Program-made: the position numbers and the translations under genes
From: a virus
Length of the DNA stretch: 46,239 bases
Strand: one strand, 5' to 3'
IMG/VR virus record: IMGVR_UViG_3300021376_000108
Location: 1 to 46,239 of that record
Notes under the pieces: generated by a model
Seen by the model: the letters and a program-made list of their open reading frames with translations, nothing else
What the model was told of the DNA's origin: nothing
The model's database searches: none
Shown here: one piece after another, positions 1 through 46,239 of the stretch
How positions within the stretch are numbered: the first letter of the stretch is position 1
Layout of the letters: each line of letters opens with the position of its first letter

Positions 1-326
1 TCAAATTCTCTTATCACAAGATAATTCAGTGCTTCATACACAGGATATTGATACATCAGCCAGTAATGAAAACCTACCATGTCGGTTTTTTCCAACTCTG
101 CACCATACTGTTTTAATTTGGAATCTGTTTCTCTATCACGCCAATAATTATAGGCTCCTCTAATATCATCCACATATTCATCATGATTTTCTATGCCGTA
201 GTTCAATCTAATATGTGCGTGAGCCTTGCCAATGCCATAGTGAATATCTTTGGTGATGTCTTTTAATTGTTGTATATTCACATACGGGTCCATACAGATG
301 TATGGCTTACCATAAACACCTTTCAT
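1..326 (-). CDS. Hypothetical protein, N-terminal part (runs off left edge)
   Basis: Open minus-strand frame that starts at an ATG at 326 and continues past base 1, giving the first 108 residues. The start lies one base after the TAA stop of the upstream gene and has a G-rich stretch (GGGGGTAAC) directly before it, which can act as a variant Shine-Dalgarno sequence. The visible product is rich in Tyr, Asp and His and soluble in character, beginning MKGVYGKPYICMDPY. I do not recognise the family. It is the last visible gene of the oxygenase, kinase-like, oxygenase run and is probably co-transcribed with it. Its function is unknown. Confidence 0.75.
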   Translation of the reverse strand, partial: MKGVYGKPYICMDPYVNIQQLKDITKDIHYGIGKAHAHIRLNYGIENHDEYVDDIRGAYNYWRDRETDSKLKQYGAELEKTDMVGFHYWLMYQYPVYEALNYLVIREF

Positions 327-327
327 G

Positions 328-876
328 TTACCCCCACACGTTGAAAATATATTTGGGCACCAGTCCTGCATTGGATCCTGCATGCCATGCAGTGCGTCGG
401 GGCCATTTCCAAGTGCTGCCTGTTTCTTGATTGTACAAACAATCATCCTCCACAATGAGCACATGTCCTGGTGCTGGTGGACTAATATGACAATGAAATC
501 TTACTATTTCTTTTTTGTGTTCCAAAGTTTTTTCATCATCGGTGATATCCCAATGCCAAGGTGCCACATCACCTGGTTTTACTCTGCTGATCCAAGCATT
601 GATATAACTTTTCATACCCACCCATGCACAAAACTTTTCCACTATCTTTTTGTCAAAATTTGTGTTTGGTAAGTACATGTCCCAACTGGCATTGCCTCCT
701 TCATGTTTCATTTTGTATCCAGCTTCTCGCAAGGGTTTGGCTACTTCTTCTACCCCTGGCACAAGATGCCCCACATCATGTCTTGGTCCAATGTAAGCAC
801 CCTGTTGATTTTCAATGTCTCTTATCACATTGCTCCAATCTATTATGTTTTTGCAGTTGCCCACATACTCAAGCAT
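328..876 (-). CDS. Fe(II)/2-oxoglutarate oxygenase-like protein (aspartyl/asparaginyl hydroxylase type)
   Basis: A 182-residue protein with a double-stranded beta-helix (cupin) pattern. A candidate HxD metal motif is His108-Asp110 (PWHWDI), and a candidate distal His is His165 in WHAGSNAG, a layout typical of aspartyl/asparaginyl beta-hydroxylase-like enzymes. Such enzymes hydroxylate proteins or small molecules using Fe(II) and 2-oxoglutarate. The start at 876 has a strong Shine-Dalgarno sequence (AGGAGAT) about 9 bases upstream and overlaps the previous stop by 8 bases. A second, diverged oxygenase-like protein lies two genes upstream. The substrate is unknown; a role in modifying the product of the nearby radical SAM and glycosyltransferase genes is inferred only from position. 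Confidence 0.7.
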   Translation of the reverse strand: MLEYVGNCKNIIDWSNVIRDIENQQGAYIGPRHDVGHLVPGVEEVAKPLREAGYKMKHEGGNASWDMYLPNTNFDKKIVEKFCAWVGMKSYINAWISRVKPGDVAPWHWDITDDEKTLEHKKEIVRFHCHISPPAPGHVLIVEDDCLYNQETGSTWKWPRRTAWHAGSNAGLVPKYIFNVWG

Positions 877-1501
877 TTAAAAAATCTCCTGGCCATTCAC
901 CAATATTCATGTGTATAGTGTTGTCATATATTTTCCATATGTCATACGTGTCTCCTTGCAACGCTGTCTTGGATCTTGGATGTGTGTGATCAATCACAAC
1001 ACTTTCATACACAGATTTGTGAACATATCTGTCTTGTTCGGACGCAGTGGCATACCAATCCATACAATGCATGCAGTTTTTGTTGTCCAAATAGAATGTG
1101 TGTGGATAAATGTTAATTTTTCTTAGATTTTTATCGCAAATATCTTTAAGCACATTTTTTATTTGCTGTTGCCAGTTGGGAATTTCTTCTATCGCGCCTG
1201 TATGTATCATTTCGCTGACACTGCGATCATACCATTTAAAATCTATCAGTCTATTTTTTCTATCAATATCAATAATTTCTGGTGCATAACTTGTGCCACT
1301 CACCTTTACTATGTTGTTCACTTCGTCTTCAAAAAATCTTTGCCTTTCGCTGTCAGAGAGATTAGATGCAGCATATTGATTGGGATTGAAATTCATGCGG
1401 AAAATAGTTTTAGCAGGATTAATTAATGGTTCATAAATTAGATTGGCCACCATACGCATACCATTTTGCCATTTGTAAAAATTACTCCAGTATTCAATCA
1501 T
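869..1501 (-). CDS. Possible kinase-fold phage protein, catalytic loop degenerate
   Basis: A 210-residue protein. It has a weak protein-kinase-like order of motifs: a beta-strand pair near residues 28-42, an acidic helix (FFEDEVNNIV, near 56-65), a loop KINIYPHTFYLD near 128-139, and a short MDW where kinases carry DFG. In the loop the catalytic Asp position reads Asn and the metal-binding Asn position reads Thr. If the fold is right, it is either a pseudokinase or a divergent phosphotransferase. The start has a clear Shine-Dalgarno sequence (GAGGAT, spacing about 6). It overlaps both neighbours by exactly 8 bases and sits between the two oxygenase-like genes. The family assignment is speculative; the gene itself is secure. 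Confidence 0.5.
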   Translation of the reverse strand: MIEYWSNFYKWQNGMRMVANLIYEPLINPAKTIFRMNFNPNQYAASNLSDSERQRFFEDEVNNIVKVSGTSYAPEIIDIDRKNRLIDFKWYDRSVSEMIHTGAIEEIPNWQQQIKNVLKDICDKNLRKINIYPHTFYLDNKNCMHCMDWYATASEQDRYVHKSVYESVVIDHTHPRSKTALQGDTYDIWKIYDNTIHMNIGEWPGDFLNA

Positions 1502-2189
1502 GATCTATCCTCACTTTAAATCCGCAATTTTCGGAAATGTTATTTAATTCTGTCAAATATTCTTGTTCTAAATCCAGATGTATTTCTTCATCTGTGATAG
1601 CTTTAAAATTATTAATAATTTTTGCCTTATTTGCTTTGTTTAACCAGATAGAAAAAGTTTGATCAAAAAGATATCTCAAATTGTAAGGGCTATCAATGGC
1701 TCTAATTTTTATCTGGATTGGATTTTTTAATTGACTTTTATTGAGCAAACGTCTTACTACCAATTGGATTCTGTCTAAATAACCAAAATTTACAGCAGTG
1801 TGTATGCGTGATGTGTCCATGAGATAGCAACAGTTGTCCACCAATGTAGGATACATTTTGCCATGGGCTAGATCTATCAAATAACTGTGTTCACCCTGCA
1901 AATTGACATGATATCTGTCATCTATGTCTGCATGTGCTGTGTAATTGCAGCCAGGTTTGATCATCACCAGTCTTGCTTGACCCACAGGACCCAATTGTTC
2001 AAAAAAGGAAATTAAATTGGCATGTTGAAATGCCGGTTTTAGATGCCAAGGATCATAAAACCAATTTCCACTGGGTGAATTGATTTCGATTTTTTGCATT
2101 AAGTCCTCAGGATCTTCATCAAATTTGCAGTTTGTGATAGCTTTTAAGATATCAGCTGATGAAAATTTAATATCTATTTTTTGCAGCAT
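1494..2189 (-). CDS. Fe(II)/2-oxoglutarate oxygenase-like protein (aspartyl/asparaginyl hydroxylase family)
   Basis: A 231-residue protein starting at the ATG at 2189 (MLQKIDIKFSS). The frame is open further upstream, but that extension would run through the divergent intergenic region into the opposite-strand gene, so it is rejected. The pattern matches aspartyl/asparaginyl beta-hydroxylases: HAD at His86-Asp88 (YTAHADIDDRYH), a second His at 130 (SRIHTAVN), and Arg140 placed to bind 2-oxoglutarate (DRIQLVVR). Residues after about 150 form a charged C-terminal extension of unknown role. It is first in a four-gene minus-strand run and divergent from the plus-strand QueC-like gene. It overlaps the next gene by 8 bases (ATGATTGA). 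Confidence 0.75.
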   Translation of the reverse strand: MLQKIDIKFSSADILKAITNCKFDEDPEDLMQKIEINSPSGNWFYDPWHLKPAFQHANLISFFEQLGPVGQARLVMIKPGCNYTAHADIDDRYHVNLQGEHSYLIDLAHGKMYPTLVDNCCYLMDTSRIHTAVNFGYLDRIQLVVRRLLNKSQLKNPIQIKIRAIDSPYNLRYLFDQTFSIWLNKANKAKIINNFKAITDEEIHLDLEQEYLTELNNISENCGFKVRIDHD

Positions 2190-2229
2190 AATAGTAATTA
2201 TCGCAAAAAAAATGTGGTTATGAAAATCC

Positions 2230-2237
2230 GATAAATA
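2230..2237 (+). promoter_or_regulatory. Late-promoter-like octamer GATAAATA before the plus-strand block
   Basis: GATAAATA lies 13 bases before the ATG of the plus-strand PP-loop gene, in a 61-base divergent gap. It matches the NATAAATA late-promoter form of T4-like phages (T4 consensus TATAAATA). The spacing would give a short leader. In this AT-rich DNA a single octamer is weak evidence; repeated placement before other starts in the window is the main support. Confidence 0.4.
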
Positions 2238-2250
2238 CCTTGTCCATAAT

Positions 2251-3066
2251 ATGCCTAAATTTGAATTGATCAAAAAAATTTATCGTACAAGTGTGTTCAG
2301 CAAAATTTTGCATGAGCAGGACGGAGTAATACTTCCTTTTCAACTCAATTGGAAAAAAATTGGTATCAGCGTGAGCGGAGGAGCCGACAGTGCTCTAATG
2401 TCCTATCTCCTGTGCAATATCATTACTGAAAATAGATGCGAAACTGCAGTGCATATCATCACCAATGTGAGATGCTGGAAAACTCGACCTTGGCAGCAAC
2501 AAAACAGCATAGATGTATATAATTGGTTGCTGAAAAAATTCAAACACATACAGTTTTATCGTCATGAAAATTTTATAGCTCCTGACTTGGAGTGGGGTTC
2601 CAAAGGACCCAATATCGTGGATGAATATGGAAAATTAAAAAGCGGCAATCAAATTGAACTGCGAGCACACGCAGAATATGTGGCTCACACGCAGCAATTA
2701 GATGCTTGGTATTGCGGGGTTACTAAAAACCCTGATAAAGAATTTGATGGAAGACTGGTGGATCGAGATGTTGTCATAGACGCAGACTTAGATATTACAC
2801 TGGATCGTCTGATCAAAGCACACATGGGCGGCTATGCTTGTCACCCATTCACATATGTGCAGAAGGACTGGATAGTTGCCCAATATAAAAAATTAGGCAT
2901 TATGGACCTATTCGATCTTACTCGCAGTTGTGAAGGTGACAAAGAAACTCATCCCAAAGTCTTTGGTGACTTGGATTACAGGACCTACAAGCCTGGGCTG
3001 CCCGTGCCAGTGTGTGGAGAATGTTTTTGGTGTAAAGAAAGAAATTGGGGGTTAAACAATGCGTGA
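2251..3066 (+). CDS. QueC-like PP-loop ATPase with C-terminal four-Cys zinc site
   Basis: A 271-residue protein. The PP-loop ATP-binding motif is SGGADS at residues 42-47, preceded by a hydrophobic strand (KKIGISV). The C-terminus carries Cys227, Cys255, Cys258 and Cys261 (CGECFWCKER), resembling the zinc site of QueC (7-cyano-7-deazaguanine synthase), which adenylates a carboxylate and converts it to a nitrile via an amide. The gap between the first and second Cys (28) is wider than the spacing I recall for QueC. No queD, queE, folE or DNA transglycosylase gene is seen here, so queuosine or deazaguanine DNA synthesis is not supported by this window. Sugar amidotransferases of the WbpG/PseA type are another PP-loop family found in glycan clusters and are a reasonable alternative. 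It is first in a three-gene plus-strand block with two radical SAM genes and overlaps the next gene by 8 bases. Confidence 0.7.
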   Translation: MPKFELIKKIYRTSVFSKILHEQDGVILPFQLNWKKIGISVSGGADSALMSYLLCNIITENRCETAVHIITNVRCWKTRPWQQQNSIDVYNWLLKKFKHIQFYRHENFIAPDLEWGSKGPNIVDEYGKLKSGNQIELRAHAEYVAHTQQLDAWYCGVTKNPDKEFDGRLVDRDVVIDADLDITLDRLIKAHMGGYACHPFTYVQKDWIVAQYKKLGIMDLFDLTRSCEGDKETHPKVFGDLDYRTYKPGLPVPVCGECFWCKERNWGLNNA

Positions 3067-4477
3067 TCACAGTGAATATTGGATGAATGAGGAAGATTCA
3101 CAACTGGGCAAATGGCAGAGAGAAATAGAATCTGTCACAGGCACATCTACCTACTGTATATTGCCTTGGATACACTTTGCCACCAGACCCAATGGTGACA
3201 TGCGACTGTGTTGTTCAGCCAATGCCAGTGGTGCCGGATCAGATCACACAGTGGGTATTATTAAACGAGAAGATGGCAAGCCTGCCAATTTTGGAGTGGA
3301 CACTCCTATGAGTGCTTGGAATAATGACTACATGAAAAGTGTGAGAACCACCATGTTAAAAGGTCAAATACCTGCCAGTTGCACCAAGTGTTTTGCTGAA
3401 GAAAGTGTGGGAGTGGTCAGCAAAAGGATTTGGGAGACTGGCACTTGGCACCGTGATGGGGTTGATGTGCCTGAATTGATACGACAGACTAAAGCAGATG
3501 GCACAGTGCCTGAAAAATTGTTGTATCTGGACCTGCGTTTAGGTCACACCTGCAATATCAAATGTGTGATGTGTTCACCACATGACAGCAGCAAGTGGGT
3601 ACAAGATTGGCAACAACTGATGCCACAACTGCAGAATAAAGAAGTTAAAGATCAAATTCAGTGGGATAGAAAGGAATTCAATAATTTTTGGCATGAAAAA
3701 GATACCTTCTGGCAAGAAATGTACAAACAAATACCCAATCTGAAACAAGTGTATTTTGCCGGTGGTGAACCTCTTATGATCAAAGAACATAAAACATTCA
3801 TAGAAGAAATTGTTCGTCAAGGATATCAGGATACTATATTGTTGCGTTACAATTCTAATGGCATACTGGTGGATGAAGATTTAATCAAATTATGGAGTAA
3901 ATTTAAAAAAGTAAAATTTGCTGTGAGCATGGATGCCACTCATCAGCGTGATGAATACATACGTTTTCCCACTCAATGGAGTACTGTGGAAAAGAATTTA
4001 CATATGTTGGACAATACTCCTGACAACATTCAAGTGAGTTTGGCCACTGCCATACAAATTTTTAATATCAAACATCTTCCAGATTTTATGAAATGGAAAA
4101 TTAAGAGTGGTTTTAAAAAATTAAACGTAGGCACTGTGCCTGGCGGAGTACAAATGGGTGGTGGATTAGTCAACATGCATTTATTGTACATACCAACTTT
4201 TTTAAGCATACAAATATTGCCACAAGAAGACAAAAAACAAATAAGAGCACTGTTTATGGATTTTAAAGATTGGTTGTGGCACAATTATAGACAGGACGAT
4301 GATTTTTGGAAAATAAATCCTTATGGTTGGAGACGTTGGGAGGCAGTGTTGGATCATATGGACTCACAGGATCATTCTAGATTGTTGCCTGGTTTCAAAG
4401 ATTACGTGAATAAATTAGATGCTATTAGAGGAATTTCTGCAGTGCATACCTTTCCTGAACTGGCACATTTGTTATGA
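3059..4477 (+). CDS. Radical SAM enzyme with N-terminal twitch-type Cys domain
   Basis: A 472-residue protein. The N-terminal domain has Cys33 (CILPWIHFA), Cys51/52 (LCCSA), Cys108 and Cys111 (CTKC), a twitch/SPASM-like set likely to bind an auxiliary iron-sulfur cluster. The radical SAM CxxxCxxC motif is Cys165/169/172 (CNIKCVMC), followed by an AGGEPL segment and YNSNG. This arrangement matches the N-terminal twitch radical SAM proteins found in bacteria and phages. It generates a 5'-deoxyadenosyl radical; the substrate is unknown. A relative with the same layout lies at 7949-9220 on the other strand. The start has GGGGG six to seven bases upstream, overlaps the PP-loop gene by 8 bases, and the stop overlaps the next start as ATGA. 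Confidence 0.88.
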   Translation: MRDHSEYWMNEEDSQLGKWQREIESVTGTSTYCILPWIHFATRPNGDMRLCCSANASGAGSDHTVGIIKREDGKPANFGVDTPMSAWNNDYMKSVRTTMLKGQIPASCTKCFAEESVGVVSKRIWETGTWHRDGVDVPELIRQTKADGTVPEKLLYLDLRLGHTCNIKCVMCSPHDSSKWVQDWQQLMPQLQNKEVKDQIQWDRKEFNNFWHEKDTFWQEMYKQIPNLKQVYFAGGEPLMIKEHKTFIEEIVRQGYQDTILLRYNSNGILVDEDLIKLWSKFKKVKFAVSMDATHQRDEYIRFPTQWSTVEKNLHMLDNTPDNIQVSLATAIQIFNIKHLPDFMKWKIKSGFKKLNVGTVPGGVQMGGGLVNMHLLYIPTFLSIQILPQEDKKQIRALFMDFKDWLWHNYRQDDDFWKINPYGWRRWEAVLDHMDSQDHSRLLPGFKDYVNKLDAIRGISAVHTFPELAHLL

Positions 4478-5433
4478 TAACTCAAGTTTACAATCCGCAA
4501 CGTAAAGACGTCTTACGTTTGGAATTTATGATAGGTAATACCTGCAATTATAAGTGTTGGTATTGTTTTGAAGGATCACATGAAGGCACGCACAGGTGGA
4601 CTAATGACTTGGATCAACTGGTGATAAATTTTGTTCATTTGTTTGATAGATACAGAGCGATAGGCAAACGCAAACTAGAACTGCACATAGTGGGAGGAGA
4701 ACCCACTTTGTGGCCTCAGTTGGGAGAATTCATAGAAAAAATACGCAAACAAATTCCGTCACATATTTCTATCAGCAGCAACGGCAGTAGAACACTGAGA
4801 TGGTGGGAACAATATGCACATGTGTTTGATAAAATTTTATTGAGTTGTCATCATCAACAAGTGCAAGTGCAAGATTTTATCAAAGTGGCTGACATGTGCC
4901 ATAAAAAAGGACGCAGTCCCACTGTGATGATGTTGATGGACCCTACTGCTTGGCAAAAATGTTTAGATTTAATTGAAACTTTAAAAACCAGTCGTTACAA
5001 ATGGTTTATAGTGGCCATGGAGGTCATGCATAAGACTATCAAATTCACTGACGAACAAAAAAAATTTGTTGCTGACCCAATTAAACGTATGCCTAATCTT
5101 TGGACAATCTTTCGTCAATCTAAACACATGAAAGGTTCGCCCAAAGTTAAATTTGAAGATGGCTCCATTAAATCTGTGAATAGAAACTGGATTGTGCTGA
5201 ACAAACAGAACAATTTTTATGGCTGGATGTGCAACATTGGAGTGGATAGCATGATGATAGATCCTGCTGGCGTGATCACAGCAGCTTGTAGAACAAAATT
5301 ATTTGAACAGTACAACATATATGATACTGATTTCACAAAAAAATTCAATCCTAATATTAAGCCAAAAATTTGTGACAAAAAAAATTCCTGCATGTGCCAA
5401 CCTGAAAGTTTGTTAGACAAATATAGAATTTAA
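4474..5433 (+). CDS. Radical SAM enzyme with C-terminal SPASM-like Cys motif (family B)
   Basis: A 319-residue protein with the radical SAM motif at Cys24/28/31 (CNYKCWYC), a VGGEPT strand and a SSNGSRT strand. The C-terminus has Cys253 (GWMCNIG), Cys272, Cys300, Cys306 and Cys308, probably ligands of one or more extra iron-sulfur clusters. Three minus-strand genes (6074-7054, 7036-7956, 10793-11794) share this C-terminal pattern and the N-terminal LG-N-x-CNYxC signature, so this is one paralogous family. The start overlaps the preceding stop as ATGA, which suggests translational coupling. It is convergent with the SGNH hydrolase gene, and the two stop codons overlap, so there is no room for a terminator. 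The substrate is unknown. Confidence 0.88.
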   Translation: MITQVYNPQRKDVLRLEFMIGNTCNYKCWYCFEGSHEGTHRWTNDLDQLVINFVHLFDRYRAIGKRKLELHIVGGEPTLWPQLGEFIEKIRKQIPSHISISSNGSRTLRWWEQYAHVFDKILLSCHHQQVQVQDFIKVADMCHKKGRSPTVMMLMDPTAWQKCLDLIETLKTSRYKWFIVAMEVMHKTIKFTDEQKKFVADPIKRMPNLWTIFRQSKHMKGSPKVKFEDGSIKSVNRNWIVLNKQNNFYGWMCNIGVDSMMIDPAGVITAACRTKLFEQYNIYDTDFTKKFNPNIKPKICDKKNSCMCQPESLLDKYRI

Positions 5434-6110
5434 TCTTTAAAGGCGTTCAGAGCTAATTTCAACACCCAGCGATCACCTTCTGGACCCATATGATTGGTGA
5501 TAAAAAGGGATGGTATATGTTTGAAAAATGTTTTATCCAGCAACTGACGAAATTTATCAGTATTACAACTGATGTAATACAATGTAGTATCCACTTGAGT
5601 GCCATGAGTCCATTGGTATAATATTTTTATGTCTTTCAGTTCTGCTTTGTGCCATTCTTCTATCTGTGGTTGTCCAAAACTGTAAAAATGAATTATCTTT
5701 CCTTTCACATTTTTTAAAAATTCATTATCCAGCCAATAGGCCACTGCTTGGAACTCCAAATCTTCTTTTTCATAATCTTGTAGATGCTCAATATACATCT
5801 GTGCAGCTTTATGTCTGCCGTTATTCTCATTAAAAGATGAGCCGTGATTGAAATCACCCTTAGGATGATATATCCTATGTGTTTCGGTCCAGCAGAATAC
5901 TGTGTAATCTAAATTTTTGTATCTATCGAAGTTTTTTGTGTAGTCTATCACTGTGGTCCAATAGCTGGAACCCCCCACTCCTGTGTGCACAATTTTACTG
6001 TCGAGATGATCTGCCAGTTGTCCCATCCAATTGTGTTTTTCGGCCCTGGCACAAAAACTGTCTCCAAAAAATCCTATCTGCTTTTGGGCACTTGCACGTC
6101 CGCGATACAT
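5430..6110 (-). CDS. SGNH/GDSL-like hydrolase
   Basis: A 226-residue protein. Block I is FFGDSF with Ser18 as the likely nucleophile. A block II-like glycine is in GVGGSSYW (about 44-51). A candidate catalytic His is His207 in NHMGPEGD, although the Asp usually three residues before it is not visible. SGNH enzymes remove or transfer acyl groups, often acetyl, on carbohydrates. I chose the ATG at 6110 because AGGAGAG stands six bases upstream. An in-frame ATG at 6129-6131 has no ribosome site and would deepen the overlap with the upstream radical SAM gene. It is the last gene of the main minus-strand run. O-acyl editing of a glycan would fit the neighbours but is inferred. Confidence 0.7.
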   Translation of the reverse strand: MYRGRASAQKQIGFFGDSFCARAEKHNWMGQLADHLDSKIVHTGVGGSSYWTTVIDYTKNFDRYKNLDYTVFCWTETHRIYHPKGDFNHGSSFNENNGRHKAAQMYIEHLQDYEKEDLEFQAVAYWLDNEFLKNVKGKIIHFYSFGQPQIEEWHKAELKDIKILYQWTHGTQVDTTLYYISCNTDKFRQLLDKTFFKHIPSLFITNHMGPEGDRWVLKLALNAFKD

Positions 6111-7054
6111 ACGCAACTCTCCTGTGTACATTTGGTTGGTTTGTTGGGAAATATAATATCGTCATCATCTATCCTCTTGCCAACAAAATTTTTGTAATTC
6201 ATATAACAACCTGCTCCTAATTTAAGTGTCTGATCATAATTTATGTAGATACGATTAACTCCTATCCAGCATTGATAACCCCTCCAGTCAACTATGCGAT
6301 TGGTTACTGCCCAGTAAGCGTCAAATGACTGCTCCCCTTGATCCGTAACTGCTATCATGCTGCGATCTACATCAGCATTTTCTCCGTCTAATCTCTTCTG
6401 CTCTCGCACTGGTTTGTTGAAAATTATTTTTTGCTCATCGGTGTAGCTGTACAATTGTCTTAGACTGGAGATATCAGTCTCCCAAGTGTGAAACAGAGGT
6501 TTGGCCTGTATGCCCCATTCCTTTCTGCGACTGAGTTTTAACATATCGATGATTGCTAAACATTTTTCAAATAGTGTGGGCATCATCATCACGTGGCATG
6601 TGACCTCTACTCCCATGTCTGTTAGCATATCACACACAGCTGATATGTGACTGCCATCTGCATATTCAGGGTGAATGCTGAAGTGTGCAGCAAAAAAATT
6701 TTTGCCATATGTGCGCCAATAGTCCTTACTGGCTGCAGCATTACTGGCCACTATCACTATGCTATTTTTTTTTGAATTGATGTATTGGCACAGTGTGATG
6801 AAATCACCATACATCAATGGTTCTCCACCACCGAATTTCCATATGTAATTTTTTATGCCAATTTGTGAATAGTGTGTGATGACCTTGTCTACAAATTTCA
6901 TAGCTGATTCTATATTAGCCCATGCATGGCTGCCGCTGCGCAGTTCATCTATACAATAAGAGCATTTATAATTGCACGTGTTGCCTAGCAACCATTCTAT
7001 CTCTAACACGTCATTAAATAACTTGTGCTTGTAATCTATGCTGTGTATCTGCAT
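6074..7054 (-). CDS. Radical SAM enzyme with C-terminal SPASM-like Cys motif (family B)
   Basis: A 326-residue protein from the ATG at 7054, which has a GAGA ribosome-site-like stretch upstream. The longer open frame to 7111 lies inside the preceding gene and is not needed. The radical SAM motif is Cys27/31/34 (CNYKCSYC). The GGEP motif appears as FGGGEPL and the next conserved strand as VASNAAAS. C-terminal Cys are at 262, 283, 309, 314 and 316, the same spacing class as its three paralogues. It overlaps the upstream gene by 19 bases and the SGNH gene by 37. It acts in the cytoplasm with S-adenosylmethionine and an iron-sulfur cluster; the substrate is unknown. Confidence 0.87.
   Translation of the reverse strand: MQIHSIDYKHKLFNDVLEIEWLLGNTCNYKCSYCIDELRSGSHAWANIESAMKFVDKVITHYSQIGIKNYIWKFGGGEPLMYGDFITLCQYINSKKNSIVIVASNAAASKDYWRTYGKNFFAAHFSIHPEYADGSHISAVCDMLTDMGVEVTCHVMMMPTLFEKCLAIIDMLKLSRRKEWGIQAKPLFHTWETDISSLRQLYSYTDEQKIIFNKPVREQKRLDGENADVDRSMIAVTDQGEQSFDAYWAVTNRIVDWRGYQCWIGVNRIYINYDQTLKLGAGCYMNYKNFVGKRIDDDDIIFPNKPTKCTQESCVCIADVQVPKSR
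6117..6123 (-). promoter_or_regulatory. Ribosome binding site AGGAGAG that fixes the SGNH hydrolase start
   Basis: AGGAGAG ends six bases before the ATG at 6110, inside the end of the upstream radical SAM gene. It decides between two in-frame start codons 21 bases apart: the upstream ATG (6129-6131) has no such site. Confidence 0.7.
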
Positions 7055-7956
7055 ATTTTCTCTTTGGTTATGTTTATGTCTGCAGCACAAGTACACCAAT
7101 CTCTTGTGCACACTATGAACTCTGTTGGCAAAATGAAAGTGTTATTGTAGATGTTGCCCAAACTGCCTCCCACTCTACAAGTGGCCCTATGCACTTCACC
7201 ATCCCAATTGATCATGAGACTTTCCACACCCGCTTGACACTGCCATCCTTTGAAATGATTGATTTTTTCTATCAACAAGTCATTCACATTGCACTGCCTG
7301 CTGCCATCTATGATGGTATTTTTTGGTGGAGTATGATTTTCTTTGTCCAAAAATTTTCTCTCTGCTTTGCTGTATTTCTCCATGTCCACAAAATTATCGT
7401 GACTTTCGGTCCAGCGTATGGGTCTCAAAGCATATCTGATACCGATTCCCTTCAGTTGGGCACACACTGTTTTAACGTCATTAAGACGCCCCGGCAACAT
7501 CATCAAGTGTACTAGAACATTTTTGTTGTTGCTGCCCTTATACGCCTTTATAATTGAATCTAATACACGTTTATAATTGTATTCTAAATGCACACTGAAC
7601 ACCATGTGATCCACGTATTCACTCAGTAATTTTTGGTAATATTCTGCAGTTCTGGTGCCATTGGAGGTGATGTTGATCCAACTAACTTTTGGTCTAATGT
7701 GCTGCAATAATTCCACAAGATTTGGATGCACACAGGGTTCTCCTCCAGTGAAACTGATGCGTAATTTTTTGTTAGTTATTAATGTTGTCAGTTTGTCAGC
7801 AGTGTTTTTCAACACTGTGATATCCTGATGTTCACTGTGATTGTCATGTATCTCAGTGGGACAATATGAGCAGTCATAATTGCATCTTTTGCCCAAATTC
7901 CATTCAATTTTCACAGCCTGTTTGTAATGAGGATAAAGATTTTCTACTTTATACAT
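7036..7956 (-). CDS. Radical SAM/SPASM-like enzyme (family B)
   Basis: A 306-residue protein from the ATG at 7956, which overlaps the previous stop by 8 bases. A TTG nine bases further upstream is also in frame but less likely. The radical SAM motif is Cys25/29/32 (CNYDCSYC), with FTGGEP and TSNGTRT strands. C-terminal Cys are at 240 (GWQCQAG), 260, 283, 288 and 290. It is the closest in layout to a standard radical SAM/SPASM enzyme among the four paralogues. SPASM-type proteins modify peptides, sugars or other small molecules using extra iron-sulfur clusters. No peptide substrate gene is seen nearby. Confidence 0.88.
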   Translation of the reverse strand: MYKVENLYPHYKQAVKIEWNLGKRCNYDCSYCPTEIHDNHSEHQDITVLKNTADKLTTLITNKKLRISFTGGEPCVHPNLVELLQHIRPKVSWINITSNGTRTAEYYQKLLSEYVDHMVFSVHLEYNYKRVLDSIIKAYKGSNNKNVLVHLMMLPGRLNDVKTVCAQLKGIGIRYALRPIRWTESHDNFVDMEKYSKAERKFLDKENHTPPKNTIIDGSRQCNVNDLLIEKINHFKGWQCQAGVESLMINWDGEVHRATCRVGGSLGNIYNNTFILPTEFIVCTRDWCTCAADINITKEKICRYTA

Positions 7957-9220
7957 ACTTTGCAAACTCTGGATTTATTTTTTCAAATGGGCCTTGATTG
8001 CGTGTGGCATCCAATTCTCTATTGAAATCCACGCAGTCATGCCACAAATGATTGAGATCGGTGGCTTGTAAAAAATTAATATTGTCCTGTATCTGTTGCA
8101 AAGTAATTTTTTCCAGCACAGGATGTTGTTGCACAATTTGATAATTTTTAATTTTAGTTTTCATTAATTCCAGTTTGCGTATTACTCTTCTTTTCAATTG
8201 TGGATGTATGACCTGTGCACTGAGCACTTTAGGATAATTCACTCTGTGACTGTAGAACACAATGCCCAATTTGTCTAAAAAATAATCAATCACTTGATCA
8301 ATCTGCATGATGTTGTTGACCTGCACTGTGAATGCTCCCACTATGCGTGTGACTTTGGGTATCTGTTTCATTATTTTGATGTTTTCAATCACGTCCTGGA
8401 ATTTTCCGTTGCCTCGCACATATTCATACACTTCGTTAAGACCATCTATGCTCACGTTCACTGCAACGCTTTTGAATTTCGGCCAATATTCATGCACGGT
8501 TCTGCTGCCTTTGATACCCAGCACTGTGCCGTTGGTGGCATATTTTATTTCGATATTCTGGCCATATCTGCTCAACATGTCCAGTATTTTATAGTGTGTT
8601 GGATCCATAAGTGGTTCACCGCCTGCGAATTCCACACGTCGAAAATGTGGCAGCAATTTTTCAAGATTTTCCCAAAATTCTGCTTTGCTGGAAAATAAAT
8701 CCACATATGGAGCCTCTGTGAGTCCTAGTTTTTCCACAGCATCCACAAGATAATTGCCTTCTGCTTTGTAGTGATGCACAATGTGTTTCCAGTCTTTCCA
8801 TGATGTGCTGTCTAATGGATTACACATTCTACATCTAAGATTGCATAGATTATTGATTTTTATCTCTATGGTAGGCAGTTCAAAAGGCATACTGTAATCT
8901 TCACGCAGAGTATCTAATGCATTGGGATATAGATTTATTCTTGCCTCAGGTGAACTGTCGCTGATGTGCCGCTGTCGTAAACTCTGCACTCCTTGTGCTT
9001 CTAAATCAAAACAAGGCTGGCACACATCAGGTTTTTCATTGTTCAAGACCTGTTTGCGTATCTCTTTCATTTTGTCACTGTTCCATGCCTGTTCCAAAGT
9101 TTGTTGCTGTATGTTTGCTATGGGCAAACTGCGGCAGCATATCTTAATAGCTCCATCTTCTCTGGTGGCCAACCCTGTGAAAGGATGCATGCAAAATGTA
9201 CAACTGTTATTATTTTTCAT
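7949..9220 (-). CDS. Radical SAM enzyme with N-terminal twitch-type Cys domain
   Basis: A 423-residue protein. The N-terminal Cys set is Cys7, Cys10, Cys28/29 (ICCRS) and Cys67/Cys70 (CQPC), typical of a twitch domain placed before the radical SAM barrel. The radical SAM motif is Cys126/130/133 (CNLRCRMC), followed by FAGGEPL, YATNGT and NVSIDG. It has the same architecture as the 472-residue protein at 3059-4477 but is clearly diverged and lacks part of its N-terminal insertion. The start at 9220 has AGG about nine bases upstream across an A-rich spacer and overlaps the methyltransferase stop by 11 bases. The substrate is unknown. Confidence 0.9.
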   Translation of the reverse strand: MKNNNSCTFCMHPFTGLATREDGAIKICCRSLPIANIQQQTLEQAWNSDKMKEIRKQVLNNEKPDVCQPCFDLEAQGVQSLRQRHISDSSPEARINLYPNALDTLREDYSMPFELPTIEIKINNLCNLRCRMCNPLDSTSWKDWKHIVHHYKAEGNYLVDAVEKLGLTEAPYVDLFSSKAEFWENLEKLLPHFRRVEFAGGEPLMDPTHYKILDMLSRYGQNIEIKYATNGTVLGIKGSRTVHEYWPKFKSVAVNVSIDGLNEVYEYVRGNGKFQDVIENIKIMKQIPKVTRIVGAFTVQVNNIMQIDQVIDYFLDKLGIVFYSHRVNYPKVLSAQVIHPQLKRRVIRKLELMKTKIKNYQIVQQHPVLEKITLQQIQDNINFLQATDLNHLWHDCVDFNRELDATRNQGPFEKINPEFAKYV

Positions 9221-9824
9221 TTTTTTTACCTATGATCATAAAACGTTTGTATTTTTCGGTTTGTAGTTCCACAGGTTCCAACAGTGGAGTTATACCGCTA
9301 CTGTCAACAAAGTCATTGAGAGATTGTTTGATGTTGACATGCTCCGCTATCTCAAAATTGTTGCTTTGAATGGCCAAAGTTGCACTATGTGGCACAAGTT
9401 GCAGCCATGTATCATATTCTAACTGGGTGATGTGTTCACAAGCAGTGTTAATAATTAGATCAAATTTGTTATAATTTTTATATTTGGTCATATCTTGAGT
9501 AATCGCAAAGAATCTACCAGCTATTTCATATTGTTTATTCATGTTTCTTGCCACAACTTCACACTTTTTGTCTTTGTCCATGCTGGTTATTTCTTTCACA
9601 AACAAATTGCTGTTGAACATCAGTGTGGCCAACACACCATACCAACCACCACATATGAGAACTTTCTGATCAAATGGCCTGGTCAGTTTACTCAAATGCT
9701 CAATCAACCAAACCTTGCTGTTGATTTGACCTTTCCAAAAACTTTCCAATGTGCGATATTTGTCATCGGATTGCCTGATAGCATCCATCCAGAACAAAAT
9801 GTCGTCTATTTTAATTTTTAACAA
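9210..9824 (-). CDS. Class I SAM-dependent methyltransferase-like protein
   Basis: A protein of 204 residues if it starts at the TTG at 9824, or 192 residues from the ATG at 9788. A Rossmann-type motif I reads VLICGGWYG (residues 55-63), an acidic strand end is SMDKD (about 82-85), and FDLIIN lies near 121-126, the usual order of class I methyltransferases. I prefer the TTG because GGGGGT lies five bases upstream and because the conserved-looking start KIKIDDILFW precedes the ATG. The frame continues upstream inside the preceding radical SAM gene but shows no domain there. The methyl acceptor is unknown; methylation of a sugar or a radical SAM product fits the setting. Confidence 0.7.
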   Translation of the reverse strand: MLKIKIDDILFWMDAIRQSDDKYRTLESFWKGQINSKVWLIEHLSKLTRPFDQKVLICGGWYGVLATLMFNSNLFVKEITSMDKDKKCEVVARNMNKQYEIAGRFFAITQDMTKYKNYNKFDLIINTACEHITQLEYDTWLQLVPHSATLAIQSNNFEIAEHVNIKQSLNDFVDSSGITPLLEPVELQTEKYKRFMIIGKKNEK

Positions 9825-10800
9825 ATTGCACCCCCAGTTTGTCAAATGAACCACACTGCTTGCTGCATTCTTGCAGCCCTGTGGTGGACCATTTGGATTC
9901 AATTTTTTCAAAATAAGCACTGTCAAATATTTCTTGCAGAGTTTGTCTGTGCAGATTGGGAAATTGTCCAATCTTGTCAATGTAATCTATTCTGCTCTCC
10001 TGCATAGGTGGTATCCATTCCATGTCTAGCCAACAACAAGGAGACACATTGCCACATGAACTCACATACAATTGTTTGTATTTCTGTGCTTTGCACACAA
10101 TTATAGGATTTTCTTCTTTTTGTGATGATTCAATCAGTGGTATCATGTCTCTGCTGATGCTGCTGGCATACAGTTTATGAGTTGGTCTTCCCTGTTCATC
10201 TATCACTTGATGAAAATCTTTTTTGAATCTACTTGTGTGTTTCACTGTGAATTCTTTGAAACCCATGTCTATGCTGATTTGTTTGGCAGTGTTGATTTGA
10301 TGTTCATTGTGTGCAAATACCAGCATGTGCCATCTGGCATGACCTCCTGCTGTGATGAATGCTTGTGCATTCTGTATTATTTTGTTGTAATCTGTGGCCA
10401 CCCTATACAATTGATGCGTGTCTTGCAGTCCATCGATTCCAAATATCACACGCACCTGCAATTTAGCCAGTTTTATCCACCATTCTGCGTCTCGAGCACT
10501 GCCGTTTGTGTGCATGCTCAATCTGATTGCTGAATTGGTGCTGCGAAGATATTCATAAATTTCCAATGTGTCTCTTGCCACCACAGGATCTCCAAGATTA
10601 CCACACATAAAAAGACTGTGCAACTGTTGAATAAAATCTTTTGGGAACCATTTTTTAAATAATTCTAAATCTATTTCCTCCAGTTTGATAAAAGGATTTA
10701 TTGGGCCACCATTTATGCGCCTTGGGCACATAGGACAGCGTGCTTGACACTTGCTGGTGTTTTCCAAATGAATTTCTCTTATGTCGGACAGTTTATACAT
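9811..10800 (-). CDS. Radical SAM enzyme with SPASM-like C-terminus (distinct subfamily)
   Basis: A 329-residue protein with radical SAM motif Cys18/22/25 (CQARCPMC), which differs from the CNY-type of the four paralogues. The C-terminal Cys set is Cys236, Cys249, Cys255/256 (SCGNVSPCCW) and Cys312/Cys316 (CSKQC), a good SPASM-like arrangement with the glycine before the second Cys. The usual GGEP strand reads CGNLGDP, as in several SPASM-type enzymes. The ATG at 10800 overlaps the upstream stop by 8 bases (ATGTATAA). The substrate is unknown. It represents a third radical SAM lineage in the island. Confidence 0.88.
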   Translation of the reverse strand: MYKLSDIREIHLENTSKCQARCPMCPRRINGGPINPFIKLEEIDLELFKKWFPKDFIQQLHSLFMCGNLGDPVVARDTLEIYEYLRSTNSAIRLSMHTNGSARDAEWWIKLAKLQVRVIFGIDGLQDTHQLYRVATDYNKIIQNAQAFITAGGHARWHMLVFAHNEHQINTAKQISIDMGFKEFTVKHTSRFKKDFHQVIDEQGRPTHKLYASSISRDMIPLIESSQKEENPIIVCKAQKYKQLYVSSCGNVSPCCWLDMEWIPPMQESRIDYIDKIGQFPNLHRQTLQEIFDSAYFEKIESKWSTTGLQECSKQCGSFDKLGVQFVKN

Positions 10801-11794
10801 GTTTGACCTTGGGGATTTTAGAATCTGCTGAACTCACACAGCTGGGAGTTAAACAGATATTTGGTTTATCAAACAACTTGAACCCTTGTTCTATGTTGCC
10901 TAAAGGTTCATCATGACAACTGTAACTTCTTTTCACTTCACCTCCTGGTTCACGAATAATACAGCTTTGATAACCTGCATTACAATACCAACCTTTGAAT
11001 TTGTTGAAACCAAAAGCATTGAATCTTTCTGCTTGATCCATAAAATACACATTGCCTTTGCTGTCTTTCAACTCAATTTGAAATAGATCTTCTATCACTG
11101 TGCCCTTTTTGATCTGTTGCGGGAAACCAGTCTGCATTTGATCAATTTGTTTTGCACTATATCCTTCTATCACTCTGCTGGCAGTGGGGTCACTTTGAGG
11201 TTTTAAAGTCACATTGATACCTCTTGAATGAAATCTAGTACATCTATCAAAATATTCATTAAATCTTGTGGGCACCATGACTTGATTAATTGTGACAAAC
11301 ACATTGTGAGACATCAACATTAGTATTTTATCTCCGAATGATTGTTCATCTGCGAATTCCGCATGAAAACTTGCAGTGATACTGCGTCTATTCAGTCTAG
11401 CTGTGGTATCCAACCATCTCTGCCACCATTTGACTGATGGACTGAGATTGGTGGTCATGTGTATGCTTTGATATTCAGGTTGTTTATCATCACTGTAGTG
11501 TTGTATCAGTTTTAAAAAATCCTTGTATGCAGTGGGTTCACCACCTGAAAAACTGAAATGAAAGTTGGAAAATCCATTTGATCTAGCCTGTCTCTTTATT
11601 TCATCCACAGTGTTGGTGTAAACCTGCAATGATCTATGATCTTTTGTTTTGCTCTTGGCATAAGGCCAACAGTAAGAACAATCATAATTGCAAAAACGTG
11701 CTAGAATCCAACTCACAGAAAATAATTTGCTGTTCAACATGGTTTTTTGTCCAAAACTTTGGATATCTTCAAAAGGAATGTTGGTATCAATCAT
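10793..11794 (-). CDS. Radical SAM enzyme, family B, with one C-terminal Cys replaced by Ser
   Basis: A 333-residue protein from the ATG at 11794, which overlaps the preceding stop by 8 bases. The frame is open to 11836 inside the upstream gene, but that extension is unlikely to be used. The radical SAM motif is Cys35/39/42 (CNYDCSYC), with FSGGEPT. The C-terminal motif has Cys271 (GWYCNAG), Cys293, Cys314 and Cys319, but the position of the final Cys of the CxC pair is Ser321. That may alter or remove one cluster ligand. It shares the ending ADxxIPK with its paralogues. The substrate is unknown. Confidence 0.87.
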   Translation of the reverse strand: MIDTNIPFEDIQSFGQKTMLNSKLFSVSWILARFCNYDCSYCWPYAKSKTKDHRSLQVYTNTVDEIKRQARSNGFSNFHFSFSGGEPTAYKDFLKLIQHYSDDKQPEYQSIHMTTNLSPSVKWWQRWLDTTARLNRRSITASFHAEFADEQSFGDKILMLMSHNVFVTINQVMVPTRFNEYFDRCTRFHSRGINVTLKPQSDPTASRVIEGYSAKQIDQMQTGFPQQIKKGTVIEDLFQIELKDSKGNVYFMDQAERFNAFGFNKFKGWYCNAGYQSCIIREPGGEVKRSYSCHDEPLGNIEQGFKLFDKPNICLTPSCVSSADSKIPKVKHV

Positions 11795-12476
11795 GTGTTG
11801 AGCTTTCAAATTGTGCTTGCAGCCATGCAAAGTCATTTATTTTTTTCAAAGCAGTAGGATTTCCTCTATGTTGTTCACCATATTGTCTGCCTAACACTGC
11901 CCCTTGTATTGTTTGTCGACCAAAAGGTTTTTCTTTGCCTTCATTACACCATATGTGCAATCTTTTTTCTGTTTCTACGTCATTCTGTCGATCAATAATC
12001 TTACTGCTCAGTTTTACACACTCTCTAAAAGCTGACTTCCATGCACTGAAAGCATCTGTGTTGAAGGCTGTGACATTTGATATCTGTGGCATAGGAATAA
12101 ACCAATCTGAAATACTGCTGGTCATATCTGTGCTGTCCATATTCATCTGCATGGTTTTTCTTTTTGGCAGTAATTTTACTCCTCCATAGCCATATTCTAA
12201 ATTATTCACTGGATTCCTGCTGCGCCACACGTGCACTGCTTGTAGATGATATAGTTTAGGCACAAATTTGAAATCAAAATCAGGTTCAATCACTGCATCT
12301 GCATCAACCACCCAGAACATTTTAGTGATGCTCCTGTTGGCAGCTTGTTTGTGTGCTTCATGTATGCCTTTGACACCATGTACCCGCTGCGCAAATCCAA
12401 ATCTCTGCTTTAACATTTGCCAATTGTGATCTGCGTTTGATTCTTGATAACTTATGAACATTATATCAAACATCAT
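11787..12476 (-). CDS. GT-A-type glycosyltransferase-like protein (pair 1)
   Basis: A 229-residue protein. It starts with a beta-strand FDIMFISYQES, has RVHGVKGIHEAH near 31-42 and a DxD-type motif at Asp58-Asp60 (WVVDADAVIEPDF), typical of metal-dependent GT-A glycosyltransferases. The neighbouring gene at 12473-13387 is a clear paralogue that shares the N-terminal motif, the DxD and a C-terminal AWKSAFRECVK-type helix. The start overlaps the previous stop as ATGA. The sugar donor and acceptor are unknown. Phage enzymes of this kind could glycosylate host surface, virion protein or modified bases; the setting favours glycan assembly. Confidence 0.65.
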   Translation of the reverse strand: MMFDIMFISYQESNADHNWQMLKQRFGFAQRVHGVKGIHEAHKQAANRSITKMFWVVDADAVIEPDFDFKFVPKLYHLQAVHVWRSRNPVNNLEYGYGGVKLLPKRKTMQMNMDSTDMTSSISDWFIPMPQISNVTAFNTDAFSAWKSAFRECVKLSSKIIDRQNDVETEKRLHIWCNEGKEKPFGRQTIQGAVLGRQYGEQHRGNPTALKKINDFAWLQAQFESSTHD

Positions 12477-13387
12477 ATGGTTTTCCTTATGGTCCTTGGT
12501 GTGTTAATGTAGACTTTTTTGAAGAAGTCGCTCTGTTCATCCATCAAAGGGTGTGTTGGAAAATCTAGATCAATGTGTTTTTTTATATTGTTGCCTAAAA
12601 AACATATCTTATCCAATATCTGTTGATTGTTTTCAAGTCCATGTGAACTACTGATCCAAAGATCTTCTAATTTTTTGAAGTCTCTCACCTCAGTAAAGTC
12701 CCAAGGAGTTGCAGCCGGCGCAAATATTCTGTTGCAGGCTTCTCTTGCTCCCAATATGCTGTAAATTCCGTTTTCAACATCACAACCCACAGTCATCCAT
12801 ATGCACAATCTGTGCACATTTTGCCACCATAGTTCGTTTTTAGATTTAATTTTTACATTCTTATTGATACTCATTTTCACTCCTTCACGAAATCCAGCAC
12901 GCCATGCTTGCTTGGGAGTGGCGTTGACATAACTGGTTGAAAAATTTTCATTAAATTGGAAAAGATTTTTGAAGAAGCAAAATTCAATCTCATTACTGTC
13001 CTGTCCTGCAAAATTTTCGTGAGTTTTCATAGTTTTAACAAAGTCTTTGGTCCACAATTTTAAACTTCCATTACCATATCTTAAACCATTCACATTGATG
13101 TGCCCACACCAACTGAATATCCAAGTGTCATCCATGCCCATTTGTTTCAGATTTATTTCCATATCTAATATTTTTGGGTCTAATTGGGTGTCTCCGTCCA
13201 CAGTCATGAAATAATGTGTGCTTGACAGCTCACCACAGGCCTTGTGTGCAGTATCTGAACCATGCACGCCATGTATTCTTTTGGCCCAAGGTACTTTTCG
13301 CACAAGATCCGCGTAGTTTTTTTCACAATTGGGTTCATCATAACTTAGAAAAATTATATCGCAGTCTTTGATAGCAATTTTATCCAT
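12473..13387 (-). CDS. GT-A-type glycosyltransferase-like protein (pair 1)
   Basis: A 304-residue protein with the strand CDIIFLSYDEPN, the shared block RIHGVHGSDTAHK (37-49) and a DxD-type motif at Asp64-Asp66 (TVDGDTQLDP). It is a longer paralogue of the next gene downstream; an AWRAGFREGVK helix and RLCIW stretch align with that gene. The extra C-terminal 50-60 residues carry no motif that I recognise. It starts at 13387 with an 8-base overlap on the previous stop (ATGGATAA). The donor and acceptor are unknown. Confidence 0.65.
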   Translation of the reverse strand: MDKIAIKDCDIIFLSYDEPNCEKNYADLVRKVPWAKRIHGVHGSDTAHKACGELSSTHYFMTVDGDTQLDPKILDMEINLKQMGMDDTWIFSWCGHINVNGLRYGNGSLKLWTKDFVKTMKTHENFAGQDSNEIEFCFFKNLFQFNENFSTSYVNATPKQAWRAGFREGVKMSINKNVKIKSKNELWWQNVHRLCIWMTVGCDVENGIYSILGAREACNRIFAPAATPWDFTEVRDFKKLEDLWISSSHGLENNQQILDKICFLGNNIKKHIDLDFPTHPLMDEQSDFFKKVYINTPRTIRKTI

Positions 13388-13955
13388 GTGTTCTTACAAC
13401 TCCATAGTCGAATATTTTTTTACAATAGAAATCAATGTTATAATCTTGCTGCCAATCATAATTCACACTGTCTTGATCACACAGCATTTTAAGATCTACT
13501 TCAAAGATATTAAGTATTTGTGTGGCATCATTGCGTTTACAACAATAAAACATATGGGATCTATTTTGATCATCAGGATTAAATGCTTGTAGTGTTTTTT
13601 TAAAACGACTAGAAGCAGAAAATTCTATGCGATTAAGTGTTTTGTTCACAGTGATACATATGGCCGAATCATTTTGGTGTGTGTCAGGTATTTTATACAC
13701 ATTTGGATTAATGATTTCAGTGGTGGATACAGTGTTGTTGGAATCTATGTGCTGCAAAACTCCTTTTTTTCTCAAACTGTAACTGCTATTGTCATAGTGC
13801 ACTTCATAATTGCTCATGTTTTCCATGCCCATGATAAATTTTTCACCCAAATTTAATTCTATTTCCATGCTGTTTGGCATTTGAGTAGTGCTGCATCCTA
13901 GACAACGTCCTGTGGCAGGATCAAATTGTACAAACATTTTAGTTTGTGTGTTCAT
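13380..13955 (-). CDS. Hypothetical protein
   Basis: A 191-residue protein beginning MNTQTKMFVQFDPATG, with no signal peptide or membrane segment. The alternating hydrophobic pattern suggests a mostly beta-stranded domain. Cysteines occur at the start (RCLGC) and near the C-terminus (YCCK), but they do not form a recognised metal site. It sits between the two glycosyltransferase pairs, overlaps both neighbours (17 and 8 bases), and must be co-translated with them. I do not recognise the family; it could be an accessory or substrate-binding protein for the pathway, but nothing in the sequence shows this. Confidence 0.7.
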   Translation of the reverse strand: MNTQTKMFVQFDPATGRCLGCSTTQMPNSMEIELNLGEKFIMGMENMSNYEVHYDNSSYSLRKKGVLQHIDSNNTVSTTEIINPNVYKIPDTHQNDSAICITVNKTLNRIEFSASSRFKKTLQAFNPDDQNRSHMFYCCKRNDATQILNIFEVDLKMLCDQDSVNYDWQQDYNIDFYCKKIFDYGVVRTHG

Positions 13956-14787
13956 AATATTTTTTTTCCAATGATTGCAACAACATGTCAGTTAAAAATT
14001 CACTTTCTACATAGTGTAGCACTCCTTTTTGTAAGAAATTATCTATTTTTATTTCACAATCTTCATTGAAATACACATTTACTTTTTCCATCCAGTGTGT
14101 GGTAGGATACGTCCAATGTTGATTATGTGATTTCATATGAGTAAAAGTCACGTATGAATTTTTCGATGTGATTTCATGCACGTTGTTCATTATTTTTGAT
14201 GTGATGGCACCACTCACATCCATACTGCGCCAATTTTGCTGATGTTTTGGCGTGAATTTTTCATAAAATGTTTGATAGGTCAGCAGCACAGTTTTTAACA
14301 TTTCAAGAAACATTTTGTTTTTCTTGGTTTTTTTATAAAAGTGCAATCCAAAATACAAATTAGGCAGTTGATTTTCAACAAATGTTCTGCGATAAAAACT
14401 ATTATCAGATACTGCATCGCGATAGGTACGCACTTGACTGACAAAATACAAATTGTAGTTGCTGAGAAAGTTCCACCAATGACTGATATCATTCAATATC
14501 AACATGTCGGCGTCCATTATGATCGTTTCATCATAGGGAGTTACACTGTAAATTTTGTACCTATTGGCTATTTTCCATGAGTCGTTCACAGCATCATCAC
14601 TGCCAGGAATATCACACACGTGGTCAAACACTTTCATCATGTGGGAGGGCACTTTGACATTGGTAATAAGACAAAATTTCGCTGATGGCATGTGTATTTT
14701 TGTTGACAAAGCCAATGCATATGCTTGTTTCATATAATCCACTTGATCATTGTGCTGCACAAATGTACAAAAACCGCGAGTGATCAT
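13939..14787 (-). CDS. GT8-like glycosyltransferase (pair 2)
   Basis: A 282-residue protein from the ATG at 14787, which has AGGAG seven bases upstream and overlaps the previous stop as ATGA. A longer open frame reaching 14904 is inside the upstream gene and is rejected. The N-terminal GT-A half has a strand (GFCTFVQHN), a second strand (FCLITN) and the pattern TPYDETIIMDADML with DxD at Asp92-Asp94, as in GT8-like enzymes that use nucleotide sugars. A paralogue follows immediately upstream in transcription (14784-15641). The acceptor is unknown. Confidence 0.72.
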   Translation of the reverse strand: MITRGFCTFVQHNDQVDYMKQAYALALSTKIHMPSAKFCLITNVKVPSHMMKVFDHVCDIPGSDDAVNDSWKIANRYKIYSVTPYDETIIMDADMLILNDISHWWNFLSNYNLYFVSQVRTYRDAVSDNSFYRRTFVENQLPNLYFGLHFYKKTKKNKMFLEMLKTVLLTYQTFYEKFTPKHQQNWRSMDVSGAITSKIMNNVHEITSKNSYVTFTHMKSHNQHWTYPTTHWMEKVNVYFNEDCEIKIDNFLQKGVLHYVESEFLTDMLLQSLEKKYYEHTN

Positions 14788-15641
14788 TGAAGCACTCCTG
14801 AATTTATTATGCCATCCAATGAAAATTTGTTCATCACATGCAAATTTATGTTGACAGCTGATGTATCCAGCAGGCCTTCTGCTGTGATCAGCTGTAGATG
14901 CCATTTGTTGTCTTTGAAACTCACAGCCACATCTCTATCTGTGATATAAAATAAAGAGTCAGGCAACTGCTGTGGCCAGAAACTGCGTTGTTTGTGATTG
15001 ATTTCGTGCAGTGCCATACTGAAAGCATAGTCATTTCTAAAATTTTTTTCATGTATTGTCCAAATAAACCTATAATATGCCCAATTGTGTTTGATGTGGG
15101 CTATTAATTCAAACAATTTCTGCACACGTGGCGTTTTTCTAAAAAAGAAAACAGTAGCCCAATACATTTTGATGCCTGTGTCGCTCATATTTTCTATTTG
15201 ATATTCTGGTTTATGTTGACGGTTGATATATTTGGCATGTTGGTTGATTAAAAAGTCTTGTTTGCTGTGAAAACATTTCAGTAAATTTTTGTTGCCAATA
15301 ATAAAATCTGTGTCCATAACCAATGTTTCTTCATAGGGAGTCAATGCATAGGCAGATGAACGCAATTGGTTGTGCCATTGATCGCTGATTTTATTCAATG
15401 CTCCATTGTAAAAATCCCTCAATTGTGATTGTGTGTTATCATCGTTGATGATCACGTGTTGAAACACTGTGCTATATTTTTTAAATTTATTGTGTAGATG
15501 TACAGAACCTTGTGCACTGGTTACCAAACTGACAGGCAAATTAAGAATTTTTTTTACCTGCACAGCAGCAAATATGGATTGTTTGATATAATCTATGGTG
15601 TTGTTGTTGTATGCAAACATCACCACCCCTTGATTGCTCAT
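14784..15641 (-). CDS. GT8-like glycosyltransferase (pair 2)
   Basis: A 285-residue protein. It begins with a beta-strand and loop (GVVMFAYNNNTIDYIKQS), has a second strand (VSLVTSAQ), and carries LTPYEETLVMDTDF with the DxD-type motif at Asp110-Asp112. It shares order and spacing with the next gene (13939-14787), so the two are likely duplicates with different specificity. The start overlaps the preceding stop as ATGA. It is the second gene of the promoter-proximal run. The donor and acceptor are not predictable from the sequence. Confidence 0.72.
   Translation of the reverse strand: MSNQGVVMFAYNNNTIDYIKQSIFAAVQVKKILNLPVSLVTSAQGSVHLHNKFKKYSTVFQHVIINDDNTQSQLRDFYNGALNKISDQWHNQLRSSAYALTPYEETLVMDTDFIIGNKNLLKCFHSKQDFLINQHAKYINRQHKPEYQIENMSDTGIKMYWATVFFFRKTPRVQKLFELIAHIKHNWAYYRFIWTIHEKNFRNDYAFSMALHEINHKQRSFWPQQLPDSLFYITDRDVAVSFKDNKWHLQLITAEGLLDTSAVNINLHVMNKFSLDGIINSGVLQ
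14795..14799 (-). promoter_or_regulatory. Ribosome binding site AGGAG fixing the glycosyltransferase start at 14787
   Basis: AGGAG lies seven bases before the ATG at 14787, inside the end of the upstream glycosyltransferase gene. It supports the internal start and the 282-residue product. Confidence 0.7.
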
Positions 15642-15988
15642 GTGATTTGCACTTTGCCTCTTTCCTGAATCAATCTGTTGTATTCAGTGTGGTAGGAATT
15701 AAGATTGCCTTGATACAGGTTCCAAATTTCATCATAAAACTCCTGCAAATTTGATACCAGCACTGGCAGCCTATAATCATCCAACAAAATCACGTCAGAC
15801 TGTCGCTGTTCATTGAGATAATTTTTACAGAGTGCAATTAATTTTTCATTCACAGTGAATTGATGACCCTGATGAAACCATATGTTGCTGTCCAAAAATT
15901 TATCCTGCAGAATCTGCAACTGATTGTTGAAACTTTGGGTGGCAATAGACATCTCCAAAATTTCAATAGCATTTATATTTTTTTTCAT
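15638..15988 (-). CDS. Small conserved-type phage protein, first gene of the accessory operon
   Basis: A 116-residue protein from the ATG at 15988. An in-frame TTG at 16003 overlaps the -10 element of the promoter and would lie outside the transcript. The sequence is helical, with an ILLDDYRLPV segment near residue 67 and QEFYDEIWNLY followed by YHTEYNRL. This resembles small uncharacterised proteins of T4-like marine phages, but I cannot give a function. The predicted transcript starts only about 8 bases before the ATG, so translation may be nearly leaderless. The stop overlaps the first glycosyltransferase start as ATGA. Confidence 0.7.
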   Translation of the reverse strand: MKKNINAIEILEMSIATQSFNNQLQILQDKFLDSNIWFHQGHQFTVNEKLIALCKNYLNEQRQSDVILLDDYRLPVLVSNLQEFYDEIWNLYQGNLNSYHTEYNRLIQERGKVQIT

Positions 15989-16002
15989 GATTTTACTATG
16001 CA

Positions 16003-16031
16003 AGTATAAAACACTTTTTGTAAAAAGTCAA
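16003..16031 (-). promoter_or_regulatory. Sigma70-type promoter TTGACT-17-TATACT
   Basis: On the minus strand, TTGACT (16026-16031) and TATACT (16003-16008) are separated by exactly 17 bases; each matches five of six consensus bases. It lies in the 95-base gap between the last fibre-like gene and the accessory run, pointing into that run. The predicted start near 15996 leaves about 8 bases before the ATG at 15988. This is the best host-type promoter seen in the window and suggests early or middle expression of the island. Confidence 0.65.
16013..16028. promoter_or_regulatory. Inverted repeat in the promoter spacer (possible operator)
   Basis: ACTTTTT and AAAAAGT form a perfect 7-base inverted repeat around a 2-base centre. 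It fills most of the spacer between the -35 and -10 elements and touches the -35. A dimeric regulator could bind here, but an A/T-rich palindrome can also occur by chance. It is not followed by a T-run on the transcribed side, so a terminator is unlikely. Confidence 0.35.
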
Positions 16032-16083
16032 TTGTTTCAAATATTTAGATGATAATTTGATAGGTGTGATGTAATTTGGTAAA

Positions 16084-16980
16084 CTATGTGGTCACTGTGC
16101 CACTCATGGCACCAAAAGTTGGTTCTGTGATTATGATGGGATCAGCCAATGCAGCATTGGCTATGCGTCTATTCACATTAATGTTAAGGTTGCCATTCAC
16201 ATCTTCATCTATGGTACCAACTGCTGCGTCATTCAGTGTGATTTGAAATTGTATCACAAGATTGAAAGCATCTGTAAATCTTGCTTGTATGTTGTAGTTG
16301 TTTGCTGCATATGCACCTGCACCTGTGCTGGTGTAAATTGTTTGAAAAGATGTGGTCAATGTGGTGTAGGCCACTGAACTGGTCAACGTGCCGCCTGCAC
16401 CTGATCTGCTGCTGGCATTGTTGGCAAATGTCAGCGTGCCCATGCCAGAATACATAGTGTTCCAGTCAGACACTTTGCTTGCGCCACTGCCTGATATGTT
16501 GATATCTATTTGCACTGCACCACCTGAATTGAAAAAATGTCTAGCATGATTAGTTGTGCCAAAGGTCACTGTGAATGTGCCCACTCTGGTGGCATTCCAC
16601 ACAGTGGTTCTCACATATGAACTGGCTGTGTTTCCTGTGGTCAATCTGCTGGCACTGATGGTGTTTCTGTTTGTGTCTATGTTGGTAGATAAATTTTCAA
16701 ACACTGCATAAGAGTTAGGCAGCGTGTTGTCAGTCACTATGTCGCTGGTGGTAACCACGTTCAATGTTGGATAGCTGTTGTTCTGATGCAGATATGCCTT
16801 ACGTATGTCCGATCTCAAATCATTCATATGACTGTCTTCAATCAACTGTGCCACTGCCACTTGAGAGCTGGTGAGAGTTTGGCCATAACCTTTGTCGCCT
16901 GAGCCAGTGCCCAATATGTTAGACACTTGACCTTGCATCGCATTGTATCTTGCTGCTGTTATTAGATCACCTACTGCCAT
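16084..16980 (-). CDS. Fibre-like virion structural protein
   Basis: A 298-residue protein beginning MAVGDLITAARYNAMQGQV, followed by a glycine-rich GTGSGDKGYGQ segment (about 24-34). The rest is rich in Thr, Ser, Asn and Gly with beta-strand patterning, as in tail-fibre or decoration proteins. Similar N-termini occur in structural proteins of marine T4-like phages. It is the last gene of the structural run, after three tail-fibre genes, so a fibre or fibre-associated role is likely. It has no collar, peptidase or lysozyme motif. Confidence 0.65.
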   Translation of the reverse strand: MAVGDLITAARYNAMQGQVSNILGTGSGDKGYGQTLTSSQVAVAQLIEDSHMNDLRSDIRKAYLHQNNSYPTLNVVTTSDIVTDNTLPNSYAVFENLSTNIDTNRNTISASRLTTGNTASSYVRTTVWNATRVGTFTVTFGTTNHARHFFNSGGAVQIDINISGSGASKVSDWNTMYSGMGTLTFANNASSRSGAGGTLTSSVAYTTLTTSFQTIYTSTGAGAYAANNYNIQARFTDAFNLVIQFQITLNDAAVGTIDEDVNGNLNINVNRRIANAALADPIIITEPTFGAMSGTVTT

Positions 16981-17039
16981 ATGTTCTATTTAGTTGGGAT
17001 AAATTTGCCCTGGTGAATTCTAGAATACATTTTGGTAAT

Positions 17040-18476
17040 TTATTTTATGAAGCACTCAACAAATGTGACTATTTCGCGAGGATCTGACTCCAAAGCAACG
17101 GCAAAATACTCACCTTCAGTGACAACCTTGCCCACTCCCGCTTCAGCACTGATACCAATTTTATCGCCTTTGCTGACAACGCCTTTTACTTTGACTGGGA
17201 CTCTACCTTTGATTGCAACTGTGGTGCCACCTTGCAGATCTGTGTTCATTAAGAATGCTGGAGCAGCACTGACCACTCCAATCACAGGTTTACCCAGAAT
17301 GGCTGCTGTCACCTCTTTATCTCCGCCGATCATTAAAACTGTTCCCACTTCATATGTGGCATCCGCCAAATATTTTTCTGCCAAGTCCGCATATCTTGCT
17401 TGTGTGGCAATACCATTGAATATGTTTGCAGCCAAATTGCCAGAAGCATCTCTCAATGCCACAGAGTTTGAAGTGGCTGTGGTGCTGCCCAAATAGTTTG
17501 TGGCTCCTAAATTAATGGCTGATGCTTTTTCTGATAAACCATATATGTTGTCTGCATACACATTGGCAAATCTATTTGCGTTGGTGCCAATGTCATATGT
17601 GCTGTCCACTGCTGGAATAAAGCCTGCAGCAGTGATGCTGACTGAATGCACGTTGCCAGCTCCTAGTTTTATAATCGCACCTACTTCATTAATAACTTTT
17701 GCTTCGTTGCCATTCACAATGTTCACTCGCAGGTCATTGCCGGTTCCCACTGTGTATCCTGTGTCATCAAAATTTGTATTGCCACCCACTTGTAGGAAGT
17801 TGGCTGCAGGTACTCCACCCAGTTTCAATGAGTTTGCTGCTGTACCCCAGAATCTATGATCAGTTGTGGTGACCCCACCTGCTGCATTGAGCGTGTTCAC
17901 CATGGTGATACCTTTTCTTACTTTGTCAAAACCTGTGATGAGATTCAAAGGATCAGTGGTTAAAATATCAAATTCTGATTTGCTGATTAAAAATATAGTG
18001 ACACCATCAACAATTGCTTCAATGATGGGTTGATTGACGTTGAATGAATCTTTTACTGTTCTGCTTTTTAAATTTGTGACTGTGGCTCCAACTCCTTGAG
18101 GACCAACCAACACAAAACTGCTGCCGCTGTAGGCATACAATTGATTGTTAGCGGTGTCCCACCAAAAATCTCCTGTGGTCAATCCAGCTGGTTGAGATGT
18201 GCCAATTTCTGCACCGCCAGTAGTTCTAAATTTAGTGCCATCATAAAACTTTAATTTGTTGGTGGCACTGTCAAACCACAGCATGCCTGATAGTGGTCTG
18301 CTAGGCTGATTGGCTCCTGAAAAATTTTCTAATAAATGTACGAAATTTTCGTTTTGTATTTCCCCATATCCAGCATAGTTTTTACCCACTAATTTCAAGT
18401 TGGTGGTTTGGTCAATTGTGCCATCTTCAATGTTGGCCAATAAAACCCCGTTAAATCTGTCTATTTGATATGGCAT
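17040..18476 (-). CDS. Tail fibre protein with shared N-terminal anchor (paralogue 3)
   Basis: A 478-residue protein. Residues 1-90 match the N-termini of the two preceding fibre genes: a short DG(T/S)I segment, NEN(F)VHLLENF near 43-53 and LWFDSATNKLKFYDG near 66-80. This is probably the domain that attaches the fibre to the baseplate. A second block, SFVLVGPQG, is also shared. The middle is repetitive beta structure (for example VDSTYDIGTNANRFANVYAD). The C-terminal 120 residues (ARYADLAEKYLADATYEVG onward) form a separate globular-looking domain seen at the ends of other marine phage fibres, perhaps a folding or receptor-binding tip. A late-promoter-like octamer lies 18 bases upstream. Confidence 0.8.
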   Translation of the reverse strand: MPYQIDRFNGVLLANIEDGTIDQTTNLKLVGKNYAGYGEIQNENFVHLLENFSGANQPSRPLSGMLWFDSATNKLKFYDGTKFRTTGGAEIGTSQPAGLTTGDFWWDTANNQLYAYSGSSFVLVGPQGVGATVTNLKSRTVKDSFNVNQPIIEAIVDGVTIFLISKSEFDILTTDPLNLITGFDKVRKGITMVNTLNAAGGVTTTDHRFWGTAANSLKLGGVPAANFLQVGGNTNFDDTGYTVGTGNDLRVNIVNGNEAKVINEVGAIIKLGAGNVHSVSITAAGFIPAVDSTYDIGTNANRFANVYADNIYGLSEKASAINLGATNYLGSTTATSNSVALRDASGNLAANIFNGIATQARYADLAEKYLADATYEVGTVLMIGGDKEVTAAILGKPVIGVVSAAPAFLMNTDLQGGTTVAIKGRVPVKVKGVVSKGDKIGISAEAGVGKVVTEGEYFAVALESDPREIVTFVECFIK

Positions 18477-18494
18477 ATGTTTTCTTTACAAGTT

Positions 18495-18502
18495 TATTTA
18501 TC
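18495..18502 (-). promoter_or_regulatory. Late-promoter-like octamer GATAAATA
   Basis: GATAAATA sits 18 bases before the fibre gene start at 18476, directly after the stop of the preceding fibre gene. It fits the T4-like late form NATAAATA, and the spacing suits a short late leader. Confidence 0.5.
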
Positions 18503-20719
18503 TTACACGCTCGATGTTAAATTGCTGTGGAAAGTCCAAGTACCACCTGAAACAATGAATTGTTTCAGTGTTCTGCTTACCACACTGGACACAGCACCTG
18601 CCACTGCAATATCAAAGGATACGTCATTTAACACAGTTTTGTTGGAATTACCCACTTGAGGAGTTCTAGTGGTGCTAGCAGAGCTGGCTGTGTAACTGGC
18701 TCCTGTTTCTGTGTTAATAGTGGCTACTGTTGCACTCACATCAATCACAAACTGTGTGCTTGGTATGGCATTTGCTATCACTTGTTCTATCACATATACT
18801 CCATCTATACCTGATGCTGCAAAACCGTTGCTACCAGCACAGCCTGATATGGTGATTGTGTTGCCCACTTCATAAAAATGTCCAGTGGTTGTGGTGATTC
18901 GCACTCTGCCGCTGGCCAAGCTGGGCACGTTGAGCTGGGTGGCCACTGCCAACACAGTGTTGGGTGCAGCGTTCAGTGTTTGATCCACTGCAGTGGTGGC
19001 CTTGTCTAAAGATGAATTCAAATTGGCAAAAGGCACGTTCACTGTGAGTGCTCCAAATTCCACACAGTGCACTCTGGCCAGTCTTCCATTTATGCTGGCT
19101 GGAATTCCAAATCCTGCTCCTGTGTATGCAGTTGTAGGATAAAGATCTCCCAATACCAAGGCAATGGAACCGTTCACACCGCCTGCCAGTGCTGAAAAAC
19201 CTGTGATATCCAACACCAGACTGACTGGTGTGTAGGTATCCACATACTGCTTGTTGGCTGCGTCGGTGTTTGCTGTGGGCACTCCTAGATTGGTGATCCT
19301 TTGCGTAGTGATGCCATCTGTCACATATATTGGATGTGGACTCTGTAATATCAACTGATCAGTGGGAGTGCCACTGGCTGCTCTGCTGATGGTTTGTCCA
19401 TTAATTGTTATGTTGTCCACTGTGAGTGAAGTCAACACACCTGTGCTTACCAAACCTGGAGCGCTGGTGATTGTGGCTCCCAATGCTGTGCCACTGAGCA
19501 CAGTGGTGCCATTGATTTTGTATTCTTTGCCTGTGGCAAGATTAAAATGTTCTGAACTTTTCCAAGTGTCTGTGGAATCCTGCCACAATAATGTTTTGTC
19601 TCCTGCTGTGGATTTCAGCACAATACCACCACCATCTATGTATGCATCATTGCCCAATGCTGCACCAGTAATGGTTGCCAGTTCAATGGTTTTATCTTCT
19701 ACTCTTAAATCTTCTGCTGTGACCGATGTGCTGGAACCACTGGTGATTAGGTTGCCTTGAATTCTCACATCACCTGTGATGTCCAAAGCATATGCAGGAG
19801 TGGTGTTGAATATTCCCACACGTGCAGCACTGCTGTCCACAAAAATAGCTGTGTATTCAGCAGGATTTTTTGCATTAATAGCAATGTCTGCATTGGCGAC
19901 GTTTTGCAAAATTATGCTGGCGTTAGGCAACGCAGCACTGCTGTGTTTCAATATTAAATTTTCATTCAAACCAATGGTCAATCCTGAATTGTTTTGAATC
20001 TTTAAAGATCCTGTGGTCACATCATCTGCATCTGATCTCAATAATGAATCAGCTAGAATGGTTGTGCCTACTCCGTTGAGTAATGCTTCTGCTTTGCTGG
20101 CAGTGCCTAAATATTTGTATGCATCGTTGGTGGTGTTGAATCCTACACGAATAATGCCAGTGGGATTGCTGCCGGACACCAGTTCTGTGATCAATTGGCT
20201 GGTGACTGGAGTGAATTCTGCAGCACTCCACACTCCAATTAAAACGTTTCCCACAAAAAATTTAATCACAGTCTTTGTCTGCTGTAGAGTGGATAGAATC
20301 GATTGTGTGACAAAACCACTCACGCCCTGTGCCTGTGTGTAGGTAGGACCTACCAACACTAGATCAGTGCCATCAAAGAAATACATTTGATTGGTTAGAT
20401 TGTTCAGCCAAATATCTCCTGCAGTCATCTGTGGTTGAGTCTGACTGACAATGATGCCATTGCTGGTGAATGCTGTGCCGTTGTAAACTTTTAATCTGTT
20501 GTCTGAAGTATCAAACCACAACTGACCTCTCAAAGGATTGCTTGGAGCAGATGAACTGGCAAAATTTTCTAAAATTTTTACAAAATTTTCGTTGATTATT
20601 TCACCAAAGCCTTTGTAGTTTCTACCTATCAGAGTGATATCTGCTGCTGAACTATTAATAGAACCGTCTACAAGATCTACTAGCAGTGTTCCGTCAGTTT
20701 TGTTGATTCTATAGCTCAT
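18503..20719 (-). CDS. Tail fibre protein with shared N-terminal anchor (paralogue 2)
   Basis: A 738-residue protein, the longest of the three fibre paralogues. The N-terminal anchor includes NENFVKILENF and LWFDTSDNRLKVYNGTAF. The shared LVLVGPTY block follows. The middle has fibre-type repeats, including ALDITGDVRIQG and a segment around SSEHFNLATGKEYKING that is common in marine phage fibres. The C-terminal part (from about 500) is beta-rich without a collar motif and ends GGTWTFHSNL. It probably forms the shaft and tip of a receptor-binding fibre. The start is one base after the preceding stop. Confidence 0.78.
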   Translation of the reverse strand: MSYRINKTDGTLLVDLVDGSINSSAADITLIGRNYKGFGEIINENFVKILENFASSSAPSNPLRGQLWFDTSDNRLKVYNGTAFTSNGIIVSQTQPQMTAGDIWLNNLTNQMYFFDGTDLVLVGPTYTQAQGVSGFVTQSILSTLQQTKTVIKFFVGNVLIGVWSAAEFTPVTSQLITELVSGSNPTGIIRVGFNTTNDAYKYLGTASKAEALLNGVGTTILADSLLRSDADDVTTGSLKIQNNSGLTIGLNENLILKHSSAALPNASIILQNVANADIAINAKNPAEYTAIFVDSSAARVGIFNTTPAYALDITGDVRIQGNLITSGSSTSVTAEDLRVEDKTIELATITGAALGNDAYIDGGGIVLKSTAGDKTLLWQDSTDTWKSSEHFNLATGKEYKINGTTVLSGTALGATITSAPGLVSTGVLTSLTVDNITINGQTISRAASGTPTDQLILQSPHPIYVTDGITTQRITNLGVPTANTDAANKQYVDTYTPVSLVLDITGFSALAGGVNGSIALVLGDLYPTTAYTGAGFGIPASINGRLARVHCVEFGALTVNVPFANLNSSLDKATTAVDQTLNAAPNTVLAVATQLNVPSLASGRVRITTTTGHFYEVGNTITISGCAGSNGFAASGIDGVYVIEQVIANAIPSTQFVIDVSATVATINTETGASYTASSASTTRTPQVGNSNKTVLNDVSFDIAVAGAVSSVVSRTLKQFIVSGGTWTFHSNLTSSV

Positions 20720-20720
20720 G

Positions 20721-22739
20721 TTATGGTGCCTGTCCTGAATATATTATGTAATTTACCACCACATAAGGATTCATCACATCCTGTGGCACGCCAACTGTTG
20801 GATGATTCACTCCACCACTTGTGGGCAGCGCACTGGCTTGTCCCGAACCTGTTGGAGCGTCAAACACTATAGCAGTGGTTTCACCTGCAGCAATGCCTGG
20901 TACATTTCTAATTGCATAGTATTGCGCACCTGATGGACCTCGTAAATCATGTTCATGTTCTGGTAAATTGTCAATGCTGATAGTTTTAGTTTCTGTGCCA
21001 CTGAATCCACCCACACTGTCCGCTGCCACATTGGTCACTCTGTTTGCAGATGTGCCACCCATGTTGTCTGCTCCTAGAGCATTTCGTCCTCTAAGATCAG
21101 GCAGTTTAAACACAGAAGCAGAGCTGGGAGCTCCAAAACTGTTGCCTATTATATCATACAGTTCTGGATATGTGGATCTGTCCACTTCACTGCCATCGCA
21201 CATCAACCAATATGCTGGTGCTGTGGCACCACCATATGGCAAAATTACGCCTGTGGGCATTGGCACAATGGCCGCTAATAGATTGTCACGTGTGATTTTG
21301 AATACACCTGTGTCACCTATGGTTCTGTTGAATATGAATTCGTCACTGCTTTGACTTGAGGATTTAGCATCCTTGCTGGCGATGAAACTGTTGCTGATTG
21401 TGGTAGCAAATGTTTTTGTTAATCCTCCTGTTTGTCCATCAAAAGCAAAGCTGGTGGCTGACACGTCTCCAGTCATCTGGAAGGTGCTAGCACTGGTCAA
21501 TTTGTTTGCAGTGCCAGAAGCTCCGCTCACTGTGCCTGTGACATTGCCCACTAGGTTACCCACAAAACTGTTGGCATGCACAGTCAAAAATTTATTTGCA
21601 GAGGAACCTATATCAAATGTATTGTTAGTGCTGGGATAAATGTTTTCCAATGTGACATCGTCTTGCAAAGTGGTAGCACCACCAACAAATAATTGTTTGG
21701 CTATGCCCACTCCACCTTTTATGATTGCTGCTCCTGAACTTATGTTTGTGCTGTCGGTGACTGCATCCACATACAATTCTTCGCTGATGTGCACATTACC
21801 TGTGACATCAAGTGCTTCATCTGGTGAAAGAGTATTGATACCCACATTTGTGGTGGGATCAATTCTCAACACTGTTTTTGTTACCCCTTCGTCATTCACT
21901 CTAAAATCTATACTGGCACCTGATGTATTGTGTGCAAACACAGCTGACTGTGATTCAATTCCAAGATTAAAAGATGCACTGTTACCAATGTTTATGCCAT
22001 CATCATTGTTGATTCTCAATTCTCCTACGGCCACGTTATCTACGTCTTTTCTTAAAAAATTGCTGCCGCCTACTACTTCATTGTCCTCAGCTATTAAATT
22101 TTCTGCTGCATATGCTGTGCCATAATATTTGTTGGTGGTTTCAGCCGGATTGGTCGAACTTAGATTAACTCCTGGCAGTATCTGAGTAAAACCTGCTATG
22201 GTTGCTTTGGGAGTGAATTGTTCAGCTGCAATAATTGCCACAGGGTTGGTATCTATTTCAATCAGCACCACGTTGTAAGTTAGATTGTCAGTGCCAATGA
22301 TTTGAATGGGTTTGGTGCCTGTGCTGAGTCCTTGACTGAATTCTGGGCCCACTAGGATCCATCCAGATCCAGTGAACAGATACAATTGTTGATTGTCAGT
22401 GTCCACCCAAAGATCACCCAACACACTTTCCGCTGCTCCGGGTTCGTTGATGGATTTTTTTACACCACCTGCTGCTACCCATTGTGTGCCGTCATAAATT
22501 TTTAACTGATCCACGCCCACTGTGGTATCATACCACAATTGACCTTCCAAAGCATTCACAGGAGCTGTGTTTTTTGAAAAATTTTCTAAAAGTTTAACGA
22601 AATTTTCTGCTATGATAGTACCATATGATGTGGTATTTTTTCCTGGCAGTGACAAACTGGTTTGTTGATTGACTGTGCCGTCATCCACTATGATTGGCGG
22701 ATTATTAATAGAGTCTGTACGATTTACTGTGTATGCCAT
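20721..22739 (-). CDS. Tail fibre/short fibre protein with Phage Tail Collar domain (paralogue 1)
   Basis: A 672-residue protein. The N-terminal anchor (AENFVKLLENF, LWYDTTVGVDQLKIYDG) is shared with the next two genes. A central region has fibre repeats (ALDVTGNVHISEELYVD). A Phage Tail Collar-type domain starts near residue 489 (GVILPYGGATAPAYWLMCDG) and includes FKLPDLRGRN and LPEHEHDLRG (about 587-596). The His-x-His there resembles the metal-binding site of T4 gp12-type short fibres. The end PYVVVNYIIYSG is typical of collar proteins. It is likely a receptor-binding fibre. The start has GGAG 8 bases upstream. Confidence 0.85.
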   Translation of the reverse strand: MAYTVNRTDSINNPPIIVDDGTVNQQTSLSLPGKNTTSYGTIIAENFVKLLENFSKNTAPVNALEGQLWYDTTVGVDQLKIYDGTQWVAAGGVKKSINEPGAAESVLGDLWVDTDNQQLYLFTGSGWILVGPEFSQGLSTGTKPIQIIGTDNLTYNVVLIEIDTNPVAIIAAEQFTPKATIAGFTQILPGVNLSSTNPAETTNKYYGTAYAAENLIAEDNEVVGGSNFLRKDVDNVAVGELRINNDDGINIGNSASFNLGIESQSAVFAHNTSGASIDFRVNDEGVTKTVLRIDPTTNVGINTLSPDEALDVTGNVHISEELYVDAVTDSTNISSGAAIIKGGVGIAKQLFVGGATTLQDDVTLENIYPSTNNTFDIGSSANKFLTVHANSFVGNLVGNVTGTVSGASGTANKLTSASTFQMTGDVSATSFAFDGQTGGLTKTFATTISNSFIASKDAKSSSQSSDEFIFNRTIGDTGVFKITRDNLLAAIVPMPTGVILPYGGATAPAYWLMCDGSEVDRSTYPELYDIIGNSFGAPSSASVFKLPDLRGRNALGADNMGGTSANRVTNVAADSVGGFSGTETKTISIDNLPEHEHDLRGPSGAQYYAIRNVPGIAAGETTAIVFDAPTGSGQASALPTSGGVNHPTVGVPQDVMNPYVVVNYIIYSGQAP

Positions 22740-22742
22740 CTA

Positions 22743-23345
22743 TTATGCTCCAGATAAACTTTGTATTCGCACTGTGTAGTCTATTTGTATTAGCCTGTTT
22801 AAACTTTTTTGCACTGGGTGAAAAATTACGTGAGTGATTAATCTACCTGTGCCTGAAGGTGAATAACTTTGTAATCCCAATTCATCAAACACAAAAGATG
22901 CTTCTGTGCCTGTGGCAGTGTCCACAGCATCTTGACCACTAGGCTCACCATAATCCAATAAACAAGTCACTAGTATGTCTGTGTAATTGGTGCCGCTTAG
23001 ATGTCTGGTTTCAATTTTGTTTCTCACTGGATCAATATTGCTGGCTGAACTGTCATCAACCACTTTGGAAAAAGTTTGATTGTAAAGAGCAGCATTAGTG
23101 CCTGTGCTGTTGGGAGTTAGATACGTGATAATGCCAGTGGGATCTATGTATGTGCCACCAGTCCCAAATACCATTGAATTTATGAATCCTCTACCCTCAT
23201 TTGCAAGACTCTCCGCCAAGGATATACTCATATTTTCATAATGAATGGCGTTTCTCTTGTTGACGTAGATTTCCCCTGTGTTGGGGTCAAATATCTTGAT
23301 GTGTCCCTGTATCAGTGTGCCGTTGCTGTCTTTAAATTGATTCAT
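22743..23345 (-). CDS. Small structural protein between the giant gene and the fibre genes
   Basis: A 200-residue protein with IKIFDPNTGEIYVNKRNAIH near residues 17-36, GFINSMVFGTGG near 53-64 and a beta-rich C-terminus (LIQIDYTVRIQS). Similar proteins lie beside fibre genes in marine T4-like phages and are probably baseplate or fibre-connector components, corresponding in position to T4 gp8-gp10. I cannot name it more exactly. The start has AAGGA 7 bases upstream and a late-promoter-like octamer 22 bases upstream. Confidence 0.6.
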   Translation of the reverse strand: MNQFKDSNGTLIQGHIKIFDPNTGEIYVNKRNAIHYENMSISLAESLANEGRGFINSMVFGTGGTYIDPTGIITYLTPNSTGTNAALYNQTFSKVVDDSSASNIDPVRNKIETRHLSGTNYTDILVTCLLDYGEPSGQDAVDTATGTEASFVFDELGLQSYSPSGTGRLITHVIFHPVQKSLNRLIQIDYTVRIQSLSGA

Positions 23346-23367
23346 TGTTTGTTCCTTGTTTCATACT

Positions 23368-23375
23368 TATTTATT
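23368..23375 (-). promoter_or_regulatory. Late-promoter-like octamer AATAAATA
   Basis: AATAAATA lies 22 bases before the structural gene start at 23345, in the 28-base gap after the giant gene and touching its stop codon. Between the octamer and the ATG there is an AAGGA ribosome site, so promoter, leader and ribosome site are in a sensible order. Confidence 0.55.
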
Positions 23376-26300
23376 ATGGCAAACTAACCTGTTTTGCACG
23401 CAAGAATCTTGCTATGTCGTTTTCAGTTTGACTCAAAGGAGTATCTCCCAGAGTAGCCGCGCTGCCATTCCACAATTTGCCCAATCTGCGCACAACTATT
23501 ATTTTGGTTCCCGCTGCTGGGGCCACTGCCAGCGCAAGTGTGGTGCTGCTGCCAGACACTGTGAATTCAGCAGGCAGTGTTTGGTCACCTTCATTGCTGT
23601 CCATGCCCAATGTGGGATTGTAACTGCTGATAGCATTTTTTCTCAGTCTTCTACCACTTACAAACACTTCAAATTCGTTGGCACTCAATGGAATCCAACT
23701 GAGTGTAAGATTCTCAGTGGATCCATCGCTGACAAATACTTCTGACACAGTTTCATCTCTGTATGGAGCCACTTGAAATGCTGATTGATCAAACACTTCT
23801 GTGCCAATTTCATGCACAGTGCTGATTCCTGTGCCTAAAGTGCCGCGTCTCAATTGTCCTACTCTATTGGAATACAATCGGAAATATTCTATTCTTTCAC
23901 CGTTGATGAACAGCACTCCTGGACGTCCTAATGCTGTGTTTGGTTCATACAATCCTTGAGTTGAATTTAAAAATATTTCCTGACTGTAATAGTGCAGTGT
24001 TTGGGATAGGAAATATTTTTGATCATTGCCCATTCTTAAGTAACTCACTCTATTCAACATGTCTTTGAATTGTCTAAATCCAAATTTACCCACGTATTTG
24101 GGCGCAGTAAAATGTATCACATCAATCACATCGTTGGCTTGAATGGTGGTATTGATCTTGATAAAATTTTGATTGTTACTTATTTTATAGTCAACACTAG
24201 GACTCAATGTGACTCCATTGATAGATACCCAAGCATACTGAGCATCTATGGCCGGTTCTCTCAATCTAATAATACCATTGGTCAAATTTTGATATTCAAA
24301 ATAATTTTCTGTGTTCACAATTAATGAGTCTCTAGCCACCACATCATAGTTAATCCTTTCACTGCCCAACACGTCATGGTTACTGAACTGCCAAATTCGA
24401 ATACTTGCACCCAATGCAGGAGCTGTGTCGAAAGTGATTGTGTTGTTGTTCACAATGTAGTCGCCATCATCAACCACATAGACTTTCAACTGATCTCCTG
24501 TGGTACCTATGCCTGTTTCTAGAGTAACACTGCTGTTGGCACTATTCCATCTAAATTGTGTTGGACTTAATAATTCCACATTGTTCAGGAATGCCTTCAC
24601 GCTTGTGTTTAGAATACTACTTGGAGCCAATTGCCATGTATTCAGAAAATAATCTCTGGCAGCAGTTACGTCAAATCTTTCATTGTAGCCTGCATTCAGC
24701 ACACTGTTGGCTACTTTTACCACCACCTGATGTGTTAATGGTTGATGGTTGAAAGGTGATTGACTTAATGTGTACACAGTGGTGCTACCATCGCCTGTGA
24801 AATCATCGTGTGTGACTTCGCTAAAACTTTTAGCCACACTGGCATATATCACGTAGGTGATCACCGAACCTATGGCCGGAGCCACACCAAAACGTATCAA
24901 AGCCATTCCTTGAAATTGATAAGAACTGTCTGTTTCGTCTATCACATATTGTTGATCTTGGCCATTCACTTTCACAAAAGAATTAAGTGCATTCACATAC
25001 TTGGCTCTTGTGACAAATATAAATGTGCTGCCATCACCTGTGAATTGATCTACATCAACTATTCTTTCACCATTAATGCTCATTGTGATAATGTTGACTT
25101 TACTGTTCATCGCTGGAGCAGTGTTCAACACTAGTGTTTTATTGGCATAGTTTAATGTGTAGGCACTGTAGTCCTGTATCACATTGTTAATTTTTACAAA
25201 CACACCTTCTTGACTTTGTGGTAGGCTGTCCACAGCAAAAATTGATGTGGAATCATCACCTTTGTAATTGTAACTGGCGATCATGCTGCCTGTTTCACCT
25301 GATCTATCATACACTTGTATGTCCACAGTGTCCAATACTTGACCAGGAACCAACTCTTCAGGACCTTTGCTGGTGGTTGGAGTGACAAAACCATCACCAT
25401 CCACAATGATTTCCTGTGACAGCACTCCTTGTGCTGTGCTGTATGCTAGATCACCTCCTGATAATAAAGTGTCGTAGGCATCAGGATCTGGCAAGAAACT
25501 ACCATCACTGGTGGATTTTCTAATCACTATGAGATCATTGGCCACAGTTGGAATCAATTGCTCATCTATGTGTACTTCAGCAGTGCTGCCGTCACCAATA
25601 ATTGTTTTCATTAATGCATTAGGATTGGTGACTGGTGATGGAGTGCCATAGTTAGGATCATCAATTCTCACGCCATTTTTGTAGATGTTGTAGTGCACAC
25701 CTGCTGCTAAAGGTTGATCTAGATAGAAATGATTGGTGCTGCCATCTAATCTAAACACTTCATCTTCAAAAGTTGTGTCATAGGTGTCCCAAGTGGTGGT
25801 AAAATATGGATCTGCGTCCCAACCTGTGCCACCACCAAAGTCTAAACTGCGAACTTCCACTCCACCATAATCAATACCATCGATCAGCTGACCAAGATCA
25901 GTGCCTGGCATGCCATCTGTGGGTTTATACAATAGATTTACTCTGTCCTGTGTGTGCAACACACTGCTGTCTATTTCATACTGAATTTGAATCGCAGAAC
26001 CAGACTTAGGCGGAATAATGAATTGCACGAAACCTTTCTGTCTCAAATAACTTTTTTCTGTGTTGTTTTCATTGTTGTATTCATATTCACTCGATAATGA
26101 AGTGCGTTGATCCACAATCACTTTGATCTTGTTGGATCTTAGATTGATAGGCCATTTTAATGTGAATTTTAATTGACTGCCTGATCCTATAAAGTTTTCT
26201 GTACGAGCAAGATTGGTGATAAACAATGATCCTGTGGTACGATCAAATTTGACTCTGATGTGGGTGGATTTAATTACAGAATCTCCCAACACGGCATATG

Positions 26301-29300
26301 CTTTTGCTGTGACTCCAGATGCCAATAATGGTCCTTGTATGTACACTGTGGGAGCGGAAAGATATCCTGTGCCAGGATTGGTAACAGTGATACTGCTGAC
26401 TCTGCCGTTGGTGATAGCTGCCACAGCAGTGGCTCCTGTGCCGCCACCTCCAGTCAATGTGACCACTGGTATTCCCAAATAGCCAGAACCAGCATTTTGT
26501 ATTGAAACTTTAGTGATTTTAAAACCAACATTGTCCAACCAATGTTTGTTGGGGTATGTGTCCACTAAATTAGGATTCAACAACTGCGGTACACCACTGG
26601 CTGACACTGTCAATTTACCAGTGCTGACCTCAATACGTCTGGTGGCTGCATTGTAGGTGGCAGGCAAGTCAAAATCTGTGTTGAGTGTGTCAGCATCTTC
26701 CACTGCTTCATATGCACTCACATACTCTCTAATTTTTGTTTTGAAAGGTTTGGCTTCATCAATGTATGATTTGTAGCTGATTAGATTGTCATTTTTGTAC
26801 ACAGGTTTCTGTTGCAGTTCTCCCACATTGTGTTGACTTCTAACAAAACTGCTTTTGAAAAACCAGTCTACAAATTGTTGTTCTGACAGCACGTATCTCA
26901 TGCTGCTGAAGAATAATTTGTTATATTCAACTTCTAAGTCTTTGATGAATATTTTATCACGCAGTGTTTCTAAAATTATTCTAGTTTCATTAGCGGGCAC
27001 TGCGTCATATAAGAATATGTCAAATGCTGTGCTGTTGTAACCCACATTGCTGCGATTGAAATCATACAGATTAGATTTGAATTGTATAGTACCTTTCTGT
27101 CTGCCCACAGTCCTGTAGTTGACTGTGTAGTCCACGTTGGGTTTATTGTCTTTTTTGCACAACAGCAGCCATCCACCTGTGCCAACATTTTGCACTTTGA
27201 CCACGTCTCCAACATCATCCTGTATGAGCTGTAATTCATAGGCATTGTTCACACTGAAGTCAATTTTTGTGAATTGATTAAATCCATCAGCATACCAATC
27301 GCTGTAATTCCAAAACGCTTTTGTATCATATTTTTGCACACGAATTCTTTCCCATATTTTAGAGCTTTGATTGAAACTATGTATGGACCATCTTCCTCCT
27401 GCTTCGGGGTCATTTTTAATCAGCACGCTGAATTTTCTCACTTGAATCTGAGTGGCTGTGCTGTAGTTCCTGCCTGTTCTGTTCACTGTGACAGAATCTA
27501 TTTGGCCTGCAAGATTTATTGTTGCTGTAATATCTGCTCCTGACCCTGTGCTATCTACTATGTTGAAACTTGGTACAACTTTGTATCCTCTGCCAGGATT
27601 CAGTATGGTCACACTGATAATTCTTGCGTTTTGAATTACTGGTCTCAGCACAGCCTGTTCCACTTTGGCAGTGCCCACAAACGCCAAATCAGCTAGAGTA
27701 TCTTTTTGTAAATCATACAGTCTTGTTACTGTGCTTGGAGTATTTTCTGAAGCACTCAAAGCAGTTATGTCATATGTGTCAGTGATTAAATTTTTAATCA
27801 ACACGTTGTTCACACGTTCTATCACCTGTTTCAGTGCTTCTACTCTGTTTACGAACCAACTCTGTCTTGGTTTTCTCAATGTGCCATATCTGTATTTTTT
27901 ACTGATTTCAATGTCAGGCACAGGTCTATCTTTTTCATCATATCCTATCAAACTGTTGAACCATACTGCTTCAATTTCTTTTTTAGGTTTGCTATATGCT
28001 ATGCCTTCACTGATGAGGTGATATTGATTGTGAGAGTTCAATTGCTCATTATCAATTGTTCTTATTTGAAAATTCACGGCCACGTCTGCGTCACTCAATA
28101 GTGCATTCGCATTGTGCAGAGTGAATTGGTTGTCTGTGAGTAGAGCAACAAATCTATATTTTTGTTTTTTAGGATCTTCTATCAGCTGAGCCACTTCTAA
28201 TGCGCCAATTTTTCTTCCTTGTGTGTTTGGCACTTCTTTTTTGTTTTTCACCCAATAGTAATATCTGTTACTGAAAGTCTCTGCCACAAAATCATACACT
28301 TGCTTTTGCACATATACATTGTTGCCATACTTGGGTACGCCGCTGATATTAAGAGCAGAGCCTTCTTTGGTGCCTTGCAAACTGCTCCACTGAGCAGGAA
28401 GATATCTGCTGCCCACCCATTCATACACATCTACGCTGCTGCCTGGAAATATTTTATTCCAATAGTTGTTTTTAAAAATAATGTTGTTTTGATAGGCTTC
28501 ATAAAATTTAATTGTGCTTAGATCCCACCAAAGTCTTCCCACCTGCACATGGTTCCAACTGTTCAATGTGTCCACAGTGACTGAGTTATCACCGTTGGTG
28601 TACACAGCAGGATCAAAAGGAGTTTTATAATATATCTCTTGATCTGCTATGCCGGCTATTTTGCCCTGCACTGGATCAATGTAATCCAATTTAGTGATCA
28701 ACTGATTACTTCTACAATTGTAAAGATAAATTTCTTTTATCCTATTGATGTCCACTTGTGGTGAAGGAGTTTTATGATCTACCCAAGTTCTTACTCCTCT
28801 GTCTTTTCTCACGTCGTATATTTTACCTTTGGTGTTCAAAGCAGTTTCATAATCAGGAGCAGCTGAATACACGTGATTGTTCACTATCTTTACTGATTCA
28901 CCAAAGTTTTCTAATGTGGAATCATCCAATGCAAATTCATCTGCATAAACCATTACATTATTGATTCTTTCATACACATAGATTGAACCAGTCACAGATA
29001 TGATTTGATTGAATGTGGTGGCATTGCCATCAAAAAATGTAGTACCATCATCCAAAGTGAAAGTTAATTCTGTATCTCCTAATTTGCTGGATATGACCAG
29101 AGTGTCACCATCGAAATCTAAATTGTTTCCGAAATTTTCTGACATCTTTGGTTGTGGACTTGTGAGTGTTTGATACACACTGAAGACTCCGTTGGTCTGT
29201 TTGTATATGTACACTGTGCCGCTGTCAATGATTTCCACATCACTCTGTGGACTGCCCACTGCGATGAATAAACCATCATCGCTCACTGCCACTACATTGG

Positions 29301-32300
29301 CAAACGTGCCTGAATTGTCACTGTCTGGAGACAGTAAAGTTTGCGAATACTGATAACGACCATCAATCAGTCTATAAACAATTGCTTTGTTTTCACCGGG
29401 CGAGCTGCTGTCATCTTCATCAAAATATTGCACAGCCACACACAGCACTGTGGCAGCAGTATTGGTGTCAAATGACGTGCCAAAATTTTCTAAATTCAGC
29501 ATTGGGATAGTGGAATCACCTTCTAATTGTATGCCACTGTCATTGGGCACATATCCTAGAAAATCTATGCCTTCTGATTGTAACAGCCAGAAAGTGCTGT
29601 TGAATGCAGAAGGTCCTTGATTGGTCAAACTGCTGTACACTTGATTGCTGTAAATTACCAAATCTCCTATTTGATAACTCTTGGTGACATCATGTGGACC
29701 AGTGTATTTAGGATCCACACCCAAATGCCAATCTTTGTTGGTATTTTTTTTAACAAAATGAATTCGTCCGCTCTGATCAGGCACTGCAGTGCTGACAAAA
29801 AGATTGTAATCGTTATTTTTTTGTTTCAGCAATATTTTTGTGCCTAAATTAGTATCATCATCTACATCTGGAGTGATATAGGCTTCATCAAGGTCATAGT
29901 TGCCATTCAATTGTCTTTCATACACTGCAAAAGCTCCTTGACTGGTGTAAGATGAAGTATATCCCAATCCCACAGGAATATTGAAAGTTTTCACATAATC
30001 CCTATTGCTGTTGGATGGCACACTGGCGGGTATGCTCACACCATCCTGTGTGATGTCTTGATATAAAAAATATTCATAATCGTCACTGTGCATGTATTCA
30101 GTGAGCACATCCGGATTGAGATCAGATGGAGTATCAAACACCAGCAATTGACCTACCACGGCATCTTCCAACTCACTGCGTTCAATAGGCCCAATGTTTC
30201 TGTTTGGTGTGCCTATGCGTATCAAATTGGCAGACGTGCCAAAATCACTGCCTAGGGTGAACACTCCTGTTTTGTTTTTAATGTAAATTTGTAAAGTATT
30301 AAATCCTACAGTTTTTACATAGGCTACTTCTGCTTGATTGCCTGTGCCTGAATCTTGCACTGTATCACCAATCACCGGCAGATAGAATATGCCTAATCCG
30401 TCTGGCTGTGCTTCTACTCTTATAAATCCATTCCATTTGTCCACAATTTCTTTGACTCCGTTTAATTTGTCAAAAGGCAGATCCAAATCAAGCGGTTCGT
30501 ACACATTCAGAGGAGTACCTGTTTTAATTGTGTTGAACCAGATGCCTACTTCATCATATGTGACAGTGGGCAGGGCATCGCTCAGTGCTTTAGGAGCTCT
30601 CAACAAGAATCTACTATCTAATTGTGGTCCACTGGATGCATCATAAGCAGGATCCACAAAGCCTGGTGAGCCTATGTCAAATGATTTATTGTAGGACAGT
30701 ATGCTCAATTGGCTGGCCGGGGTGGCTGGTCCACCAACTGGTGCTGGCAAGGCCGCTTGCTGTGTTTTTGTGTCTAAACTGTTGAAATATAAGAAAGCAG
30801 TTCTAGGATCGCCTGCTTTGATTATGTCTCTAATCACTAATGTCTTTTTGATGTCTTTCAATCCAGACAAAGTGCCTGGCGATGGCACATCTATCAACCA
30901 CCAGCCGCCAAGACTGTCAAAGTCTTCGTCGAATACTCTGGTGTAATCTCCCAACGGAACATCACCCAATTTGATCTGTCCCGAATCAAGCAAAGATCCA
31001 TTCACATTCGTTAGATAAATGATGGTTTGTGTGCCTTGAGTGAAAATATATGCTACTTCACCTTCTGCTTCATTGGTGCGTATTGTGTCTCCCACCACAG
31101 CAGTGCTGATTGTGAGAGCAATGTTAATAATATCATCAATTTTTGCTTGAATGGTGTGAGGCGCTTCTATGAATGCGATGTCTACTCCAGTGGCAGCACC
31201 GTTGAATGGCGTGTTGCTGACTGGGTGCTCTGTGCTCTGTGAATTCCACTCCAATACTAAAGTGTCACCCACTGCTGAACCTGTGTATTGTTCAATGCCT
31301 GCACGTATTAATATGTGGTTGACGCTGACATGAGCAAAAGTGTAATTGCCAGTGACCATCTGTTTGATTTCTGGATATGAATTGTTATCGTCATTGTATT
31401 CTGCTTCAGACCAAAAAGCAGCAGCATCAAACGTGGTAAAATCCACTGATGGGTTTTCTCCCAACACTGGTGACTGCACTTTCCACAATTGTCCGTCGTG
31501 TTGCACTATGTCTCCTATGTCGTACGCTTCTGAAGTGATATAGGCACCTTTGTAATAAGATTTCACGTTGGAAGCTGTGGGCGCTCCTACCACTATGTAT
31601 TTGCCATCAGCACTGATGTCAAGGCTAGCTCCAAAATCTCCATTGCCTGTCCAAAGATTTGTTGGTGGACTGATTACCTGTCTTAAAATAAATTCATCCT
31701 TGTCAGTGGCCCGAGCATACACGTAGATGCCTAAGTTTTTGTCAGCCACAGCCAGCAAATTATTTTCACTGTTAACTGCAATGGCTGATCCATAACTGTC
31801 AACTGAATTTTCATTATGATTCACAATGTGCTGATGTGATTTCCAAACTTTTTTATTTTTTAAAACAATCCAATCATTTGTGTTGTCGTTATCTATCCAA
31901 AACAAGTCTCCGTCTGCAAATTTTTTGTATTCTGAAGCACTGCTGTTAATGGAAAACAAATCATTCAGTTTGGCTGAAATAAATTCCCCCACGTAACCAG
32001 TGTCTGTGCTGTCATTCTCATCTTGAGTGATTGTGGTTTGTCCATTTTTTTCACAAATTATTTTGCCTGGTTCAACACTTTTTACTTTGTACAACTTAAT
32101 TCTTTTGGCATCATCTTGTTCTTTGGGCAGTGTAACAGAAATTATTTCACCAGCACTGACATCTGCTGTGCCTTTGATATTAACATTCACTAAATTATTG
32201 GATTCAGTGACACTGAGCACTTTGTAATTGGTCAGCACATGTTTGTACACTTGCCATGATTGTAGATAAAATCCTACCCAAACGTACTGATCAAATTTAA

Positions 32301-35300
32301 GTTTTTGTGTGTCAATGTTTAGAATGTCGTTGAAAGTCTTTACTATGTGCTGCACATCAGCAGGATCCACGTGACCTGCGGTTTTGATCACTTGTTTCCT
32401 TATGGCATTAGTTAAGAAAGGTTTGTGATCATAGTTGTCATATTTTAGATAGGTTTGATCACTGTTGATTCTATATATAAGATCAATTTCATTATTTTCA
32501 ATCACATCAGTCAACCATATAGGTTGAGATTCTTGTTTGAATTTTTTTTCTTCTAATTTGTATTCTACTTCTCTATAACCTTCACTTGCTCCGTAACTGC
32601 CAGTTCTGATGGCCCATTCTTCATAAAAGTCTAAACTGTCTTTACCAGTGTTGGAAAGAGTGTTGAATAATTTATCCAGTGCATTTTTTGTGCCTTTGTC
32701 CTTTAAAAAACCTTGATAAAATTTATATTGTGCCACATCATCATTAATAATATTTCTTAGATATGATCTTTTTTGATAACCTATTAAATGTTGACCAAAT
32801 TTTTGTTGTTCAGTATCAAAATTATCTGTGTCTAAATCATAAAAATCTGCAAACTGATTGGCTTTGTAGTCCCAATTTGCTGTGAGGTTTGACGAGGGTT
32901 TTTCATCCAATCTCACCCACTTGGCAAAGTCAAAATTTTCAGAACCAACCACTTTGGCTTTTGCGCTGTAATAAAATGTTTTAAATTTTACTACGTCTGC
33001 CACAGCATAATCCTTGTATGCTTGCCATTCTTTGATATACACTTCGTTGTATAAAAAGCCAGGCACACTGAAACTGCCGTCCCAATCACTGATCACATAG
33101 CCCGATACTTTTATGCGCTCCTGTCTGTATCCTGGAGCAAAGTCATATATCACATCGTTGAACACTGTGACATTGTCTATCAACACAATGTGTTCTTTGT
33201 GTATAAATGGAATTTTTACATAGTATATGCCTTCATTAGTGTTGTTGGTGCTGATGGTGATCAAATTGTTTTCCCTCACCACATTCAGTCGCTGTCTAGG
33301 AATTCTAGTACCGTTGGCTGACAACACAAAACTGTCATATGGATTATCAAAAAGATTGTCTGCCACACTGAAATTCTTTTTACATTGTAATTGTTCAGCA
33401 CCAGGACTCAAAGTAATCACAGCACCTGTGGCCCAAGATTGAGTAGTCCAGAACAAAAATTCCTGTGCGCTAAGAGACCAAGTTTGCACTGACACAATTT
33501 TTTTATCAAAATTATTGAATATAAATCCTATGCTTTCCAGATATTTGCCATACCCTAATAAAAAATCCACCACCTCTTGATTGCTGTACAGCACAGTGCC
33601 ATAGGGCAATTCCTGCACTTTTTTGCTAAAATTTCTATGAAACACAGCAGAGCTGCCACCCACCACAGGCAATTTTGCGATAGCAGTAAAATTCTTATCT
33701 TCAAATCTTGGTCCGCTCTGATGATTTTTATTGACAGTGTAATATACATTATTGTATCTCACATATGTGCCTTCAGAGTATAATTTTTTAGGAGACCAAT
33801 TCACATATGAAACTGTGATGCCGCCAACTGTGCGAGCAGGATCGTCTGACAATCTAACCACAGGAAAATATTTAAACTTGGCATTGGCCAAATCATATCC
33901 TTTCACAACATAGCCCTTGCTTATTTTTTCAATCAGCACAGCGCTGTATGTGGCTAGGTCAAAAGGAGTACTGGAGTTTAAAAAAATTTCATAATTTTCT
34001 TCAGGAATGAACACATCTCCTTCGCTTGTTGGAGATCTGCTGTCCAATATCAACTTAAATTTCTCTTTGGTAGTGAAACCCTTTACTTTGAAACCCAATT
34101 GTTGGGTGAGATTCTGCAAATTATCTTTGTATTCAGCATAATTGCTGGACACTGCTGTGCTGATGTAGTTAGTGATGTAATTGATCAATCCTGATGTGTA
34201 AACAATGTCTGTGGCGTCTGCTGTGTTTGGACACACCAAGTCACGCAGTTTTAATCTTTTTTTAGACTCTGTGTACACAATATGGTTGGATATGTCTCTC
34301 CTAGTGCGAGAAGCATCAAAAAATAATCCTAATGTTTTCGCTGGGCGATTCAATATCTGTGCTTTCAACAGTGCAAATGGAAAATCACTGCTGCGTCGCC
34401 ACGTGGATTCTACGGGTGAATGATCACCAAAAATAAAATTTTTGTTGGCATTAATGGCCACAACACTCTGCGCATATCCACTTTCTACTGGACTCAAAAG
34501 TTTGCCTTCTGCGTCAACTGGTATGTGGTTCATGATTGATGGTCTTGCAAATTTTGTTAGATATATGATTTTTTTATCAGGCTCTCGTATAATTCCGTCA
34601 CGAATGTCCTCCCACAAAATTAAATTGTCTCTGGTGTAGGGTGCAGGTCCATACACAGTGTCCCACCAATTTGGTTTTTCACTATATCCTAAAATTTCCC
34701 ATGGATGTGTGTGTGGTCTGTCAGTGTCATAAGCATATTTGTACACTGATCTCCAAAACCCTTGAATACGGTTCTCTTGATAGCTCTGCATGAGCGAATG
34801 GTTGTATGTGAAAGGCAAAGCAAGGTCGAAAAAATAGTGATCACTGTAATCCAAATTACCAACTGTATTATTCCATTTGATAAAGTCATTGGTGATACTT
34901 TTGTTTATGGCATCAATACTGACTCCTGTGAATCTGTTTTCGCTTGGAATAAAATCGTAAATATTTCTTAAATCTGTGTCATAAGAGATTTTAATATTAT
35001 TGTAAATGCGTTTTTCTAATTCTAACAATAAATCATCTCTGTAATCATCATAAGCCACGGTGATGCTGCCATCATGTCCTTGTATCACATTGGTTGGAGT
35101 CTGAAAAGTGTCATCCTGATACAGAGTTGGTTTGAATCTGGGATATAATCCTAATTTGGTTGGCGTTGGTGGCACATATGAACCATTTGTGGATTCATAC
35201 TCAACAATCAACACAATGTCATTAACTTGTAAAGGTTGGCTGATTACACAAAAACCATCTGCGTTGAACACATAATCCTGTGAGTGCATTAGTTGATATC

Positions 35301-38097
35301 CATTCAAATACACACCTACTGCTTTGTCACTGAGTGTTGACATATCAAATGTTTTATTCAGTGCAAAATATTTGTTTGAATCATCAAATACCTTGAATTC
35401 AGTTTCTTTGGCACCACTGTATGGGACCATGTCACTGAAGTAAAATGGCATTTTGTTGTTTTTGTTGTTATTCATATCAGTGAGAATTGTGTCCACAAAC
35501 TTTCTCACTGTGCCTGAAAATTCTATATTTTCAGCAGTTTGTAAAAATATTTTTTTAAACTTGTCATATTCTTTCTGAGCAAAAGCAATGGATTTGATCA
35601 CATTGCTCTGTTGATAACACAAATGATAAGAAGCCAAATTTATTGGGCCGCTGTGCTGCACAAATTTTGTGCCATATTGTGATACACTGCCTTGATCTCT
35701 AAGATTGTTGATGCCAGGATTTACACCTGTGAAGTTGTCTAAATTTTCAATTATGCTGTCAAGATGATTTGAAACTTCACCAAACACAAAAGACTTCACA
35801 TCATCATTCATCGGATTATTCTGAAGATTGATGGGAATTTCATAATATCCATTTGCGTTTTTGGTTTGATTTGAAATAGTTTTTAAAACTAATGATTGAC
35901 CTGCAGTGAGATCGTTGTTCAACTGCACAATCATTTTGCCATTTGTGACCACTGTCACATAAGCACTATTGGGCAGTATTTTTCCATCCACAAACACTTT
36001 TAATTTTAAACTGACTTGATCAATAGGAGCATCATATTGGTCCACTTCAAATGTGTTCACTTGTTCAGATCCCAGATATTGTCTAATCACAGGCTGCACA
36101 CTGTTGCTGTGACCTTTTGTCCAACCGTTCACATTATGATAATCTGTTCTACTTGAATATTTTCTTAGATAGCCAACATTAGTTGATTGTGATACGATAG
36201 CATCATCTTTTTGGTAATCAAAAGCGTCTGATAGCAGATTGAAATCAAACACAATATCTCCCACATTGTTAACATTTCTATAACTGAGAGCGAAACCTAA
36301 TTCAGTGTCTTCTCTTCCTGTGCCAACTTTGTAACTGAACAGCTTATTACCTGCAAATGCACTGCTGGCATATGTGTTCAAATCGGAAAATGCTTTGTCG
36401 TTGAAATCAAAAAGATCAAACAACGGAGCAAAATTATCATCAGTTTTCTGCTGTGACAGTTTCCATTTTGACCCATCGTAGTGATACATCTTACCAGCAT
36501 TGTTGTTGCCACTGGCCACCAGCACTGTTTCATTCAACAGAGGCGCAGTGTCAGAGATTTCTACCAGACTTATCTGCCTATTGGATATGTTGTTGTTGGC
36601 AAAATTAATAAAATTCACCTCAAAAATTCTGTTGTTAACCAATATGTCTGTGTCAGCAGTGACCAGCAATCGCATTTTATCCACCAGTTGCACGCCGTCC
36701 ACATTGTAGCCCAGTGAGCCTTCTATTGTGCTGAATACATCAGTGGTGAATGTATCCACCACGTCCACATATTTTTTTGCTTGAGTACCAAAATTAAAAA
36801 GTTTCAAACCTCCTTCAAATTCAATGATAGGTCTTTTAGCACGCATCGACTCATCCACATTAGGATCAACTCCATTGTAGGCTGCTGTGGCTGTGAGCAC
36901 AGATTTATGAAACCACTTGTTGCAGCGGCTCCAAGGATTGTTATCCTTTGCACTTCTGTTGATTACAATATATTTTTTATTGTCTGTTGTAAGATCATCT
37001 ATATCAAAAGGATCTTGATCAAATCCCTCTTCATCGAAAGCTTCTAACGCATCATCTGCCAGTGCATTAGGCACTCTCAGTGTCTGCTCATCTATTAATT
37101 CAATTTTTTCACCCACTCCCTCCACATACCAATAGGTGTTCTTATAACTTTCCGGAGATATTATTCCTGCAAACTGCAGTCTCATACCATTGGATAACGG
37201 AGTTCCGTTGTTCAACACAAAAGTTTTTTTTCCCAGAAGTTCTTTTTCCACATCAAATTCACTGTTATCCTCTATGTTTTGTACCTGAATCAATCCATAG
37301 GCATTGATGTCTTTGGCACTCACATAGTATAGCACGTCTGGAGTGTTTTCATCCACGGTAAATGTCATAGTGCCATTGGTTATGCCTTGTTGACTTACTC
37401 CTGTGTTGTACAAGAAATCATCATCAAGTGTGCGTGCTGTGCGTATGGTAAAAGGCATATTAGGGGTGTCGATTAAAAAATTGTAAGTAATGCCTTTGAA
37501 CAGTTTGATGGTTGGATTTTGTGTGAGCCCATCTGGAGTCAACAGATAAGCATAATTGTCAATATTGTCAGCCAATGTGACTGTGTATGTGGATGATACC
37601 ATCTGTTGATGACCTCTTACCACTATTGGATCAGGTCCCGCAGGCATCCAGTAATATTCTCTAAAATTTACAAACTTGTCCCAGTCTATGTGTGGATCCC
37701 AAGCATAATACTCTTGACTGTTCAACACGCTGTGGTTGTCCACATTGCCACCCAACGCATTCAATTGATTGATGTAGTCCACGTAGTCTTTTAAAAAAAT
37801 ACAGTTGCCGAGATTGTCCTTGCGCACCACCACAGGCTCTAATTGATAGTTTTGTCTATTGGCGTTGATTTCTTCTATATAATTGTCTGAAGGCAAAAAT
37901 GCTTTGGCATTTTTCCTACCATAGTATGCACTTATTTTTTCAACAGCACCTGGATTAATCAGCTGATCTATTGTGCTGTGTAAAAATTTATTATTGGTTG
38001 GTGTACGAAAAAATCTTGGTAATAATTGATTGGATTTTCTTCTGTTTTCTTTGCCACCAGGCACAGTTGCATCTGACTGGTTATTATTGTATGCCAT
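23374..38097 (-). CDS. Giant 4907-residue virion protein in the gp7 position (baseplate/tail)
   Basis: One uninterrupted frame of 14.7 kb, a third of the window, starting in a TAATG overlap with the gp6 stop. T4 gp7 in this place is about 1030 residues. The first 160 residues (for example YYGRKNAKAFLPSDNY and WDPHIDWDKFVNF) resemble the start of large structural proteins in marine T4-like phages. Further along I see: carbohydrate-binding-module-like strands near residues 1430-1465, 1690-1735, 2180-2230 and 2800-2840 (YxxGxxVxYxxxxY type); FG-GAP/propeller-like blades near 2100-2160 and 2870-3080 (DGKYIVVGAP, DDGLFIAVGSP); two GxGYxxxP blocks near 3495-3545 and 3866-3925; and repeated GDGST beta units from about 4160 to 4800. 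It is probably a multi-domain baseplate and host-contact protein. No protease, lysozyme or transmembrane segment was recognised. Confidence 0.8.
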   Translation of the reverse strand: MAYNNNQSDATVPGGKENRRKSNQLLPRFFRTPTNNKFLHSTIDQLINPGAVEKISAYYGRKNAKAFLPSDNYIEEINANRQNYQLEPVVVRKDNLGNCIFLKDYVDYINQLNALGGNVDNHSVLNSQEYYAWDPHIDWDKFVNFREYYWMPAGPDPIVVRGHQQMVSSTYTVTLADNIDNYAYLLTPDGLTQNPTIKLFKGITYNFLIDTPNMPFTIRTARTLDDDFLYNTGVSQQGITNGTMTFTVDENTPDVLYYVSAKDINAYGLIQVQNIEDNSEFDVEKELLGKKTFVLNNGTPLSNGMRLQFAGIISPESYKNTYWYVEGVGEKIELIDEQTLRVPNALADDALEAFDEEGFDQDPFDIDDLTTDNKKYIVINRSAKDNNPWSRCNKWFHKSVLTATAAYNGVDPNVDESMRAKRPIIEFEGGLKLFNFGTQAKKYVDVVDTFTTDVFSTIEGSLGYNVDGVQLVDKMRLLVTADTDILVNNRIFEVNFINFANNNISNRQISLVEISDTAPLLNETVLVASGNNNAGKMYHYDGSKWKLSQQKTDDNFAPLFDLFDFNDKAFSDLNTYASSAFAGNKLFSYKVGTGREDTELGFALSYRNVNNVGDIVFDFNLLSDAFDYQKDDAIVSQSTNVGYLRKYSSRTDYHNVNGWTKGHSNSVQPVIRQYLGSEQVNTFEVDQYDAPIDQVSLKLKVFVDGKILPNSAYVTVVTNGKMIVQLNNDLTAGQSLVLKTISNQTKNANGYYEIPINLQNNPMNDDVKSFVFGEVSNHLDSIIENLDNFTGVNPGINNLRDQGSVSQYGTKFVQHSGPINLASYHLCYQQSNVIKSIAFAQKEYDKFKKIFLQTAENIEFSGTVRKFVDTILTDMNNNKNNKMPFYFSDMVPYSGAKETEFKVFDDSNKYFALNKTFDMSTLSDKAVGVYLNGYQLMHSQDYVFNADGFCVISQPLQVNDIVLIVEYESTNGSYVPPTPTKLGLYPRFKPTLYQDDTFQTPTNVIQGHDGSITVAYDDYRDDLLLELEKRIYNNIKISYDTDLRNIYDFIPSENRFTGVSIDAINKSITNDFIKWNNTVGNLDYSDHYFFDLALPFTYNHSLMQSYQENRIQGFWRSVYKYAYDTDRPHTHPWEILGYSEKPNWWDTVYGPAPYTRDNLILWEDIRDGIIREPDKKIIYLTKFARPSIMNHIPVDAEGKLLSPVESGYAQSVVAINANKNFIFGDHSPVESTWRRSSDFPFALLKAQILNRPAKTLGLFFDASRTRRDISNHIVYTESKKRLKLRDLVCPNTADATDIVYTSGLINYITNYISTAVSSNYAEYKDNLQNLTQQLGFKVKGFTTKEKFKLILDSRSPTSEGDVFIPEENYEIFLNSSTPFDLATYSAVLIEKISKGYVVKGYDLANAKFKYFPVVRLSDDPARTVGGITVSYVNWSPKKLYSEGTYVRYNNVYYTVNKNHQSGPRFEDKNFTAIAKLPVVGGSSAVFHRNFSKKVQELPYGTVLYSNQEVVDFLLGYGKYLESIGFIFNNFDKKIVSVQTWSLSAQEFLFWTTQSWATGAVITLSPGAEQLQCKKNFSVADNLFDNPYDSFVLSANGTRIPRQRLNVVRENNLITISTNNTNEGIYYVKIPFIHKEHIVLIDNVTVFNDVIYDFAPGYRQERIKVSGYVISDWDGSFSVPGFLYNEVYIKEWQAYKDYAVADVVKFKTFYYSAKAKVVGSENFDFAKWVRLDEKPSSNLTANWDYKANQFADFYDLDTDNFDTEQQKFGQHLIGYQKRSYLRNIINDDVAQYKFYQGFLKDKGTKNALDKLFNTLSNTGKDSLDFYEEWAIRTGSYGASEGYREVEYKLEEKKFKQESQPIWLTDVIENNEIDLIYRINSDQTYLKYDNYDHKPFLTNAIRKQVIKTAGHVDPADVQHIVKTFNDILNIDTQKLKFDQYVWVGFYLQSWQVYKHVLTNYKVLSVTESNNLVNVNIKGTADVSAGEIISVTLPKEQDDAKRIKLYKVKSVEPGKIICEKNGQTTITQDENDSTDTGYVGEFISAKLNDLFSINSSASEYKKFADGDLFWIDNDNTNDWIVLKNKKVWKSHQHIVNHNENSVDSYGSAIAVNSENNLLAVADKNLGIYVYARATDKDEFILRQVISPPTNLWTGNGDFGASLDISADGKYIVVGAPTASNVKSYYKGAYITSEAYDIGDIVQHDGQLWKVQSPVLGENPSVDFTTFDAAAFWSEAEYNDDNNSYPEIKQMVTGNYTFAHVSVNHILIRAGIEQYTGSAVGDTLVLEWNSQSTEHPVSNTPFNGAATGVDIAFIEAPHTIQAKIDDIINIALTISTAVVGDTIRTNEAEGEVAYIFTQGTQTIIYLTNVNGSLLDSGQIKLGDVPLGDYTRVFDEDFDSLGGWWLIDVPSPGTLSGLKDIKKTLVIRDIIKAGDPRTAFLYFNSLDTKTQQAALPAPVGGPATPASQLSILSYNKSFDIGSPGFVDPAYDASSGPQLDSRFLLRAPKALSDALPTVTYDEVGIWFNTIKTGTPLNVYEPLDLDLPFDKLNGVKEIVDKWNGFIRVEAQPDGLGIFYLPVIGDTVQDSGTGNQAEVAYVKTVGFNTLQIYIKNKTGVFTLGSDFGTSANLIRIGTPNRNIGPIERSELEDAVVGQLLVFDTPSDLNPDVLTEYMHSDDYEYFLYQDITQDGVSIPASVPSNSNRDYVKTFNIPVGLGYTSSYTSQGAFAVYERQLNGNYDLDEAYITPDVDDDTNLGTKILLKQKNNDYNLFVSTAVPDQSGRIHFVKKNTNKDWHLGVDPKYTGPHDVTKSYQIGDLVIYSNQVYSSLTNQGPSAFNSTFWLLQSEGIDFLGYVPNDSGIQLEGDSTIPMLNLENFGTSFDTNTAATVLCVAVQYFDEDDSSSPGENKAIVYRLIDGRYQYSQTLLSPDSDNSGTFANVVAVSDDGLFIAVGSPQSDVEIIDSGTVYIYKQTNGVFSVYQTLTSPQPKMSENFGNNLDFDGDTLVISSKLGDTELTFTLDDGTTFFDGNATTFNQIISVTGSIYVYERINNVMVYADEFALDDSTLENFGESVKIVNNHVYSAAPDYETALNTKGKIYDVRKDRGVRTWVDHKTPSPQVDINRIKEIYLYNCRSNQLITKLDYIDPVQGKIAGIADQEIYYKTPFDPAVYTNGDNSVTVDTLNSWNHVQVGRLWWDLSTIKFYEAYQNNIIFKNNYWNKIFPGSSVDVYEWVGSRYLPAQWSSLQGTKEGSALNISGVPKYGNNVYVQKQVYDFVAETFSNRYYYWVKNKKEVPNTQGRKIGALEVAQLIEDPKKQKYRFVALLTDNQFTLHNANALLSDADVAVNFQIRTIDNEQLNSHNQYHLISEGIAYSKPKKEIEAVWFNSLIGYDEKDRPVPDIEISKKYRYGTLRKPRQSWFVNRVEALKQVIERVNNVLIKNLITDTYDITALSASENTPSTVTRLYDLQKDTLADLAFVGTAKVEQAVLRPVIQNARIISVTILNPGRGYKVVPSFNIVDSTGSGADITATINLAGQIDSVTVNRTGRNYSTATQIQVRKFSVLIKNDPEAGGRWSIHSFNQSSKIWERIRVQKYDTKAFWNYSDWYADGFNQFTKIDFSVNNAYELQLIQDDVGDVVKVQNVGTGGWLLLCKKDNKPNVDYTVNYRTVGRQKGTIQFKSNLYDFNRSNVGYNSTAFDIFLYDAVPANETRIILETLRDKIFIKDLEVEYNKLFFSSMRYVLSEQQFVDWFFKSSFVRSQHNVGELQQKPVYKNDNLISYKSYIDEAKPFKTKIREYVSAYEAVEDADTLNTDFDLPATYNAATRRIEVSTGKLTVSASGVPQLLNPNLVDTYPNKHWLDNVGFKITKVSIQNAGSGYLGIPVVTLTGGGGTGATAVAAITNGRVSSITVTNPGTGYLSAPTVYIQGPLLASGVTAKAYAVLGDSVIKSTHIRVKFDRTTGSLFITNLARTENFIGSGSQLKFTLKWPINLRSNKIKVIVDQRTSLSSEYEYNNENNTEKSYLRQKGFVQFIIPPKSGSAIQIQYEIDSSVLHTQDRVNLLYKPTDGMPGTDLGQLIDGIDYGGVEVRSLDFGGGTGWDADPYFTTTWDTYDTTFEDEVFRLDGSTNHFYLDQPLAAGVHYNIYKNGVRIDDPNYGTPSPVTNPNALMKTIIGDGSTAEVHIDEQLIPTVANDLIVIRKSTSDGSFLPDPDAYDTLLSGGDLAYSTAQGVLSQEIIVDGDGFVTPTTSKGPEELVPGQVLDTVDIQVYDRSGETGSMIASYNYKGDDSTSIFAVDSLPQSQEGVFVKINNVIQDYSAYTLNYANKTLVLNTAPAMNSKVNIITMSINGERIVDVDQFTGDGSTFIFVTRAKYVNALNSFVKVNGQDQQYVIDETDSSYQFQGMALIRFGVAPAIGSVITYVIYASVAKSFSEVTHDDFTGDGSTTVYTLSQSPFNHQPLTHQVVVKVANSVLNAGYNERFDVTAARDYFLNTWQLAPSSILNTSVKAFLNNVELLSPTQFRWNSANSSVTLETGIGTTGDQLKVYVVDDGDYIVNNNTITFDTAPALGASIRIWQFSNHDVLGSERINYDVVARDSLIVNTENYFEYQNLTNGIIRLREPAIDAQYAWVSINGVTLSPSVDYKISNNQNFIKINTTIQANDVIDVIHFTAPKYVGKFGFRQFKDMLNRVSYLRMGNDQKYFLSQTLHYYSQEIFLNSTQGLYEPNTALGRPGVLFINGERIEYFRLYSNRVGQLRRGTLGTGISTVHEIGTEVFDQSAFQVAPYRDETVSEVFVSDGSTENLTLSWIPLSANEFEVFVSGRRLRKNAISSYNPTLGMDSNEGDQTLPAEFTVSGSSTTLALAVAPAAGTKIIVVRRLGKLWNGSAATLGDTPLSQTENDIARFLRAKQVSLP

Positions 38098-41000
38098 TAA
38101 TAACTCCCAGTGTTTGAACTGCTGGTATTAGCACTGCTGAGAATTCCTGCACTAGAGCTGCTGGTGGCAGTGATCACTGTGCCACTGGCACGCAGTTTAG
38201 AAGCTGTGACAGCATCTATTATTTGAATGTTCATCACTTCAGCGCCACTGATAAAAATTTCTTCACTTTCTGATTTGATCTCATACAGACTACCAAAACT
38301 TTGTTCTGTTTGGTCTGGCACAATTAAGAAAGTCACTATGTCAGGAGCCAGCACGTTCATAACATATGCGCTGAGCTCGGAAAAATAAAATGTTTCTCCA
38401 AAATCCCAATTTTCCAATGCAAAAAATTGATTGATTGCATCCACAACTCTCACTTTGATGTCATCATCATTCACCACTTGGTTTGGATTTTTAACCACTT
38501 TGAATGTTGCTTGAAATTTTTTATCTGCTTGAGGACCAAACAACACTTTGTATTTCACTGGATGATACACTAGTTCATCACTGATACTTTTTACCTGTGC
38601 TATGTCAGCGCCAAAGTTTTGAAACAATGCATCACTGCTGGGTGGTTTAGGTTGTTCTTCTACTGCGCCTGACAACCATAATCTAAATTCTGTGTCATAT
38701 GCACGAGTCAGCATGAAAATATCTATAAAATTGCTTGAACTAGGATCTATTCTAGTTTCGCTGTCTGCACTGTGCACATACTGAAACTTTAACTCGGATC
38801 TCCCCACATGCGCTTTGTAGTCTATAGTGCTGGTCAATGTGGATTCTGAAACATCCAACAGGAAGAATGCATCAGTGTTGCTGTTATAGAAAACAGTGTC
38901 AACTTCGTATGACGTGTATGATCCAATCTGATTACTGTTGGTTATAATAATGATTTGTTCATCATTCTGATCTACATACACATAATCTTCAACTCCTAAG
39001 GATGATGTTTGTTTTTTTTGAAAGATATAACTGGTCTCCAGTGCTATTAATTCAAAGGACAGTGGATTGTCCATTATGCCGTCATCATCTGAATCAAAAA
39101 AAGATATGACTATTTTTTTACTGTCCACATAACCTTGTGCATCTCTGTACTCTTCAATAATTTGCCAATCCACATTGTTCAGCATGGCAGAGGTTCCTCC
39201 TGGCACAGTGTTTATGCTGAGCACACTAATTTTATCTTTGACTATTCTTCCAGAAGTGGCGTTGTAGTTTTTGTCACTGCTATCATAGTAAAAACGTATT
39301 TCTTTGTCACTCTCAAACACATATCTAGTGGTTCTGTATGTGACTGTGTAGGTTTCTTCATCTGTAGTGAATAAAATTAACCAACTGGCATCCAGCTGTT
39401 GATTGCTGATGTCACCTGTTTTACCTTGACTAAAATTACCATAAACATTTAAATTGTTCTCATCTATCACAGACCATTCTCTATCATTCACATCATATCT
39501 CAATCCAAATGAATTGTCAGCAAAAATTTGATCCACCATCTGCAATTTTACATCACTGGGCAATGATTTTACAAATTTTGGAATAATGGAATCCAGGACA
39601 GCTCCTGATGGAATGAAATCATTAAGATAAATGGGACCTGAAAGATCAGTTTGTATCTGTGTGCCATTGTCTATCACCTTGGTCACAGTGGCCCAACGAA
39701 AACTGCTTTCTCCCAATTGACTGGCTGTGCCGTTGGCCAGCGTGCCTGCTGCTGTGAAATACTTGCCGCTTGGGGCAACAAATTTTAAAATACTGCCAAC
39801 CTGTAGGTATTTCAGCACACTTTGAGTGTAGGTACCCACTGTTAATTTATTTGCGTCATCATCAATCACACATCCGGTGCTTAGATTTGTGGAATCAGTG
39901 GCTAAGCTCCAATTCACATCTATGTCTGTGACCACTTGTCTTGCAGGAAAATTTGCTAGATAGAAATTGAAAAGAGTTTTATCACTCAGTATAGGTTCAA
40001 TTTTGTTGTTGATGATGCCTGAAATCTCTGTGCGAGTGTCGTAGGTAAAATTGAAACCTTGATTGATATTTTCTCTATATATTACTCCATCATTTCCAAA
40101 CAAGTTTGTGCTGGAATATTTGCCTGTGGCATCTATTAAATCATAATATCTGCTGATCCCGCTGCTGACTCTGTTTACAGATTTAATTTTAATTATTTCT
40201 TGGTTGACGGACATAGGACCAACATTGTAATCTTCCGCGGTGATCAATCTATTTTGAGTGTAAAAGGTTGTGGGAGCATTGACTCTTATAGATGCACTAG
40301 ACTCACTGTTTGTGGCATTGTCCACAATGATAGGCAGTGTGAGACTGATTGTTAATGTTTCAACTCTATTCAACGCACTGAGATATGGCACATCTATTTC
40401 CACATTGCCAAGGTCAGCAGGACTAATTTTGATTTGTCTATTGTCACTGGTTCTGTAATATATTCTAAATGCTCCTTTGGGAAGATTTCCAAAAGTTCCA
40501 TCAGCAAATTGCAGATTAATTCTGTCATCAATTCTGGTTATTACACTGTAGATATTTCTAATGTTTTTACTGCTGCTGTTGTATATCACATTGTTGCCGG
40601 CGGTGGCATCTATTTTGTTCCACAATGCGGTTTCATTTCCGTTAGAGTCTAACTGATACAACCAAACATCTGTTTGATTCACATTCACTGCATCTATACT
40701 CACCACCTGATTAGGTTGAGATAGGTCCACCACAAAATCACCTTGATTCAAAGTGCCCTGTCTAAAATGTAAAAAATATCCGTTGTTTGTGCTGCCAAAA
40801 CCTCTACCGTCATCCTTGGATATTAGATGCAGACGGTTGCCAGGTTTTGGAGTAAGTTCTTGTATGGAACCATCCTCAAGGTCAGCACTGACCACTTCAA
40901 ATCTTGTATTTCTACCACTGACACTTTTGTTGAATGAAAATGTTGGCACAGTTGAAATCACACTATTGAGAGCGTACAATTCTGTCAATATGTTACCAAC

Positions 41001-41534
41001 TGTGTCAGTTTTGTTGGGACTGCCTATCTTACTTGTACTAGGCAACGCAGCGTTGATAATTTTTGTGAATTGCTCCAGCCAATCCTCATTGCTGGGATCA
41101 TTCCATATCACAGACTGATTTGCCAAATTGACATTATTGCTGTCTATGACATCTTCAGTGGTGGTCACAGATTCTACTTTCAACAATCCGTTAGCACATT
41201 GATTTCTTTTGGCATTATAACTGATTAATCTTGCCAGTCTCAACACTGATTCTCTTCTTTCAGCTAGATCAATAAAATTTTCTCTAGCGTTGAGATCAAT
41301 TCTGAACGCAAGATTTTGTCCCAAAAAAGCAATGAGATCTATCAGTGCTAGATATTCACTGCTGTCTAGATAGTCATTGAAATCTTCCGGATAATTTTGA
41401 CGTAGATATTGTATCATAGTGCGTCGCAGTGTGTCAAAGTCGTAACTTTTGAATTCAGCGTTGCGGAAACTCTGATAGATTTTGCGCCAATCTTCGGCCA
41501 ATAACAATCTGTTTATTCTATCTGTGGATGACAT
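38097..41534 (-). CDS. 6: Baseplate wedge protein gp6 (enlarged)
   Basis: A 1145-residue protein. The N-terminus (MSSTDRINRLLLAEDWRKIY) and the helical block YLALIDLIAFLGQNLAFRID followed by NARENFIDLAERRESVLRLA are typical of T4-like gp6, and the middle resembles the baseplate-J fold (QFADGTFGNLPKGAF). gp6 dimers form the ring of the baseplate wedges in the virion tail. T4 gp6 has 660 residues, so this protein is much longer, mainly in the C-terminal half, and ends in a Ser-rich tail. The position between gp25 and the giant gene supports the name. The start codon lies in the 3' arm of a 13-base inverted repeat. Confidence 0.85.
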   Translation of the reverse strand: MSSTDRINRLLLAEDWRKIYQSFRNAEFKSYDFDTLRRTMIQYLRQNYPEDFNDYLDSSEYLALIDLIAFLGQNLAFRIDLNARENFIDLAERRESVLRLARLISYNAKRNQCANGLLKVESVTTTEDVIDSNNVNLANQSVIWNDPSNEDWLEQFTKIINAALPSTSKIGSPNKTDTVGNILTELYALNSVISTVPTFSFNKSVSGRNTRFEVVSADLEDGSIQELTPKPGNRLHLISKDDGRGFGSTNNGYFLHFRQGTLNQGDFVVDLSQPNQVVSIDAVNVNQTDVWLYQLDSNGNETALWNKIDATAGNNVIYNSSSKNIRNIYSVITRIDDRINLQFADGTFGNLPKGAFRIYYRTSDNRQIKISPADLGNVEIDVPYLSALNRVETLTISLTLPIIVDNATNSESSASIRVNAPTTFYTQNRLITAEDYNVGPMSVNQEIIKIKSVNRVSSGISRYYDLIDATGKYSSTNLFGNDGVIYRENINQGFNFTYDTRTEISGIINNKIEPILSDKTLFNFYLANFPARQVVTDIDVNWSLATDSTNLSTGCVIDDDANKLTVGTYTQSVLKYLQVGSILKFVAPSGKYFTAAGTLANGTASQLGESSFRWATVTKVIDNGTQIQTDLSGPIYLNDFIPSGAVLDSIIPKFVKSLPSDVKLQMVDQIFADNSFGLRYDVNDREWSVIDENNLNVYGNFSQGKTGDISNQQLDASWLILFTTDEETYTVTYRTTRYVFESDKEIRFYYDSSDKNYNATSGRIVKDKISVLSINTVPGGTSAMLNNVDWQIIEEYRDAQGYVDSKKIVISFFDSDDDGIMDNPLSFELIALETSYIFQKKQTSSLGVEDYVYVDQNDEQIIIITNSNQIGSYTSYEVDTVFYNSNTDAFFLLDVSESTLTSTIDYKAHVGRSELKFQYVHSADSETRIDPSSSNFIDIFMLTRAYDTEFRLWLSGAVEEQPKPPSSDALFQNFGADIAQVKSISDELVYHPVKYKVLFGPQADKKFQATFKVVKNPNQVVNDDDIKVRVVDAINQFFALENWDFGETFYFSELSAYVMNVLAPDIVTFLIVPDQTEQSFGSLYEIKSESEEIFISGAEVMNIQIIDAVTASKLRASGTVITATSSSSAGILSSANTSSSNTGSY

Positions 41535-41577
41535 ACTTTATTATATAAAACTATTTATTAAATGTAATAAAGTATGT
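41531..41577 (-). promoter_or_regulatory. 13-base inverted repeat covering the gp6 start codon
   Basis: ACATACTTTATTA (41531-41543) and TAATAAAGTATGT (41565-41577) are perfect reverse complements, separated by 21 bases. On the minus-strand RNA the gp6 AUG is inside the 3' arm, so a transcript reading through from gp25 can fold and hide the start. No T-run follows, so a terminator is unlikely. The loop contains a late-promoter-like octamer, and an RNA started there would lack the 5' arm. Confidence 0.65.
41552..41559 (-). promoter_or_regulatory. Late-promoter-like octamer AATAAATA inside the gp6 hairpin loop
   Basis: AATAAATA ends 17 bases before the gp6 ATG. T4-type late promoters start RNA a few bases after this element, which would place the RNA start near 41545 with a leader of about 10 bases, after the 5' arm of the inverted repeat. 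Confidence 0.5.
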
Positions 41578-41585
41578 AGTTAATT

Positions 41586-42032
41586 CTAGCTGATTAGCCC
41601 ATTGGCTTGATCAAAATCCAGACGCATTTTTTCGCTGATATTGTAGGGCAGATACGTGAGGTTACATTCAATCTGCAAGCCACTTTCATACTGGGTCACA
41701 GTGACATCAGATGCCTGTGTGCGTGGATCATAATTCACTATGCCGGTCACATTTTCAATTATTGCTTGTTTCAAGTCCTCTGTGAGAGGTTCAAACAGTG
41801 AATCCCAAATAATTGTGCCAAACTCTGGGTTGAGTAGCTTTTCACCTTTGCGTATGTGAAAATGATTGATGAGATCCTGTTTGATTAAAGCAATGTCATA
41901 CAGCACAAAGTTGGTCAAATCAGGGTTCACTGTGCTGACGCCTCTGTAGGCTCTACTAGTGATCGGAGGCAGCACAGATTTTTTAGATTTAACCTGTATA
42001 TCCTTGTACAATTTTTTTTCTTGAGTGCTCAT
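41586..42032 (-). CDS. 25: Baseplate wedge protein gp25
   Basis: A 148-residue protein, close to T4 gp25 (132 residues). It carries the gp25/lysozyme-like fold signature HIRKGEKLLNPEFGTIIWDS and the family's Glu-Pro segment (LFEPLTEDLKQAI), ending with a beta-strand pair (LQIECNLTYLP). gp25 joins the gp6 ring with the sheath initiator end of the tail tube. The first 40 residues are a basic, Lys/Ser-rich extension. It lies between the gp5-like and gp6 genes, as in marine T4-like phages. Confidence 0.92.
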   Translation of the reverse strand: MSTQEKKLYKDIQVKSKKSVLPPITSRAYRGVSTVNPDLTNFVLYDIALIKQDLINHFHIRKGEKLLNPEFGTIIWDSLFEPLTEDLKQAIIENVTGIVNYDPRTQASDVTVTQYESGLQIECNLTYLPYNISEKMRLDFDQANGLIS

Positions 42033-42043
42033 AAAATTATTTA

Positions 42044-43579
42044 TTAATCATTAAATGTGTCTGGTATTGGTTTAAGATCCACTGTGCCAATTTCTTCCGG
42101 ATTGTTCCTATCTGTGCGCACACTGTTCACATTTGCAGGATCAAAATTTTCATGATGATTCCAAGGTTCATGTTGTGGCACACGTTTCATAATGCTGGTA
42201 GCGTTGGGCGAATCAAATGTGTACAGACTACCCACCGAAGCAGCTGGTGATGCACTGGGACTGCCGCTGCGTGTGGCAGGTGAAGCATGATCAGTCTTAC
42301 CACTTGCCTTCACAGTGTGACTGTCACCGCCCAGAGTAAAAAAATAATCAGAACCTATATTTTCATGCAATTGCGCTCCCACTGTAATGTAACCACTACT
42401 GTTGGCCTTCAATAACCATTCACTGCTTTCTAATTGTATGTTTGAACCTGCTTTCACGTTTATGTTTCTTCCAGCTTCTATGTTGACGTCTCTATCAGCA
42501 TTGAAATTAAAATCTTGTTTGGTGTGAATGCTCACACTGTCCTCAGCGTACACATCAATCTTGCCGTTGGCTGTCATCTCTATCCAAGTGGTGCCTTTGG
42601 AATTACCCACATATATGAGATCTTCTGAATTGTGCAACAATATCTGATGCCCAGTTCTTGTGCGAATTCTAAACAGTTCATTGTGTGGTCGTGTGACATT
42701 GTCTTCATCTGCCACATAACTATCATCTTTTGCAATGTCAAAATATTCGCTAGGATCTGAAGTGGGCGATCCTTTTCTAACAAATTTATCATCACCATCA
42801 TCCATCACAATACTAGTGCCGCCTAATCTAGAATAATAACCTGTGAAAGTATTTTTTTGTGCGCCTCTTTTGTCTAGAGGGCCGGGAGTGCTGATGCCAA
42901 ATACTTTGCTGGGTATTTCCCTTCTGGCTGAACTAGTGGTAAGACCTCTGGTTTCATCTTCCAGTAAACCTTGCTGTGTCAGTGTGTCTTTGAACAGTCT
43001 ATTGATTGGTTTATTAAATTTTGATGGATCATTGTTTTTTAAATTCGATAAGAGTTTTTTGTTGTATTCTCCTACTGGTAGTTTTTTTCCACGCAGCTCG
43101 TCAAATTCACTCACTTCATTGCCTTCTGCATCTAATATTTGATCAGTGATGTCGGTGAAAGTTGTGCAGGGTCGACCATCTGGCAGCATAAAATTTGTTT
43201 GTTCAGTCTGCACGCACCCTATCCAATAACCTTGGTTGATGTTGCCTTCCACAAACATAACCAACACTTTGTTGCCTACATCTGGAGGCACAAACCACAT
43301 GCCATAGGTTTGTTGGCTGTTTTCATATTTGTGATTTTTGCTTACGCCGTCATAATTAGTGATGCCAAAAAAAGGATTCAAATATTTAACCACCACAGTT
43401 TCCGTTTCTTCGTTTGTGGCTTCTTCAGCATTGCTGGGCAACTGAGATTTTATCAACCTCACTTCTAATGCTCCTTGATATTTCACATCCAATACATTTA
43501 CAACCACTGCTAAAAAAGGTCCAGAATTCTTTACATTTTGTGCTTGACTGCCTTCTCTCTTTTCATATCCACGATACAT
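42044..43579 (-). CDS. 5: Baseplate hub/central spike gp5-like protein without lysozyme domain
   Basis: A 511-residue protein. Residues about 20-125 fit the gp5/VgrG OB-fold (FLAVVVNVLDVKYQGALEV, then YGMWFVPPDVGNKVLVMFVE and YWIGCV). The region 125-300 is a polar linker, where T4 gp5 carries its lysozyme domain (residues about 174-342 of 575); no lysozyme motif is visible here. From about 305 (RTRTGHQILL) a VgrG-like triple-stranded beta-helix begins, with repeats such as NIEAGRNINVKAG. A late VPQHEPWNHHENFDP segment (about 466-480) is of a type seen in related phage spikes. The protein forms the membrane-puncturing tip of the tail. It follows the hub-like gene by four bases. Confidence 0.8.
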   Translation of the reverse strand: MYRGYEKREGSQAQNVKNSGPFLAVVVNVLDVKYQGALEVRLIKSQLPSNAEEATNEETETVVVKYLNPFFGITNYDGVSKNHKYENSQQTYGMWFVPPDVGNKVLVMFVEGNINQGYWIGCVQTEQTNFMLPDGRPCTTFTDITDQILDAEGNEVSEFDELRGKKLPVGEYNKKLLSNLKNNDPSKFNKPINRLFKDTLTQQGLLEDETRGLTTSSARREIPSKVFGISTPGPLDKRGAQKNTFTGYYSRLGGTSIVMDDGDDKFVRKGSPTSDPSEYFDIAKDDSYVADEDNVTRPHNELFRIRTRTGHQILLHNSEDLIYVGNSKGTTWIEMTANGKIDVYAEDSVSIHTKQDFNFNADRDVNIEAGRNINVKAGSNIQLESSEWLLKANSSGYITVGAQLHENIGSDYFFTLGGDSHTVKASGKTDHASPATRSGSPSASPAASVGSLYTFDSPNATSIMKRVPQHEPWNHHENFDPANVNSVRTDRNNPEEIGTVDLKPIPDTFND

Positions 43580-43583
43580 AATA

Positions 43584-46136
43584 CTATCTTATCCTCTTTG
43601 TTATCCTTGGACTTACGTCATTACCAAGCACATTTTTCAATCCATCATCCACTTCACTAAAATTAGGAGGCGGCTCTACGTCTTTAGTTCCATATATTGT
43701 TTGACTTTTTTTGGCATCACTTTTTTTCTTTACTTCTTGATTTATTACTCTAACGCAATCCAAAGTGGTTTTAAACATTCCACCTTGCCATGTGTTCATC
43801 ATTCTTGTCACTCTGTACACACCGCTAAATTGTGGCACAAGAGTATAATTTTCGCCTTTAGTTTTTTGATCTCTAAAAATTGCTTCACCTGTGCTTTCAT
43901 CTATGTCCAATGGTGTTCTAAAATTTATCACAATCACAGGCGGTTTCAACATAGATCTCACTGTGCCTGTGCGAGTTTTTACATCATTTGTGGGTGCGCT
44001 TGCAGGAGCAAAATAATTGCCTACTCCGTTGTCACCCACCCAATAGGGATCACCTAATATTGTTAAATTCACATTGAGAAGATCCGCACTAGAGTGCATC
44101 AGTGCATCCTGTAGCTCCATACTAATGCGCTGAGCATCTGTAAGATTGTTCACTCCCTCTGTTATCCCCATAATTGGACGTCTCATCACAGTGCCTGGTG
44201 TAACACTGCCTGCGATACTTTGATCATTGCTGTTAGTTGTACCGTCATTTTTATTTTGTTTGGCTGTGGCGCTAGAATCGGAATTTTCTTTTTCAACATC
44301 TCCACTTAACCTCTTACCTTTAACCCCATCACTGGGTATGGTTGCAAAATAACTGAATTTGAAATCAATAGCAAAATCTATCACGTCTAAATTTTTTCCT
44401 GTGTACAAATAGTCATATTCTTTATTAACGTTGTCTTGTAAAAATTTTTCAGGCACAATTGGTGCATCATTAGGTTTAGCAAATATACTGGCCATAACCC
44501 TGTAGGGCAGCACATTGTACACATATAAATTAGGATATCTTCCATATTCTGCAAATATTTTTTCATCCGGTATAATGAACACTTGTGTAAAAATTGTGAA
44601 CCATTGTATTGTGCCTAGGTCTGACTTATCTTCCAGGATTTTAAGTGCTTCAACACCACACTCTGAATATTGTATCACTGTGGAGATAATGTTTTCTATA
44701 CTGGAACCTTGCGGAAAAGTTAATCTACTACTCCTTAAATCTCTAAAGTCTTGATCAGTTTTTCTAATTTTTTTATTTTCATCATTAGTAAAAAATTGCT
44801 CTGCTACTTGACCTACCTGATCTTTAGTTAGATTAAGTTTGAATTTTCCTATGGGATTCACTGTCTCTAGTTTTTGTTTGTATTGAAATGAATTAGAAGC
44901 GGATCTAACTTCGGCACCAGTGGCCAACAATTCACTTCTTAGTTTGTCTACATCTACGCTGCCAGTATTTTTGTTTGATTTTTCTAAATCCCGCCTATTC
45001 TTTGCTGCCAAAGCTGTTGCCTCAGGAAAATTTATAACAAAATCATCCAATTGGATTTGGTTTTTTTCTTTTTCCTCCGCAGCCTCTCTTGATTTCTTTT
45101 GTTCCGCCGTTTCTTTTTTGGAGATATTGCCTGCTGGTTTAATTTTTTGTTCTTTCTTTTTCTTGTTTAAAACTTCCTGCAATGATTTGGCATTGCCCTG
45201 CAGCATTTCAACCACTGTGGTGCCTTGCAGTGTGATTTCTGTGTTGATTTGTTGTGCACTTCTGTTGAGCGCTTGGTGATTGAAAGGAATAGCCTCCACC
45301 GCATACATACTGCCACCCTGTGACACTGAAAACTCCACATTTACTATTTTACAAATTAGATTACTGTCGGGCAAGTTGTCTGACGGCATTATTTTACCTT
45401 CACTGTCATAGCCTTTGTATTTCACGTGCAATAGATAGGGGGCCTGGGTGTAATTTTTGTGTTTCAACACTTTGGCACTCTGTCGTAAGGTTTCCAAAAA
45501 ACCTCCTAGACTGTAGGGTTCATACACTTTGAAATTCAATTTAATCACTGTGGCATTTTTGCTTTTGGGTGATCCTGCTGGGATTGATTCTAGTTCTAAA
45601 TCTTGAATAAAAAATTCTCTTTTATTGTTGTTCCTATCTAAAGTGGGCACTTTGAAAGCATCTGCACTGCCACCACTTCTGGCAATCAACTGCAAACCAT
45701 TTTTTTTCCCAACTATTCTTGCTGGACGATTGTTTTCTTCAACACTGAGAGCATACAAGGACACAATGGTGTTAAAAGATGAAAACTTGTGTAATACATT
45801 TGGCTCCACATTTCTAAATTTTGTGTAGGTCAATCGACCCTTGTCCTGCGGATTAGCTATTTTCTTGCCCAGCCTGCTGGTGTCCACAGGCACCACTGAT
45901 CTAGCCTGCAAGGCATCAGGTATGCCACCTATGTCAGGATTGATGCCACCCTGCACTGTGATAGCAGTGTCTAATTTAAGATTTTTTGCAGTGTTGCCGA
46001 ACTCGCCCAACGGATCAGTGCCGAATCCAGGATTGTCTGTGCCAAATTTGCCAAATTCACCCAAAGGGTCGTTCACGTCATAACTGAGTGCTTTTTCGGT
46101 GGCCTTATCTTTGAAATATCTTGTTAGGTCAGGCAT
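43584..46136 (-). CDS. Large baseplate hub-like structural protein
   Basis: An 850-residue protein. The N-terminus repeats DPLGEFG at residues 23-29 and 41-47. A beta-rich domain (about 110-300) is followed by a very charged Lys/Glu linker (about 320-360). The C-terminal part contains a GDPYWVGDNGVGNYF stretch and FSGVYRVTRMMNTWQGG followed by TTLDCVRV, the type of strand pair found in hub proteins of contractile tails (gp27/gpD-like). It directly precedes the gp5-like spike gene, its likely partner. T4 gp27 has 391 residues, so this would be an enlarged or fused hub. The hub role is inferred from gene order and local motifs; wedge or tape-associated structural roles remain possible. Confidence 0.55.
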   Translation of the reverse strand: MPDLTRYFKDKATEKALSYDVNDPLGEFGKFGTDNPGFGTDPLGEFGNTAKNLKLDTAITVQGGINPDIGGIPDALQARSVVPVDTSRLGKKIANPQDKGRLTYTKFRNVEPNVLHKFSSFNTIVSLYALSVEENNRPARIVGKKNGLQLIARSGGSADAFKVPTLDRNNNKREFFIQDLELESIPAGSPKSKNATVIKLNFKVYEPYSLGGFLETLRQSAKVLKHKNYTQAPYLLHVKYKGYDSEGKIMPSDNLPDSNLICKIVNVEFSVSQGGSMYAVEAIPFNHQALNRSAQQINTEITLQGTTVVEMLQGNAKSLQEVLNKKKKEQKIKPAGNISKKETAEQKKSREAAEEKEKNQIQLDDFVINFPEATALAAKNRRDLEKSNKNTGSVDVDKLRSELLATGAEVRSASNSFQYKQKLETVNPIGKFKLNLTKDQVGQVAEQFFTNDENKKIRKTDQDFRDLRSSRLTFPQGSSIENIISTVIQYSECGVEALKILEDKSDLGTIQWFTIFTQVFIIPDEKIFAEYGRYPNLYVYNVLPYRVMASIFAKPNDAPIVPEKFLQDNVNKEYDYLYTGKNLDVIDFAIDFKFSYFATIPSDGVKGKRLSGDVEKENSDSSATAKQNKNDGTTNSNDQSIAGSVTPGTVMRRPIMGITEGVNNLTDAQRISMELQDALMHSSADLLNVNLTILGDPYWVGDNGVGNYFAPASAPTNDVKTRTGTVRSMLKPPVIVINFRTPLDIDESTGEAIFRDQKTKGENYTLVPQFSGVYRVTRMMNTWQGGMFKTTLDCVRVINQEVKKKSDAKKSQTIYGTKDVEPPPNFSEVDDGLKNVLGNDVSPRITKRIR

Positions 46137-46137
46137 T

Positions 46138-46239
46138 TTACAATCCTAAGTATTCACGCATCAATGGTCCTTGTGGCACATATATCTGTAGTCCTGCCAC
46201 AAAATCATAGATAGGATCCTTAAGACTGTCAGGATTACG
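46138..46239 (-). CDS. C-terminal end of an upstream gene (cut by right edge)
   Basis: Open minus-strand frame entering from the right edge and ending at a TAA at 46138-46140, one base before the next ATG. The last 33 residues are visible and end LMREYLGL. They carry no family signature. Position directly upstream of the hub-like gene suggests another virion protein. Confidence 0.6.
   Translation of the reverse strand, partial: RNPDSLKDPIYDFVAGLQIYVPQGPLMREYLGL

Follow-up and report, generated by a model that had tools for sequence, protein, structure and literature searches.

A conserved set of radical SAM genes in a large uncultured phage points to an undescribed chemical pathway

Organization of the island

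The DNA analysed here is a 46,239-nucleotide stretch of a viral genome (IMG/VR record IMGVR_UViG_3300021376_000108; hereafter the window) from a large uncultured virus of bacteria. It carries an island of seven radical SAM (rSAM) genes that adjoins tail-fibre and sugar-transfer genes. Radical SAM enzymes catalyse reactions that are among the hardest in biology, and it is rare for a phage to carry more than one or two of their genes. The interval first assigned to the island, 2251–11794, proved too narrow: the rSAM unit spans at least 328 to 16003, a fully tiled block in which the ORF map shows the genes to overlap end to end (Table 1). Neither Rfam nor tRNA searches gave a match in the window.

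The sigma-70-like promoter that heads the island falls between its first gene and the last of the tail genes. It is conserved in each of the 10 virus loci that were aligned, can be seen in all 16, and has an invariant ATCTAAATA element immediately upstream (about 16042–16050). A T4-type late promoter was rejected, as TATAAATA is absent and NATAAATA occurs at no more than chance level; the late-type motif TCTAAATA, invariant in the island-head gap, was likewise set aside, having only two matches in the window, which is not above chance. With a sigma-70-like promoter at its head, the operon may be early and not timed with the tail genes, and the promoter weakens any argument for a virion role that is based on late co-timing with them.

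Table 1. Genes and promoter of the island, with coordinates in the window
Coordinates	Strand	Feature	Evidence and occurrence
328..876	-	Second AspH/2OG-like protein	Motif reading only; no Pfam match; 23/28 PP-anchored loci
869..1501	-	Small kinase-like protein	Motif reading only; 23/28 PP-anchored loci
1494..2273	-	AspH-like Fe(II)/2-oxoglutarate oxygenase, core	PF05118 17.1 bits, sub-cut-off
2251..3066	+	QueC-family PP-loop ATPase, four invariant Cys, core	29/45 relatives match PF06508, best E 2e-9
3059..4477	+	rSAM E, N_Twi_rSAM, core	NF033640 386 bits (cut-off 170)
4474..5433	+	rSAM F, frequent, replaceable	PF04055 48.6 bits
5430..6131	-	SGNH-hydrolase-like, accessory	Motif reading only; PF16822 E 0.13; ~10 loci
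6074..7111	-	rSAM G, accessory	PF04055 24.5 bits, sub-cut-off; cluster Cys intact in 13 sequences
7036..7965	-	rSAM B, core	PF04055 49.4 bits
7949..9220	-	rSAM A, N_Twi_rSAM, core	NF033640 317 bits (cut-off 170)
9210..9980	-	Class I methyltransferase-like protein, core	PF05175 15.6 bits, sub-cut-off
9811..10800	-	rSAM C, C-terminal SPASM, core	PF04055 35.2 bits; SPASM 26.3 (cut-off 21.5)
10793..11836	-	rSAM D, core	PF04055 51–53 bits
11787..12476	-	Glycosyltransferase, GT12, adjoins rSAM D	PF00535 17.5 bits and DUF7338, both sub-cut-off
12473..13387	-	Glycosyltransferase-like, GT12 family	Clusters with 11787–12476; no cultured-phage match
13380..13955	-	191-aa protein	Related c20-type gene in same place in relatives; no family over cut-off
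13939..14904	-	Glycosyltransferase-like, GT13939 family	Motif reading; conserved neighbour; phrog_1903 E 2.8e-7
14784..15641	-	Glycosyltransferase-like, GT14784 family	Motif reading; 16/16 tail-anchored loci; no Pfam over cut-off
15638..16003	-	First gene of minus-strand operon, 121 aa	16/16 tail-gene relatives; no family over cut-off
16003..16031	-	Sigma-70-like promoter, TTGACTTT-N15-TATACT	Heads island; sole exact pattern match in window

The radical SAM enzymes

A profile-HMM search with PF04055 returned exactly seven matches in the whole record, at the seven genes that the initial annotation had recognized by motif, and none besides; all seven are complete open frames. They are labelled by start coordinate as A (7949), B (7036), C (9811), D (10793), E (3059), F (4474) and G (6074). 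Six lie above the 29.5-bit cut-off, whilst G, with its motif intact, scores below it (E 7e-7 on a per-genome basis and 3.1e-5 with hmmscan). The CxxxCxxC cysteines are 99–100% conserved across relatives of the seven (72–134 unique sequences per family; 13 for G). The extra cysteine sets ascribed to these proteins were read correctly, the auxiliary cysteines being 97–100% conserved, with the exception of C236 in the C family (80%). In D, both C49/C53/C56 and C285/C307/C328/C333 are 100% conserved in 120 sequences. Inactivating changes, which would have counted against a single pathway, were found in none of the rSAM genes: the cysteines are intact and dN/dS is low, with medians across families of 0.05–0.31 (0.059 for E). 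Judged by these sequence comparisons, the core genes have been kept together under purifying selection.

The NF033640 matches of A and E span nearly the whole profile. A SPASM domain is present in C, clear in A and weak at the N-terminus of E. The viperin models (NF038283/TIGR04278) were rejected for B, F and G, which reach 38–55 bits against the NF038283 cut-off of 180, over the N-terminal part only; MoaA, considered as the identity of the small rSAM proteins, fell far under its cut-offs. For B, an AlphaFold2 model (pLDDT 87) gave Foldseek TM values of 0.5–0.6 to SPASM/twitch and viperin enzymes, and the SPASM/twitch enzymes that it resembles include several with peptide substrates and one with a sugar nucleoside.

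The companion enzymes

The claim that a PP-loop gene lies among the rSAM genes is solid. Its SGGxDS loop and CxxCxxC motif are found in 45/45 sequences, and a fourth cysteine, C227, is invariant, at a spacing of 9–28 residues (mostly 20 or 27) as against 8 in canonical QueC. The model (pLDDT 94.6) matches NcsA and QueC in Foldseek. The SGGxDS and CxxCxxC motifs and the fold are common to the QueC family (PF06508), which includes Cap9 and QatC of anti-phage defence (PMC13329287, PMC11996544). Identity with canonical QueC was rejected, since its catalytic motifs YxQxHxxE, VPxRN and YPDC (PMC13329287) occur in 0/45 sequences; the QatC signatures D(x)4R(x)7WxR and CGxCxxRR (PMC13329287) are also found in 0/45, and the comparison with Cap9 gave a profile E of only 0.43. 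In place of the QueC/QatC signatures the enzyme carries a W-rich R-W-PWQ motif and HPF.

The other assignments originally made between and beside the rSAM genes are less firm. Those of the methyltransferase and the SGNH hydrolase are motif readings with sub-cut-off Pfam scores, and of the four proposed glycosyltransferases only that at 11787–12476 has a weak PF00535/DUF7338 match. In the methyltransferase-like protein a GGW-G motif and E182/H183 are invariant or nearly so; an ATG inside the 9210–9980 frame is probably the start of the conserved protein, since its relatives start near residue 54. The AspH-like oxygenase retains HxD (H114, D116), H158 and R168 in all 78 sequences, and its true start probably lies downstream of 2273.

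Conservation across virus loci

Conserved co-occurrence, the check originally proposed for a shared pathway, was found via three anchors. Throughout, the best 80 of >500 relatives per scan were taken into the counts. Across 41 dereplicated virus loci, A, B, C, D and E recur with the methyltransferase and the QueC-family PP-loop enzyme, and the AspH-like oxygenase is also present in 35 of them. We define A–E as the rSAM core, with F as frequent but replaceable and G as accessory. As many as 28 core gene orders occur among the 41 loci; since the order is shuffled and the content kept, retention is not due to linkage alone. Long loci anchored on the PP-loop gene (n=28) contain A, B, E and the AspH-like gene in every case, C in 27, and D and the methyltransferase in 25 each. 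Those anchored on D (n=24) contain the methyltransferase in 24/24, a GT12 glycosyltransferase in 23/24, B, C and E in 23 each, and A in 22. Amongst relatives anchored on a neighbouring tail gene, 16/16 have four glycosyltransferase-like genes followed by D. Distances between families are correlated, with rho 0.82 for A–E and 0.71 for A–PP.

Family A shows 58–100% identity in ~80 virus loci and 40% in one (best 80 of >500), and B directly adjoins it in 35/41 dereplicated loci. F is found in 29/41 and adjoins E in 26 of those 29; in some loci it is absent or substituted. G and the SGNH gene occur in only ~8–10 of 81 loci (best 80 of >500 relatives). Virus contigs of 200–364 kb carry 10–13 rSAM genes each, most in one region. 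IscU was seen only in the three largest contigs (3/17), which is no more than suggestive of a standard companion.

Known systems and bacterial relatives

The density of radical chemistry had been called very high for a phage, which is true, but precedents exist (PMC2853527, PMC5332604). Campylobacter phages have 11–12 rSAM genes (PMC2853527). The T4-like CP220/CPt10 (Firehammervirus) resemble the island in carrying an interchangeable module of five rSAM genes within about 9 kb (PMC2853527), with two genes annotated as nucleotide-diphospho-sugar transferases behind them; both thus combine multiple rSAM genes and sugar-transferase genes in a single operon. Three CP220 rSAM proteins are distant C-type relatives (85–101 bits). 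Unlike the island, the CP220 module has no A/E family (no rSAM protein scores as N_Twi) and no D, and an amidinotransferase is found where no PP-loop or AspH gene was recognized; tblastn searches with A, B, D or E did not recover it. Virus genomes with many rSAM genes are not wholly new in the sea either: TARA_ERS488813_N000010, a 183-kb marine T4-like environmental genome reported to encode 12 rSAM proteins alongside an Fe-S carrier, was noted in 2017 (PMC5332604). We liken it by description; the available part of that report handles these genes as Fe-S metabolism and describes no pathway, core set or neighbourhood. In pelagimyophages, rSAM cassettes are inserted in the tail-fibre/glycosyltransferase region of the host-recognition cluster, where the accessible text mentions them in passing as variable cassettes and describes no conserved multi-enzyme core (PMC7029224).

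Among cultured phages, no homologue of A, B, D, the PP-loop enzyme or GT12 was found at E 1e-5, nor was any such phage found to have the core set. In the cultured Vibrio phage K566 (OZ196521), glycosyltransferase-like genes alternate with four rSAM genes of the N_Twi type, but the latter score only 63–102 bits to A or E, and B, C, D, PP-loop and AspH genes are missing from the 25 kb examined. Multi-rSAM islands in Bdellovibrionota chromosomes are distantly related, with families A, B, C and E (and D in one case) and relatives of c11, c13, the PP-loop enzyme and the methyltransferase. They show 23–37% identity to A, lack tail genes, and adjoin rpoD/dnaG-like or polysaccharide-type genes. Neighbours there were read as GT2/GT39, carbamoyltransferase, YdjC and GmhA. 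The phage E clade contains Halobacteriovoraceae and Bdellovibrionales sequences and branches among Bdellovibrionota-rich groups. Some single N_Twi homologues in isolates (Paenibacillus, Poseidonocella) adjoin acyl-carrier or PKS/NRPS-like genes.

A possible pathway

The conserved core of five rSAM and three helper genes points to an undescribed chemical pathway, and it is highly probable, on comparative grounds, that the island is one conserved pathway of uncultured large tailed phages. The product and its acceptor we infer. Our favoured though tentative reading is of one pathway in which a group is made or tailored and then passed on by the glycosyltransferases that adjoin the rSAM genes. The rSAM enzymes would make C-H-based changes (epimerization, rearrangement, cross-link or carbon–carbon bond) on a sugar- or amino-acid-containing intermediate, which the 2OG oxygenase would hydroxylate and the methyltransferase cap; the PP-loop enzyme would adenylate a carboxylate to which an amine or ammonia is joined, and the glycosyltransferases would transfer the finished group, most likely to virion tail-fibre proteins or a surface glycan. 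The decoration may differ from phage to phage through accessory rSAM and SGNH genes, acetyltransferase-like genes and additional 2OG genes, which would act like the tailoring genes of polysaccharide loci.

Co-occurrence with three independent anchors, content kept through 28 orders, correlated family distances, intact catalytic cysteines and low dN/dS argue for this reading, as do the conserved promoter ahead of the glycosyltransferase–rSAM operon and the GT12 gene of the D-anchored loci. The unrelated modules of K566 and CP220 likewise sit with glycosyltransferase-like genes, the Bdellovibrionota islands adjoin the genes read as GT2/GT39, carbamoyltransferase, YdjC and GmhA, and B resembles enzymes acting on peptides and a sugar nucleoside. 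Against it, most of the glycosyltransferase assignments are motif readings, the operon is possibly early, and a tail protein cannot be the sole acceptor, since the Bdellovibrionota homologues occur without tail fibres. The wider proposal, that large phages and Bdellovibrionota share a previously undescribed radical pathway in which five or more rSAM reactions and a novel QueC branch build a new class of decoration for virions or surfaces, is possible but doubtful.

A conserved set of at least five rSAM genes, kept through repeated shuffling in widespread uncultured phages, implies a product worth a large cost. Its identification would extend known enzyme chemistry, with a new branch of the QueC family among the gains, and would reveal whether these phages decorate their own virions, the surface of the host or some other target. 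Through the distant modules of two cultured phages, K566 and Campylobacter phage CP220, the question can already be approached by experiment.

Alternative explanations

An alternative, which we judge unlikely, is that the SPASM/twitch rSAM and AspH-like enzymes modify tail-fibre side chains directly, and that the altered residues are then glycosylated by the glycosyltransferases. Protein side chains are hydroxylated by AspH-type oxygenases, tail genes adjoin the island in 16/16 relatives, the nearest folds of B are peptide-modifying (CteB, anSME, EpeE and SkfB by Foldseek), and the fully tiled island leaves no room for a precursor-peptide gene; the chromosomal versions nevertheless lack tail genes and no RiPP-recognition domain was found. 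A RiPP cluster with an internal precursor was rejected, as no separate small gene fits in the gapless 328–16003 block, although a precursor elsewhere is possible. The rSAM proteins do have one RiPP-type trait, SPASM/twitch auxiliary-cluster cysteines, but these are common to many non-RiPP enzymes. Unlikely, too, is a diffusible nucleoside, amino-acid or sugar antibiotic or signal, glycosylated by the glycosyltransferases and serving the infected cell or acting against competitors. Natural-product clusters similarly combine a conserved core with variable tailoring genes, BlsE from blasticidin synthesis is among the enzymes that B resembles, and the N_Twi homologues beside carrier-protein or PKS/NRPS-like genes fit a small molecule too; yet the island sits beside tail genes and no transporter, resistance gene or carrier protein was recognized in it.

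We think it improbable that the island serves to alter the envelope of the infected host (its O-antigen or capsule), for instance so as to keep other phages out. The glycosyltransferases are under a host-type promoter, bacterial homologues occur in a surface-glycan context, and such a role is proposed for glycosyltransferases of pelagimyophage host-recognition clusters (PMC7029224), but so many radical steps would be a costly way of blocking co-infection, and no polymerase, flippase or acyltransferase was recognized. DNA hypermodification, possibly an elaborated 7-deazaguanine for which the island would supply the QueC-like step, seems very unlikely: the PP-loop enzyme belongs to the QueC family but lacks its catalytic motifs in 45/45 sequences. 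A thymidylate-synthase-type hypermodification was rejected, with PF00303 in only 2/7 large contigs. The same seven contigs gave 0 matches to PF01702 (TGT-family transglycosylase), a count that a divergent DpdA could escape and that comes from contigs which may be fragments. They do contain a QueE-like gene outside the island (7/7) and a QueD-like PTPS (4/7), which would complement a QueC-like step, but these lie tens of kb from the island.

Radical SAM genes and the layout of the island

A PF04055 profile search of the 46,239-base linear virus record finds exactly seven radical SAM (rSAM) genes in the window, designated A to G and lying in a block of overlapping genes, the island. The initial annotation had described seven complete genes with a CxxxCxxC motif and extra cysteine sets, and had proposed this search; all seven are indeed complete open frames, six exceed the curated cut-off, and the seventh (6074-7111) scores 24.5 against 29.5 bits with its motif kept. 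Relatives bear the description out: in each rSAM family (13-134 unique relatives each) conservation is 99-100% for the CxxxCxxC cysteines and 97-100% for the auxiliary ones, except for one C-family position at 80%. E and A are full-length NF033640 N_Twi_rSAM proteins, and C carries a C-terminal SPASM domain. The predicted structure of B (pLDDT 87) resembles CteB, anSME, EpeE, SkfB, BlsE, MoaA and viperin (TM ~0.5-0.6, normalised by B; 11-19% identity); by profile it belongs to none of these. F and G, like two further gene clusters (c39 and c41), are small rSAM proteins of a similar kind, and from phage to phage they swap for or supplement each other. The methyltransferase, SGNH hydrolase and four glycosyltransferases (GTs) that had been named as neighbours have no family match above cut-off; these assignments come largely from reading motifs.

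From 328 to 16003 each gene of the island overlaps the next. The stretch separating the last tail gene (16084) from 16003 contains TTGACTTT-N15-TATACT (16031-16003), the single exact match to this pattern in the window; both it and an ATCTAAATA element are kept in the tail gene-island gap of related viruses, and on this sequence evidence it is a putative dedicated promoter of the island. Elsewhere, one open frame of 4,907 aa (23374-38097) lies between tail-fibre and baseplate genes.

Radical SAM genes and gene runs of the island (MT, methyltransferase-like gene; GT12, GT family adjoining D; PP-loop, ATPase gene)
Feature	Position	Strand	Genes
rSAM A	7949		
rSAM B	7036		
rSAM C	9811		
rSAM D	10793		
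rSAM E	3059		
rSAM F	4474		
rSAM G	6074		
First run	16003 to 5430	minus	unknown gene, two GTs, unknown gene, two GT12, D, C, MT, A, B, G, SGNH
Second run	2251-5433	plus	PP-loop, E, F
Third run	2273-328	minus	AspH-like oxygenase, kinase-like gene, second 2OG-like gene

Co-occurrence across viruses

With A as anchor, 80 IMG/VR loci were recovered at 58-100% identity, one at 40%; on clustering, A, MT, B, C, D, E, AspH-like, PP-loop and F each occur in 55-81 of 81 loci, many of which are cut by contig ends. Since A-anchored loci are biased, the count was repeated with the PP-loop alignment as anchor (best 80 of at least 509 relatives): all 28 loci over 20.6 kb hold A, B, E and AspH-like, 27 hold C, and 25 hold D and MT, with 5-9 rSAM genes per locus. 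Anchoring on D (best 80 of at least 578 relatives) gave 24 long loci, with MT in every one, E, C, B and GT12 in 23 and A in 22, and from a tail-gene anchor GTs and then D follow in 16/16 loci. The conserved co-occurrence check put forward in the initial annotation thus comes out positive with PP-loop, D and tail-gene anchors, in counts that include some near-duplicates and, for each scan, the best 80 relatives; distant ones may behave differently, and most virus contigs are fragments. Open frames were called greedily, and clusters are Louvain communities.

Dereplication at 4% divergence in A gave 41 loci, selected for holding A, B, C, D, E, MT and PP-loop, among which there are 28 core gene orders; 35 of them have AspH-like and 29 have F. 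Between families, protein distances are correlated (rho 0.82 for A-E, 0.71 for A-PP-loop, lowest for C-D at 0.16), most correlations exceeding all 200 permutations, and median pairwise dN/dS is 0.05-0.31 for pairs that are non-independent. The enzyme set is retained, co-inherited and intact, with GT genes and a shared predicted promoter.

None of A, B, D, PP-loop and GT12 brought up the core (A-E, MT and PP-loop) when run by tblastn against 50,697 cultured phage records. With E, weak matches came only from a single-cell virus contig and the Vibrio phages K566 and K567. In K566, GT-like genes are interspersed among four N_Twi-type rSAM genes, and Campylobacter phage CP220 has one run with five rSAM genes, an amidinotransferase and two nucleotide-diphospho-sugar-transferase genes, an interchangeable module (PMC2853527). 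For one T4-like marine genome, 12 rSAM genes have been reported (PMC5332604), and cassettes of rSAM genes are mentioned for the host-recognition clusters of pelagimyophages (PMC7029224). No published description of a conserved rSAM core was found in a search of non-subscription journals and few preprints.

Cellular relatives

In 84,980 genomes scanned, relatives of A share 23-37% identity with it and come mainly from Bdellovibrionota MAGs; several of them are chromosomal as judged by neighbouring genes. In a 917 kb contig they adjoin rpoD- and dnaG-like genes; this Bdellovibrionia MAG chromosome (L089/L093; JAUICP010000002.1, ~745-785 kb) holds ~12 or more N_Twi-type rSAM genes with relatives of clusters c11 and c13, and the region is a bacterial version of the island. 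Elsewhere a C-E-B-MT-C group adjoins menaquinone-type genes and uvrA (L129), and C, D and E lie in a 328 kb Halobacteriovoraceae contig (L122). Read by eye, neighbours of chromosomal relatives include GT2, GT39-like, carbamoyltransferase, YdjC and GmhA-like genes. The tree of E places the virus clade (SH-aLRT 97, quick method), which takes in Halobacteriovoraceae and Bdellovibrionales rows, among Bdellovibrionota-rich groups; gene exchange between Bdellovibrionota and phages, in one direction or the other, is likely.

MAG contigs L090, L114 and L127/L145, labelled Gammaproteobacteria, Neisseriaceae and Rickettsiales, resemble mis-binned phage with the island. They encode a conserved 71-74-aa protein (GDLPSKxGPGKxxKL; L090:4843-5067, L114:5123-5338, L127:8030-8251) between MT and C or F, which is absent from the window's island and could be a structural gene or small substrate.

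Proposed product and acceptor

The enzyme set would make one product, which the GTs would then transfer. Such a GT-transferred group is favoured because the rSAM-GT pairing recurs in three phage lineages and relatives in bacteria have glycan-type neighbourhoods, and a virion acceptor is favoured because the island adjoins tail genes. Given the sigma-70-like promoter, and chromosomal versions that lack tails, the product may instead go to the host surface or be a small molecule; on sequence evidence all of these are candidates.

The PP-loop enzyme and large relatives

The window's PP-loop protein has a weak PF01171 match and nothing else by Pfam; PF06508 (QueC) is matched by 29 of 45 relatives (best E 2e-9). 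Its AlphaFold2 model (pLDDT 94.6) best matches tRNA thiolase NcsA and QueC at modest TM (0.40-0.56). SGGxDS and CxxCxxC are present in 45/45 sequences, and none of the 45 has QatC signatures or the YxQxHxxE, VPxRN and YPDC motifs tied to preQ0 synthesis (PMC13329287). It is a divergent QueC-family enzyme and, by analogy, may adenylate a carboxylate and form an amide or nitrile. Some relatives of QueC are known to couple deazaguanine to proteins (PMC11996544), so one substrate that can be envisaged is deazaguanine made by the phage.

The baseplate protein (38097-41534) shares ~35% identity over most of its length with its counterparts in Salicola phage SCTP-2, Agrobacterium phage Atu_ph07 and Pseudomonas PA5oct-type jumbo phages, and contigs with the island are as long as 357 and 364 kb. 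Across 25 contigs there are 4-16 rSAM genes per contig; those of 357, 364, 217 and 201 kb have 10-13 above or near cut-off, mostly within ~20-45 kb and a few elsewhere. Seven large contigs (G026, G027, G009, G010, G028, G029, G030) all carry a QueE-like rSAM gene outside and far from the island, and four a QueD-like PTPS outside it; none has PF06508 QueC or PF01702 TGT over cut-off. The three largest contigs encode IscU (3 of 17 contigs, most being fragments), with profile-checked IscA-like genes in two and an IscA/SufA-type gene in the third; a phage-borne Fe-S supply fits the load of Fe-S enzymes. These assembly genes, IscU over cut-off and IscA-like (L316:5540-6233, L317:1714-2420 and L315:4367-4729; contigs G027, G009 and G026), adjoin QueD-like and UvsE-like genes.
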